In this document: one piece after another, positions 1-64,000 of the stretch
How the letters are laid out: every line of letters starts with the position of its first letter
Position numbering within the stretch: the stretch's first letter is position 1
Notes under the pieces: model-generated
Database searches by the model: none
The model's input: the letters and a program-made list of their open reading frames with translations, nothing else
What the model was told of the DNA's origin: nothing
Program-made: the position numbers and the translations under genes
NCBI GenBank assembly: GCA_036924085.1
Contig: JAVGWX010000005.1
Coordinates: forward strand, 41,609,664-41,673,663
Length of the DNA: 64,000 nucleotides
From: Ariolimax columbianus
Lineage: Eukaryota; Mollusca; Gastropoda; Stylommatophora; Arionidae
Reading direction: 5' to 3'

Positions 1-1554
1 TGTGGACATTTCTTCGAACTTGACGGCATTGTTCAGTGCGTTAAATGTGATAATCCTTCATTGGAAATATACATTTCAGTTATATGTGCATACAGTATAC
101 ATTATTAATGGAAGATACATAGTATAGTTCCTACTACGAGCTTGAGTTCTGCTCGTGCTGACAGAGCGAGAGGCAAATTGGGAGAAGGCTTACAATCTTC
201 AAGATTCACGCAAGGATTCGCGTTATCTACACGCCGTATTTTTCACATGAAATTCTAAATCACATTCGGTGAGCCGAGCGATGTGACCCCATGACACGCA
301 TGTTTAACCACGGTCTTCGTCTTTCTGAAGCACGATGTCTGGATATCATTTTTTTAGAATTGTTGCGTTTTGTCCCCACGAACACGCGTAGTAGGATGAA
401 CTATGACGTCGGCATGGTCCCTTTACATGCTTATATGGTTGGAAGATGGTCACGGAAAATGCTTTAGTAAGTGTGAGGTATAACCTGAAGTACAAGTCAT
501 GAGTAAATGACCCCAAGGAGTCACATCTGTGTACGAGATGGTTAGGTATAGGGAGTACCTCTGATGTGTAACAGGTCGTACCTCTACTGGAAATGGCTTG
601 CCCTCCGCTGATTTTCACCTGCCATTCATACTTCACGCGTGGCGCTGCACAGCTGCAGAATGTACATCGAACACGCCTCGGGACAACATTACGACCAGTG
701 TAATCAATCAAGTATATGTTTCTGTTTCTAAGAATCGACGTCACTGCCAACCTGGCAGACCCATAGGTATCTCTCTGCAAATGGTGCAGGGTCTAGATGT
801 TCTAGTAGCTCGCTGGTTGTACACTCTCCTGCTTCGTCCTCTCATGTGCCCCGATTCTGCTCGAACCTCGTTTGATGTCGAAGCTTTGCAGTCTGTGGAT
901 TATCTCAATGAAGTGTAGAACGTTTAAGGATAAGCAAATTTAGGTATGTAAAGCCAGCCCTGGATGGATTGAACGAAGAGACGAAGCATCATGTCCAACA
1001 GCCAAAACCATAATGCCAGAACGTTTTGATAGATGCAAGAGCACGATAAGACACGGCAGAAGTCGTGGTCATCAGCCGCATTCTGACATGTCACTATTAG
1101 TTTCAAGACTGTCTATCTGCTAGATTATGTCGGGTTCGACCGAGGAGTGAGATCTCTCTGCGTAAGACTATCTCTCTTTAATCAAATTCATACGCAACTC
1201 CTAACATCACCCAAATCTTAAACACGGTCTTCGAAAGTGCTGTGCAGATGGGTGAAGCAGTAGATAAGGATTCACCGTAAGCTGTAGCTGCAGACCTGCA
1301 CAGAAGCGGTTCAGCTAGTTCACTGACTCGAGACAGCAGTGGAACCTGGCAGCCATCTGAGCGATTCTCTATTTCACATTTGCTGACCTTCGAGCTTGAG
1401 GACGGGCTAGAAAATGAGCCCTACCAGTTGCCTGTCTCACAACTCCGTGACCAGCATACTGGCGTTGGAGAAGCTCTCATTTTTTAGCAGTTGGAACAAC
1501 AAATAAACAAAAGAGTGACGTCGATCACACTTGGCTCATGAAATGGGCTCACGC
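1..1554. other. Unassigned sequence, no gene recognised
   Basis: I see no family I can name here. Short open frames exist on both strands (for example 598-918 plus and 346-780 minus, which overlap each other), but none shows a recognisable motif, signal peptide or domain. The sequence is not strongly AT-rich, so the open frames may be chance. It could be old decayed repeat or host intergenic/intronic DNA. Confidence 0.4.
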
Positions 1555-1990
1555 TTATGAACATTACTAGACCTGGCAGGCCAGAATGAAGTACCACCCT
1601 GGTTTCAAGGGAACTGGCTAGATATAACATCATCATAGCCTAAATTGACGAGACACGACTAGCTTTCTTTTGTAGCGACCACAACAGTTAGGATGGATGA
1701 GAAACTGGAACATTCAAATACATTTTAGTATAGCAATTAAAAAGCCTGCCTGAGGGATTAACTATCGCCTCATGGCAATGCAACTTCCTTTAACTGCAAA
1801 CCGGCAGACCACAGTCATCAGTACTTACGCACCAAGTCTGACAAATCCGGCTGTGGTCAGAGGCTAATTCTATAGAGATCTCGAGTCACTTATTGCTGCA
1901 GTCCTGTTGTTGCTATCCCAAAGCTGCGGAGCAAGCCTGCTCGCGGCAGCCGAAAGCCATTCGCATATAGATACAGGTCTTCTTCAGTTG
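1555..1990 (+). pseudogene. LINE endonuclease-domain remnant
   Basis: Read in the plus direction with several frame changes, this stretch matches the N-terminal apurinic-type endonuclease region of an animal non-LTR retrotransposon. A segment resembling ELARYNIIIA is followed by DETRLA, which corresponds to the conserved catalytic-Glu ETRL motif. A second segment, TTVISTYAPSLTNP at about 1810-1850, corresponds to the conserved VYAP strand. No RT follows directly, so only the 5' part survives. The family appears to be the one represented at 25.0-28.1 kb. The call rests on two motifs in the expected order and spacing and is moderately secure. Confidence 0.5.
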
Positions 1991-2213
1991 TTCACTGCTC
2001 CGAACAGTGTGTTGGTAATTGTCGGCAGTGCTTGCAAGAATCTTTTCCTCGTGTCCGCAAGCGGTTCAACTAGCTATTAACTCTGAAGTCTCCTGATCGG
2101 AACTGAATGATGAGACTGATCTCTGCTTCATAGTTTGTCTATGCCATAATTAATTTTTGGCTGATACATTTTGTTTCATTCACCGCGACCTGTTGTTCCC
2201 GTCACCCACTTGT

Positions 2214-2560
2214 TCATCCGCATGTCTCTGGTATTGTTCTTAATAATTTGTTTTGCTGTGTGGTTACTGCAATGTCTATCAAGTTGTTGTTTGGGGGCTT
2301 AATTTTTGCCAATCTGTGAACTATCCTATCGTTTCCTGGTAGCCTGCAATGGCAAGGGATCCCTTGCAAAGTGAAATTAATCCAGCGGGCAGTGATAATG
2401 TTGTCGATCACCATTCCCTGCAAAAATATCTCCGTTTTGTTGTATGGGGTCTTCTTCAGCACCTCCAGAACCGACTTAGAGTCACTAAAATGTACAGTTT
2501 CTATCGGCATCAATTCGTCCAAGTGCTGCAGTCTGAGCATCTGACAAGCTGATTCTACTT
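2214..2560 (-). pseudogene. LINE RNase H-domain remnant
   Basis: The minus-strand frame of 108 residues contains FSDSKSVLEVL and, about 50 residues later, LQGIPCHCRLPGND followed by HRLAK. In I-, R1- and Jockey-type LINEs this is the RNase H layout: an acidic catalytic residue in a (T/S)DS strand, then an IPxHxxxxGNxxxDxLAK loop. The Asp after the GN is displaced and there is no RT next to it, so this is a decayed 3' fragment. It could alternatively be a Ty1/Gypsy RNase H, but the IPCHC-GN spelling favours a LINE. Confidence 0.5.
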
Positions 2561-3011
2561 TACTTTACACAATTGAGCGTTTAGCTCGTATTATAAATAC
2601 ACGGTTGTTTCCCAGGTCCTATCACTGGTATCCTATAACTTCATCATTATCAGACGTCGAAATAGAAATGTCGTATAAATATGTACGAGCATGTATTACG
2701 CGGAGTGTTGGACTGATCGACTTCTCGACATCACCAAGTTAAATTTAAAATTCCAACTACAGTTGCGCTCTCAGTTGAAAAAAAAATCATAGTTGAAACT
2801 AAATATTGCAGATTAGAGATAATATGAGTTACGATAATACTGGATCGCAGCAATGACAACATAGTTATAAATACGTTCTGGAATAGAGAAACGCGAATTA
2901 GGCTTCAGAATATAGTTCATACTGAATTTCGAAAAATATGTATGTGGTAATTGGACGCACAATGGCGGAATGATGTAGACGCAGTTGAGTGTCAATCTAT
3001 TCGAAATTGCA
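2561..3011. other. Unassigned AT-rich sequence
   Basis: No coding or RNA feature is recognised. Base composition becomes clearly AT-rich relative to the preceding 2.5 kb. There are short homopurine runs but no tandem array. Confidence 0.3.
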
Positions 3012-3480
3012 TTTAACACACGTGTGCCCCAGTGAGGAAGAAGTAGAAGAATATTATGAAGACTTTACAACTGACCCTCAAACAAAAACAAAGTATTATT
3101 ATTCTGATAGTAATAGAGGAAATGAGTAGAACAACAATAGCACAGCTATGTAGTAGGAAAACATGATACATGGTTGACACAATTTTGTGAAGAAACAAAT
3201 GTATTATTTTATAACACCTTAAAAAAACAACTCCAAGTACAATATATACATTGAAAAGCTCAGAAGATAAAGTAAGCAGTCATGGTGACTGGATTATAAT
3301 AAATGATAGAATCACAAAAATGAAGGTATAGAAAGAGAAGTGGAATTTATTTTAATAAACATGCAAGCAATACATAAAACTATATCTAAAAAAGAATGTA
3401 AAATACATCAATTGTGGATGATAGACAATTTTTTTATACAATATCTTAAGCAAAAGTACAGAATTGAAAAAAAGCATAAC
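3012..3480 (+). pseudogene. Possible RTE-type LINE endonuclease remnant
   Basis: A short segment at about 3030-3110 reads SEEEVEEYYEDF with later SDSNRGNE and a downstream stretch with frame changes. This resembles the segment of RTE-type endonucleases between the VYAPT strand and the catalytic GDFN motif. The GDFN motif itself is degraded here and no RT follows, so the assignment is weak. It could be chance acidic coding in AT-rich DNA. Confidence 0.3.
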
Positions 3481-3819
3481 ACACTTCAGAATATAAATCA
3501 ATACGAGATACGCACGTAAACTATGCTGATTTGAGTAAAACTACCTTTAAAAGAATACATACAATAAAATAATGCACACAATTAGCAAGGCCAAAATTAT
3601 TCGTAAAACCTCGAATCTGGGATGGAATATTCGATGTACACAGCACAAGCAAGTGCAATAGCAATGGTCTCTTATTGCTTGGACTATGTGCAGCCCACGG
3701 CCTAGCAATCACGAACACAATGTTTCGCTTGCCCACCCGGAACAAAACAACATGGATGCATCCGAGGTCAAGGCAATGACAATTGATTATGTTATCACCA
3801 GGAAGACTGACAGGCACAA

Positions 3820-4859
3820 TATAAGAGCCACGTAATCTGGAGAGATATTTTCATTTGCGTAAATATTGAAGAGGAATGGGCTAAGTTTAAATCTATTCTT
3901 GAGCACCTGAAAGAGGAATTTGTTATTTGTAGAACGTTTAACCCCAAGCAACAACAAAAATATATAACTCGATCCGTGGTTAGTTGTAGAAGAGCTAGTT
4001 AAGAATAAGGTTAGAAATAAATATAAAGAGACTGGAAAATCAAATGAAACATATTTAAAATATTTAGACATACAAAACAAAACTTAAAAAGTGAATAGAG
4101 CAGCAAAAATTGACTTTGAACAAATACTTGCTAAAAAGATCAATACTGACAGCAAGAGTATTTTGTTCTTATGTTCGACATAAACAGAGAACGAAAAAAA
4201 CAGTTGGCCCCCTTAAAGAGAGGTTTACAAAAGTAATGAGAACAGGGATGTTGCTAATCAATTCAAAGACTTTGGCATAGTCTTTGCAAAAGAACTGTTT
4301 CAGGATCCCAGAACCATTAAATATTATCCATTGGGACATGCACACAGAAGGATTATTGTCATTCTGCATTACAAAGGAAATGGTTTTTAAAATATTGGAT
4401 AAGTTGAAGGTGAAAAAATCCTCCTAGTCAAGACGGTATTCATCCAAAATTACTGATTGAACTTCGAAACCAGTTAGCAAAACCTTTGGCGATATTTTAT
4501 TCTCACAATCTTGAGAAGGGGAACGTTTCCAATGGATTGGAAAGATGCAGGTGTGATCCCCTTTTTCAAAACGGGTAAGAAATAAGATCAGTCAATTATA
4601 GACCAGTGAGTTTGGCGAGCATACTCTGCAAAATGTTTGAGTCCATTATCAAGGACAACATAGTACTGCACTTGGACAATTTTAATTTAATCAAAAATAG
4701 TAAACATGTTTAACCAATCTATTAGAATTCATGGAAGAGGCTACCAAAATGTTAGATGGTGGATAGCCGGTGGATGTTATCTATCTGGATTTTGCAAAAG
4801 CCGTTGATAGAATACATCATCAACAATTGTTTTGAAAGTTGAAATCACATGGTATAGGT
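3820..4859 (+). pseudogene. CR1-like LINE ORF2, 5' part (split by Polinton)
   Basis: The plus strand carries the linker and early RT region of a CR1-type LINE with many stops and frameshifts. Recognisable pieces in order are the endonuclease-RT linker (EEEWAKFKSIL), VNRAAKIDFEQIL, VGPLKERF, QDGIHPKLL, and the RT strands SVNYRPVSLASILCKMFESII and RWMLSIWILQKPLI-like sequence near 4770. The reading stops at KSHGIG, exactly where the Polinton target duplication lies, and resumes at 24059 with the next RT residues. A less decayed relative lies on the minus strand at 53379-54815. Confidence 0.85.
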
Positions 4860-4865
4860 GACGCA
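4860..4865 (+). repeat. Left target-site duplication of the Polinton (GACGCA)
   Basis: GACGCA lies immediately outside the left terminal inverted repeat and is repeated at 24053-24058. Joining the flanks at one copy restores the collinear CR1 target. Six-base duplications are characteristic of Polinton integrases. Confidence 0.9.
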
Positions 4866-5263
4866 AGTAGTATATAACGCTCCATTCGAGTCTTAAAATG
4901 GAGCGTTTTGCTCTTTAAATGTCCTATGATCCTCCCGCTGGTGGAGCTTATGTAAAAGTCATATGATCCTCCCAAACAGCGGCTTGACCTTGATTCCAGC
5001 CCGCGTCTTCCCCAGATACGTAATTGACAACTTCGCGGAGCGAAGTTATCGACTTTTATAATTAATAGGGGCAGCTAATTATTGATTTGTTGTTGTTGTT
5101 GTTGTCTTAGTCTGCGTATTTACAATATATAAACAAGTAGTCAAATAAGACGAAACAAAAAGATGATGGTGGATATATACAACTTTTTTTTGTTTTGTTT
5201 TTGTGATCAATATCACAATGACTCGCAGTTCATTTCAAGCATCATTCTAAGTGGCTCAAACCA
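4866..5263 (+). repeat. Left terminal inverted repeat of the Polinton
   Basis: About 398 bp match the reverse complement of 23650-24052 with few differences. The repeat includes a palindromic stretch around TTCGCGGAGCGAA and a short trinucleotide run near 5088. The inner boundary falls where GGCTCAAACCA ends. Confidence 0.92.
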
Positions 5264-5696
5264 GGTTACCTTATATGCTGCAACAATTCTGCGTTAGTCT
5301 GAACGATTGATGGTGGTTCTTTCCCAGTCATCGGGGTAAACACAGTTATTAGAATTAATGTGTCCTTGTTTCTTTTTATACACTGCTTGCTTTTTTGTAG
5401 TTCAACATAAAACAGTTTCGTAGGTAGTCGACATGTGGACCACAGCACCAGTCTATCTCAGCTGTACAGCACATAGCATGTACCGGGGAGTCGGTAAAAA
5501 GTGTAAGGTATCAGCAGTAGCACTGTAAATATTTAAATAGAGAGTGGAGACGTTGTGACCTCGTCTTCGTGTACGTGTCTTTTTATATAGAAATAGGCTA
5601 GCGAGTTTCTGTGTTGTGTATATGTGTAGATACCAGTGTTGTGGACTTTGAATCCGACATTTTTCCCACCTTGGCTATGTCGCGTATTTAGGACCT
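5264..5696. other. Spacer between left repeat and DNA polymerase gene
   Basis: A 60-codon minus-strand open frame (5266-5448) has no recognisable features and no clear start context. The rest shows no coding signal. It probably holds the 3' untranslated region of the polymerase gene. Confidence 0.35.
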
Positions 5697-8600
5697 CTAA
5701 AAATTGTCTTTATCTAATTTAGTATAATTTTTATTTAGACCCTTAGTGCTAGATTTGTCGAAAGCCCCGAAACAGTGGTAGGTTTTACTACATAAGGAGA
5801 TCAGCCCAGCTCCCTCGTACTCTAATTTAAACAAACCGGGCGTTCGTGTTTCGTACGAGCGAGTTTCTCTACATGTCTGACAATCAAAAGTGACTTTACC
5901 CTCACTACTAATAAACGAGTCTCGGTGCTCGGGGCAGGTAGCGGCGGGGAACAACTGATCGTATACGCTATAAAATTCGGATCGCAGGTTCGGTTTTATC
6001 GCGTCCAACAGAGTGTCTCACACAAATGATAATCGGCTCTATCTATAAATGTATCTAGGCATTCATAGTAGAAGCGCAACATCCGAAGTTTGGCGTACTG
6101 GTAAACGAAAAAACCTATTTGTAAGGGGAGATCCCAATTAATTTTCTTTTTACCTAACTCGACTTCAAAAATATCGTCTGTTAATAGACTCATTTTTTTT
6201 AAAGCGGGGGCAGTTTATTAATTTTGACATTCCCTCTACGTGTTTTGCCTTATCGGTTAAGGTTTTCCCATACGCAGAATTCCCTAAGAGTTTCATCGTT
6301 TCACTAGTAATGGAATAAACCTCATCTCGATCACATTGTTGGTGTGCCTCGGAAACCATATCTTCAAACTCTTTAAAACAAGTCACAGGTGTATATTTAA
6401 TCACCCGGTAAATGGTCGTGATTTTCAACCCATTGGACAGATACAAACGAAGGAGGGGGGTCGCCAACAAGATTTTACGAGCCACATAACTACCTATTAA
6501 CGTTCGTCTAGGGGTGGTCAAGAGTTTATGCTTCTTGGCATACTCGAGCATGACCGAGTCAAGATCAATGCTACTGACGTCAACATTTTTAAAGATTGGG
6601 GTCATCTCTGAAAAATGTGACTTCAGGTGGTTGGGGACGTGAATATCGCATTATACTAAACCAAATAAACTTTCATCTTTAACAGAAGCCAGGATCTGTT
6701 GCTCTATCAGGGGATACTTATATTTGGTATACGAGGGTTTTGGCTGGGGAAACCACATTTGTCGGTAAGGTGCTAAAAAGATACTTTAAGGTTACACCAG
6801 GAACAGAAGGGCGTCTTTAAACATATCGACCCCTAGATTCCCGTAAAAGTTAACTTGTCGTTCTAAAGCAACAAAGAATCGCACGACATACTTGTTATTA
6901 TACCAAACAAACAAATCGCACAGAGTAGACATTTTTTTTTCAGACCAGACATTTTGAACCCCTGCATACTCGCTAGCGGGCACGTTACAGTATTTGAGGT
7001 TTGAAAAAAATGCCGTATGGGGTGGTAATTGGCGTTCGTCTAATTTACGTAAATCTGTTATATATTCGTAACAGAAAACCCCTTTCGTTTTCTCTACTTT
7101 ATAGGCCACGAGGTATTTACTATAACTAAAGCCCGGGGCTAAGTAATTGATTACATCTAAAAATGTTAATTTGGGAGTCGAAATACACATAAAGTTGTTA
7201 TTTCTCTTGACTAGGTACTTAAACACGTTACCCTGTTGGGACTGGAGGAAATGTTTGATTAAATATGATTTTATAACATTTAGGTCGTATTTCCCCGAGT
7301 TGAAACCTAACACCGGGAGTTCGCGTAAATAATCGTCTAACCTATCAACTAACTTCCCTAGTAATTCTGCTAGTTGGTTGTATACTCCATCAAAATGTTG
7401 CCTCAACAAGGCATACGCCTCGTCCGCTATAAGGGTCAGTTTGTCGACCATCTTATCCACTAACACTTGTGGGTCACCCTCGGTAATAAAACAGATGAGG
7501 GCTTCCAGACCCGGAACATTGGAAGCTACCGAACAAGACAATGGGACGTGTTTGGCTGTAAAAGTGGTGACTTTACCCCCAGTTGGCAAATCAGCGTTCG
7601 GAAAATAACACTCATAATCATAGGTCGCCCTATAGGGGTAGACCCAAGTTGTATCAACCTCTATTCCATGAGCCGTGATTGATTCCCAAATAGTTTCGGG
7701 TACTGTATAAATACCACCTTTAAAACATTCTCTAGTTACACCTCCTGCACAGGTTTTCGAGTATCTATTCAGCTCGTTATACAAGTTCCACAACTTCGAA
7801 CACTTGGAACAGGTAAAGCTGTGGGCGGCTTTATTAATGTCCGATTTGAACATGAAATAATTGGCGTGGAGCAAGAGTCGCAAGGTATCTTGATAATGAG
7901 TACTAGCGCGAAGCTTGGTGTAAAGTGTTTCTGATTCGTCGTATTCAAACACGTCGATGTTCAAACCGAAACACTGTTCTAAGGCGGAAATTTGAGTTAA
8001 ATAAATCCCGGGGAAGTCGATAAGCAACGTGAGACCCTGATGTATTTCCCACTGAGTGAAAAGTTGCCTCGTTATTTTCCTAACATTCCTAACGGGAACA
8101 CCCCTAAAGGTTGCTAAACATCTAAAAAAAAAACAGATTATCTACATAAGGTTTTGAGTTTGAGTCGTGTTGCAATGTACTAATGGCGCGATTGTTTGTA
8201 ATGTAGGGTGGGAGATGAACTAAATATCACCCTATAGGATAGTCTTTGAGGTGGTATAAATAGAAAGAGGTGGCCGGTAGGGCTTCTACGTAATATTTAG
8301 TGTTGGGTCTATTGTGATGGGCAAAGTTAAGTGGGTCATTATCGACTACTTGTGAAACTAAATTATGAAAATCGTGAATGTTGTTACTTAAAACAGGTTT
8401 GTCTTAGACACCGCTATTATTGTCACTGGCGTGGTAATATCTAAGTGCTCGCGTATCAATGTGAAGATGTAAGACATCCAGTATAGTAAAATTCCTACCA
8501 CATATCTGACAACTATACCGGTGGAGGGCGTGAGCGACTCGGAAATGCCGATTAAGGTTTCTGAGGTGCCTGAAAGGTTTTCCACACTTGGTGCAGGTTA

Positions 8601-8904
8601 GAGCGAGTAAGGTTGTAGAGTGGGTAGGTTGAGTGAGGGGTGCAGCCTGGTAAGATGGTTGGTTGGGTACAGGTGAAGAGGGTCTAGTAGGTCTAGTAGG
8701 TTGGAAGACAGTGTGAGCTGTTTGGTGGAACTTGGCTATGTGGCGCTGCAGGTTGTCGTTTCTGTTAAAGGCAAACCCCACACACAGTAGGCATGGAAAT
8801 CGCGGTTCAGCGTGGACGTTCTTTACGTGCCGAGTTAGATTTGTGAGCTGCCTGAGCCGGCGCGAACACTGCGCACAACTGTAAAAAGTAACCTTGGAAG
8901 TCAT
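5697..8904 (-). pseudogene. Polinton family B DNA polymerase with N-terminal C2H2 zinc fingers (inactivated)
   Basis: This is the replicative DNA polymerase gene, read from 8904 down to 5697. The first ~165 codons encode four C2H2 fingers (for example YSCAQCSRR...H, LTCTKCGKPFRH...H) joined by a Pro/Thr-rich linker; a stop near 8404 separates them from what follows. Downstream are exonuclease motifs ATYDYE (Exo I), GFNSGKYDLN (Exo II) and FLDVINYLAPG (Exo III), then polymerase motif B around KLLGNSAYGKT, then the C-terminal GLNKNYTKLDK tail. The gene is broken by several stops and frameshifts (near 8404, 8130-8230, 6792, 6605, 6190, 6000). The catalytic motif C with its paired Asp is not visible where expected near 6005, where flanking segments abut as if a short deletion removed it. 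Confidence 0.9.
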
Positions 8905-9021
8905 TCTGTGAAAATAAAAAAGAGAGGGAGATGATTAGTCATCGAAATATTTTAAAAATGTATATAAACGTACAAGCTCTTAGATATATAAGTTATTTAC
9001 ACATAAACCCAGTCGCAAGAC

Positions 9022-9491
9022 ATGGCTAACGGTCAATTCACGTTAGGTATAATTCAGGATGTTAATAACGAGATGTATACGTCAAGAATGAGAACCATTT
9101 TCCACCAGATAACTCGTGGAAACGATCTTTTATTTACGTCACTCTGCAAACAGGTCACTAAAGATAACGCTAAAGATATTTTTTAAGCCGTTAGTGATGA
9201 GTTGTTTTCGGATAACAGGGTCAACTATGGCCGCTTAATGGTGATGTATACGCTCCTTTTTCGAATCGGGAAAACCGTGAACGACACGTTATATAATTCT
9301 GACGTGAATGTCTTGAAAATTCAAGAAGACTTTGCTTTAGTTGTAGACAATTACGTCGATGTCAGTCTCGGCGAGTGGCTTTCCAACACGGGTGGCTTTC
9401 CAACACGGGTGGCTTTTTTGTATTAGTGATTCACTTTTTAGAACCGTGTCGTCTATACAAAGTCCTACGCGTGTTGGCTTCGTTTCTATAA
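9022..9491 (+). pseudogene. Bcl-2-like protein gene (one stop, one 17-bp duplication)
   Basis: The gene is divergent from the polymerase and starts at ATG 9022 (MANGQFTLG). Two landmarks of the Bcl-2 fold are visible in order: NYGRLMVMYTLLFRIG, in the position of BH1 with its NxGR core, and WLSNTGGF, in the position of BH2. They are separated by about 50 residues of helix-like sequence, and the total length (~150 codons) suits a compact Bcl-2 protein. Such proteins act at mitochondria to restrain apoptosis, and viral versions prolong survival of the infected cell. The frame has an in-frame TAA at 9184. Just after BH2 a 17-bp direct duplication (9375-9408) shifts the frame; the original frame appears to resume and ends at TAA 9489-9491. 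A clear BH3 was not found. The call comes from motif recognition, not a search. Confidence 0.65.
9375..9408 (+). repeat. 17-bp perfect tandem duplication in the Bcl-2-like gene
   Basis: The unit GTGGCTTTCCAACACGG occurs twice head to tail (9375-9391 and 9392-9408) and is followed by a third partial GTGGCTTT. Seventeen is not a multiple of three, so the duplication changes the reading frame at the end of the BH2-like motif. It looks like a recent replication-slippage mutation. Confidence 0.9.
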
Positions 9492-9585
9492 AAGTACTAC
9501 ACAAATAACCTAAGACTAATCACTAGAAGACATACTTTCATAACTAGTTTCATCACAGTGTGGGGTCGCTACCAACAAACACGTT

Positions 9586-9786
9586 ATGTGTACTTGTATC
9601 TGCTGTGAATTGGAAGTAAGCGGTAGTAATGAATATTTATTCTTCATTCAGCAATCTGGAACTATGTGTTTCTATAGCTGTATCCGCTCTGAATGCCAAG
9701 TTGGAGCTATAACCAGTCATCTTTATAACTCAACAAAGAGGTTACGCCAGCGTCATTCGCCACCCGCGTTGACAGTACAACGGTGA
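9586..9786 (+). CDS. Small Cys-rich protein of unknown function
   Basis: An open frame of 66 codons starts at ATG 9586 within the Polinton and overlaps the start region of the ATPase by a few bases. It has Cys residues spaced C-x-C-x2-C near the start and a second group (C-x3-C-x4-C) in the middle, which might form a small zinc-binding unit, followed by a basic Arg-rich tail. I do not recognise a family. It could also be the decayed remnant of a larger gene. Orientation and position agree with the neighbouring genes. Confidence 0.4.
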   Translation: MCTCICCELEVSGSNEYLFFIQQSGTMCFYSCIRSECQVGAITSHLYNSTKRLRQRHSPPALTVQR

Positions 9787-10461
9787 AGCAGTCGCAAACT
9801 ATATATTATAAAATAACAACAACCGAGAAGCGCCCTTCATTACGAAACATAGATCCGAGATGGACCCATCCATTCACGGCTCTCATGGCTGGAACAACGG
9901 GTTGTGGGAAAACTGTCTTTGTACAACGGTTCCTGAAACTTCTCGGGGAGATGGTCGTACCCATACCAGACGAAGTAATCTGGTGTTATCGGGAGTGGCA
10001 GGAAATGTACAACAGCATGTCAGGTGTTCAGTTTATAGAAGGCCTACCAGATGTTGAACAATGGCGAGGAGATAGGCGTCGGTTGGTAGTCTTGGATGAC
10101 CTGATGAGTGAGACATGCTAGAATCACTAAACTCTTTACGCGTAGGAGTCACCACTGCAATTTAAGCGTTATATCCATCGTGAAAAACCTTTTTGGAAAA
10201 AATAAGGAACAAAGAACTATCAGTTTAAATTCTCACTATTTGATTGTTTTCAAAAACTCGCGTGACGCTTCGCAGATAACGAATCTGGCCAAACAAATGT
10301 ACTCCGGTCAAACTTCCTATGTCCAAGAAAGCTTTAAAGACGCTTTACGCTCACCACACGGTTATTTGTTATTCGAACTTCGACAGGAGACACCAGATCC
10401 ACTGAGATTGCGCGGCAACATATTTCCAGACGAACTGCAGGTCGTTTACATACCTAAATAG
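9783..10461 (+). pseudogene. Genome-packaging ATPase (FtsK/HerA type), frameshifted
   Basis: This gene encodes the Polinton DNA-packaging ATPase of the A32/FtsK-HerA class, which would pump DNA into capsids. The P-loop is MAGTTGCGKTVF at about residue 37-48 and a Walker B-like RLVVLDDLM lies ~65 residues later. The first frame ends at TAG 10119-10121. The remaining ~110 codons (conserved DASQITNLAKQMY region and C-terminus) continue in a different frame from about 10110 to the TAG at 10459-10461. Length and motif spacing suit Polinton ATPases. The true start is unclear: the open frame begins with GTG at 9783 and the conserved domain begins about 25 codons later. Confidence 0.88.
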
Positions 10462-10465
10462 CAAA

Positions 10466-10789
10466 ATGGCCAAGAATTTGAACCGACACGGTGAAATCTT
10501 AAAATTCACGGGTGCAGCTAAACCTGCAGCCATCAAAGCTATTGTAAAAACTGTGTCACGGGAACTCGTCCACACACTCTGCGAGTGTTGCCATAACGTA
10601 TTAAAATGCAACGTTCCGCTGACGTCTAGTCAGAGAACTAGAATCGCTCGATACAAACGTAGTCTGAGAGCACTCACTAAAAAGAAGTTGTCACTGAAAA
10701 GACGGAAACAAATTTTACAAAAAGGTGGTTTTATAGGGGCTTTGTTGAGTCCTATACTAAACGTGTTGAAAGGTGTCTTGAGTCTTTGA
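10466..10789 (+). CDS. Small basic virion-type protein, probable core/membrane-active protein
   Basis: This intact 107-codon frame begins at ATG 10466, five bases after the ATPase stop. The product is basic throughout its middle (KRSLRALTKKKLSLKRRKQ). It ends in a Gly-Phe-led hydrophobic tail (GGFIGALLSPILNVLKGVL) that could be an amphipathic or membrane-inserting helix. Small Arg/Lys-rich proteins of this shape recur between the ATPase and capsid genes of Polintons and adintoviruses and are compared with adenovirus core or lytic peptides. The role is inferred from position and composition; no catalytic motif is expected. It is one of the genes still open. Confidence 0.6.
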   Translation: MAKNLNRHGEILKFTGAAKPAAIKAIVKTVSRELVHTLCECCHNVLKCNVPLTSSQRTRIARYKRSLRALTKKKLSLKRRKQILQKGGFIGALLSPILNVLKGVLSL

Positions 10790-10792
10790 ACA

Positions 10793-11138
10793 ATGGCCAA
10801 GAAAATGGCTTTGGTAGATCCTCGGTTTTTAGAAACACAATCTTATAGACCACCCAACGCGTTAAGAGATAATCTAGAAGACTTGGATACTCAAATGCAC
10901 TGAGTATTGCTTCGTGAGGATATATCGACAGGCGATAAAGCTAAGCTATACCGACAAACACTTCAACGGCATCTGACTCACCTAGATCAGTACGAACACA
11001 AACCGATAGGTTTAGTCAATTTTACAAGCCTCGCCTGTTGCGAATAAGGCGGAGAAAGCGATCGGTGGTGAAGTCTCGCCATACGCGCTCAGAAAGAGAA
11101 AAAAGAAAAGTAAAACACAAAAATGGGAAAAATGGTGA
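10793..11138 (+). pseudogene. Conserved Polinton protein of unknown function (stop and frameshift)
   Basis: The gene starts at ATG 10793, three bases after its neighbour. It reads MAKKMALVDPRFLE, then meets an in-frame TGA at 10901, continues in the same frame (LLREDISTGDKAKLYRQTLQRHL), and shifts frame near 11030 into a strongly basic tail (ALRKRKKKSKTQKWEKW) ending at TGA 11136-11138. The overall design, an acidic/neutral helical N-terminus with a Lys-rich C-terminus, is seen in small virion genes that precede the integrase in Polintons. I cannot assign a biochemical function. Confidence 0.55.
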
Positions 11139-11146
11139 ATTAGCAT

Positions 11147-12114
11147 TTGAACCAAGACTACTACGACCCTGGTAGGCCGGGTGCTTTTGGTAAAGTTTCT
11201 GGATTACACAGGAATACAAACCTTAGTTCTAAAAAAGTTCAACGCTGGTTAAGGACTTAAGAGACTTATACTCTTCATAAACCTGTGCGAAGAAAATTTA
11301 AGAGGCGGATTACCGTAACAGTTGGCGTGAACCAACAATTTCAAGCTAACTTAATCGATATGCGTAGTTTAAAGAACTACAACGACGGGTTTTCCTACCT
11401 AGTGACGTGTATCGACATTTTCAGTAAAGTCACCTGGGCAATTCCAATTAGAAATAAAACTGGAAAAGCTCTAGTCGCGGCTGTGCGTGAAATCTTTAAG
11501 CGTGGGAAACCGATAAACTTTCAAACGGACAAAGGAAGTGAGTTTCTTAATAAGGCCTTTATCACCTAAAGGAGAATGTGCATTTTTTTACGACCGAGAA
11601 CGAGGATATTAAAGCCGCTATAGTCGAACGCTTCAACCGAACCTTGAAGGAACAGATGTTGCGATATTTTACTAAGTCGAATAAACTTAGATATATTGAC
11701 GTAATAGATCGCCTGGTTCAAAACTACAATAATTCGTACCATAGGAGCATTAAGATGGCACCAACGCAAGTTAACTTAACCAATCAAGAAGAGGTGTGGC
11801 GTAACTTGTATTCGACAGTTGTCCTCCCTTGAAACATTGTTTTTAAAGTTGGAGCTCGTGTAAGGCTAGCTGAAGCCAGACAAATATTTAAAAAGGGTTA
11901 TAAACCAGCCTGGACAGAGGAGCTGTTTACTATCAGTCGAATTAACAGAACGATTCCGATAACGTATGTAGTTAAAGATGACGGTGGGGAGGAACTGCGC
12001 CGGGCTTTTTACAAGGAAGAACTTCAGATAGTCGGCGATAAGACCACGTACCGCGTTGAAAGCTTTATTCGCGAACGCTACGTGGATGGTAGGCATGAGT
12101 ATTTAGTCAAATAG
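11147..12114 (+). pseudogene. Retroviral-type integrase of the Polinton (rve fold, inactivated)
   Basis: This is the integrase expected to make the 6-bp target duplication. The core includes SYLVTCIDIFSKVTWAIPI, the second catalytic Asp in FQTDKGSEF and the catalytic Glu in VERFNRTLKEQM. A C-terminal domain (VGARVRLAEARQIFKKGYKPAWTEELF segment, then a FYKEELQ motif) is typical of Polinton integrases. Where the first catalytic Asp should lie, the frame reads QFQANLIDM, with Asn in the aligned position. Stops or frameshifts occur near 11260, 11567 and 11830, and there is no ATG at the apparent start (TTG in context). The gene is therefore dead by several criteria. Confidence 0.9.
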
Positions 12115-12179
12115 TTTGGTTATAACCACACATTCAACAGTTGGATTTCAGCCGGAAACGTTGCGATATATAAAGAGTG

Positions 12180-12467
12180 ATGGAACCCGAGGAGGAAAAT
12201 CACGAAATACTGCTGCGTGTAGTAGAAGAGTCGGGTGAACGCGACAGTAGAAATTCTATCTGGCCCTTTTTGGGAAAACTACTTCCGCGAGTAGAAATAA
12301 TCTTCGTCTGCCAGATGCTGGCTATATATGCGGTAATCGCAGTTTCATTGTTTAATCTGACAAGGGGTAACAGTGAAGGACGTGACGGAAAGTTATGGAC
12401 TGCTTTGTTCAGCAGTTGTGTAGGGTATATGCTCCGTAACCCGAAGTTGACTAGTAAGAAACCATGA
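12180..12467 (+). CDS. Small membrane protein of the Polinton late cluster
   Basis: ATG 12180 begins an intact 95-codon frame; an upstream in-frame GTG at 12177 is less likely. The N-terminal ~25 residues are acidic (MEPEEENHEI). A hydrophobic helix follows (VEIIFVCQMLAIYAVIAVSLF), then a polar loop and a second weaker hydrophobic stretch (LWTALFSSCVGYML) before a basic end. Its stop overlaps the start of the penton-like gene by four bases (ATGA), which indicates a compact viral-style arrangement. A TATATAAAG box lies just upstream. The function is unknown; a virion or maturation membrane protein is a guess from position. Confidence 0.55.
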   Translation: MEPEEENHEILLRVVEESGERDSRNSIWPFLGKLLPRVEIIFVCQMLAIYAVIAVSLFNLTRGNSEGRDGKLWTALFSSCVGYMLRNPKLTSKKP

Positions 12468-13562
12468 GTTTTTATGTGACCCTGCCTAGTAACGCTTCTA
12501 TAGGTTTATATCCTGATAATTCCGCTGGTGATTTCTTCGTCAAATTACCGCAGACTATAGAGTTAACGCCGCAGTACGAGGTGGGGTTGGTCGAGAATCA
12601 ATTCCCAAAAAGTTATTATAAAGTTCTAGCTGATGACGTGTGGCTACGCGACTTTCTACCCAATACGCGAAATAAAGCTTCTGTACTACTCACGCGACAT
12701 CCAGGTTTATACCAGTCACCCAATTTATTTATGGAAGCTTTGAATCAGCTCGTGCTCGGTATGTCAGTGAGAAACAACGTGCCACCCTTTATTTTTCTTT
12801 TAAAAGTAGATAAGGTTATTTTGGAGCTATTCGAAATTGGCGCCGTCGTAAGACTTAGTGAAAGTTTGAAAAATCTTTTAGGTTTCAGTGCCTCGTATAT
12901 AACAAAATCCAACCCAAGACAGGTGGGACAGTCTGAGGAGAAAACGGATACAGAAATTAACATTCTACAGAATGAAGTTTGGGTTCAATACTTTCCAGCC
13001 AACAAGAAACATACAGAACCGTCCCAGCTTTCGTTCAAACCTGGTGTTTACCAGTCACCCAGTGGGCTAATCGATGCTTTAAATAAATTATTGGATGACT
13101 TGATGAGGACTAACACCCCACCCTTTAGCTTTTGTTTTTAAAGAGGATAAGTCTATATTGGAACTATTCGAAGGTAAACTTGAAATTAGTGAAAACCTGA
13201 GACATATTTTAGGCTTCAGCACCTCACACATAACAAAAAATAACCCAAGACAAGAGGGTTCGAATGAACTGCAAATTTATAGCGAAATGAAAAATGTGTA
13301 CTTGTATTGCGATCTCGCGGCAGCGAGACCTGTTGGTGACGTCCTGGTACCCCTTTTACGGATTGTACCTATTTTGGAAAGGATTTCGGCCTCCGTTTTT
13401 AGGGCTTACGACAAACCACACTACCTTCCCTTGAGTCATTTTTCTTTCGACACAGTGGAAATCATTTTAAAAAACGAAATGGGTAAACCACTCCCATTCG
13501 CTAACGGTACGTCGGTGCTGACACTACATTTTCGAACCAGTAAACGTTTTGATTTCGAATAG
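12464..13562 (+). pseudogene. Penton/minor capsid protein, frameshifted, with internal duplication
   Basis: The start ATG overlaps the previous stop. The product begins MSFYVTLPSNAS, a start typical of Polinton minor capsid (penton-base-like) proteins, which form capsid vertices with a jelly-roll fold. It ends with the LPLSHFSFDTVEIILKN and LTLHFR segments expected near the C-terminus. The frame breaks near 13137, then continues in another frame to TAG 13560-13562. Residues encoded by about 12700-12950 and 13030-13260 are two diverged copies of one ~80-residue block (YQSPN...LFEIG...LLGFSASYITKSNPRQ versus YQSPS...LFEGK...ILGFSTSHITKNNPRQ). Without the frameshift the protein would be about 365 residues. 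Confidence 0.85.
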
Positions 13563-14042
13563 AAAATCGTGAGACACGTTCCACTACGACGAAGTCCTAA
13601 GGTGTACGAGGACTTTTACTGCAATCAAGCCGGGCATGGAATGCCGGTGTTTATCGGTGGTAGAAGTCAAAGAGGACATGGTTTGGGTAGTTTCTTTGGT
13701 AGTTTGGGTAGAATGATACTACCTTGATAAAAAATTGGTGGAAATGCGCTACTGGGAGAGGGTGTTGGTACCGATCTACAGGTGGCGAGTGACACCTCAG
13801 CTGGGCGAAACGTTGGAGAATCGTTTCGCGAACGGGCCAAATAGTCGGGGCATCGGTTGTTGCAAGGTGCTGTTGATCACATTACCACTAACCAATCGGG
13901 TAGTGGTATTAGAAGAAGACAAAGACGTCCCGCCCCACCAGGTGAGCCGGTTAGGAAAAGAATAAAACCTACAACCCAAGCTCGTCGAGCTCACTCGACT
14001 CATAAGATGACTCGGGATCGTTATTACGATATATTTGGATGA
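13563..14042 (+). pseudogene. Protein VI-like minor capsid/core gene, frameshifted
   Basis: The N-terminal part reads HGMPVFIGGRSQRGHGLGSFFGSLGRMILP near 13635-13725, a Gly-rich amphipathic segment characteristic of Polinton and adintovirus homologues of adenovirus protein VI. Such proteins are membrane-active and are usually cut by the viral protease at Gly-Gly or Gly-x-Gly sites like those here. Stops near 13727 and a frame change put the C-terminal part, a basic tail (RRRQRRPAPPGEPVRKRIK) ending YYDIFG, in the frame ending at 14042. The stop overlaps the major capsid start. The identification rests on the Gly-rich motif and the position between minor and major capsid genes. Confidence 0.7.
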
Positions 14043-14721
14043 TGGCTCTGATTCACCCCAATTCGCGTGAATGCTTGCACAGCGGTCTAGATTTATTTAG
14101 CGTGCCACCGAAACAAACAACCGTGGAAGAAGGACAATTCGTAGAGATACATTCACTAGCTGCTCTAGCCACCGGAGCTCCGATAGAGTTTGTTATTTCG
14201 GGAAATAGCGAAGAATATTTGGATCTGTTTTACACCTTTTTACACGTACGAGCCAAAATCACGTTAAACACTGGTGACAAGTTACCCATTGATGCCAAAG
14301 TGGCCCCAATTAATTATTAAATGCACAGCTTATTCTCTCAGGCCGATGTCTCGCTTAATAATACCCTAGTCACTCCGAGCGAGAAAATTACCCTTATCGG
14401 GCTTACTTAGAAGCGTGTTTGAATTACGGCGAGGAGGCCAAGCGCGGTCATATGACAGCCGCTCTGTTTTACAAAGACACCGATACAGAGGGTGATGCTA
14501 ACAACGTTCTAAAGATTCGTCGGAATCTAGCCAGTTTGTCCCAGGAGCTCGATATGATGGGGCAACTCATTTTAGATATTTTCGCCCAATATCGCTACTT
14601 AATCAACGGTGTGGATGTTAAGATCAAGCTAACTCCAACTAAAGATGCATTCAACTTGATCGCCCACGACAGCACGATAGGTTATAAATCGGTTATAATA
14701 TACGCCGCTTTGGTGGTTCTT
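14039..14721 (+). pseudogene. Major capsid protein, 5' part (interrupted by composite LINE copy A)
   Basis: The start is ATG 14039 or 14042, overlapping the previous stop. The first 93 codons include LDLFSVPPKQT and FVISGNSEEYLDL, followed by TAA 14318-14320 and another disruption near 14410. The frame then reopens (14419 onward) with the CLNYGEEAKRGHM and LDMMGQLILDIFAQYRYLINGVDVKIKL segments typical of the double jelly-roll (hexon-like) capsid protein of Polintons. The gene is cut at about 14715 where the LINE tail begins and resumes at about 20162. The original capsid protein would be close to 450-470 residues, but two independent lesions already lie in this half. Confidence 0.88.
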
Positions 14722-14735
14722 TTTCTTCTTCTTTG

Positions 14736-17208
14736 TACGCAGTCAGACAGTAACCATTATTTTTTCGAAAAAAGCGGCGGTCATCCTGAGGCTGTCGACA
14801 CTGCCATAGAGCTTGTCTTGCAGTTCCACTGGTGATGGCCACATCTGCTCTCTCTGATCCTCGTGTGTCGGGCAGTTCTGCAGCAGATGTTCAGTGGTCA
14901 TTTTACCAGTACCGCACGGGCATTCGTCGGTACGCCTATCTTCAATTTGTTGAATAGGTGGTACCTCAGTCTATTGTGGCCAGTGCGAAGTCTGAAGACA
15001 ACGACCTGCTCTCTTCGGTTCAACTGGTAATAGGCATCGTTTTTGGTGTAACCAGTATGTTCGGTTTCCCATTTGGTCATGTATCTGGCTTTGATAAGCC
15101 GTTTTGATTCTTCGTACGTCATACTAGTATCTGTTTGTGGTAGTCTTGCAACTTCTTTTGCCAGTCTGTCTGCCTCCTCGTTGCCTTGGATGTTGCAGTG
15201 GGATGGGACCTACTGTACCACTACCCTTTTTGGTGCGGACTGCTGGCACAGTTTGCAGAGTGCTGCTCTTAAGTCATTAAGCTCAGTATTTTTCTGGCTT
15301 TTTAGCGCTGTGACTACGGCGAGAGCATCTGTAAGCAAGACTGTAAGGCTTTCATTTTCACTGTGTGTCACCATTTCTTCCACTGCCCCCCTCAGTGCCT
15401 CTGCCTCCGCTCTGAAATTGCTTGTGTACTTACCAGTAGCGAATGACAGTGTTATTTTTCTGCCATTTGGTAGGTTCAGGAATGCTCCTGCCCCTCCGTC
15501 CTGTGTAGTGTTTGTTACAGAACCGTCGGTGTATGCATGGGTCCAGTCCATGCTTGGGTAGCTTTTCGATATGAAGCTTAGGGTAGTATCTCTCCTTTCT
15601 TTTTCAGTCTGGCAGTTTTTGTTTGCAATACCTGGTATATTTTCTACCACCTCTAGAAATATATCCTGCCTCCAGGTAGGTTTTCGTACAGTAGTGATGG
15701 GTTTTGGTGTTGTTAGTGCGTTTATGGGATCTTCGTGCATCTTTGCTTTGGCTATTTCTGCAAAGTTTCTCCGCTTTAGTCTCCCATTTCCCAAATTGTT
15801 TAGTCTCTGCTGCATCAGATGGTCGGTCAGTCTTCGGAGTTTCTCTGACTGCAGCTGGGCTCTGCAGTCTCTTCTATCGGTCATGGATTGCAGTTTTGTA
15901 ATCTTTTCAAGTTCTACAATTGGCGTTGACGTCATGCCTCCTGTTAAAATTCTCATGGCTTGGTTTTGAAGTTTGCTAACTTTATCGAAGTTCGCCTTCG
16001 CTGCTGTTGTCCATGCCGCAATGCCATACTCGAGAACTGGTCTCACTCTTCCAGTGTACAGTTTCTTTAGTATGCCTTCGTCTGCTCCCCAGCTTGTGCC
16101 AGCAAGTTTCCTCTTATTGCCATTCTTTCTCTGGCTCTTAGTCGGTTTCTCTCAATCTGACTTTTCCATGTCATGCGCCGATCAAATGTGACTCCCAGAT
16201 AGGTTGGGTTGTCGTTTGGCTGCAGGAATTGCCATTTAGACTTAATTTGGTGTTCTGGGGTTTTAATGAAAGCGAGAATATTGTGCATGTGGTTTTATCC
16301 TCGTTTATTTTGACCAGCCATGAGTTCGCCCACTCTTCCAGCGATGTTAGGGCCGTCTGCATCAGATTTCTTGCTATGGTAAGATTCTTTTCAGAGGTCC
16401 ACATAGCCAGATCGTCTGCAAACATTGAGCTATGGACTCTTCTTGGTATATCCTCTGTAATGTCGTATATATACACCAGGAAGAGTGTGGGTGACAGTAC
16501 TCCCCCTTGGGGTACTCCCTGCTCGAGTGTCACCTTTTTGCTCATCTGCCCTTGTACTTGGACTCTGGCCGTTCTTTGTTTGAGGTAGTGGTTGATCGAC
16601 TTGTACATTTTTCCACAAACATCACTTCTTCTTAGCTTGACTTTAAGTCCGTCTTTCCAGACTTTGTCAAATGCCTTTTCCAGATCCACCCAAACAGCTA
16701 CTGTGTGTTTCTGCGCCTGGTAGGCTTCTTCTATCTCCTGGGCTATGAGGATGACCTGGTCCTCAGTGAATCTGTGCTGCCTAAAGCCGGCTTGCTGTGG
16801 AATTAGTATTCGTTTTTCCTCCAGATGCCACATCAGTCTGGTGTTTATCATCCGTTCCATCAGCTTGCCGACACAGCTCAGAAGGCTGATGGGCCTGTAT
16901 CCATTTGGATCTGTTTTGTCCTTTCCTGTTTTTGGTACTGGTACCAGTATTGCGTCTTTTCGTGCCTGGGGTTTTGGCCAATAGAGGTTGTTCCATAGCC
17001 ATGTGCCTTGACTCCACGACACATGGGTGGGTGACCACCAGTAGTCAAGGGTGGGCCCCTTCGAGGCGTGAGACCCGGAACTATCGCTGCCTGTCGGGAC
17101 TCCGCAGGATGAGCGCCATGCGTTTTTGTAATCGGTTGTACTGTCATCATGCTGCGATTTACGTTGCACTGTTTTGTTAGGCTTGCGGCCCCGTGCATCC
17201 GATTTCAA
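14736..17208 (-). pseudogene. Composite LINE copy A polyprotein (RT and RNase H, no endonuclease)
   Basis: The minus-strand frame begins at 17208 with the same leader peptide as copy B in a shifted frame. It passes at about 16970 directly from the leader into the RT domain (DAILVPVPKTGK), skipping the ~490 codons that in copy B carry the endonuclease and linker. RT motifs YRPISLLS, VDLEKAFDKVW, GVPQGGVLSPTLF and FADDLA are present. The RNase H part (HAYTDGSV, FRAEAEAL) lies in 15210-16046, and the C-terminal region in other frames (14898-15122). The breaks (near 16170-16290, 16060 and 15200) show that the copy is dead. The deletion joins CCAAAACC to a CCCAGGCA stretch, consistent with microhomology or template switching. 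Confidence 0.88.
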
Positions 17209-18320
17209 CAGGCGTTTCTGTAGGGATGCCTTCCTTAGCCTTTCGCTTTCCCCAGCCTATCTGCAAGGCAGCAATTGTTTATGATCAGAGTTGTCTCTCT
17301 TATGGAAGTTGTCTTACAAGACTATCGAGTCTTCACTACTCGTGTCTATAGGGTGCGATAATGATATGTGAGATGAAATGAGATATATGATATGGACTGA
17401 TTTACCCGGAAGAGAGGCAGTCCAGTGTGTCTGTATCCCAGGATCGTCACGTCCTGCCAGGAACGTAGCATTTGCATGTGAGTGGGGTATCTCTTTCTCC
17501 CTTTATTTTCTTTACTTCTATGCTGAGATGGTACGCATAGCATTCCCCGCCACCTGGGATGTTGATACAGTGGGGCAGGTGTGCAATGTCGGCATCTCTT
17601 CTGCGTCCAGCATGATAGCTATATGGCTGATAACGTACAGAGGTAGATATCGAAGCAGAAGTGCATTTAACCAGAGGACAAGCCTGGTAATGTTACAGAG
17701 ATGTTGTTCACCTAGTGTGCGGACAGATCTCATGGTCATGGGTTGAGTCTCGACAGTTCACAGTGAGGCGGCTGCTCTACTGTTTTCGACACCCCAACCA
17801 GGAACTAAGTCTTATGTTGGTGGTTTCGCACCCCATCACCGTAGAAGGTGAGTATCAAGCAGCTGTCCGCCCGCTTTGATCAGCGGACGGCAGAGACCTC
17901 TTTCTGCGGCTCTACCGGATAGGGCTGGGGCGTGAGCCCCAGGGCCCGAACATGTAAGAACCTCCTATTGTAGTGGTGCTGAGATTTTGGGCGGGATTGC
18001 GGCTTACAAGTGCTCGGCCGTAATCCCCCACATGGTAGCTTCGCGCCATTGGCTTATCAGCCTGGTACGTGTACCAAAGTGTCTGCGGCTCCTCTCGATA
18101 TGAGCTGGTTTATCGTAGCAACGCCCTGTCATTAGTAGGGTAAAACTGACCTGTCTTTAGATGGTCTTTTTCCAGCACCCGTTCACTATTTTGCCAGACA
18201 AATTTATTGAAAGCTTTTGTTTGTCAGTGGCCAGGTATTTGAAATCTGCGGTTTTTGCGGGGTTAAACACGATTTCCGTAGCGTTCTTTCATTAGAGTGT
18301 TTGAGAGCTGATTTGTCTTC
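17209..18320 (-). other. Composite LINE copy A leader (between 18S and ORF)
   Basis: About 1.1 kb are collinear with 33340-34459 of copy B. Short open frames exist, including one whose translation (KRYPTHMQMLR, DVTILGYR) is shared with copy B, but there is no zinc-knuckle or coiled-coil ORF1 signature, so I treat it as leader. The 18S sequence joins it at about 18321 within GGCTTAATTTGA. Confidence 0.7.
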
Positions 18321-18332
18321 AAATTAAGCCAC

Positions 18333-18370
<38 letters not shown>

Positions 18371-19546
18371 CACGTTTCAGCTTTGCAACCATACTTCCGC
18401 CGGAACCCAAACACTTTGGTTTCCCGGAAGCTGCCCGCAGAGTCATCGAAGAATCTCCTGCAAATCGCTAGTCGGCATAGTTTATGGTCAGAACTACGAC
18501 GGTATCTGATCGTCTTCGCGCATCTGACTTTCGTTTTTGATTAATGAAAACATTCTTGACAAATGCTTTCGCAGTAGCTCGTCTTGCGGCGATCCAAGAA
18601 TTTCACCTCTAACGCCGCAATACGAATGCCCCCGTTTGTCCCTGTTAATCATTACCTCTAGTTCTGAAAACCAACAAAATAGAACCGAGGTCCTATTCCA
18701 TTATTCCATGCACCATTATTCAGGCAGCCGAGGCCTGCTTTAAACACTCTAATTTTTCAAAGTAAACGCGCCGGCCACCCAGGACGCTCAGCGAAGAGCA
18801 CCCGTGGGAGAGAGCTCGCAGACGGTAGGGCAGGAGACAACGGGCAGTGAACCGGCTCGAGCCAGACCGCCCGCCTGCGCCTGAGATCCAACTACGAGCT
18901 TTTTAACTGCAACAACTTTAATATACGCTATTGGAGCTGGAATTACCGCGGCTGCTGGCACCAGACTTACCCTCCAATAGATCCTCGTTAAAGGGTTTAA
19001 AGTGTACTCATTCCAATTACGGGGCCTCGAAAGAGTCCCGTATTGTTATTTTTCGTCACTACCTCCCCGTGCTGGGAGTGGGTAAGTTGCGCGCCTGCTG
19101 CCTTCCTTGGATGTGGTAGCCGTTTCTCATGCTCCGTCTCCGGAATCGAACCCTGATTCCCCGTTACCTGTTACAAACATGGTAGGCATGTCACGTACCA
19201 TCGACATTTGATAGGGCAGACATTTGAAAGATGCGTCGCCGGCACATGAGGCCATGCGAACAGCACAAAGTTATCCAGAGTCACCAGTGGGGACGCCGCA
19301 ACCCCGCGAGGGGAAACGACAATTGGTTTTGAACTAATAAAAGCGCTCTTTCCGCGAGGGTCGAGCTTGGTAAGCATGTATTAGCTCTAGAATTGCCACA
19401 GTTATCCAAGTAGGATCGTGTCATCTAAGGAACCTCGACTGATTTAATGAGCCATTCGCGGTTTCACCGTGAGACAGTGTGAACTTAGACATGCATGGCT
19501 TAATCTTTGAGACAAGCATATGACTACTGGCAGGATCAACCAGATA
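18321..19546 (-). rRNA. Partial 18S rRNA (retrotransposed, 3'-truncated)
   Basis: The minus strand from 19546 starts with the universal 18S 5' end (TATCTGGTTGATCCTGCC). It continues through the A-site-proximal and V4 segments to the conserved AAGGAATTGACGGAAGGGC region, leaving 18S after GGCTTAATTT. This is about 1226 nt of a normal ~1.8-kb molecule; the 3' third, ITS, 5.8S and 28S are absent. Its place inside a LINE that interrupts a Polinton gene shows that it is a retrocopied fragment, not an rDNA array. Confidence 0.95.
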
Positions 19547-20161
19547 TCTGTCGGAGACGTACGTACAGCACACACCGGTCGGCGGAGGAAGGGTGTGTAA
19601 AAAGCCTCACTGGGACGGCCGCAAGGACCGACTGACGGGACGGACGGACGGTTGTTCCACCCGTCCCTCACTCCGTCGACCTAGGACCACCTGACAGGGG
19701 CCTCCTACACGCACCAGACGACCGACCGACCGGGCTCGCTCGAGGAGGGATGGCAGCGCTCTGTGCAGAACGGATCCCAACTACCTCGGCGATGAATTTC
19801 ACTGGGACTAGAGACAATTTGGCCTGCCGGCCTGCTCTTCTCCGGAGGAGAACACAGGGCCTTTGAGGCACGATGCCTGCTTTCCATTTGCCGGTTATAA
19901 GCTCTTTGCGAGAGTCGGACCACCAGCAAGACGTACTGTCGAGCTCTGCTATAAGCCTTAGATAAATCACCACGGACGGACCACGTTTCCTGATACGGAC
20001 CAGACGAGCGCACCTCGGTGGAGGAGACGCCACAACAAACCGCACCCTAATAGCTCTACGGGGAAAGGCAGGCGAGCGTTTTCCGCAAGCTCGCGCTATC
20101 GCTCCGCCTGGCGGGACTGAGATCGCTTTACGAACACTGGTCTAAATTGAGTCGCGGCGGC
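19547..20161 (-). promoter_or_regulatory. rDNA 5' external transcribed spacer fragment (copy A)
   Basis: About 615 bp lie directly upstream of the 18S 5' end on the minus strand. They match 30979-31622 of copy B over most of their length and end at about GCCGCCGCGACTCAATT. Sequence directly upstream of 18S in a pre-rRNA is by definition ETS. If the outer end is the transcript 5' end, it marks the polymerase I start site. The promoter itself would then lie outside and not be carried. Confidence 0.75.
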
Positions 20162-20770
20162 TAAACTAAATCCGGCCATCTCGCTAGCTCATGAGAAAGC
20201 CTTGCTGCGAGGTAATGTCAAGTATCCCCTTAAGCTCGTCGTGGTGAAGACTTTTTCATTTCCTAAAGGAATGTTATCCCACGCGCAAGATAATCTATTT
20301 GTTAGTCAAACACCTACGGTATAGTGATTGGTGTAGGTACGTCAGCGGCCTTTAACGGGTCATACAAAGCTAACCCTTTTAATTTCGCAAATTTTGGATT
20401 GATAAATTTAAACATCAGCTAGGATGGTAGAACAGTTAGTGGTAAACCGCTGTCAATGGACTATAAGCACAACCAATATGTGAGAGCTTTCTTTGGGACT
20501 AATCTAGCTATGGGTCGCATCGCCAAGGACGCTGGGAATGATCTCGAATATCGACATTTTAAGAACGGTTATGCCCAATGTGCCTTTGATCTAAGCCCCA
20601 GTCTTTTGGATGGTGATCAGTTTGAAATGGCTAAATCTGGTCCTCTCTCTGTAGAACTCAAGTTTTCTACTATCACTCCTGAGCCGTTACAGGTTATCGT
20701 TTATGCCGAACAGGATTCTTTTTTGGAAATTTCAAAATCTCGCCCAGTTTTGACAGATTATATAGCTTGA
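20162..20770 (+). pseudogene. Major capsid protein, 3' part
   Basis: This is the continuation of the capsid gene after the LINE insertion. The plus strand resumes with a short conserved segment (AHEKALLRG) and KYPLKLVVVKTF, and meets a stop or frame change near 20315 (after SQTPTV). From 20456 it is open to TGA 20768-20770, with AFFGTNLAMGRIAKDAGND and LSVELKFS at the C-terminal jelly roll. The protease gene follows after four bases. It confirms that the insertion split one gene. Confidence 0.85.
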
Positions 20771-20774
20771 TATT

Positions 20775-21287
20775 ATGAACACCCAGGAGATTTACAACAT
20801 ACTTGTATCTGATATATTCGTTCAACGAATTGGCGTTAAAGTCTTAGCACGTGATCAATTACCGACGTGTATTGTTTCGAGTAAAAGCGCGGCCTTTATC
20901 TTCAACACAGATCCCCAACACCAACCTGGCACCCATTGGGTTGCCTTATATTATAACGGTCGTGGTACTTTTGAGTATTTCGATTCTTTTGGTCTACCAC
21001 CCCTTCACTCGGATATTACTCGTTTTATACGAAGAAAATCTTCCTTACCGGTCGTACACAACGGGCGGCATTTACAAGATATTTCTAACAGCGTTTGTGG
21101 ACTGTACGCCATTTATTTCATCTTAATAAAAGCACGTGGTGGGAGTATGAGTCGCGCCCTGTTACCCTTCTCGCAAAGACAACACGTCAATGATAGATTG
21201 GTTTTTCGTTTAGTCAGACAGTGGATAAGGCGCAACAAGTCTGGACACGTTTTCAAGAATCTGCCGCCGTATAAATACTCAGAGTGA
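20775..21287 (+). CDS. Adenain-like cysteine protease (maturation protease), intact
   Basis: ATG 20775 starts an uninterrupted 170-codon frame, close to the usual length for adenovirus-type maturation proteases. The catalytic triad is visible: His in PGTHWVALYY (about residue 56), Asp in EYFDSFG (about residue 74), and Cys in NSVCGLYAIYF (about residue 112) preceded by a Gln-containing loop. The enzyme would cut capsid and core precursors such as the protein VI-like product during assembly. All catalytic residues are present, in contrast to the disabled polymerase and integrase. It sits four bases after the capsid stop. Confidence 0.93.
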   Translation: MNTQEIYNILVSDIFVQRIGVKVLARDQLPTCIVSSKSAAFIFNTDPQHQPGTHWVALYYNGRGTFEYFDSFGLPPLHSDITRFIRRKSSLPVVHNGRHLQDISNSVCGLYAIYFILIKARGGSMSRALLPFSQRQHVNDRLVFRLVRQWIRRNKSGHVFKNLPPYKYSE

Positions 21288-21326
21288 GTGTCAAGACTGA
21301 ACAGATGCTTTCACAGGCCAACAAAG

Positions 21327-21752
21327 ATGCATACAGCGAATGAACCTATTACAAATTGTGTATATGCGAGTAGAAACGACGAACTGGTGAAACCCTTGAA
21401 TACTGGGTTAAAAGTAGCTTTAGTCAGTTTTTACAGAGAGCATGCTTTACAACACATCAGAAACAACTTTGGAGAAACAAATCTAAAGTTTCCAATTAAG
21501 GTTGAAATAACCCTGACCAGCCAAGTATTTGAACATTTGCTAAGTTTCCGAGACGAAATTCTAACTGAGTTTGAAAGATTACAACAATCAACATCAGCGA
21601 TACCGTTCAGTCCCTGTCCTTTTATTTGCAACGCACGTGGTCCAGGTTGTACAAGTACAAACATACCCGTGGTTTTAATAAGGCATTCTACCGACGCTCC
21701 ATGCGATGCTGATGATAACGCTGTCTATAATCTACAACAACCCTATGATTGA
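21327..21752 (+). CDS. Polinton hypothetical protein
   Basis: The first ATG in the open frame after the protease is 21327, giving about 141 residues. The frame itself extends back to just after the protease stop. The product has a central segment (FPIKVEITLTSQVFEHLLSFRDEILTEFERLQ) that looks alpha-helical. A Cys-containing C-terminal third (CPFICNARGPGCTS) is followed by an acidic DADDN stretch. I do not recognise a family. The same-strand position directly after the protease suggests late expression. It is intact and may be a real gene. Confidence 0.5.
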   Translation: MHTANEPITNCVYASRNDELVKPLNTGLKVALVSFYREHALQHIRNNFGETNLKFPIKVEITLTSQVFEHLLSFRDEILTEFERLQQSTSAIPFSPCPFICNARGPGCTSTNIPVVLIRHSTDAPCDADDNAVYNLQQPYD

Positions 21753-21856
21753 TAAACTAAGTGTCATTTGTCGTCGTACTTTGTCAACAATAAACATCTT
21801 TTAATGTCAAAACTCTTGTTTTTGTTCTTGTTGCTAAACTGTATATAAGTGTTGTA

Positions 21857-21904
<48 letters not shown>

Positions 21905-22993
21905 TATCAGATCATCTCAATATACTCCAACTAAATAGAGCCACTCGGGTACCCTCTATTACAAAGATATCCCAAAACACTTCAACCTAGATGACAGTAT
22001 TATGCCGTGTCACACAGTCATCTCTTACGACATGTTCTCTGTGGACAGTGGTGCTATTCTTAGCATATAAAAAGCTAATCTATATGTATATACATTTCTT
22101 AATCAGGTATAATATATAGATATAGTATAACACGTACCTTAGTTTGTAAAACGGGAAAAACACCCAGGTCCTCTGTCAACTTGTAAGCACTGGTTGAGAA
22201 CGGCCTGTTTAAGCTATGAAAAATACAATTCTGACTCCGTATTGTAATGCATTTTAAACCTTTATAGGTCACGCAATTATATTGTCACATTGGTGTTAAT
22301 GTAAGTGCGTGTCAATTAAGTTAAATCGATGACTGGTTTCGGTAATGATTTTGTGTCAGAGAAGGTCAATTTACTGTTCGTCTATCAGACAAAATGTCTC
22401 GGTAATTGCTCGCTTCCAATTATCTGAAACAAAATGTATATAGTAAGTACCCTCCACACTTTTTCGGGTCTCGCTTGGACAGAAAAAATAATTAACGAAT
22501 GTCTGGTGTTTAAAATAATTTCAGTTCGATTTGATAACACAGAGGTTTTGACTGAATTCCTACCGCTGTTTAATAGCGACACTCCTTCCTAGATAATGAC
22601 ACTCGGTGAAGCGAGTCTGATTGTTAGCGACCGAGTTGAGTCGTTTCGTGAGCGTGTCACGATTAAGATGGACTAATTTGCGATTATAATACATTTAATT
22701 TTTGGTTCTGTATTCACAAATGTGGATACAGCTATACAATTTCTTAGGCTGTACTTTTCAGAATTTACGCGCTCTCTAACTAGACACCCGCAACTTTGGT
22801 CAAAACTATCGAACGCTCCTGTTAACTCGACTGCCAATCCTCATTTGTCAGTTGTCGGGTTGTGAGAATGACGGATTACAGTGTTACTGAAAGCGACTTG
22901 CGTGACACGATACTTGTGTTACACTAACGGGTTCATGTTAGATCAACGGATGAATTGAGACATTCACGTATTATCACATAGCGCGCTAGGGCT
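21753..22993. other. AT-rich intergenic stretch of the Polinton with (TA)n
   Basis: No convincing gene is present in 1.24 kb between the hypothetical protein and the cyclin-like gene. It contains a dinucleotide TA run at about 21866-21902. A 65-codon minus frame (22385-22582) has no recognisable feature. Such a long gap is unusual for a compact Polinton; it may hold regulatory sequence or a gene decayed beyond recognition. Confidence 0.5.
21866..21902 (+). repeat. (TA)n microsatellite
   Basis: An uninterrupted TA dinucleotide run of about 18 units lies within the Polinton intergenic stretch. Confidence 0.95.
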
Positions 22994-23671
22994 ATGGTTA
23001 TATATTATATTGCTGATATATGTCGAGTATTCTCTTTTAAGAAATTGACCTTTCATTTAACCGTAGACATATTTGATATATACTTAAGCGGAGAGACTGG
23101 GGAAATAAACATTAGAGACTTCAAACTAATTGCTATAACTTTTTTGTGGATTGGTAGCAAATATGAAGAGACTTGCATTTTATCGGTCACTCAACTGAGT
23201 GATGTGGTGAATAACGTTTACCCAAAAAGCGTCCTATTAGCTAAAGAGAGAAGCATTCACATAATTCTAGATTTCCGATTATGTGTAAGTACAATTGTTT
23301 CATATTTAGATATTTATTTAGACGTGGCTAGATGTAAAAAACATTCCTTCGGGAACCGCAAACTATTAGAAATGTATTCAATTGCGGACAATTCGCTGTT
23401 AGATAAAAACTGTGTCATATATAATTTTTGGGAGGTTGCAGCGGCAATATTGATTCTTTATTCGTCAATTGCGGAAGATGTATACGAAATATCTGGGCTG
23501 ACTCACGCTGATGTGAAATCTTGCCTAGATTTCATCACACCTTTTCACTCGTTCATTTTATCGGAAAGTGGACACGCTACATTGCCGAGTGAAAGTACCA
23601 TAGGAACTACACAGACGTATCAACCAGATGTCAACAATTTGATAAAGAGTGGTTTGAGCCACTTAGAATGA
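22994..23671 (+). CDS. Cyclin-like protein, intact
   Basis: ATG 22994 opens a 225-codon frame (an in-frame TAG lies five codons upstream) that ends inside the right inverted repeat. Residues ~18-105 resemble a cyclin box: FHLTVDIFDIYLS, then DFKLIAITFLWIGSKYEET (the conserved SKYEE turn), LSVTQLSDVVNNVY, LAKERSIHIILDFRLCVSTIVSYLDIYL. A weaker second helical repeat follows (LLEMYSIADNSLL, WEVAAAILILYSS). In cellular cyclins the first box binds and activates a cyclin-dependent kinase, so a viral copy could push host cells into S phase. There are no stops or frameshifts although most Polinton genes are broken. It is not a standard Polinton gene; capture from a host is plausible. It could be a more general cyclin-fold protein. 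Confidence 0.75.
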   Translation: MVIYYIADICRVFSFKKLTFHLTVDIFDIYLSGETGEINIRDFKLIAITFLWIGSKYEETCILSVTQLSDVVNNVYPKSVLLAKERSIHIILDFRLCVSTIVSYLDIYLDVARCKKHSFGNRKLLEMYSIADNSLLDKNCVIYNFWEVAAAILILYSSIAEDVYEISGLTHADVKSCLDFITPFHSFILSESGHATLPSESTIGTTQTYQPDVNNLIKSGLSHLE

Positions 23672-24052
23672 TGCTTGAAATGGACTGCGAGTCATTGTGA
23701 TATTGATCACCAAAAAAAATAAAATAAAATAAAAGTTGTATATATCCACCATCATCTTTTTGTTTCGTCTTTTTTGACTACTTGTTTATATATTGTAAAT
23801 ACGCAGACTAAGACAACAACAACTACAACAAATCAATAATTAGCTGCCCCTATTAATTATAAAAGTCGATAACTTCGCTCCGCGAAGTTGTCAATTACGT
23901 ATCTGAAGAAGACGTGGGCTGGAATCAAGGTCAACCCTCTGTTTGGGAGGATCATATGACTTTTACATAAGCTCCACCAGCGGTAGGATCATAGGACATT
24001 TAAAGAGCAAAACGCTCCATTTTAAGACTCGAATGGAGCGTTATATACTACT
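23650..24052 (-). repeat. Right terminal inverted repeat of the Polinton
   Basis: About 403 bp match the reverse complement of 4866-5263 and end TATACTACT. Differences from the left copy are scattered substitutions and small indels in homopolymers. The first ~22 bp contain the last codons of the cyclin-like gene. Confidence 0.92.
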
Positions 24053-24058
24053 GACGCA
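24053..24058 (+). repeat. Right target-site duplication of the Polinton (GACGCA)
   Basis: An exact match to 4860-4865, followed at once by the continuation of the CR1-like LINE. Confidence 0.9.
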
Positions 24059-24830
24059 GTTGCCAACTGGATAGAAAATTGGTTGACGGGTTGAAGGCAG
24101 AGAGTGGTCATACATAATGAGTACTCTGATTGGTGTGATGTAATAAGTGGTGTGCCTCAGGGATCGGTATTGGGACCAATTCTGTTCTTTATATATGTAC
24201 ATGATTCGGACACTGAAATCAGATCCATGATTGCAAAGTTCGCGGATGACGCACAATTATGAGGCAGAAGTGGATCTATTGAGAAATGATTTAGATACGA
24301 TTCAAAAAGGATCTGAGAGCTGGTCGATGGCGTTTAATGTAGAAAAATGTACTGTCATTCAAATGGAATCCAACAATGAATGGGAGAGAATATGGTGGAA
24401 GAGAGCAATATTAGGACAATAAAAAAGGAAAGAGACCTATGAGTTATACAAGCTCATACAGGAAAGGTGCGGGCGCAAGTCCAAATGGCAGTGAAAAAGA
24501 AAAACAAAGAAGAATTCGAGGTGATTTAGTATATGTTTATAAATTAATAAATGGAAAAGATAAATTAGACTATTTCAAGTTTATCAAAGTACGACCGACA
24601 AGAACAAGTAGGCACAACAAAAAAAGACAGGCCCAAATCAGATATTACCAAATATTTTTTTAGTCAGAGAGTAGTGAATTCTTGAAATGCATTGCTGCAG
24701 GATGTAATGCAAGCAAAGTCATTTAAAGCATTAAAAAATAGATTGGTTGCTCACAATATTCTCAGTATCCGTGGAGTGAAATAAACTGGTTATATAAGAC
24801 TCTGTAGAGCCTTCTAAACCAGTATAATGA
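24059..24830 (+). pseudogene. CR1-like LINE ORF2, 3' part (split by Polinton)
   Basis: This continues the RT from 4859: WIENWLTG, then [20 protein letters not shown] (RT motif with the conserved [10 protein letters not shown]), then the region of the catalytic Asp pair (AKFADDA), then thumb segments (WSMAFNVEKCTVIQM) and the C-terminal RRIRGDLVYVYKLINGKDKLDYFKF stretch. The last coding residues lie near 24770. A/T-rich 3' sequence runs to about 24830. Several stops and frameshifts are present. Joining it to the 5' part needs only removal of the Polinton and one GACGCA. Confidence 0.88.
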
Positions 24831-25029
24831 ACTTAAGTTAAGTGTTAAGCTGTGTGTGGTGCAGAGTTCTCGACCGACCACATGCTCATTGTATCAAAAC
24901 TTGACTTTTTCATCAAACCCTGAACACGATATCTAGATGGAAGACAAACGAAAAATAAGTTAGACTCAACTGCAAAGCACGATGATCACTGGAGGACTTG
25001 TAAAGGAGCTAGATGGAGCTAAATAATCT

Positions 25030-28000
25030 GCAGCTTGGTCAGACCAATATGGAAGAAGATTGGGCCGCCATTAGAGACTCTTGTATACTCCTCCGCCTCT
25101 GAGCACATTGGATACACAACACGTAAGCACCAAGTTTGGTTTAATAAGAACGACACAGAAATCATGTCCTTTATCAAAGAAAAAAATGAGCTGTCTAGAG
25201 CTCATCAAAGAGATACATCGTCTGCAGCGAACAAGATGGTGTTCATAACCATACGAAGAATGGCCCAAGGAAAGCTCAGGAAAATGAAGACCACGTGGTT
25301 GGGAAATAAGGCACATAAAATTAAACTTTATGTGGATATACATTCCACACAACACTTCGATGACGCTTTAAAGACTGTTTATTGTCCTGTTGTTATAGCC
25401 GGGGGTGGGGATGAGGCTGAACTCCGATTAAATGCTTCCATGGCGTGGGTCTCATTTAGCCTCTGACAACAAAGTCCAGCACCTAGCTTTCACGTGGTAG
25501 AACTGTTTTGAATAACAGGAGAAGGGGCGGAAAGCGAGCCACTGGCGCCTTAAAACCAGTAGTTTCGGGCAAATGGGGCTCGAAAGCCTAGGAGGCAGCT
25601 CATCTAGGAGAAGTAAAACCACCTGAAGCCTTGCAGATAAGATATTGACGTAGCTTGTCGGGTTTTGTCTGATATGGCTGTGCAATCTGTTTTCTGATAA
25701 CTCTGAAAAGTTGGTCAGCGTTTACCAAACCTGACAACCGACGATGTGCGAAGGAACACACGCAAGGGTATACACTGCCTTATCCTAGAGCGAGCAAAGG
25801 TAACCTCAGCTGAGTGTTGTGGCAGGGCAGACCATGCCTTTAGTCTTGGTTGGTGGCTGGTAAAGCCTCGACACGCGAACAGATAGAGCATTTCTCTGCT
25901 GATCCGGCAGCTTCTGCAGATTGCCTTGATCCAAATGTATTGGTATCACCTTTCCCTCGAAACAAACAAGACATATCAATAGAGGGACCATACTACATGG
26001 ACAGCACATGGTCTCTATATTTCTGCTCGAGTTTTGTGCTAAAAGCATAATTACTATCGTCTGGCAAGACGAATAGAACCAATGATGATGATGACCATGA
26101 ACCTTGGTATGCAACTCCAATTATGAATGCAGTATGCTCAGAACTGCTGACAGACAAACCGAGAATACTGGAACGCTGGGCATAACACTTCCGCACGGTT
26201 CTCAACCAACCGCTCTCCAACTGCGACACGGCCATAGAACACCTGCCTCCCACACCCCTGAACAATGAACTGGCCTTTCGAGGAGGTCAGAGATCAAGCA
26301 ACTATAGAATGGGAAGGCTGCAGGTGCGGACTGATACCGGCTAAATTCTACAAAGTAGGCAGTTGTGTCCTAACACAGAGACGACCTGAGTTGTACAACA
26401 CAATATGGACCACTGAGACTGTCCCACAAGAACTGAAGGGTGCTACTTATACAAGCAAAAAGTAAATCGTCAATCCAGCGACAATCATAGAGGAATCTCG
26501 CTTCTATCGACAACTGGCAAGATATTGGCACGTGTTCGTTCTCCTCAACTGATAAATCGTTCACCCTAGAACATGGTCTTCTTCCAGAGAGCCAATGTGG
26601 CTTCACAACGTGCCGCGAAACTGTGGATATGATATTCGCGGCTCGACAACTTCATAAGAAATGCCAAGAGCAGAAACATGGGCTATATATGAATTTCTTG
26701 AATCTGAAAAAGGCTTTTGATACCGTCAACAGAGATGGAATTTGGAAGAACATGGGGAAATTCGGTTGTCCAAGCAGATTCACCAAGATCGTCAAACAAT
26801 TTCACGAGGGTATGAATTGTCATGTGCTGAGTGATGGGAAACGTCAAATGAATGCCTTTCCTGTGTCAAATTGTATATAGGAGGGTTGTGTATTAGCCCC
26901 AACATTCTTCAGCTTAATGTTTTCTGCCATGCTCAAGTATTAGCTCTGAGGGTTGTATCAAAAACAGAGTGAAAATTAAATACATATGTGACAGAAAACT
27001 CTTAAATCACAAGCGACTTAAAGATCACACCAAGGTAAAGGACACAGCCATCTCAAACTTACTTTTTGCTGATGACTGTGCCCTCGCTGCTAGCACCAAA
27101 AGAGACATGCATACATATGTGAACAAGTTCTCTACAGCCTGTGACATTTTCGGTTTTACAATTAATACCCACAACAACAAAAAAACAGTCATGTTTCACC
27201 CTGCAATGCGTCACGCATATCAGTCAAGAAAGCGCGCCTACAATCAGTAGACAGCATTATTTAGCTTGGCAGAACCCTTTCCAGGGAACCTACTATTGAC
27301 TCTGTGGTTAGTAACATCATCTCCAAGACCAATTCTGTCTTTAGGAGGCTGCGCAACAGCGTTTGGAATAGGATGAGTCTTAGTCTTGATACCAAACTCA
27401 AAGTCTACCAAGCCGTAGTTTGCCCTACTCTTCAGTATGCCAGTGAAACGTGGACAGTGTACATCAGGCATGCCAGGAAAATAGATCACTTCCATACAAG
27501 CTGCTTTCGTACATTGTTCAAAATACAGTGGCAGTGGCAAAATACAGTGGCAGAATACAGTACCAGACACCGAGATCATCATGAAAACAAAAATACCGAT
27601 CATCCACACAGAAGACCCAGATTAGATGTGCCGGTTTCGTCGTGCGCATGGCAGACAACCGCATCCCCAAAACAACTAATGTATGGTGAGCTGAAATAGA
27701 GCCTGCGTCTGATCGGTTGTCAAAGAAGCGTTTCAAAGACTCCCTCAAAGTATCTCTGACACACTTCAACATCGATTTAAACTCATGGGATTGTCTTGTC
27801 ACAGGACCGCAAGGCATCATTTTGAACCACATGAGGCACTTCCATTGTTGAGAAACCTCGGGCCTCCGAAGCACACCAAACAAAACCCACTTTGCGAAAA
27901 GACAAAACAACTGAAACGCACATGTCCAATTTTGACCTTTAATGGTACATACGAGGAAGGGATTTCTGTGCTAGAATTAGATTATCAAGCCACCTCCGGA

Positions 28001-28070
28001 CTCACCGGTGAGGTGCAACACAACATGTTTGAATGCTGTTTTTATGGACGGTTATTATTATAATATTTAT
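25030..28070 (+). pseudogene. EN-RT LINE remnant (linker, RT, C-terminal domain)
   Basis: A degenerate but collinear LINE. The endonuclease-RT linker is at 25090-25390 (KHQVWFNKNDTEIMSFIKEKNEL, KMKTTWLGNKAHKIKLY). RT pieces follow: TIWTTETVPQELK at 26400, RQLHKKCQEQKHGLYMNF and LKKAFDTVNRDGIW at 26640-26740, FPVSNCI/GCVLAPTFFSLMF at 26860-26920, and SNLLFADDCALAAST at 27050-27100. The C-terminal region has TKLKVYQAVVCPTLQYASETWTVY, RFKDSLKVSL and DWSRYQPPKHT-like end pieces near 27740-27880. Stops and frameshifts are frequent. The same family recurs at 1555-1990, 46190-46870 and 49470-49700 (minus). I do not assign a clade. Confidence 0.8.
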
Positions 28071-28099
28071 TCATAAAGAATGCAACGAAGTTCCTGGAG

Positions 28100-30964
28100 A
28101 ACAATTTGGATTTCGGTGTAACAGCAGATAAATATTTTGTTTAGAAACACTAGAATTAAAGCTAGATAGTGCACACAAAATAATAAAGATTACACATTTC
28201 TATACTTGGGAGTTGGCAAAAACATAAATGCAAAACGTGGAATAGGATTCATTATAGATCCAAAAACAGCAATGGATGAAAATTACGTTTATGAGCGAAT
28301 TTTAGTACTTAAAATAAAAAAGGGTGATAATACCAAATATATTCAAGTATATGTTCCCTGCAATGCAGAAATTAATGAAGTAAAATGCGATGATTTTTTA
28401 GACATCGTCACGACACAATAAATAATATAGAATCTGCTGAAAACGTCATTGTAACGGGCGATTTCAATGCCAGAACAGGATTAGACAGAAAAGGGGCTGA
28501 AGACTACATATGGAACTTTGCAGACAAACATAGACTGAAAATAAGTAATGGTTGCAGATTACTGAACGATTTTTTTATAACCAACACCTTTTTTCAGCAT
28601 AGACAGTCACAGGTATTAACATGGTACAGATGTCATGACTTGCATTGTAAACGTCGGATAGACTTTATTCTAGTCAAGAGAAACAAGAAAAGAGCAGTAA
28701 TAGATTCAAGAGCCATACCAAATTTATGTGTACTGATCACAAAGCGATTATGTTGGTTATGAAAGTTCAAGACAAACAGCATCCAAAACGAAAGAATCAA
28801 TCAATACAAACAAACTTAAAAACGGTCACCCACACAGCCTGTGCTAAAAGAATTTCCGAGAGCTTTGCTAGACTGGCCACATTTACTAAATCAGTCAAAA
28901 AGAATGGGCAACGGTAATTTAATAAAAGCAGGTGAAGAAACGTGTGGTACTGTAAAGTCAAGAAGTTCAAAACCGTTAAAAACAGCGTGGTGCAAGGACA
29001 AGGTCAAAACAGCTAACAAAGAGAAGAAGAGTATGTACAAAGCATGGGTTATAAGCAAAAGGAGTAAAACTAAATTGATTATCAGGAAGCTAGAAAGCAC
29101 GCAAAGTTGATAATTAAGGAGGCTAAGTCTAAATCTTGGAAAGAGTATAGCGATCGTCTTAAATCGGATTATAAAAGTGCAACAAAAAATTTCTACATAA
29201 AATTCAAAAGTATAAGAGGAAGAGATGATTGTTACAATCCAACATAAACTATTAACGAGGAAAATGAAATCGCAATAAATGACACCCAACTAGTCCTGAA
29301 CAGATGGCAGCGATACTTTAAAGAAGTTCTCAATTTACCAACAACTTTAATTAATAACAAACAAGATACTAAAGTTAACGTATGCATGGAGCTAGAACCA
29401 AACATCACACAGGATACCAACGTTAACGAATGCATGGAGCTAGAACCAAACAAAACACAAGATTCCAACGTTAACTCATGGAGCTAGAACCAAAAATCAC
29501 ACAAGATACAAATGTTAACTCATGGAGCTAAAACCAAACATCACACAAGATACCAATGTTAACGCATGGAGCTAGAACCAAACATCACACACGATACCAA
29601 TGTTAACTCATGGAGTTAGAACCAAACATCACACAAGATAAAAATGTTAACGCATGGAGCTAGAACCAAACATCACACAAGATACAAATGTTAACGCATG
29701 GAGCTAGAACCAAACATCACACAAGATTCCAACGTTAACTCATGGAGCTAGAACCAAACATCACACTCATGAAATCAATTAGGCTTTATAGGCTGCTCCT
29801 TCTAACAAATATTAAGGGCCTGACGAATTTTCTGCTGAATTAATTAAAGCAGCCAATGAGGTAGTTAAATTGTGGCTGCATAGGTTGTATAACGTAGTAT
29901 GGACCACACAGGTAATGCCAGAATATTGGAGAAATACAATTATAATTCCAATATGGAAAAAGAAATGTAGCAAAAGACACTTCACAAAATATAGACGAAT
30001 ATCGCTCCTTAGTCACACTGGCAAAATATTTTGTTCAATCTTGGGGGAAAAGATTACTCTACATTTTCGAACCTCAGCTTAACGATACTCAGATGGGATT
30101 TAGAAAGAACAGAAGCTACACGGATGCAATTTGTACACTCCGACAATTGATGGTGAAAACAATTGAATTCGATCAGGAACTATATGTTGTGTTTGTAGAT
30201 CAAGAAAAAGCCTTCGACAGGGTAGATAGACATCCTCTATGAAAGATATTGGCACACTTTGGAGTAACAGATGACATAATTAACCTGTACAAAAATATCT
30301 ACACCAATAGCCAGTGCTCTATTCGAACAATAACTGGACTATCAGCAAAATTTCATATCAAATCAGGAGTACAATAAGGATGTGTGCTATCACGTTTGTT
30401 GTTCATTACATGTGTAGACCACATTTGTAAAACAGCTAACTCAAATGAAGGAAGCAACATTGGTGAACTCTTAAACGAACTTCTTTTTGTTGACGATCAA
30501 TCAGTCATAGCAACTTCAGAGCTAATATTGCAGCAACAATAAACTAAATACAGCATGTAAAGAATTCAGCATCACAATCAATGTAGAAAAAACTGAAGTC
30601 ATGAAAATATCTAGAACAGCATGAGACATCAATATCGCCATTGAAAACAGCAAATCAAACAGGTGAAAGATTTCACATACTTAGGGAGCACGTTATCAGC
30701 AGACGAAATAATTACAGCTGAATATACTTAAACTCCAATACTTAATTGCAAGCACGTTACACTAACTACCAAAAGAGCTGTAGACAACGCGATTTTCGTT
30801 CCGACACAATGCTATCAATGTCAAAACTGGATAAAAACATCAAATGAATAATGCAAAATCGTAACAACAGCAATGAAATGCCTGCGAAAAATGTTGAGCG
30901 TAACAAGGAGAAACATGATCAAAAACGATGTCATCAGGAGACTGGTGGGAACAACACCAGTATT
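28100..30964 (+). pseudogene. RTE-like LINE, interrupted by composite copy B
   Basis: The endonuclease region begins at 28200 with AKRGIGFIIDPKTA and IQVYVPCNAEINEVKC. A VTGDFNARTG-like catalytic motif lies near 28455, followed by linker sequence. A minisatellite expansion occupies 29387-29767. RT remnants follow from 29790 (GPDEFSAELIKAA, then VMPEYWRNTIIIPIWKKK and RRISLLSHTGKIF), then FRKNRSYTDAICTLRQL and VFVDQEKAFDRVDR near 30110-30230, a degraded GCVLS motif near 30380 and a VDDQ-like catalytic site near 30493. The end (GTTPVLDYIK) is cut by copy B at 30978 and continues at 38412 with PLKWFCHF. Many stops are present. Confidence 0.8.
29387..29767 (+). repeat. 44-bp minisatellite (about 8.5 units) inside the RTE-like LINE
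   Basis: Units start TGGAGCTAGAACCAAACATC and end GTTAACGCA or GTTAACTCA. The first unit is 48 bp and seven further units are 44 bp (29387 to 29743 is exactly 48 + 7x44); a ninth partial unit ends near 29767. The ancestral 48-bp unit is in frame with the LINE linker but the 44-bp units are not, so the expansion followed inactivation of the ORF. Confidence 0.95.
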
Positions 30965-30978
30965 GGACTACATTAAAA
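30965..30978 (+). repeat. Left target-site duplication of composite copy B (14 bp)
   Basis: GGACTACATTAAAA here is repeated exactly at 38398-38411, directly after the GAA tail. Removing one copy and the element rejoins the RTE-like reading DYIK to its continuation PLKWFCHF. Confidence 0.95.
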
Positions 30979-31622
30979 ATCTGGGGTAGTTGTCTCGCCG
31001 CAGCGACTCAATTTCAACCAGTGTTCGTAAAGCGATCTCAGTCCCGCCAGGCGGAGCGATAGCGCGGGCTTGCGGAAAACGCTCGCCTGCCTTTCCCCGT
31101 AGAGCGAATTGGGTGCGGTTTGTTGCAGCGGCTCCTCCACCGAGGTGCCCTGGTCTGGTCCGTATCAGGAAACGTGGTCCGTCCGTGGTGATTTATCTAA
31201 GGCTTATAGCAGAGCTCGACAGTACGTCTCGCTGGTGGTCCGACTCTCGCAAAGAGCTTGTGACCGGCAAATGGAAAGCAGGAATCGTTGCCTCGAGGCC
31301 CTGCGTTCTCCCTACGGAGAAGGGCAGGCCGGCAGGCCAAATTGTCTCTAGTCCCAGTGAAATTCGTCGCCGAGGTAGTTGGGATCCGTTCTGCACAGAG
31401 CGCTGCCATCCCTCCTCGAGCGAGCCCGGTCGGTCGGTCGTCTGGTGCGTGTGGGAGGCCCCTGTCAGCAGGCGGTCCTAGGTCGACGGAGTGAGGGACG
31501 GGTGGAACAAACCGTCCGTCCGTCCCGTCAGTCGGTCCCTGCGGCCGTCGTCCCAGCGAGGCTTTTTACACGTAACCCTTCCTCCGCCGACCGGTGTGTA
31601 CTGTACGTACGTCTCCGACAGA
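30979..31622 (+). promoter_or_regulatory. rDNA 5' external transcribed spacer fragment (copy B)
   Basis: This GC-rich stretch directly precedes the 18S 5' end and matches 19547-20161 of copy A. It contains CG-rich runs and tandem GGTCGGTCGGTC-like motifs near 31430. Its outer end is the element 5' end defined by the target duplication, so it should correspond to, or lie just downstream of, the pre-rRNA start site. Confidence 0.8.
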
Positions 31623-32789
31623 TATCTGGTTGATCCTGCCAGTAGTCATATGCTTGTCTCAAAGATTAAGCCATGCATGTCTAAGTTCACACTGTCTCAC
31701 GGTGAAACCGCGAATGGCTCATTAAATCAGTCGAGGTTCCTTAGATGACACGATCCTACTTGGATAACTGTGGCAATTCTAGAGCTAATACATGCTTACC
31801 AAGCTCCGACCCTCGCGGAAAGAGCGCTTTTATTAGTTCAAAACCAATCGTCGTTTCCCCTCGCGGGGTTGCGGCGTCCCCACTGGTGACTCTGGATAAC
31901 TTTGTGCTGATCGCATGGCCTCATGTGCCGGCGACGCATCTTTCAAATGTCTGCCCTATCAAATGTCGATGGTACGTGACATGCCTACCATGTTTGTAAC
32001 GGGTAACGGGGAATCAGGGTTCGATTCCGGAGAGGGAGCATGAGAAACGGCTACCACATCCAAGGAAGGTAGCAGGCGCGCAACTTACCCACTCCCGGCA
32101 CGGGGAGGTAGTGACGAAAAATAACAATACGGGACTCTTTCGAGGCCCCGTAATTGGAATGAGTACACTTTAAACCCTTTAACGAGGATCTATTGGAGGG
32201 CAAGTCTGGTGCCAGCAGCCGCGGTAATTCCAGCTCCAATAGCGTATATTAAAGTTGTTGCAGTTAAAAAGCTCGTAGTTGGATCTCAGGCGCAGGCGGG
32301 CGGTCCGGCTCGCGCCGGTTCACTGCCCGTTGTCTCCTGCCCTACCGTCTGCCGGCTATCTCCCACGGGTGCTCTTCGCTGAGCGTCCTGGGTGGCCGGC
32401 GCATTTACTTTGAAAAAATTAGAGTGTTCAAAGCAGGCCTCGGCTGCCTGAATAATGGTGCATGGAATAATGGAATAGGACCTCGGTTCTATTTTGTTGG
32501 TTTTCGGAACTGGAGGTAATGATTAACAGGGACAAACGGGGGCATTCGTATTGCGGCGTTAGAGGTGAAATTCTTGGATCGCCGCAAGACGAGCTACTGC
32601 AAAAGCATTTGTCAAGAATGTTTTCATTAATCAAGAACGAAAGTCAGAGGCGCGAAGACGATCAGATACCGTCGTAGTTCTGACCATAAACGATGCCGAC
32701 TAGCGATCCGCAGGAGTTGCTTCGATGACTCTGCGGGCAGCTTCCGGGAAACCAAAGTGTTTGGGTTCCGGGGGAAGTATGGTTGCAAA

Positions 32790-32838
<49 letters not shown>

Positions 32839-32862
32839 GCGGCTTAATTTGACTCAACACGG
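31623..32862 (+). rRNA. Partial 18S rRNA (5' two thirds, retrotransposed)
   Basis: It begins TATCTGGTTGATCCTGCC and proceeds through GTGCCAGCAGCCGCGGTAAT (near 32210), V4 and the AAGGAATTGACGGAAGGGC block. It leaves 18S after GACTCAACACGG at 32862. The next bases (CCAACACTGAAATG) are not 18S. About 1240 of ~1800 nt are present. The high conservation implies a young copy. It is not part of an rDNA unit: no ITS, 5.8S or 28S follows. Confidence 0.97.
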
Positions 32863-33240
32863 CCAACACTGAAATGATTGACATGCCGAGACCACTCCTC
32901 TGGGGTCTAATATGGAACTGGTGCTAGATTTGGACCCCCAGAAATCTGGGGCTATGCCCCCTGTGGTCCGGTTTGGTCTGCATCCAGTGTTCTGAAAAAG
33001 GAATTGACGGAAGAGCACTATCAGGAGTGGAGCCTGAGACCTAAATTAACTTAACACGCCAATACTGCAGAATGACTATCAAAAAGTACACCTTCGTGGG
33101 GTTTAATAGAGAACATGTGCTGGAATTAGACCCTCGAAAATCTGGGGCTACCCTCTAAGAAACTTGATTGTCTCGCTAAGGGAATTGACGGAAGGGCACC
33201 ACCAGGTGTGGAACCTGCGGCTTAATTTGACTGAACACGC
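32801..33240 (+). repeat. Three tandem leader units, each carrying an 18S segment
   Basis: The 18S motif GGAATTGACGG plus the following ~55 nt occurs at 32801, 32998 and 33179 (spacings ~197 and ~181). After each, similar non-18S sequence follows (ACACG-CCAA-ACTG..., then a GGGTCTAATA...GTGCTGG(A/T)ATTAGAC-like stretch). The first unit is a perfect 18S match; the second and third carry substitutions. Copy A has only one such junction. Confidence 0.85.
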
Positions 33241-34459
33241 CAATACTGTAGAACAACTGACAAATCTAGAGCACTGCCGTTTGGGTCTAATAATGAACGT
33301 ACGCTGGTATTAGACTCACGGATGACAAGTCAGCTCTCAAACACTCAAATGAAAGAACGCTACGGAAATCGTGTTTAACTCCGCAGAAACCGCAGATTTC
33401 AAATACCTGGTCATTGACAAACAAAAGCCCTCTATAAATTCGTCTGACCAAATAGTGAACGGGTGCTGGAAATAGATCATCTGAAGACAGGTCAGTTTTA
33501 CCCTACAAATGACAGGGCGTTGCTACGGAAAACCAGCTCAAATCGAGAGGAGCCGCAGACACTTTGGTTCACGTACCAGGCTGATAAGCCAAGGGCGCGA
33601 GGCTACCATGTGGGGGATTACGGCCGAACCCTTGTAAGCCGCAATCCCGCCCAAAATCTCAGCACCACTGCAATGGGAGGCTCCTACATGCTCGGGACCT
33701 GGGGCTTGCGCCCCAGCCCTATCAGGTAGAGCCACAGTAAGAGGTCCTTGCCGTCCGCCAATCAAAGCGGGCGGAAAACTGCTTAATACTCACCCTATAC
33801 GGCGATGGGGTGCGAAAACACCAACCAAAGACTTAGTACCTGGTCGGGGTGTCGAAAACAGTAGAGCAGCCACCTCACTGTGAACTGTCAAGACTCAACC
33901 ACTGACCATGAGAGTTGTCCGCACATCAGGCGAACAACATCTCCGTGACATTACCAGGCTTGTCCTCTGGCTGAATGCACTCCGGCTACGATATCTACCT
34001 CTGTACGTTATCAGCCATATAACTATCATACTGGACGCAGAAGAGATGCAGACCAGCGGACATTGCACACCTGCCCCACTGTGTCAACACCCCAGGTGGC
34101 GGGGAATGCTAGGCGTACCATCCCTGCATAGAAGCCAAGAAAATAAAGGGAAAAAGAGATACCCCACTCACATGCAAATGCTACGTCTCTGGCAGGACGT
34201 GACGATCCTGGGATACAGAGACACTGGACTGCCTCTCTTCCGGGTAAACCAGTCCATCTCCTATATCACCACATATCATCATTGCACCCTATAGACACGA
34301 GTAGTGAAGACTCGTTAGTCTGGTAAGACAACTTCCATAAGAGAGAAAACTCTGCTTAAACTTAAGAGAAAAATCATAAACAACTGCTGCCTTGCAGATA
34401 GGCTGGGGACAGCCAAAGGCTAAGGAGGGCATCCCTACAGAAACGCCTGTTGAAATCGG
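33241..34459 (+). other. Composite LINE copy B leader
   Basis: About 1.2 kb lie between the last 18S-bearing unit and the ORF start, collinear with 17209-18320 of copy A. A 128-codon plus frame (33908-34294) has a Cys/His/Pro-rich middle (GHCTPAPLCQHPRW) and a KRYPTHMQMLR segment partly shared with copy A and, more weakly, with 45770-46160. It might be an ORF1 remnant, but no gag-type zinc knuckle is seen. Confidence 0.5.
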
Positions 34460-37400
34460 ATGCACGGGGCCGCAAGCCTAACAAAACAGTGCAACGTAAA
34501 TCCCAGTATGATGGCAGTACAACCTATTCGAAAAACGCATGGCGCTCATCCTGCGGAGTCCCGCCAGGCAGCGATAGTGCCGGGCCCCACGCCTCGAAGG
34601 GGCCCACCCTTGACTACTGGTGGTCACCCACCCATGTGTCGTGGAGTCAAGGCACATGGCTATGGGGCAACCTCTATTGGCCAAAACCTCAAGACCCTCA
34701 AAATACTACAGTGGAATGCGGAGGGAGTAATTAACAAAAAACTTTCCCTAACACACCACCTGCATGAAGGTAAGATTGACGTGGCATGTATCCAGGAAAC
34801 GCACCTCAACAATAACCATAAATTCTCAATCAGAGGATATCAGACCTTCCGTCTAGATAGAGAAGGCCACAAAGGAGGGGTCCTGATACTGACCAGAAAC
34901 AACATACCGAGTAGCGCGGTACCTGTCAATCACACCGGACAAGCAGAAATTGTAGGAGTTGACATAATGGCTCAAGAGACGAAGCTCCGCATTTTCAATC
35001 TGTACGGACCACCAAACAGAGACCTATCGCTCTCGAGTATGGAGGTCAGAGACTCCAACTGCATAGTAGTTGGAGATTTCAACAGCCACTCGGAGAGATG
35101 GGGATACTCTGACACAGACAGCAGAGGTGACGAAGTGGAAGATTGGGAGATAGATGCAAATCTCTCCCTAATCAATAGGCCGGAGGATAGCCCTAGCTTC
35201 TACTCAAGAACATGGCATACCACCTCGACTCCAGATTTGGCCTTCTCCACACAGGACATACACCATAAAATAGACCGCCAGGTGCTAAACCAACTGGCAG
35301 GTAGCGACCACAGGCCGATCAGGCTAACCATTGACATGGAAGTAGGCCCACAGGAAACAAAACCGCTCCCACGTTGGAATTACAAACGAGCCGACTGGGA
35401 CAGATTTGCAATCCTGACAGATGGGCTGTGTGAAACCATCAACACACGAAACACCAAAATGAAGCCCATGGTAGAGAGCCTAAGCAAGGCAATAATGCAA
35501 GCCGCCACTGAAACCATCCCAAGAGGAGCTAGGAAAAAATATAAGCCCTACTGGAATGATGAGTTGCAGAAAGTGGAAGATGCAGTAACAAATTCTAGGA
35601 GCATGGCAGAACGAGAAAAATCCATGGAGGCAAACATCGCCCTCAAAGCCGCCGCGGCGAAGTACAAACACACTCTCAAACAAACAGCAAGAGAAAGCTG
35701 GAAAAATAAAACGGAAAGTCTAAACCTGGACAAAGAAGGGAACAAGCTATGGAAGCTAGTCAGAGCCATGAACGACGAAACCCCGTCAAATAAACAAATT
35801 ACTATCAAGCAGGGCGAGAACTTGATCACAGGTAAGAAAGCCGCAAACGCCTTTGTCGATAACTATGCCAGAGCAAACCACATCGAGGTCCCTGCAGATA
35901 AGCATACAGACATTAGCGAAGAGCTAAAGGGACACGAAAACATAAATACGGCTCCCGAAGAGCACATGATGGCCAAACTAACAATGCGCGAAATGGAAGA
36001 GGATATGAGAACACTAAAGAAAAGGAAATCTCCCGGAAAAGACGGGATAACAAACGAAATGCTGATGGGGCTGAGCCAAACAGCGAAGAGGAAACTACTA
36101 TCAGTCCTGAACCAAAGCTGGAAAAGGGGTATTTTACCCCAGGCATGGAAAGATGCAATACTGGTACCAGTACCAAAAACAGGAAAGGATAAAACAGATC
36201 CAAATGGATACAGGCCCATCAGCCTACTGAGCTGTGTCGGCAAGCTGATGGAACGGATGATAAACACCAGACTGATGTGGCATCTGGAAGAAAAACGAAT
36301 ACTAATTCCACAGCAAGCCGGCTTTAGACAGCACAGATTCACTGAGGACCAGGTCATCCTCATAGCCCAGGAGATAGAAGATGCCTACCAGGCGCAGAAA
36401 CACACAGTAGCTGTTTGGGTGGATCTGGAAAAGGCATTTGACAAAGTCTGGAAGGACGGACTTAGAGTCAAGCTAAGAAGAAGTGATGTCTGTGGGAAGA
36501 TGTACAAGTGGATCAACCACTACCTCAAACAAAGAACGGCCAGAGTCCAAGTACAAGGGCAGATGAGCAAAAAGGTGACACTCGAGCAGGGAGTACCCCA
36601 AGGGGGAGTATTGTCACCCACACTCTTCCTGGTATATATAAACGATATTACAGAGAATATACCGAGAAGAGTCCATAGCTCAATGTTTGCAGACGATCTG
36701 GCTATGTGGACCTCTGAAAAGAATCTCACCATAGCAAGAAATCGGATGCAGACGGCCCTAACATCGCTGGAAGAGTGGGCGACCTCATGGCTGGTCAAAA
36801 TAAACGAGGAGAAAACCACGTGTACAATATTCTCGCTTTCATTAAAACCCCAAAGTACCAAATTAAGCCTAAATGGCAAAATCCTGCAGCCAAACGACAA
36901 CCCAACCTATCTGGGGGTCACATTTGATCGGCGCATGACATGGAAAAGTCAGATTGAGAGAAACCGAATGAAAGCCAGAGAAAGAATGGCAATCATGAGG
37001 AAACTTGCTGGCACTAGCTGGGGAGCAGACGAAGGCATACTAAAGAAACTGTACACTGGAAGAGTGAGACCAGTTCTCGAGTATGGCATTGCGGCATGGA
37101 CAACAGCAGCGAAGGCGAACTTCGATAAAGTTAACAAACTTCAAAACCAAGCCATGAGAATTATAACAGGTGGCATGAAGTCAACGCCAATTGTAGAACT
37201 TGAAAAGATTACAAAACTGCAATCCATGACCGATAGAAGAGACTGCAGAGCCCAGCTGCAGTCAGAGAAACTCCGAAGACTGACGGACCATCCAATGTAC
37301 CAGAGACTAAACAATTTGGGAAATGGGAAACTAAAGCGGAGAAACTTTGCAGAAATAGCCAAAGCAAAGATGCACGAAGATCCCACAAACGCACAAACAA

Positions 37401-38368
37401 CACCAAAACCCATCACTACTGTACGAAAACCAACCTGGAGGCAGGATATATTTCCAGAGGTGGTAGAAAATATACCAGGTATTGCAAACAAAAACTGCCA
37501 GACTGAAAAAGAAAGGAGAGACACTACCCTAAGCTTCATAACGAAAAGCTACCCAAGCATGGACTGGACCCATGCATACACCGACGGTTCTGTAACAAAC
37601 ACTACACAGAACGGAGGGGCAGGAGCATTCCTGAACCTACCAAATGGCAGACAAATAACACTGTCATTCGCTACTGGTAAGTACACAAGCAATTTCAGAG
37701 CGGAGGCAGAGGCACTGAGGGCGGCAGTGGAAGAAATGGTGACACATAGTGAAAATGAGAGCCATATAGTTCTGCTGACAGATGCTCTCGAAGTAGTCAC
37801 AGCGCTAAAAAGCCAGAAAAACACTGAGCTTAATGACCTAAGAGCAGCACTCTGCAAACTGTGCCAGCAGTCCGCACCAAAAAGGGTAGTGGTACAGTGG
37901 GTCCCGTCACACTGCAACATCCAAGGCAACGAGGAGGCAGACAGACTGGCAAAAGAAGGTGCAAGACTACCACAAACAGATACCAGTATGACGTACGAAG
38001 AGTCAAAATGGCTTATCAAAGCCAGATACATGACCAAATGGGAAACCGAACATACTGGTTACACCAAAAACGATGCCTATTACCAGTTGAACCGAAGAGA
38101 GCAGGTCGTTGTCTTCAGACTTCGCACTGGCCACAACAGACTGAGGTACCACCTATTCAACAAATTGAAGATAGGGTGTACCGACGAATGCCCGTGCGGT
38201 ACTGGTAAAATGACCACTGAACATCTGCTGCAGAACTGCCCGACATACGAGGATCAGAGAGAGCAGATGTGGCCATTACCAGTGGAACAGCAAGACAAGC
38301 TCTATGGCAGTGGCGAGAGCCTCAGGATGACCGCCGCTTTTCTCGAAAAAATAATGGTTACTGTCTGA
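34460..38368 (+). CDS. Non-LTR retrotransposon polyprotein: endonuclease, RT, RNase H (1302 aa, intact)
   Basis: A single uninterrupted ORF from ATG 34460. Residues ~77-290 form an apurinic-type endonuclease (LQWNAEG, catalytic Glu in QETHL ~112, GDFNSHSERWG ~204, SDHRPI ~282). RT spans about 500-860: KRKSPGKDGI, YRPISLLSCVGK, VDLEKAFDKVW, GVPQGGVLSPTLF and the catalytic FADDLA at ~742. RNase H follows, with YTDGS ~1038, an FRAEAEAL helix and WVPSHCNIQGNEEADRLAKE ~1145. The last ~60 residues hold a CPCGTGK...H...C cluster. This layout is that of I/R1-group LINEs, which nick DNA and prime reverse transcription on the target. Basic residues dominate the first 70 positions. No ORF1 is recognised upstream. 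Being intact, it may still be active. Confidence 0.95.
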   Translation: MHGAASLTKQCNVNPSMMAVQPIRKTHGAHPAESRQAAIVPGPTPRRGPPLTTGGHPPMCRGVKAHGYGATSIGQNLKTLKILQWNAEGVINKKLSLTHHLHEGKIDVACIQETHLNNNHKFSIRGYQTFRLDREGHKGGVLILTRNNIPSSAVPVNHTGQAEIVGVDIMAQETKLRIFNLYGPPNRDLSLSSMEVRDSNCIVVGDFNSHSERWGYSDTDSRGDEVEDWEIDANLSLINRPEDSPSFYSRTWHTTSTPDLAFSTQDIHHKIDRQVLNQLAGSDHRPIRLTIDMEVGPQETKPLPRWNYKRADWDRFAILTDGLCETINTRNTKMKPMVESLSKAIMQAATETIPRGARKKYKPYWNDELQKVEDAVTNSRSMAEREKSMEANIALKAAAAKYKHTLKQTARESWKNKTESLNLDKEGNKLWKLVRAMNDETPSNKQITIKQGENLITGKKAANAFVDNYARANHIEVPADKHTDISEELKGHENINTAPEEHMMAKLTMREMEEDMRTLKKRKSPGKDGITNEMLMGLSQTAKRKLLSVLNQSWKRGILPQAWKDAILVPVPKTGKDKTDPNGYRPISLLSCVGKLMERMINTRLMWHLEEKRILIPQQAGFRQHRFTEDQVILIAQEIEDAYQAQKHTVAVWVDLEKAFDKVWKDGLRVKLRRSDVCGKMYKWINHYLKQRTARVQVQGQMSKKVTLEQGVPQGGVLSPTLFLVYINDITENIPRRVHSSMFADDLAMWTSEKNLTIARNRMQTALTSLEEWATSWLVKINEEKTTCTIFSLSLKPQSTKLSLNGKILQPNDNPTYLGVTFDRRMTWKSQIERNRMKARERMAIMRKLAGTSWGADEGILKKLYTGRVRPVLEYGIAAWTTAAKANFDKVNKLQNQAMRIITGGMKSTPIVELEKITKLQSMTDRRDCRAQLQSEKLRRLTDHPMYQRLNNLGNGKLKRRNFAEIAKAKMHEDPTNAQTTPKPITTVRKPTWRQDIFPEVVENIPGIANKNCQTEKERRDTTLSFITKSYPSMDWTHAYTDGSVTNTTQNGGAGAFLNLPNGRQITLSFATGKYTSNFRAEAEALRAAVEEMVTHSENESHIVLLTDALEVVTALKSQKNTELNDLRAALCKLCQQSAPKRVVVQWVPSHCNIQGNEEADRLAKEGARLPQTDTSMTYEESKWLIKARYMTKWETEHTGYTKNDAYYQLNRREQVVVFRLRTGHNRLRYHLFNKLKIGCTDECPCGTGKMTTEHLLQNCPTYEDQREQMWPLPVEQQDKLYGSGESLRMTAAFLEKIMVTV

Positions 38369-38379
38369 CTGTGTACGCA

Positions 38380-38397
38380 GAAGAAGAAGAAGAAGAA
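38380..38397 (+). repeat. AAG/GAA-repeat 3' tail of composite copy B
   Basis: Six or so GAA triplets follow GTGTACGCA and end at the target duplication. Copies A (14723-14735) and C (~49908-49922) end in related TTC runs on the opposite strand, so a triplet tail is a family feature. Confidence 0.9.
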
Positions 38398-38411
38398 GGA
38401 CTACATTAAAA
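38398..38411 (+). repeat. Right target-site duplication of composite copy B (14 bp)
   Basis: An exact copy of 30965-30978. Confidence 0.95.
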
Positions 38412-38470
38412 GACAGCCACTAAAATGGTTTTGCCACTTTTCGGATCTAATCCCTTATCGACATTTTTAG
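38412..38470 (+). pseudogene. RTE-like LINE ORF end (continues from 30964)
   Basis: The short frame RQPLKWFCHFSDLIPYRHF matches the C-terminal RxLKWFGH-type segment that follows DYIK in this LINE class. It is the 3' continuation of the element interrupted by copy B. Only about 20 codons remain before a stop; the rest is lost. Confidence 0.6.
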
Positions 38471-39040
38471 TACACGTCCTCTCAATGCTCTCTCAATGAT
38501 TACGAGTTTTTCAGCCTTAGATTTGCGTGTCCCATACTTTGCATCCGTAAATCATTCCTGGAATGACCGTGGCATTAAAAGTGTGCACTTGTCATGGTGT
38601 CTTTCATTGGCATATTGAGTTGAACGAATATCAAGCTGCTTTTCGCTGAAAAGAGATTTCGTGGTCAATTTTGTGTTTATTGTTTATCTCTTGGCTTTGG
38701 CGGATATAAGTGTTGACATCATCGATTGTCTTCTCTGCCTTTGGGCATTAATAATTTCATTAATTATGTTTTACTTTAATTTGTCTTCAAACAAGCAGCT
38801 CCTGAACGATGTCATCTGCAAATCGTAAATTGATTATCTACTCGTCATTCATATATACGTTTCTGTTAATCCAATTTAATTGTTGGAAAATCCCTTCGAC
38901 AGTAGCTGCAAATTGTTTGGGGAAGATGGTGTCTCCCTGTCGCATTTCTCTTGCAATTGGCCTATATACTGGACGGTAGTATAGCAACGATATTGCAACA
39001 TTGAAGTGTTTGTTTCCTAAATAAGTTTTATAACGGTTTC
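38471..39040 (-). pseudogene. RTE-type LINE RT fragment
   Basis: The minus strand reads MRQGDTIFPKQFAATVEGIFQQLNW followed by INRNVYMND and INLRFADDIV, the RT segment from the GDTxSPKLF turn to the catalytic Asp pair. Further C-terminal pieces lie at lower coordinates, with weak matches. The same subfamily appears on the plus strand at 58020-59150. Stops and frame changes are present. Confidence 0.6.
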
Positions 39041-40540
39041 ACAGTTGCCATGGTTTCTGAGAGTATTTACCAGAGCAGTGGTCTCAAAACTGATAAAGAT
39101 GGCTGCCTATGCTGCCAAGAGCAACAACTCGCCCGTCCAATTCGGAAGGATGGGAAGTTACATTCAGTTGTGGTCGATTTATAGTGTTTTATCTGCATCA
39201 ATCTTAGCGATCTGCACGGAATAAAATGATTTTCGCCGCTACCTGTAGTCAACTACACCACTTCCATACAGATAATCCAGTGATGAGGAGGGCACGTAAA
39301 CAGAGCATACCCTTATGTCTTGTTTTTATCGATTTCGGTATATGCTTCATATGCTAAACAATGGCGTTTTTGTTATGGTCCAGCACATGAAAATAATTAA
39401 ATATCTGGAAAAATTAGGTATGTATGGAAAAGACTAAAAAAATACTCAGTAACTTATATTTGAAGACAATTGTTACCATAATATCCAGCAGGATTTATTC
39501 ACCATATTATATATATATATATAACAAGCCCTTTACATGTTATGAAGACTACTCTGTCTGTTCAGCCGTTGGGACAATCTTTTTGTTTTGATCTGCCCGT
39601 TGAAATGGGTGACTTGCGTGGTGATTAATGTGAAGAAGGTTTGCGCAATTTGCCAGTCTCATTCTCTCGTCCTGAGCTACATTTGGCCAGTGGCAATACA
39701 TTATCGAGACGACTAGAGATAGCACAAGATGCGGATTTTTAGCAAGGGTTTTTACGCCCAAAGCCTTTCCAGGAAATAACTATCCCGCAAGACAGCGAGT
39801 GTGACATTGAAAAGGTTAGGAATGAAGGATGTCCAAGGTAAAATCTCTATCCTCATTACAAATTCCACAAGAAACTATAAGTACCAAAGAAATGAAATAG
39901 ATATTCATAATTTTTATCACATAGCGAAAGTTAAAACAAGATTTAAAATAATTATATCAACTGTCGGGTTAATTTTTCATTTGATTAGCGTTACTGTGAA
40001 AGCAAACGGCTATAAAGCATAGGATAATGTCCTCGGGTCTAATGTATTTTTGAGTCTTCAGCGCGATGCCCACCTTGTGATATCGGCACTGAATGGTCAA
40101 TAATATGGAATGGCGATTAACACTGAGAAAACGAGTTATCAAAGTAGACAGAAAAGCAACACTAAGCAAAGATAAATTGATCAGAAACTAGAACAAGTCT
40201 GAATTCCTTGAAACATAAAACGGAAGATGAACGAATTTTAATAGAAAGCAAAAAACTACAATTGAAATGGAAAATTATGAACAAATTATGTCAGATTGAT
40301 GTTTTTTGAGATCAATTGCAGCCGACCTTCGATGTAGAGATAGATGGCAATTCATTTGATAGGATCAAAAATTGGAATAGTCTACATCTTTTATTAATTG
40401 ATAGTGCGTGCGAATGGCATCAGAAACAACAACAAAAAATAAAATAATGTGTAATAGCTTATGTGATGCCAATAACATATCCGTTGTGTGCATTATCTCC
40501 CCATACAAAAGTCTACATAAGTCTACTTGATGCTCACCAG
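39041..40540. other. Unassigned AT-rich sequence
   Basis: No gene is recognised. A short (TA)n run lies at about 39509-39523. Minor open frames on both strands (for example 39549-39761 minus) show no motif. It is likely decayed repeat or intron. Confidence 0.4.
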
Positions 40541-41490
40541 ATTGGTCCACCGAAAACGATATCTACCATTTCAAAAATAGTTGGAAATGGAGCCTCACTG
40601 TACTTAAACTGTAATACGTACGACATGAAAACCAAATCATCAAAAACAGAGACAATGAGTAAAGCTGGAAAGCACACCATACTTTATATTCTTGAAGATT
40701 AAAGAAGTGACATAAAACGAGGTTCGAGCGGAGTGGGGCGCATGAGAGGACGGCGCAGGAGAGTGTACAACCAGCGAGCTACAGGGACCATCAACATCCA
40801 TACCTTACGCCATTTGATGAACACCTATGGGTATGCCGGAGTGCAGTGACGTCGATTTTTAGAAACAGAATCAGAAGATTAAAGAAACAAATCGAGCAGG
40901 TACAATAATTTAGGTATTTAGGAACTATTTTTCATTGAAGAGGGCAGACTTGATAGAAAGATAGAGACGAGAGTGCAGAGGGCAAACGCTATCGCTTACC
41001 AGCTGTCTCCACTAGTAAGACACCCAAAGATTTTCATTCAAGCAAAAAAGTCGATGATAAATGGTATCTTCAAACCTACATTGTGCTACCAATGCCTGAC
41101 ATCGGCATTGAAAAGGGCTCAGGAACATAATTTGCGAAATGTAAGCCACCTGTGAAAGGCGCTGCCTACAAAAGGTCGCTAAGAACAACAGAACAAACAT
41201 AATCACAAATACGAATATTCCGGAGAACAATTCCCTGCTTACAGTACATCGAGCAACAGAGAATAAATTGGGTTGAACACATCGTGATCCCATTGTTCAT
41301 GCATCCTTCTACATGAAAACACCAGGAAGAAGGGCAAGAGGTAGACCAAGGAAAAGTTGGAAAGACAACGTAAAAGAGGCTTGCTGTAAAGTGGGGGATA
41401 AGTGTCACTTGGGTCACAAGAGTCGCAAAAGAGAAATACGTACAACACTGGACTGCAAGCCGATAGAAAGTGAGACGAAAAATTAGAAGA
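40541..41490 (+). pseudogene. RTE-like LINE, RT C-terminal fragment
   Basis: Plus-strand pieces in order: MKTKSSKTETM at ~40628 (the conserved KTETM after the RT palm), RLDRKIETRVQRANAIAYQLSPLVRH at ~40945-41020, KSMINGIFKPTLCYQCLT at ~41050, and a final basic KTPGRRARGRPRKSWKDNVKEA near 41315-41380. The last segment is the usual C-terminal tail of this LINE class. Multiple stops are present. A second, shorter copy of the same class lies at 41920-42700. Confidence 0.65.
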
Positions 41491-41636
41491 ATCTAAAAAA
41501 AATTTTGCAGAACCCCCCAAATGATCCAATTTTTTAAACACAATTAACATATAAAGAAATTTCTCTTAAATTGTTAACGTAAATGCATAAGCCACAAATA
41601 AGCATTCGTTGTAATTAAAGCGAATATGAATTATAT

Positions 41637-41850
41637 TGGGGACACCCAGTGGTCTCGAGGTGAGGTGTTCGCCTCGGGTGCTGGAGGTCGCGGGTTCAAA
41701 TCACGGTGGAGACCGGAATGTTTTCACGTGAATCATATATATATATACTGGTATATATTTCCCCTGATCTCTGAGTAATGAGATCAGACACACGTGTGCA
41801 GTGGTAACAAGGACAAAAAATAATCGTATCATGAATTAGGAAGAACAACA
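41637..41850 (+). repeat. tRNA-derived SINE-like unit
   Basis: This starts with a tRNA-like head: an A-box-like TGGTCTCGAGGTGAGG and, ~45 bp later, the B box GGGTTCAAATC. It is followed by GGAGACCGGAATG, an AT run and a conserved body containing CCCCTGATCTCTGAG. The head is nearly the same as that at 57775-57850, and the body shares CCCCTGATCTC with 59936-60150. The pairing needed for a working tRNA is lost, so it is a SINE, not a tRNA gene. Confidence 0.65.
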
Positions 41851-41919
41851 GATGGCCTGACAGAAACAATTGAGATAACAACCCTCGTGAGACAATGTGG
41901 TTGCCACTACTCACAACGC

Positions 41920-42700
41920 ATATGTGGACAGAATAACACTGGAGGCCAAATACAACATTTCAAGAAATGCAGAAAAAGACATGACAGAGACTGATCAGTA
42001 AAAATATCGTCTTTTTGCGGATGATCAATGCCTACTTTACGAATGTGATGACGATCTGCAGCAACTTCTAACTGCGCTCAACTCTGTGTAGGAAAGATAC
42101 AGTATGAAAATTAACACATCCAAAACAGAAACTATGCAGAAAAGCAGATTGCCTCACACCATGAACATTATGGTATGCGGGATCAATATCAGGCACGTGC
42201 AGGAATTCATGTACTTGGGGAGTGTTTTCACACATAATGGAGACCTAGATAGAGATATCGAGATCAAATGCAATTGCATACCAGCTGTCTCCATTATTGA
42301 AACAATCTAACATAAACATGTTCACAAAATGAAATCTGATAAAAAATACATTCATGCCAGTTCTCTGTTACCAGTGTCAAACGTTGATTTCAATATAATC
42401 TCTAGACAGAAATCTCATGACATGTGAGATGAGATGCCTCTGGAAAACAATCAACGTAACTAGGAGAGATAGCATACGCAACGAAGATGTGAGAAGAAAA
42501 ATTAAAGCAACCCCCCCCCCTCCCTTCCCCCCCCCCCCACTGAATATATTGATGAGGAGAGAATGAAGTGGTTTAGTTACCTAATGAGAATGTAACTTGA
42601 CCAGCTACTCTTGTACGCCTATAACGCACGGCGTAAGAGTTTTCGCAACCGAAGCAGACTAGGATCTAGGTGGACATGAAATGGTGCTGATATTCTAAAT
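41920..42700 (+). pseudogene. RTE-like LINE, RT palm to C-terminal fragment
   Basis: The plus strand has KYRLFADDQCLLYECDDDLQQLL near 42005-42070 (catalytic ADD), then KINTSKTETMQKSRL and INIRHVQEFMYLGSVFTHNGDLDRDIEIKCN near 42105-42270, matching the class also present at 40541-41490. It is degraded further downstream, where a cytosine-rich tract interrupts it at 42511-42539. Confidence 0.65.
42511..42539 (+). repeat. Cytosine-rich tract
   Basis: Twenty-nine bases of nearly pure C with two short T interruptions, within the LINE fragment. It is prone to slippage and sequencing error. Confidence 0.95.
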
Positions 42701-44395
42701 CGTCATGGATGACGACTTCTTCAGCGACGCGTCTGACCCTAGACAGAAAACTACGACTCCCAACACAAGTGAATACAAGACACGTGCGAAATATTACATT
42801 TGGGTTGCTCCATATGTACCTTATTTTGATCATAACTGTCTGGTCTTGGACAATGGTGTTTGTTATTATTATATCATGGTCACTATATATAACTGTAAAT
42901 TCGTCTTCATTGCTATTCAGCTAATACGAGGTGTTACTGAACATTCCTAAGCAATGTTCGTGTGCTGAACTGTTTTCTCTCTTGGGCCACGATCAGATCA
43001 TTCTTATTATTGACCCAGTCGATAATGTCTGAAAGCACTAAATTAATTTAATTCTGCCTTCCTCTTTGTCGTTTTCATTGCTTGGAACGAAGTGCTGGAT
43101 TAATGTAGTTTTTCTACGTTCGCCTGTTTGTAGACGTATTAGTATTTCACTGATTTATTGTCTGCAATGGTGTTGAAATTACGTTTTCATTCCTATTTAC
43201 TTGCATTTTCTGTGCCTCCATGTTGTTACTATCAACTTATGTTTCTTAAAATTATTCCTCTTAAGTCGATACAGTAATTTGTCCGAAGACATCTCACTTT
43301 TTACTCATGTATTTTACCCAAGACGGCGACAATATCAACACATAAAACATTAAACGTATTTGAATATACTATCCTTGACATGTTGGTTTATTTCCGTAGA
43401 TACATCTGAGACCGACTGTATCAGCTGGTAGACGTTTCTATTTCGCTGTCCATTCCACTTATTTCTGCATGTTCAACGTACCACCGAGTGGTTAGTTGTC
43501 GTCAATGTCACGGTAATTATTTAATAAAGTAGCTCGACACGCTTTTGTCTGCACAGCTACAAATGGGTTTCCGACTTACTGTAAGAGAAGGCAAGACAAC
43601 AAGGAAGAGAGCTGCTCACTAAACCTGAAAACAAACATGAGACCTATGACGATAAAACCTCTTTATCTCCAGCAGAAGTCCCTATTGTTCAACTACCTTC
43701 ACTTAATAAATCTATTATCAAATATGAACAAATTTCCAAGTGAGCGTTACAGAGCGTGTTAGTTTTTAATATTTTTAAGAGCATGCGAACTCTATTGAAT
43801 TTTCAGTTTTTCTTATAAAAAACACGTTAATGTGTAATCATTTTTAAACAATAAGGATACCGATTTTAACGATGGATATCCCTTCGCACATTATAGTAAA
43901 AATAATAAGAATAATATAAAAATAACAATAAATATAATTATTATAATATTATCATAACAACAAGCAAAACGGATGAAAGTGGTGAGCAAGTTGGATAATA
44001 GTGCAAGAAATGCGAAACAATAAGCAAAATACAGAAAATGGTGTTTATAATGAAAACCGAATATTTCTATATTTAGTTGAGTGTCATATAATTAAATTAG
44101 GATGTAATGACCATGGTCTACTTTAGATTTATTACAGTTGGCCATACTAATGACATTACACTAAATTTAAATATATTATAATGTAGAACAAACTACTTAA
44201 TTGTGTGAGCAAACATTTATTGCACACGTATTTAACCAACTAGAAACGAAATTACAAGCAGGAAATTATATTATGGAATCAGCTAAATAATGTGATTTGT
44301 TAGCTTATTTCACAATAGTTACGTGCTTTCACCATTCCTATAAAATAGTTTTCATGTGTTCACTAAGATGCAAAAAAGTGTCAATAACAACTTAC
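42701..44395. other. Unassigned AT-rich sequence (probable intron)
   Basis: No repeats or genes are recognised. An ATA/AAT-rich simple stretch occupies about 43900-43960. If the exon at 44396-44636 is correct, this lies in the downstream intron of that minus-strand gene, which begins with GTAAGT at 44395. Confidence 0.45.
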
Positions 44396-44636
44396 TTCAA
44401 AATAGTTGTTGATGAAAGAGACTGGCATGTAGACATGTCCTCTGTCTTCTCTACATTCAATGATTTCTCCTTCATTTATAGAACAGTTGATTGTCTGCAT
44501 GTTTGAGTCGCTCAGTGTAAGAGATAGATCATTCAAATTGGAATCAGGACACGGCGGACAAGAGAACGGCTGTTCGTTCAATAGCTGAAAGTCATTAGCC
44601 AATGATATATATTGATTATTGAACTCTGAATCTGAT
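44396..44636 (-). CDS. GLCE: Exon of a D-glucuronyl C5-epimerase-like host gene
   Basis: On the minus strand, a pyrimidine-rich acceptor (ATTTCTCTTTGCAG) precedes 44636 and a consensus donor GTAAGT begins at 44395, bounding a 241-bp exon with an open frame across it. The end of the translation (INEGEIIECREDRGHVYMPVSFINNYFE) resembles, as I recall the family, the N-terminal lumenal region of heparan-sulfate glucuronyl C5-epimerase just before the catalytic domain. That enzyme is a Golgi type II protein that converts glucuronic to iduronic acid in heparan sulfate. The upstream part of the exon (PFSCPPCPDSNLNDLS) is a low-conservation stem. Neighbouring exons were not found. The splice signals are strong; the family call is moderate. 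Confidence 0.6.
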
Positions 44637-45639
44637 CTGCAAAGAGAAATAGTGTACAATTTTTTACTTAAAATAAGAATGACATTATTATTTGGAGCAT
44701 ACACAATAGTTAAATTAAAATTCCGATTTGCACATCTATATTTTAGAACAATATAATTTCAACACAAGCTGCCTCCTCGTAGTTGAAATACTTACATTAG
44801 TTCTTCCTCCTCTACCAAGGGGTGTAGAGGTTTGCCCTCAAGAGTCCCTTATAAACCTATATCGTGTCTTCATCTTTGTCTGCTTACAATTTAGTCCTCG
44901 GCCTCATAAAGTCTGTGCTCTAGCTATGTCACCGCCTTTCTGTCGTTCTTTGCTTCCAGTGACTAATGTGGAAACCCATCTTTTTCATTCTACAGACATG
45001 ATTAAAATACTGAATTTGGGATTACTCCACTCGTGTTTGCAAAGTGCTGGATTTCAGATCGTGCTGTATTGTCTGATTGCCAACCTTGTTACCTCGACCA
45101 CCTTCTGCTACCCAACTCGTATTTGATACCTCTCTTTTGGTTTCTATATTGCAGCTTGACCTGGTCCATATGTATAATGTAATATCTCTTCTATTTTCAC
45201 GACATCTCATCCAAGATTTTTTGCTGAAACGCTTCAGGTTCGGCATTTCTCTATTTCCCAGACATGGCTCCCAACGGCTTTTGGCTCTTTCCAACACTCA
45301 GTGTGACGAAACAGAAAATATAAGAATAAGATAAATGGAGCACAGCGCATAAATGAGTTCCTATAAAAATACTTCCAGAAATGCTAGCCCAGTTGGGAAC
45401 ACGTATGGGAAAAGTGTATCATCTCAGAAGATGTCTGCTTCGAATGTTGTCAGATTTTGAAACTAAGTAGGCAGATCGGTTTTCTTGTTGTAGTTTAAAG
45501 CTGCTTGCTTGTTTAACCTTTAAAGTAAGTAGCGTGTCCTTAGCAGAACTCTGCTTATTGCAACCGCCAACCTATTTTACTGTTATACGTTTTTTAGCAA
45601 TTGTGCAGTACGGTAAGTTGCGATTACTTTCCGTTCATG
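44637..45639. other. Unassigned sequence (probable intron), possible LINE tail on minus strand
   Basis: The first ~20 bases are the pyrimidine tract of the exon acceptor. A minus frame at 45022-45297 and following sequence has scattered resemblance to a LINE C-terminus, but no motif is convincing. Nothing else is recognised. Confidence 0.35.
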
Positions 45640-45745
45640 GATGGGCGAAAAAAAACTATGTCTGCCAAGCCGGACACGAGTGTGATTTGAACCATGTGCG
45701 TTGATTTGTGAAACGGATGCTTCACCCTTAAGTCACGCAGCCTCC
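45640..45745 (-). repeat. tRNA-like SINE head (minus strand)
   Basis: Read on the minus strand: CGTGACTTAAGGGTGAAGC, resembling an A box, then ~40 bp later ATGGTTCAAATCAC, a good B box. The overall size is that of a tRNA-derived promoter. Acceptor pairing is not evident. It differs from the other SINE-like units here. Confidence 0.45.
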
Positions 45746-45769
45746 GATATATATATATAATACTCATCT

Positions 45770-46160
45770 GCTGCTTTGCTGCTCGCCCAACGCCAGGGGA
45801 CTTTTAATGAGATATATGATGCGGGTGATTCCGTTAGTGGCCCGTGAATTTGATTTAAGTAAGGGAATTTTGAGCAGAGTCGGCCCCACTCTGTCGTCCG
45901 GACCCAAAATGGTGAAGTGTCCGCGTGCAGAAATGACCAAGACTTCTTTTGTGTCTCGCCATGTTCTAAGCATTTTTAATGGCCTCCTATGCGCTTTTTT
46001 TTGGCCAATCCGTCGAGGCCAGACTTCACATGCCTGGGTTGACATACCCAATTGCGCTGAACGGATTCTTCTTCAGCTATCCACATCTTCTTCAGCCGCT
46101 GGTCAAAACAGTGTCCGAGAATAGTGACGTCATGGTACTCCCTAGCTACCGCCGTTAATG
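45770..46160 (-). repeat. Diverged repeat possibly related to the composite LINE leader
   Basis: The plus strand shares the 15-mer AATGAGATATATGAT with copy A at ~17375. A minus-strand translation (PLKMLRTWRDTKEVL) sits in the same relative place as THMQMLRSWQDVTIL in copies A and B. The similarity is short and could be a coincidence, but order and spacing are comparable over ~250 bp. Confidence 0.35.
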
Positions 46161-46189
46161 AAGACAACATATTGAACCGATCATTAAGA

Positions 46190-46870
46190 TCAATGGAGAA
46201 AAACTGACAGTTGTCAAAAGATTCACATACTTCGGTAGTACACTGTCTCAGAATGTAGATGATGAGATTGACGTTACAATCGTCAAAGCCAGAGCCATAT
46301 TTGGCAGACTACACTCAAATGTCTGGCGTCGAAATGGCATCATCCTCCATACAAAGTTGAAGGTGTACAGAGCAGTGGTAGTTCATGTGTTGCTAAATGC
46401 AAGTGAAACATGGACTGTATAAGATATGCAAAGAAGCTGAATCACTTTCACACACTTTGTCTCTGGAGGGTGATGAATGTAAAATGGCAAGACAGGGTCT
46501 CGGACACGGCTGTTCATGAGAGAGCTGGTATCCCTACCATTGATACCATCAAAATGCAATCACAGATTCGCTGGGCGGGTCATGCGGATCGCATGCCAGA
46601 CTATCGGTTGCCAAAAATAATTTTCTGTGGCGAGATGCAGAAGGGCAAACGCTCCCATAGAGACCCCAAAAAGCGCTTTGAAGACACACTAAAAAATCTT
46701 TAAAAACCTTCAGCATAAACCTCGAAACACGGGAAGATGCTGCAAAAGACCGTACAACCTGGCACACAGCTCTCCGCAGAGGGGCAATGTCATGCGAGGC
46801 TTCTAAAAAGATGCAGCAGTACAACGTAGAAAGGCCAGAAAAGCCCGTGAAATATCACAATCTCGCTAAG
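46190..46870 (+). pseudogene. EN-RT LINE C-terminal fragment
   Basis: The plus strand reads VVKRFTYFGSTLSQNV, FGRLHSNVWRRNGI, TKLKVYRAVVVHVL and ASETWTV, then QSQIRWAGHADRMPDYRLPKIIFCGEM and KRFEDTLKNL. This is the post-RT connection and C-terminal domain of the LINE family at 25030-28070, including the QxRWAGHxxRM motif. A stop and frameshift occur near 46420. The RT itself is missing (5' truncated). Confidence 0.75.
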
Positions 46871-47029
46871 CGAACTTTCCATGCCCTCACTGCCTAAGAG
46901 TTTGCAGATCCCAAATTGTACTTGTCAGCCATCTTCGCACCCATCCACAACCCGGAGTTACAGAATACGCGACTGGAAGTACTGGCTAAAATGAAAAAAA
47001 GGAAAGGTCTTCATCACGCGTGATGGACG

Positions 47030-47429
47030 AACAACACAACACCAGCAAGCTTTATCAATAACTGTAGACGTTTCACTGCTCTATCCTTCACATTCCAGAA
47101 GTGATGAATAAGACTGAATTGCCGGTCAAGCGTGATTCTAAGATATGTCTAATCTCTCTAATCAGCTGATGATGATCTAATCGTCAAAATATATTTTCTT
47201 CAGCAGCTTAATGGCTCTTGGTGAAAATGGTGTACAATGTTTTTTTTTCAGAATTGGTTTTTAGTCTCTGTGTTTTGTAGCACACAAATATTATTCTAAG
47301 ATCTCCACTAAACCTTCTTGTCCCACTCCCAGCAACTATTTTTCATCTATGTTGCCAGGTCATCAACATACATAGCTTTTAGCTTTGATCAGGTGAGACA
47401 AGTTTTTGATGTAGATAAGATATTGATGT
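47030..47429 (-). pseudogene. Jockey-like LINE, RT fragment (outer element, 3' side)
   Basis: The minus strand reads KAMYVDDLAT near 47370 (RT catalytic VDD) and then, with frame changes, YLRITLDRQFSLIHHFWNVKDRAVKRLQLLIKLAG near 47045-47150, matching the YLGVTLDR segment of Jockey-type RTs. It is continuous with 48250-48910 once the plus-strand LINE between them is removed. Confidence 0.6.
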
Positions 47430-48249
47430 TGATGATGTCAAGATAGGAGGCCGAACGATTACCAACCTTCGTTTTGCAGATGACATTGACGGGTTGGCAG
47501 GTTCAGATGCAGAATTCCAGGAATGGGTTAGACGACCCAATGAAACAGCTCTTGACTATGGTATGGAGATAAACACTGGAAAGACCAACAACGCCGAGGG
47601 CTTCAACAGTAAGATACAAGCTAATGGTCAGGAACTCGAAGTTGTTGACAATTTTAAATATCTGGCTCAATTGTCAGTGATGATGGATCGAAATGGGAGG
47701 TGTTGGCCTGAATAGCACAGACAATAGAGGCGCTTGCACGGCTTAACAAAATATGGCAAGATAAACGGTTAGCCCTATGCATAAAAATTCGATTAATGCG
47801 TACATTGGTCCTGTCAATATTCTTCTATGCTTGTAAGACATGGACAGTTACAGCTGACCTTCAAGAATACAAGCCTTGGAGATGAGATAATTCTTAAGAC
47901 TTTTAAAGATCACGTGCAAAGATGGAGTTTAAAATGATGAACTACTAGATAGAATTACAACAGCAATGGAGCTTTTCGAAGACCTCTTGGCAACTGTCAA
48001 AAGAAGGAAACTCGCTTGGTACAGTCACATATCGAGATCAAATGATCTTGCAAATACGATCCTCCACGGAAAAGTGCAAGGCATACGACGATGAGGCCGT
48101 ACCAAAAAGAGGTGGGAGGACAACATAAAAGAATAGACCAATTTCCGACCAGAAGTGGCACAGGTAGCTGCCGCTGACAGAGAAGGGGCTGTGGGGTTGT
48201 TAGGATGTCTTCATATGTGCCCCAACGACCTCACTGGTTACGGGATGAC
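47430..48249 (+). pseudogene. LINE RT-to-C-terminus fragment nested in another LINE
   Basis: The plus strand opens with VKIGGRTITNLRFADDIDGLAGS (RT catalytic ADD), then YGMEINTGKTN, IQANGQELEVVDNFKYLAQ, a frame change, IRLMRTLVLSIFFYACKTW-like sequence near 47790-47850, and KRWEDNIKEW-like basic C-terminal sequence near 48100-48140. It interrupts the minus-strand LINE between its GxPQGSVL-like and VDDLA motifs. It is 5' truncated and decayed. Confidence 0.7.
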
Positions 48250-48910
48250 CTAACCTGACTGAGGGAAAAGAGTGAAACTTAAAGATAATCCTTGCGAGAA
48301 TCCTTCTTCAATGACTTCTTTAGTAGAGATCGCAACCTTCATTTTCGTCTAGTTCTTTTGCACAGCAAGGAAGTACTGTTGTAGAAATTGCTGTGAATTC
48401 CCATGGTAAACATCTTTATCAGAAGACCATTTCTGTTTACATGATATAAAGCCTGTTGTAGATCCCAAAAATATCACTGAATTCGTATTGTTCTGGAAGC
48501 TATTTTTATTTAGGATACCTAAAAATCAGGTCTTTTGTGCCGTTGTCATTTCTAAACTCTTGTTCCTGGCATTAGCTGTTAGATTTGCTCAGACAAGATG
48601 TTAAAAAAATGTACCGATAGCTTTTATGTTCATCGCGAGGTTTCTTTGTTTTTCAATGTCGACACTGTGTGTGCATTACGCTATGGCCACAGAAAGCTTT
48701 CCATGTCTCCATGTCGTTGATCAATTTTAGGACAACTTTTTCTTGAGTGCTCAAGTGAAGTAGCATTAAATTATGAATCTTGTCCGGTTTTGGGGCCTTT
48801 GTAAGCTTTAGTTTCTTCAGGGTCTATTGGAGCTCTTGCCTGTAAAATTATATTTCAAATATGGAGACATTAGCTTGTGGAGCTTTCTTTTAACGTCTTA
48901 TGTATCGTGA
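48250..48910 (-). pseudogene. Jockey-like LINE, RT fragment (outer element, 5' side)
   Basis: Read minus from 48910: KPGQDKIHNLMLLHLSTQEKVVLKLIND, a PGxDxIxxxMLxHL segment at the start of RT. Then a KSYR segment near 48620, and further on FSQGLSLSFTLF near 48270-48310, corresponding to the [13 protein letters not shown] turn. The catalytic VDD follows at 47370 beyond the nested plus-strand LINE. Stops are frequent. Confidence 0.55.
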
Positions 48911-49469
48911 ATGCGCGTTGACCTGTTATGTAGTTTTTCCTGCTCAATGTGCTGATGCAAAAAAAAAAATTAAATTGCTTTGCTTTTTAATAGTTAGGTC
49001 GACTGGATCTTGGTAGTTGAACCCTGTACCCTTTTCGTGAGTATGTCATTTAATTTCAATAAGGTGCGATTTTGTCAGTGTTAAGAGAGCTTTTTCACAA
49101 ATTGAAAATGATGGCTTTTCCTTTTCCGCCAGGTGTTTGTTGATTAGGCATATCAAACATATTTGGCGACGACCGATTTAAGCACAGGTTACAGTTTGAT
49201 TAGATACATTTTATCATCCATTTTGCACAGTTGTAACGTTATTCATTACAGTTATTTCCAAGTTGGAAAATCTAATGACATGTAGGTCCTTTTTGTAACA
49301 AAGGCAATAAGTTACACGACAAATCACACACAGGTTAATGCATTTGAAGTATAGGTAGATAGAGCCGCACCAAGATGGCGCAAAGCCAGTTTGAATTGCG
49401 CTTGCTCTCCATTTGTTCCGCTTTCGTCATTATTCTTCGAGCCGACATATGGTGTGGTTACTCACTTTA
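48911..49469. other. Unassigned sequence
   Basis: No feature is recognised; it may be the decayed 5' part of the adjacent minus-strand LINE. Confidence 0.3.
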
Positions 49470-49700
49470 CGTGATGTGATATGTCATTGTACATTTGTTC
49501 TGGTATGGTCCTCATGCAGATATATTTGGATAGGCGAAGACAGAAAATCATGTCCGTTGTCGATTTACCTAATCTAAAGCCACACTTGGATTCTGGAAAC
49601 ACACTTTCCGCAAGCAGTCTCAACCTGTTGAGTAGTTTGTTGACAATAATGACGTCACAAAGATGAACACCATTTGTATTTCTTAGGATACGTTCTCCAT
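49470..49700 (-). pseudogene. EN-RT LINE fragment (RT finger region)
   Basis: The minus strand reads VNKLLNRLRLLAESVFPESKCGFRLGKSTTDMIFCLRLSKY, the NRL...LPESQCGFRxGxSTTDMIF stretch of the family at 25030-28070. It is a short isolated fragment with no other RT motif adjacent. Confidence 0.6.
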
Positions 49701-49930
49701 ATTTATCTTCGTCTTTGTAATTTGTTCAGTGTGCTGGATGTACTGATTTATGTACTGGATACAGCTAAATGGTTCTCGCTTTAATGGAGACCATGGGCGC
49801 CTGCTACTGGTGTGTGGGACGGCTGGAAACGTGTTATTAACTGTTGCTGACTATATCAGATATATCAACCTCACGACCATACGACAATACCGGCAGTAAT
49901 ATCTCCTTCTTTCTTCTTCTTCGTACGCTG

Positions 49931-52370
49931 TCAGACCTCAAATTGAATTTGTTCGAAGAAAGCAGCTGTCATCCTGAGACTGTCGACACTGCCATAGAGC
50001 TTGTCTAGTGTTGCCACTGGTGATGGCCACATGTGCTTTCTCTGGTCCTCGTATGTCGGACAATTTTGCAGCAGATGTTCAGAGCGGTCGTTTTTCCCTG
50101 TACCACAGGTCCATTCGTCAGTACCACCTATCTTTAGTTTATTGAATAGGTGGCACCTCCGTCTGTTGTGGCCTGTGCGGAGTCTGAAGACCACGACCTG
50201 CTCTCTTCTGTTCAGCTGGTAATAGGCATCATTTTTTTGTGTAGCCAGTATGTTCTGTTTCCCATTTGGCCATGAATCTGGCCCTAATAAGCCTTTTGGA
50301 CTCTTCGTAGGTCACACTATAATCTGGTTGTGGTAGTCTTGCAACTTCTTTTGCCAGTCTGTCTGCCTCCTCGTTGCCTTGGATGTTACAGTGGGATGGA
50401 ACCCACTGTGCCACTACTCTTTTTGGCGTGGACTGCTGGCATAGTTGACAGAGTACTGCTCTTAAATCATTAAGTTCAGTATTTTTCTGGCTTTTTAGTG
50501 ATGTAACTACGGCCAGGGCATCTGTTGACAGGACTATCTGGCTTTCATTGCTTTCGCCTGTCAGCATTGCTTTTACTGCAGCCCGCAGTGCCTCTGCCTC
50601 CGCTCTGAAATTGCTTGAGAATTTTCCAGTTGCCACTGACAGTGTTATTTTTCTACCATTTGTTAGGCTCAGGAATACTCCTCCCCCTCCATTCTGTGTT
50701 GTGTTTGTTACAGAACCGTCGGTGTATGCATGGGTCCAGTCCATGCTTGGGTAGTTTTCCGTTATGTACCTCAGGGTTATGTCTCTTCTTTCTTTTTCAG
50801 TCTGGCTGTTCTTGTTTCCAATACCTGATATATTTTCTACAACCTCCGGAATGATATGCTGCTTTCATGTCGGTTTGCGTACATTATGGATGGGCTTTGG
50901 TGTTGTTACGGTGTTCATATGGTCTTCGCTCATCTTTTCCTTGGCTATTTCTGCAAAGTTTCTCCGCTTTAGTTTCCCTTTTCTAAATCTATTTAGTCTC
51001 TGATGCATTGGATGGTCTGTCAGTCTTCTGAGTTTCTCTGCTTGCTACTGGGCTCTGCAGTCTCTTCTGTCGGTCATGGATTGCAGATGTGTAATCTTTC
51101 AAGTTCTACAATTGGCGTTGACTTCATGCCTCCTATTATAACTCTCATTGCTTGGTTTTGAAGTTTGCTAATTTTATCAAAGTTCGCCTTTGCTGCTGTT
51201 GCCCATGCCGCAATGCCATACTCGAGAACTGGTCTCACTCTTCCAGTGTACAGTTTCTTTAGTATTCTTTCGTCTGCTCCCCAGTTTGTGCCAGCAGGTT
51301 TCCTCATGATTGCCATTCTTTGTCTTGCTCTCATCCGGTTTCTCTCGATCTGACTTTTCCATGTCATGCGCCGATCAAATGTGATTCTCAGGTAGTTTGG
51401 GTTGTCGTTTGGCCGCAGATATTTGCCGTTAAGGCTTATTTTGGTGTTCTGTGGTTTATTTGAAAGCGAGAATATCGTACATGTTGTTTGTTCTTCATTT
51501 ATTTTGACCAGCCATGATTTCGCATACTCCTCCAACGATGTTAGGGCCAGCTGCATCCGATTGTTTGCTACGGTGAGATTTTTTTCAGAGGTCCACATAG
51601 CCAGATCGTCTGCAAACATGGAGCTGTGGACTCTTCTTGGTATAGTATCTATGATGTTGTTTATATACACCAGAAAAAGTGTGGGTGACAGTACTCCCCT
51701 TTGGGGTACTCCTTGCTCCAGTGTCACCTTTTTGCTCATCTGCCCTTGTACTTGAACTCTGGCTATTCTGTTTTCGAGATAGTGGCTGATCCATCTGTAC
51801 ATTTTTCCAGATACTTCACTTCTTCGTAGCTTGACTTTAAGTCCCTCTTTCCATACCTTATCAAAGGCCTTCTCTAGATCCACCCACACCGCTACTGTAT
51901 GCTTTTTCTCTTGGTAAGCATCCTTAATTAATTTTCTGTGCTGTGAGAGTGATCTGGTCTTCAGTGGATCTGTGCTGCCTAAATCCTGCTTGCTGTGGAA
52001 TTAATATGTGTTTTTCTTCTAGGTGTTTTCTTCTTCAGTATGGTGTTTATCATACGCTCCATCAGTTTACCTACACAGCTCAGCAGACTGATGGGCCTGT
52101 ATCCATTTGGATCTGTTCTATCTTTTTCCTTCTTTGGTACTGGTATAAGTACAGCATCTTTCCATGCCTGCGGTATAATTCCCCTTTTCCAGCTTTGGTT
52201 CAGGACTGAAAGTAACTTCCTCTTTGCTGTTTGGCCCAACCCCATCAGCATTTCATTTGTTATCCCATCTTTTCCGGGCGATTTATTTTTCTTTAAAGTT
52301 CTCATGGCCTCATTCATTTCATTCATCGGCAGTAATATAATAATAGCTATCAGCAGAATTTCCCAAGCCG
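49931..52370 (-). pseudogene. LINE copy C RT and RNase H
   Basis: The minus strand holds the RT start (MRTLKKNKSPGKDGITNEM, 52270-52310), YRPISLLSCVGK, and after a gap VDLEKAFDKVWKEG, GVPQRGVLSPTLF (Gly replaced by Arg in the usual GVPQGG), FADDLA near 51610, then TGRVRPVLEYGIAAW. RNase H is at 50229-50744 (HAYTDGSV, FRAEAEAL, WVPSHCNIQGNEEADRLAKE), and the C-terminal Cys-His region at 49931-50194. Frameshifts near 51890-51980, 51070 and 50225 inactivate it. Confidence 0.85.
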
Positions 52371-52439
52371 AAATAGTCAAAAAGTAGGGATAACTTTACG
52401 CAGTACCAAAGGCAAACCTTTAGCCTTACGGTCATACTA

Positions 52440-53345
52440 GGGAATGTCAAGGCTAAGGAAGGCTAACGCATGTTAACATCGAATGCACCGGGCCACAGGT
52501 CTAACTACACAGTGCACCGTATTTTCGCTTTATAGTGACGTCAAGAATAGATAGACAGCAGAAACGTGCCCAACCCGTGGGGGTACACAAGAGTAGAAAC
52601 AGTGCTTGGCACTCTGCACCGAACGAGCCGATCATATACCAATGGTTTTTACTATGGTGTTTTACAATGTTTTACATTTTAAAAATCTCATTATGAAAAC
52701 GGCTGCATGAGCATCATATTTTATCTGACGTGTATTCATGAGACACAACTAAGCAGCAACACACAGAGGATATCAGAGTTTTAGATATGACCGTGATGTC
52801 ATAATGAAGGTGTTCTGACACTTACGCAAGACTCGATTGTGAGCAGCGAGGTATAAAGGAACACCAATAACGATAATAAAATAATAGTGATAGACGTTAC
52901 TGCGAACAACACTATGTTTCGCATTTACAACCTCTATGGTCCACCAGCGAAAGACTAATCGATGTCTAACATGCACAGTTGATAGCTACTTCAATAACCA
53001 TTCCCACAGATGGGAATTTCTACATGTAGATATCAGAGGGGATGAAGTGGATGGCTGAAATAGATACAAATCTCTACTTAATAAAATCGCCGAATCATGG
53101 ACCTAGTTTTTATTCAAGAAGATGTCACGCGACTTCCCCTCCAGATCTAACCTTCTACACAGAAAATATATACAATAAAATTGCAAGAGGTGGTCTCTGT
53201 CAGCTGACAGACAGCGATCACATGCCGACAAAGCTAGCACTAAATATGCCATATGTTCCTTATTCACAAAAGCCATTGCCTCGCTCGAATTGGCTGATTC
53301 GGACAGTTTTTGCCATACTCACAGACAAACTTAACTGCAGATTCT
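52440..53345 (+). pseudogene. LINE copy C endonuclease region, inverted
   Basis: The plus strand starts with AAGGCTAAGGAAGGC and GCACCGGGCCACAGG, corresponding to ~34415-34480 of copy B. It passes decayed endonuclease sequence (FRIYNLYGPPAKD near 52920, RGDEVDG near 53035, FYSRRCHATSPPDLTFYTE near 53105-53165, DSDHMPTKLAL near 53210), then stops near the residue corresponding to copy B ~35440. Many stops are present. Confidence 0.75.
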
Positions 53346-53378
53346 GTATACAACCAGTTACATTTACATCACCTTGCT

Positions 53379-54815
53379 CTAAAAGCTATGCGCATCCAGT
53401 TTATTCTTAAATGCATTAACTGTCCCTGCCTCCACTACCTCCCCTGGCAATGCATTCCAAGCAGATACCACTCTCTGACTAAAAAAATATTTCCTAATAT
53501 CTAACGTGGATCTCCCTTTAGTCAGCTTGTAGCTATGCCCTCGTGTTATTGTAGGTGGCCTTATTTTAAAAAAAAACTTGTTATAGTCTAATTTATCGAT
53601 TCCTCTGATCATCTTATAAACCTGTATTAAGTCACCACGAATTCTTCTCTTTTCGAGACACTGTAGGCCGGTTTTTCTGAGTCTTTTCCTCATAACTGTA
53701 ATTCTGGAATCCCACTATCATCTTTGTCGCTCTTTTTTGTATTCTTTCTAGCATGTTTATGTCCCCTCTATGATAAGGACTCCACACCTGTACACAGTAC
53801 TCCAATCTAGGTCTAACTAAAGCTTTATACAGTTTGATGATCACTTCCTTGCTCCTATGTTTAATATTTCTTTTTATCATACCTAACATTGCATTTGCAT
53901 TATTCACTGCTACCTTAACTTGCTCACTCACCTTTCCTGTATGATCTATTATAACCCCTAGGTCCCTTTCCTTATCTATCTTTCTAATATTGTTTTCTCC
54001 CATTCTGTAATTATGTTCCATATTGGATCTACCCATGTGGATGACTGTACATGTATCTACATTAAACTCCATTTGCCAGCTCGAATTTTATCTAAATCCG
54101 ACATCAATATATCCACTTCCGCTTTAGATGAGACACTACTGCATAGTTTTTGTGTCATCAGCAAATTTTGCAATCATGGATCCCATATCAATGTCCAAAT
54201 CATTTATATATATCAAGAACAAAATTGGTCCCAAAACCGAGCCCTGTGGCACACCACTTTTCACTTCACACCACTCAGAGTACTCCTTATTTATGCCCAC
54301 CCTCTGCCTTCTTCCCGTTAACCAATTTTCAATCCATTTGGCAACTTCCCCACCTATTCCATGTGATTTTAACTTTCGAAATAATCTTTGATAAGGTACT
54401 CTATCAAAGGCCTTTGCAATGTCTAGATAAATAACATCCACTGGCTCCCCTTTATCTATGATTTTAGTAACCTCCTCGATGAATTCTAATAGATTTGTCA
54501 AGCATGATCTCCCTCTAGTAAACCCATGCTGACTATTTCAAATTAGATTAAATTTGTCTAAATGCATTACAATGTTTTCTTTGATTATTGACTCTAACAA
54601 TTTACAGACTATGCTCGTTAAACTTACCGGCCTATAGTTAGTTGGATCTGTTTTCCTTCATTTTTCGAATTAGGAAATCATTCCTGCATCTTTCCAATGT
54701 CTTGGAACAATCTCTTTTGAAAGTGATTGGAAAAATAATATAGCTAATGGATTTCTTAGTTGGTCTCTAATTTCAAAAAGCATATTTGGATGGATTCTAT
54801 AGCGACTAGGACATT
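53379..54815 (-). pseudogene. CR1-like LINE, 5'-truncated copy
   Basis: The minus strand from 54815 reads [91 protein letters not shown], then the thumb and C-terminal segments (RDLGVIIDHTGKVSEQVK, LVRPRLEYCVQVWSP, RRIRGDLIQVYKMIRG, STLDIRKYFFSQRVVSAWN). Only a few frame breaks exist (near 54510, 54130, 53640). It is the better preserved relative of the copy split by the Polinton and served as my guide for locating the Polinton target site. Confidence 0.88.
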
Positions 54816-55185
54816 TGTCAACTTTCAACCCATCCACATTTTTTATGCTTATTGCTGAAGGAAAGAAAAGCTGCTACTGCACTTATGGAACATTAAGCAA
54901 ACAGCGTAAAAATCACTACAGCACACATCCAAACAATTTTAATAATAATAATCCGTCCATCGTCATCGATGAGGACCACAACATAATCACGTGTCATAAC
55001 GCAACCTTTACTATGTGTGTGCGCTCATGATTGATCAAGCCAATTGGAGCCAGGAAAAGTCTGTGACACGTCTGGCAAACGTAGCCAGCAGTTGTCTCTG
55101 CAATTTTCTCTGCTCTATATTTCTTGATTGTGCGTCCATCTTGTGCTGCCTGGATACGGAGACGCTCGCTGATTTAAACGCCGTC
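54816..55185. other. Unassigned AT-rich sequence
   Basis: No feature is recognised. Confidence 0.3.
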
Positions 55186-55300
55186 TTTGGGGACGGCGTG
55201 GGCTAGTGGTTAAGTGGCACGGCTCACAACCCGAAGGTGCTGGGTTCGATTCCCATCACAAAACCCCGGAGAAGCAAACCCTTAAAAAATTAAGGATTCC
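55186..55300 (+). repeat. tRNA-Val-like SINE head
   Basis: The A box (TGGGCTAGTGGTTAAGTGG) and B box (GGGTTCGATTCCC) are close to consensus. An anticodon-arm-like CTCACAA loop would read CAC. The T arm pairs (TGGG/CCCA), but the 3' acceptor strand does not pair with the 5' strand. A short CCCTTAAAAAATTAAGG hairpin follows. It is best read as a tRNA-derived SINE or tRNA pseudogene. Confidence 0.6.
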
Positions 55301-55560
55301 TCCTTTACATAAAATGCATGCTGAAGTCTGATGAACTGGGCCGACAGGCGCAAAATAAAAATCACAGTGCATCGCACATCGCTTTGGGGATTCGAGAAAT
55401 AAGGGGAACGCAACAACAACAAAACTCCGTCTGTGACCGTGCTCTTCCATGTTGAACGATTTAGAGCTAGGTTCTCCCAGGTGTTAATGTCTATTTGACA
55501 GCACTTAAAGGACTCAAAACTATTAGTGATGAACAAAACACCCAAAACACCACAACTATG

Positions 55561-56860
55561 AGGGGAGGTCAGAAAATAATGGACCACATAATTTATTTGA
55601 GCCAATAATAAAGATATGAACATGCCATTCTGCGCACCTGAAATGTAAAATGTGCTGATTGTGTATACGAAAAAAAACACCGCATTCGGACAAATGAACC
55701 AGCCGCAACAAACAGTTAAAATGTCGCATCTGAACAACATGCGTTACAAACATCGAATTGCTTTATAATTCCTCTTTGCAGAGAAAGTTAGTGTTGTGAA
55801 TATTTACAGACGTTTGTGATCTGTGTATGGATGCTGTGTAGTCGATAGGAGTACAGTCAGTCGATAGGCTCAGATAATGAAAACGACAGTAAGTAAAGAG
55901 ACGGAGCTGCATGATCTACTACGCTCTAGACGCCCTGCCAGAGCAGACAGGCCAGAAATGTTGAACCATGCTGATGTCATTATTTGTGGTGATGGGCAAA
56001 TTCAACAATTTGCCTGCAGCTTTAAGTCAGCAACGGAAATTAATTATGACAACTCTGGTTTGCTTAAGATGGGTTTCTCGATGTCTCACAAATCAACAAA
56101 AAATGCGAAGAAAAACAATTACTTTTGAATTGTTCGAGCTTTTCTTGCAAATGGAGAAATGTTTTTGTCCATGTTACAGGTAACGAAATATGGGCACATC
56201 ATTTTAAGACTGAAACAAAGAGACAGCCAATACGGCGGCATCTTCAATAACTACGAAGAAAGAATTATTTTTAAACACCTTTAGCTGGAAAGGTCATGTT
56301 CACTGTTTTTTTGGACACTGAAGTTGTGATTCTTGTGGATGCGATTCCAAAGAGGAGAGACAACAACTTCGCAAACTTACATCAAGACACTGAGTAAACT
56401 CAATCGACCGCAGAGTGTATCCTAACAGAATTCTAACAGAACTGATTGTCCTTCATGGCGATGAGCACACTCGCACAAGTCTGACAACACGTGAGACAAC
56501 GAAATTGAATTAAAAAGTATTCCCCTACCACCATATAGTCCTGATCTCATTCCCACTGATTTTAATCTTTTTGGTCTACTAAAAAATGCACTACGTGGGA
56601 CAAGTTTTGAGGATAAATAAAGTGTGATTAATGCATGGAAGACGTGCCTACGTGATCAGGGTTAAAACTGGCACGGGAACGGCATACATGCACTTGATTT
56701 GCGGTGGCGTAAGGCCGTTAAGTTGATGGAGATTAATGTTCAGTAATAAATGTGTTTACATGACATATCCTTGTACATTGTGTAACAATGTTTTATATTT
56801 TCAATAAACAGTTTCTGAAAGAAAATGGTAAAATGTATTACATTATAACAACCCCCCATA
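55561..56860 (+). mobile_element. Decayed mariner (Tc1/mariner) transposon
   Basis: The start AGGGGAGGTCAGAAAATAATGG resembles a mariner terminal repeat. Transposase remnants on the plus strand include RPEMLNHADVIICGD (55940-55990), GLLKMGFSMSH, VVILVDAIPKRR (near 56325) and LPPYSPDLIPTDFNLFGLLKNALRG (near 56525-56600), the conserved PPYSPDLxPxDFHLF block holding the third catalytic Asp. The frame is broken many times. No matching terminal repeat is obvious at the 3' end, so the right boundary is approximate. Confidence 0.75.
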
Positions 56861-56869
56861 GCGTGGCGG

Positions 56870-57720
56870 ATTAGCACCGTATGGAACATTTAACTATGGC
56901 TGAACTGTTAGTGGCGATAAGATCTCTAAAGAAAAAGAATTCACCAGGAAATGATGGAATATCAAAAATAATGTTATCAGATTTGGGCGCGAAGGCATAA
57001 ACGTGGCTTCCTGAAGTCCTCAACAGCATTTCAAAAAGTGTTGTACCGCAAACGTGGAAGGAGGTCATAGTGATATCAACTTCAAAGATCGCTGGAGCCC
57101 TAATAAACCGAAATGGCTACAGGACCATTAGTTTACTAATCTGTGAGGGTAAATACTAGACTGATGTAGCACTTTGAAGAAAAACATGTTGAAGCCAAAA
57201 AAACACACTCGTGATTTGGGTGGATCTAGAAAAAGTGTTCTATAAGGTATGGAAAGAGAGCTCGAAAGGCAAGCTGCATAGATGCCAAGTTTGCGGGAAA
57301 ATGTACAAATCTAGAGAACAGAACCCCTAGGGTACAAGTCAAAGAAAAGACTAGCAGACATATTATTTTAGAACAAGCGGTATCCCACGAAATAACAACA
57401 AATTTCCCAAAGAGTGCGCACAGTTATGTTTGTTTTTGCGGATGATTTAGCTTTGTGGATATCTGAAGAAACAATTACAACAGTAAACATTCTGATGCAG
57501 ATCGCTCTAATATCTATGGAGGAGTTGGCAAAGACATGGTAAGGTAAATGAAGATAAACCAGGAACCCCAAAAAATACTTATACAATCTTTACTATCTTA
57601 ACCAAACCACAGAGAATATTTTAAAGGCTGAATGAAAGAATACTTTAACTGGATGAAAACCACAACTATTTGAATATTACCTTTGATAGGTGTCTAGCAT
57701 GGAGAAAACAGATTGCGTGA
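56870..57720 (+). pseudogene. Old I/R1-like LINE fragment (RT)
   Basis: The plus strand reads ELLVAIRSLKKKNSPGNDGISKIML (56905-56980), VLNSISKSVVPQTWKEVIV, NRNGYRTISLLI and VWVDLEKVFYKVW-like sequence near 57220, then VFADDLALWISEETITTVNILMQIALISMEELAK (57425-57540). Order and spelling match the RT of copies A-C, but divergence is far greater, so this is an older relative. Stops and frameshifts are frequent. Confidence 0.7.
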
Positions 57721-57774
57721 ATTCAGGTTCAAAAATTCATCATGGAAAATATGTGCTGGAACTTCATGAAGAGG

Positions 57775-57960
57775 GGTAGGGGGGCTGTTGTCTCGATTTC
57801 AGGTGTTCGCCTCGGGTGCTGGTTCAAATCACGATGGAGACCGGGATGGTTTCACGTGGATCATCCGATAAAAATTTACCCTGATATATTGGAACACTTC
57901 GGTGATTGTTGTGAGCATTTGCCACATATAATATTTATATATGGACATAAAATTAAATAA
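57775..57960 (+). repeat. tRNA-derived SINE-like unit
   Basis: It shares GGTGTTCGCCTCGGGTGCTGG, the B-box-like GGTTCAAATCACG and GGAGACCGGGATGGTTTCACG with 41637-41720, with a small deletion between the A-box and B-box areas. A TTTTT/ATATAT-rich body follows. Confidence 0.65.
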
Positions 57961-58019
57961 AGCATAGGAAAAACTTTGAATGAGGTGTAAATAGACAGAT
58001 AGAAGTATAAACAATGTAT

Positions 58020-59150
58020 AATGCAACATGGTGTATCAGGGACATTCAAGTTTCGGAGGAGTAGGAAAGAAAAATCTGGGGGACAAGGAAAACCTGGCAA
58101 ATTACCGACCGATCTGTCGGCTCTCTTCTCTTTATAAACTTCACCAGATAGATCGTCAGCCTCATAGAGAAACTACTTGATGAGAACCAATCACGAGAGC
58201 AGGCAGGTCTCGGGAAAGGCTTCTCGACCACATACTACCTCCACATAATCAACTAACTAATGTAGATGGCGCATGAAGTACAGATGCCTTGTATTCTAAG
58301 ATTGGGAGAAGCATGCCGATGGCATCGAAATAACTGCGATGCTAAATCCCCTGAGAAATCAGCCAATTGCAGAAAAATACACTCAAGTATTAGAGGAGAT
58401 ATTCAGCGGATGCACAACGGATATCACTCTCTATTCTATAGACCTATCACCATACCGATACAACGGGGCGTCCGATACAATCTCACCAAAGTTATTTACA
58501 GCAACTCTTGAGGAGATCTTTAAACACATGGAATGGGAGGATTGGGGCATAAATATCGGCGGGGAAATTCTTACTCATCTGAGGTTCGCTGATGACATAG
58601 CTACCATCAGCCTCGGCGTCAATCAAGCGGACAAAAGCCTAAATGAACTCAGCAGAGCAAGCGCTGCAGTTGGCCTACACGTCAATAAAAAAGAAAAACA
58701 AGTTCATGCTAAACAGCTTCTACCCAAAAGGAGATATGCGCGTTGGAGATTGTCCCATCGAAAACGTAAATTCGTATATCTACTTGGGCCAAGAGATCTC
58801 GAACTCCCATTTAATGATTCGATCGATCTCACGAAGGATAACAGCGGCTGCGAGGTCTGGAACCTACGGAAAGTTGATGCAGATAGACTACGCGTCGCTC
58901 AACAGAGCAATGGAGCGACGTACGTTGACGATTTCGATTCGAGACCAAATTCGCTACTCAGTGATCAGAACTTCCTTCTATGACGTCATAGATGTCGCGC
59001 TGATACGAAAATACAGATGGACCGATCCCGTGGTGCTCATGTCGGATAACAGGTGGACAGGTAGAGTGACGTCGTGGTGGTCATACAACTTTAGCCGCCC
59101 TGGATGCGGTGCAGAGATGACATAACGGACGCCCTGGGCCTAACATGGTA
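58020..59150 (+). pseudogene. RTE-type LINE RT fragment
   Basis: The plus strand contains ANYRPICRLSSLYKL (58100-58145), then with frame changes a SDTISPKLFTATLEEIFKHMEWEDWGINIGGE segment (58470-58560), LRFADDIATIS (58580-58610, catalytic Asp pair), YIYLGQEIS, RRITAAARSGTYGKL, IRDQIRYSVIRTSFY and RKYRWTDPVVLMSDNRWT (59005-59060). This is one RT plus C-terminal domain with about three frameshifts, the best preserved RTE remnant here. Confidence 0.8.
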
Positions 59151-59935
59151 CACTAAGATGCCATGCGAAAAGAATTTACTCACCATTTGCTTACATGACA
59201 TCAGACACACGTGCCTGATTGATTACCAGGATTTTGAGATTGAGAGATCTGGCTATCTTTGTCCAAATGCAGAAGCTTTTTGTAATGAACACCTACCTAC
59301 AAAAACCGGCTGGAAACAAATGGGCCTGGCACTCCCCGAACTAGGAAACCAAAGTAGAAATAGACTATGTGCTAAGTGACGACATCAAGTCTTTGGTATA
59401 CAGCTGTTTATTCAGAATTCGCAATAAAATGATATACCACAATTCGTCATTAGTACCAACCAATTTAAAATAGCCTGGAAGTTAGAAGTTCAGGAATGGA
59501 ATAAAGCAAAATAACGGCGACCTCAGGATTCTAAACAACTAGTCAACTATCGTTTTGACATCAGTACGATATTGCTAGCATCTTCTCTACACAACCCGTT
59601 CTCGTGAATATATAAGCGAAATTATGAAATATATGAAAATCATCCAGCATCCTCATTTGCAAGTAAACAAAATAGGGAAGAAGCAGACGGAGGTATGCAG
59701 TCGGGCAGAACTAGTGAAACGATCGTTCCTGGTCAGTAAAGGCCCTTTGATCAGGAATGAGCTGGCCAATGACAACCCTAGATTCATCAACCCATATTCC
59801 TACAGCGCCATCATGACTGCGCGAGGGTGACTCCGTGGGAGGGAATAAACATCCCAATCGTCAGCAGGTCTCTTTGTGACGAAACTATAGGACTGGAATG
59901 TAACACTAGTTATCTACAGATTTTGCCGATTCTGG
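59151..59935. other. Unassigned sequence
   Basis: Short plus frames (59104-59379, 59624-59830) run on from the RTE fragment but show no motif I can name. They may be decayed LINE sequence. Confidence 0.3.
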
Positions 59936-60150
59936 GAGTTGCTGTGGTCGAGAGGTCAGGCACTCGCCTCCCAAAGCGATGAACAGAAACGGTGGATTAT
60001 CGAATCCCAGAAGTTTTATACTGACCCCTGATCTCACGGGAGCTGAGACCAGAGCGACTGCATCCTGAGTTGCCACCAGTGGTCGTGACTTATTGCCTCT
60101 GGTCCAAGGTAGCTCGGGACTAGAGAGGTCGATCACAATCACTATAATCA
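59936..60150 (+). repeat. tRNA-derived SINE-like unit
   Basis: It starts with TGTGGTCGAGAGGTCAGGCACTC-type A-box sequence, then a degraded B box (GGATTATCGAATCCC). The body CCCCTGATCTCACGGGAGCTGAGACC and following bases resemble the body of the unit at 41637-41850. It is probably a related SINE family member. Confidence 0.55.
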
Positions 60151-61149
60151 AAATACAGCGGAAGTTACATCATCAAGACAAAACGGTCGGTTGATGTCGA
60201 CATCATCGCTTGTGATGAGCAACTAATAATGTGTGTGTAAATACATACGAAATATTCGTTTGTAAATACCAACATGATCTACGGCCTCAATCATTTTTGT
60301 TTTGGTGTACAGGCAGACACTGATATCGGGGATGAAGTGTTGGATATTACCATATACGGAAACACAGTTGAGCTGTGAGATTTGTTGACCAGTTCCATTA
60401 CTAGGGCTCTTTTCTTCCGTAACAGTATCCAACTACTAATTTATTTAGGGATCGATTGGAGCGTTCCAGTAAACAGAGACTTGAACCCCGTACGCAGTGG
60501 TGTAGAGCAGCAGTTCAAAGCATGTGGTCTCCGTACTCCTAGTTCGCGAGGTCCTCTCAGGAGGTCCGCAAAGGCTAGAATAAATTATGTGGACTTTTAC
60601 ATTTGAAATCAAAGGATACATGGACATATATAACAAATAGATAAACATAATCGAGGACAAAGATGGCTGAACTTAATTTTAACAACAATTGGATAAATAT
60701 CGATTTAGCAGTTGACCCGGTGGAGATTTGCGCGAGTATGTCAGTTGACCGGGTTTCACAACATAACCTTCGCCCGTCATCGCATACTTGTGGAAACATC
60801 GCCACTAAATCAAATATCGAAGGATGCGGAATAGACAGTCAAAATATCCGACTGGAAGATAGTTGATAGTTTCCTATGGTCGAAACCAGCGGCCCGATTG
60901 ATTGTCATAAGAATGGAACTATGCAAATAGATTATTTATAACGATCAGAGGAAAGATAAAATAAATAACATCGCTTTGCATTTCGTTTGAATACATGTTG
61001 GTTGAGCCTCGGGATGAATTTGAAACAATGATGGTGAAACAATGATGCAAATGCACTCTTTTTTCAATGCAAAATTAAGTTTCTTCCAGTCATCTTAAAA
61101 ATGACCGTCGTAATAGCGGGATTATATATTGATTGATTTCACGTGAAGA
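60151..61149. other. Unassigned sequence
   Basis: Short open frames on both strands (60382-60606 plus, 60445-60660 minus, 60663-60866 plus) show no motif and overlap each other. Nothing is recognised. Confidence 0.35.
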
Positions 61150-61830
61150 GGTCCAGAAGTTAATAAACTACTTCAGGTTGCATTATGTTACGACATATTG
61201 TCCAACAAAACTATGAAGCCGTCAAAATTGAGGAGACATCTCGATGGAAAACATAAAAACGTGACTCAAAGTACATTGATCTTCTCAAAGGTAAGGAGCG
61301 GGAGCTTTGAGAAAGTAGAAAATGGCGAAAAACACTGCAACAATGACAATGCAGAGAGGACCTTAATTGAAGTTTCTGAAGTAACAGAACAAACCGGAAG
61401 CAACTGCACACAATAGCTGAAGAACGTATATTACCACCATTATCAAATTTTCTCCTTTGATTAACGAGAAGGGAGCCAAACACTTTTCTTTAATTCCTTT
61501 GTCAAAGGACACAGCTAAGAAGCTAGTCCACGGTTGTCAGCCATTGTCAATGAACAGTTATTAGAAAGAGTTCGCATGTAACCCTAGTTTGCTCTGCAGC
61601 TGGGCGAAAGTACAGACAAGCAAAGCGTACTTATTGTGCTATGTTAGTTATGAGCACCAGAAACATATTTTTTAAGACTTCATTTCTTCCTTGATGCACA
61701 CCACGACTGAAGAAGCATCTAACAGCTTAAACGAGTTTATCACATATTAAGACATACATTGGTCGAAATGTGTTGAGATTAGCACAAGCGTACAATTTCT
61801 GAAAAGCTTACTGGACTTGATGCGGGAATC
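61150..61830 (+). pseudogene. hAT/ZBED-type transposase remnant, N-terminal part
   Basis: The plus strand reads MKPSKLRRHLDGKHKNV (61210-61262), the end of a BED-type zinc finger (PSKLxRHLxxKH). About 350 bp later come NEQLLERVRM and FALQLGESTDKQSVL (61590-61635), matching the first catalytic region of hAT transposases of the ZBED5/SCAND3 type (FxLQLDESTD, here with Gly for Asp). Stops are present. The coding resumes at 63055 after an intervening LINE-containing stretch. Confidence 0.7.
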
Positions 61831-61939
61831 AAGGAAATCATACCCTCAGTTACGTGTTACTATTGTTCCTTACTTTATCGTCTCCTGCGATCATTGTTTG
61901 TCTTACATTGTTACTCCGGATTCTTCAATAAATTTGATC

Positions 61940-62330
61940 TTTTTCATGGGTTCCAATTGCCGTTGTACAGTTTCTTATCGTGGATAGTCGGAGTGGGCCA
62001 CATCATTCTCCGAAGATATGTTTGACAGGGCGTCTTGAAGTACATGTAATGGTAGCATGTTTGCCAGACCACAGTAACATAGGCTAGTGTTAACTATCTT
62101 GAATTTGGTGTACAGGTGGTGTTTCATTCTGTTGTTGCCAGTTCGGAGACATAGTAACTTGATCTTTTCTGGACAGTTGGTAGTTTCCGTAATCTGCATG
62201 GTATTTTGGGGTATTCTTCCTCTCAATTTACATTGCATTGTCCTTTTACTTTGGATTTTGTTTCTTCGTAGTTGACCAGGTATTCTCCACGTGTTTGCGT
62301 CCCTCATTATTTGACTAAATTGTTTCTTTT
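61940..62330 (-). pseudogene. I/R1-like LINE C-terminal fragment (inside the hAT remnant)
   Basis: The minus-strand frame reads EKIKLLCLRTGNNRMKHHLYTKFKIVNTSLCYCG, corresponding to the C-terminal FRLRTGHNRLRYHLFNKLKIG...CPCG segment of copies A-C but much diverged. Upstream RNase H sequence may continue weakly toward 62500. It lies between the two hAT pieces and therefore probably inserted into the hAT element. Confidence 0.6.
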
Positions 62331-63054
62331 GATGTTCTAATCCGACGATACCAACTGTATCCCCGCTTTCTGTAACCCGTGAGAGATTTGCGTCAAGGCT
62401 GTCATCAATTCATTCAGTTTAGTCTTCTTGTTGGATTTTATTACTCTGACTGATTGTGCATCAGTCAGCATCACGATTTTCGAATGCATACGGTTTTCGT
62501 GTTATACAGCCATTTAGGATACTGTTTTAATATCTCCAATTTTGGCTATAGTGATGCTTGAGAACATACCCCTGACCAAAGACTTGGTTATCTTCTTCCA
62601 GTTCATTTATTGATCATCACTCTTGCTTCTCCGTTTCAGGTGGCAGTTGTAGGCATGTGTTCACCTATCTGCTAGATATTTAGTATCTGTGTACTTTCAT
62701 GTGATACGTCTTCTCTTCATGTCTGTCTGAACTCATTTTTCTTTGACCACTTTGTTTTATTCTACATACCCGCAGGAGAGTAGTGCTAACTGACTGCACG
62801 GGCCTTGGTTTTGTTTCAGATATCACTTGTTTCTTGTGTGTCAGTTCCTTTGAGTTTGAAGCTGTTTCATTCCATGACAGCTCATTCGTTGGTGCATTCT
62901 TTGTTCAGGTGTCTCTTGTATTTCTATTCCTGCTACATACACAGTTGCTAAGAAGATGTCAGAAAAACTAAAACAGACATTGAATGATTCAATCAAAATT
63001 GTCAATTTTATAAAATAGCAAATCACTTAATAAAAGTTTTTTTTTTATCAGCAT
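62331..63054. other. Unassigned sequence, possibly LINE RNase H region
   Basis: No motif strong enough to annotate. A minus-strand extension of the 61940-62330 LINE is plausible up to about 62500. The rest is unrecognised. Confidence 0.3.
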
Positions 63055-63350
63055 TGCAAATATATGGACAGTAAACAATATTTAATTCCACTACATTGTG
63101 AAGTTCGTTGGCTATCACGAGGTGAAGCTTCGTCTCGTTTTGACATAGACCAGCAATTTCAAATCAGCGATCATTTTACACATTTTTGTTGGTCAATAAA
63201 TTCAGCAAACTTATCAAATGTCTTTATCCAATATATGCTCAACTTAAATCTTCAAGGATAAGAATTGTCAGTTTTTCAAGCTGAAGACAAAATCGAAACA
63301 ATGATTAAAAAGTTGGAATTGTGGCCACTTTTATTAAACTGTTAGTTGTA
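63055..63350 (+). pseudogene. hAT/ZBED-type transposase remnant, middle part
   Basis: The plus strand reads QYLIPLHCEVRWLSRGEASSRF (63074-63140), the highly conserved HxEVRWLSRGxxLxR segment of ZBED5/SCAND3-type hAT proteins, followed by FCWSINSANLSNVFIQYMLNLNLQG (conserved LxxLNLxLQG), then after a frame change KIETMIKKLELW. It continues the sequence broken off at 61830. Confidence 0.75.
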
Positions 63351-64000
63351 CATAATAACTGGTGATACTTTTCTAGATTGTTAATATGGATTTATAATTT
63401 TTTAAATAGTAGTGTGAGCTGTTGATGTGGAGAATTTATTCAATTTGGACGGTAAGAGACAATTTATAATTATTATTAACATATAATATCTTCGTGAAGA
63501 CTACTATCCGGTATATTTTTGGGGTCTGCTGCAAAAAAAAGATATTTAAAGTGGAACCGCAATAACGAAACAGTTAAGAACCGCTGGTGTATAGCGTCTG
63601 ATTAGAGTAGTTTAGAGCACTTGCTTTTCGTGACAAAGGTAAAGTGTACAAAATGTATATTTGGAGTTTCACTGTTACAAATACTGTCTAATATTTTTGT
63701 AGCACGTGTCCTGAACAAAATGTTATATTGCGCGTATCACGAATTTATTTCGCTCATTCGTATACATGAGGTTGATTAGTATCTATTTCTAGATTGTATG
63801 TACACCATTAATAACCAGGTTCTCTAAATCAATAGTTAATAATGTATTATGTGGTATATATTATGTCTAGATCATCCCTTCCCATCCCCCTAGTCAACAG
63901 GATATCTCTTCTTGGTGTACCGAAAGGGCAACATTGTATCCTATCGACGATCAAGGTTCACACGTGCGGGTGGTGTTGACTAACAAATGCAGCAGGGAGG
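63351..64000. other. Unassigned AT-rich sequence
   Basis: No feature is recognised to the end of the window. Confidence 0.35.

What the first reader, a model, noticed from the sequence alone, without database searches (positions are those of the whole stretch)
30979..38397. LINE that moves with a piece of the rRNA transcription unit as its 5' end
A 14-bp target duplication brackets one contiguous unit: ETS spacer, 5' two thirds of 18S, leader, intact EN-RT-RNase H ORF and GAA tail. The rDNA and LINE parts therefore integrated together from one RNA. A second copy (A) with the same joint lies in the Polinton. Site-specific LINEs of the R group live in rDNA and rely on pre-rRNA read-through, but I am not aware of one that spreads elsewhere carrying the spacer and 18S.
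Basis: partly seen in the sequence, partly recalled or inferred. Interest (0 to 1): 0.9.

Follow-up and report, generated by a model that had tools for sequence, protein, structure and literature searches.

The report
LINE that copies pre-rRNA with itself
In this stretch of a likely mollusc genome a jumping gene sits twice with the beginning of the ribosomal RNA transcript (a likely transcribed spacer plus two thirds of 18S) fused to its front end, and the way the pieces have diverged suggests that its source copies probably live in ribosomal RNA genes and ride on their transcription.

Summary
Unit B (30979-38397) is one 7,419-bp insertion: exact 14-bp target duplication, and the joined flanks read in frame. 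It holds a 644-nt spacer, 18S nt 1-1240, a leader, an intact 1,302-aa EN-RT-RNase H ORF and a GAA tail. Copy A (reverse strand) starts within about 24 nt of B's start, but leaves 18S 11 nt earlier and lacks 466 nt of leader. A and B come from source lineages already separated under selection (dS 0.086, omega 0.28). Yet their 18S differs by 2.3%, matching private decay (11 of 485 conserved positions), against 9.6% in the 28S-derived leader (p = 4e-12). So the 18S front did not age with the LINE; it was probably supplied fresh. I favour sources inside 18S genes, transcribed with pre-rRNA, whose read-through RNA inserted elsewhere; template switching onto pre-rRNA is the main rival. No parental rDNA copy could be sought: the genome search did not complete in all 23 attempts.

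The parts
30965..30978 (+). left target-site duplication GGACTACATTAAAA of unit B
   Evidence: exact match to 38398-38411, only two occurrences in the window
30979..31622 (+). 644-nt spacer upstream of 18S, read as 5' external transcribed spacer; 5' end of the unit
   Evidence: runs without a break into the 18S start at 31623; shared with copy A
31623..32862 (+). 18S rRNA nt 1-1240, near-intact
   Evidence: Rfam SSU_rRNA_eukarya 944 bits; 2 B-only and 8 A-and-B-shared deviations at 485 conserved positions
32863..32996 (+). rest of leader unit 1, with 28S-like piece at 32908-32938
   Evidence: LSU score 32, largest of 500 shuffles 30; repeat D2
32997..33177 (+). leader unit 2: 18S-like piece 32997-33058 (9 of 62 differences from the first copy) plus 28S-like piece 33104-33134
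33178..33449 (+). leader unit 3: 18S-like piece 33178-33239 (4 of 62 differences) plus 28S-like piece from 33288
   Evidence: its 28S match alone is marginal (1 of 500 shuffles reaches it)
33450..33916 (+). decayed 3' end of 28S rRNA, to within 2 positions of the Rfam model end
   Evidence: Rfam LSU_rRNA_eukarya 71.5 bits, model 3005-3399/3401, extended upstream; 23 of 111 conserved positions changed
33917..34459 (+). remaining leader before the ORF
   Evidence: sequence; no Rfam match at E up to 0.1
34460..38368 (+). single ORF, 1,302 aa: APE-type endonuclease (aa 83-288), reverse transcriptase (575-822), RNase H (1039-1168)
   Evidence: homologues
38369..38397 (+). short 3' UTR ending in a GAA repeat tail
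38398..38411 (+). right target-site duplication of unit B
14717..20161 (-). copy A: spacer, 18S nt 1-1229, 28S tail, leader, ORF lacking endonuclease and part of RT; no target duplication seen by eye
   Evidence: its 5' end matches B from about 30997
17725..18127 (-). decayed 28S 3' end in copy A
   Evidence: Rfam LSU 79.4 bits
49903..52326 (-). copy C: older (85% identical to B), 5'-truncated copy without rDNA, bracketed by ATATTACTGCCG at 49891-49902 and 52327-52338

Best explanation
Unit B and copy A are dispersed LINE copies that carry a 644-nt spacer (likely the 5' external transcribed spacer; a little shorter in A) and 1.2 kb of 18S at their front, and they were likely made from read-through RNAs that started at the promoter of an rRNA gene with the LINE inside its 18S. 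Shown: in A and in B spacer, 18S and LINE lie in one orientation without a break; B is one insertion with a target duplication; the two starts lie within about 24 nt; both leave 18S within 11 nt of one another; the LINE parts come from separated lineages under selection, while the 18S parts differ by about as much as private decay explains. Inferred: the shared 5' end is the start of pre-rRNA; the sources sit near 18S nt 1240 and have their upstream 18S kept fresh by rDNA homogenisation; RNA polymerase I makes the template; the LINE protein then integrates the whole RNA elsewhere by target-primed reverse transcription. The decayed 18S/28S units in the leader are likely traces of earlier rounds of the same association, including a jump onto the 3' end of mature 28S.
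For: Single insertion with in-frame empty site. A-B differences: spacer 34/620, 18S 28/1224, 28S tail 70/733, pre-ORF 39/619, ORF part 82/2227, heterogeneous at p = 3.5e-13; 18S vs 28S tail p = 4e-12; 18S vs synonymous sites (40/492) p = 1e-7; 18S vs ORF part p = 0.03; spacer vs 28S tail p = 0.006. A-B ORF dS 0.086, dN 0.024, omega 0.28 (744 codons); C-B dS 0.49, omega 0.20 (794 codons), so the sources were under selection. At 485 conserved 18S positions: 2 B-only, 9 A-only, 8 shared deviations; private decay is 11/485 = 2.3%, the same as the whole 18S difference. In the 28S tail 23 of 111 conserved positions are changed. The 644-nt spacer is near the predicted mollusc 5' ETS of 500-581 nt in two Perna mussels (PMC6730533, section 10 read). 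Melanogaster-type R1 copies outside the rDNA carry 7-28 bp of upstream 28S (PMC2718515, section 14 read), attributed to transcripts that include 28S (passages). The only Rfam matches in 30900-34460 at E up to 0.1 are rRNAs, so no ribozyme was recognised that would cut the rRNA off.
Against: No copy inside an rRNA gene was seen; the search of the window's own genome did not complete. The targets of A, B and C do not look like 18S by eye, and no site-specific endonuclease is shown. The spacer differs by 5.5% between A and B, not significantly less than synonymous sites (p = 0.09) or the pre-ORF part (p = 0.55), so only the 18S part clearly escapes LINE-like ageing. A muricid snail has at least 980 bp of 5' ETS (partly assembled; PMC10797722, passages), so 644 nt need not be a whole mollusc ETS. 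A's lack of 466 nt of leader could be a later deletion, which would leave one joint instead of two. The older 28S layer, ending at the 28S 3' terminus, looks more like template jumping than read-through. The 8 shared 18S deviations could be old shared decay; the host 18S was not at hand.
Confidence: 0.5

Rival explanations
1. Template switching: the reverse transcriptase copies LINE RNA and, at the leader's 18S-like units, moves by base pairing onto pre-rRNA and runs to its 5' end. Each insertion gets a fresh spacer-18S front without any rDNA-resident source.
For: Explains fresh 18S, the defined 5' end and the 18S-like units next to the joint. The older 28S layer ends at the 28S 3' terminus, as end-to-end jumps would give. 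L1 makes 28S rRNA chimeras, n = 18, 83% in sense orientation (PMC13174262, passages read).
Against: A's joint shows only about 2 nt of shared sequence by eye, yet lies 11 nt from B's joint in an 18S of about 1.8 kb; independent jumps should scatter. A jump to an internal 18S position needs a broken acceptor or homology.
Confidence: 0.27
2. Permanent passenger: the LINE captured spacer and 18S once and has since spread with them as its own 5' end, perhaps as a promoter.
For: Two copies with nearly the same structure and 5' start; A and B share 8 deviations at 485 conserved 18S positions. The early spacer differs at a rate compatible with synonymous sites (29/447 vs 40/492, p = 0.38).
Against: 18S is far less diverged than leader and synonymous sites, while 18S-like units 2 and 3 in the same leader have decayed (9/62 and 4/62). 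A promoter at the 5' end should be conserved there, but the first 150 nt are the most diverged part of the spacer (12/148).
Confidence: 0.13
3. Assembly artefact or DNA-level recombination that joined rDNA to LINE copies.
For: rDNA is often misassembled (general knowledge).
Against: Exact target duplication outside the rDNA, in-frame empty site, two diverged copies with related joints, decayed 28S in both.
Confidence: 0.03

Closest known systems
[quoted passage not shown] passages)
   Same: Dispersed LINE copies; those of the melanogaster type have rRNA sequence at the 5' end, attributed to transcripts that include it; target duplications of 3 to 14 bp.
   Different: There 7-28 bp of 28S, and none in the ancestral type; here about 1.9 kb reaching back through 18S into the spacer. 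R1 is 28S-specific; no site preference is known here.
R2, R8 and R9 (rDNA-specific LINEs; PMC5035012 and PMC7650587, passages read)
   Same: Residence in rRNA genes; R8 sits in 18S of hydra.
   Different: R2 has its endonuclease-like domain after RT (passage) and a self-cleaving 5' ribozyme (abstract of PMC3774820 in the listing); here an APE-type endonuclease before RT, RNase H, and no ribozyme match.
LINE-1/28S rRNA chimeric insertions (PMC13174262, passages read)
   Same: rRNA and LINE in one insertion, mostly sense orientation.
   Different: Those 28S pieces are short (50-482 nt); here spacer and 18S, about 1.9 kb, in two copies with neighbouring joints.
Gastropod LINEs of Littorina saxatilis and Batillaria attramentaria (P0001, P0059, P0091, P0094)
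   Same: RT proteins of the same kind with 43-50% identity; an N-terminal RQA-VPGP-like motif is the consensus of a 23-protein alignment that includes P0059 and P0091.
   Different: No tool here gave their DNA, so whether they carry rRNA is unknown.

Membership tests
LINE (non-LTR retrotransposon) | endonuclease and reverse transcriptase in one protein | tested here: met
   Pfam RVT_1 4e-38, Exo_endo_phos_2 2e-18, RNase_H 4e-16
LINE (non-LTR retrotransposon) | target-site duplication, 3' simple tail, 5'-truncated relatives | tested here: met
   B: 14-bp duplication and GAA tail; C: 12-bp duplication and 5' truncation. A shows no duplication by eye.
rDNA-specific R element | copies inserted at one site of the rRNA genes | not testable with these tools
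   The genome search unanswered in all 23 attempts; the three copies in the window are outside rDNA
rDNA-specific R element | transcription as part of pre-rRNA | not testable with these tools
   only indirect: fresh 18S fronts and nearly shared 5' start
R2 group | restriction-like endonuclease C-terminal to RT | tested here: not met
   APE-type endonuclease N-terminal to RT
R2 group | HDV-like ribozyme at the rRNA-element junction | tested here: inconclusive
   no Rfam ribozyme match in 30900-34460 at E up to 0.1; diverged ribozymes can be missed
R1 clade | phylogenetic placement in R1 and an ORF1 | not tested
   no reference LINE set was at hand for a tree; only one ORF of 250 aa or more lies in the unit, shorter ones were not examined for ORF1
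LINE chimera by template switching | RNA joint specific to one insertion, LINE otherwise free of that RNA | tested here: inconclusive
   A and B have joints 11 nt apart; no full-length copy without rDNA is in the window

The most novel reading that the evidence does not exclude
A LINE lineage that owns no front end: in every replication cycle it takes its 5' end anew from the host's pre-rRNA, from the polymerase I start to 18S nt 1240, so each dispersed copy is stamped with the rDNA of its day, and the layered 18S/28S relics in the leader are the fossil record of earlier cycles.
Probability: 0.3. Interest if true: 0.85.

Novelty: new variant of a known kind. Interest (0 to 1): 0.62.

Why it matters
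In the case I could read about, R1 in Drosophila, copies that leave the rDNA keep at most a few dozen bases of rRNA. Here two copies keep about 1.9 kb from the front of the transcript. If the reading is right, such copies would mark where pre-rRNA starts, would show that an APE-type LINE with RNase H can use polymerase I transcripts as full templates, and would give dated samples of host spacer and 18S. It would also make testable how LINEs without promoters of their own persist.

Tried and rejected
Tried without result: own-genome search for further copies and for an 18S-resident source (genome search, 23 calls, never answered); relatives in viral contigs by one protein (nothing) and by a 23-row alignment (12 stretches, none a relative). 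The genome-contig scan gave 16 stretches, 9 of them distant LINEs (26-31% identity): 6 from records of bivalve symbionts, 3 from Bacteroidetes or Flavobacteriales MAGs. None of the 9 loci has an Rfam match at E up to 0.01, but they are distant and their 5' ends may be cut. A viral contig with a 28S piece (L001) served only as a check on the 28S-like pieces. Nine paper searches were answered; I saw only the listed rows (12 to 25 each, none) of up to 1,631 hits, and none of those titles or abstract starts describes a LINE carrying spacer plus 18S. The library holds open PMC papers only.

Considered and rejected: rDNA and LINE as two separate insertions (empty site); all A-B difference as ageing after insertion (heterogeneity); a conserved promoter at the 5' end (most diverged part of the spacer). 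One search had one consensus block out of register, dropped it and left one other short block out; one search is the corrected count. In one search, of 22 A-B differences in 18S with a consensus letter, 13 are A-derived, 5 B-derived, 4 unresolved.

Full report
What is there. Unit B spans 30979-38397, 7,419 nt. The 14-mer GGACTACATTAAAA lies on both sides and nowhere else in the window on either strand; joining the flanks with one copy of it gives an in-frame stretch in what looks like an older reverse transcriptase gene (RVT_1 E = 8.5e-4 for 49 aa, below Pfam's cut-off; a second piece of 44 aa had no match). The rDNA and the LINE therefore entered together. Inside are a 644-nt spacer, 18S from its first base to nt 1240 (31623-32862), a 1.6-kb leader, an ORF of 1,302 aa and a GAA tail. 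The ORF has an APE-type endonuclease, reverse transcriptase and RNase H and aligns with 22 relatives at 42-66% identity. Of the 120 homologues listed (of 286), those with a species name are from the snails Littorina saxatilis and Batillaria attramentaria, so the host is likely a mollusc; the 18S was not placed on a tree.

Much of the leader is itself rRNA. Rfam finds the 3' end of 28S at 33514-33916 in B and at 17725-18127 in A (71.5 and 79.4 bits), ending 2 positions before the model end; in a narrower scan the match runs further upstream. Between the fresh 18S and this 28S tail, B has units that repeat the joint of an 18S piece (model about 1146-1210) with a 28S-like piece. Scores of the 28S-like pieces against 500 dinucleotide shuffles each: units 1, 2 and 4 are reached by 0, unit 3 by 1; unit 1 is only just above its best shuffle (32 against 30). 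The 18S pieces of units 2 and 3 differ from the first copy at 9 and 4 of 62 positions, and the four 28S pieces differ from the consensus at 9, 6, 9 and 9 of 31.

Two copies compared. The 5' ends of A and B lie within about 24 nt (B at 30979; A matches from about 30997 or, if shared bases at A's junction belong to its flank, from 31003). Random 5' truncation over a 7.4-kb template would rarely do that (about 0.6%, my estimate), so the template RNA probably had a defined 5' end. A leaves 18S at the base matching 32851, B at 32862. A lacks B's 32852-33317, and has lost the endonuclease and part of RT. The A-B difference is 5.5% in the spacer (34/620), 2.3% in 18S (28/1224), 9.6% in the 28S tail (70/733), 6.3% before the ORF (39/619) and 3.7% in the ORF part (82/2227). 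These differ beyond chance (p = 3.5e-13). In the ORF dS is 0.086 and dN 0.024 over 744 codons, one stop left out, so most of the A-B separation predates insertion and happened under selection on the protein. The 28S tail differs at about the synonymous rate (p = 0.42), 18S far less (p = 1e-7). At 485 conserved 18S positions there are 2 B-only, 9 A-only and 8 shared deviations: private decay there, 11/485 = 2.3%, equals the whole 18S difference. The 8 shared ones look to me like ordinary animal variants (recalled, not tested).

Interpretation. The 18S front did not age with the LINE between the split of the two source lineages and the insertions. It was either kept fresh in the rDNA array upstream of rDNA-resident sources, or taken fresh from pre-rRNA. 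I prefer resident sources, because both joints lie within 11 nt in 18S and both copies start at nearly one 5' end, as RNAs from one promoter and one insertion site would. The spacer is less decisive: its early part differs about as much as synonymous sites (29/447, p = 0.38), the part next to 18S less (5/173), but the two parts do not differ significantly (p = 0.11). A more conserved later half of the 5' ETS is reported for Perna rDNA (PMC6730533, passages read). The 28S tail, ending at the 28S terminus and decayed at 23 of 111 conserved positions, is an older layer and may well come from a template jump. Spacer length does not decide where pre-rRNA starts: predicted 5' ETS is 500-581 nt in Perna but at least 980 nt in the snail Concholepas (PMC10797722, passages).

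Precedents. Melanogaster-type R1 copies outside the rDNA carry 7-28 bp of upstream 28S, ancestral-type R1 copies none (PMC2718515, section 14). L1 makes short 28S chimeras (PMC13174262, passages). In the listed rows of nine answered searches of open papers I saw no LINE with spacer and 18S as its front. The case is thus, as far as I could see, a new variant of rDNA-associated LINE biology, with an unproven source.

Limits. The decisive test, a look for the parental copy in 18S genes and a census of dispersed copies, could not be run: the genome search did not complete in 23 attempts. Only two rDNA-bearing copies and one truncated copy support the argument.

Noticed in passing
31040-31069 and 34557-34585: A stretch AGTCCCGCCAGGC..AGCGATAG near the start of the spacer resembles the DNA for the conserved N-terminal motif (SRQA..VPG) of the ORF (score 39; largest of 300 shuffles 35); unexplained.
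   Followed up: partly
4705-24256: Element with long inverted repeats (4866-5202 / 23716-24052, 96%), read as Polinton-like; an adenovirus-type protease (Peptidase_C5, 4e-05) at 20766-21284 fits, three other ORFs gave no clear Pfam match. Copy A lies inside it; sequence like its ends recurs within 53389-54506.
   Followed up: partly
29345-29810: 44-bp tandem repeat just upstream of the old RT-like gene.
   Followed up: no
30093-30978 and 38412-38500: Older, broken reverse-transcriptase-like gene that unit B interrupts (weak RVT_1 match).
   Followed up: partly
L001:1-140: A contig of the viral collection starts with eukaryotic 28S and goes on as unrelated sequence, likely a chimeric contig.
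   Followed up: no
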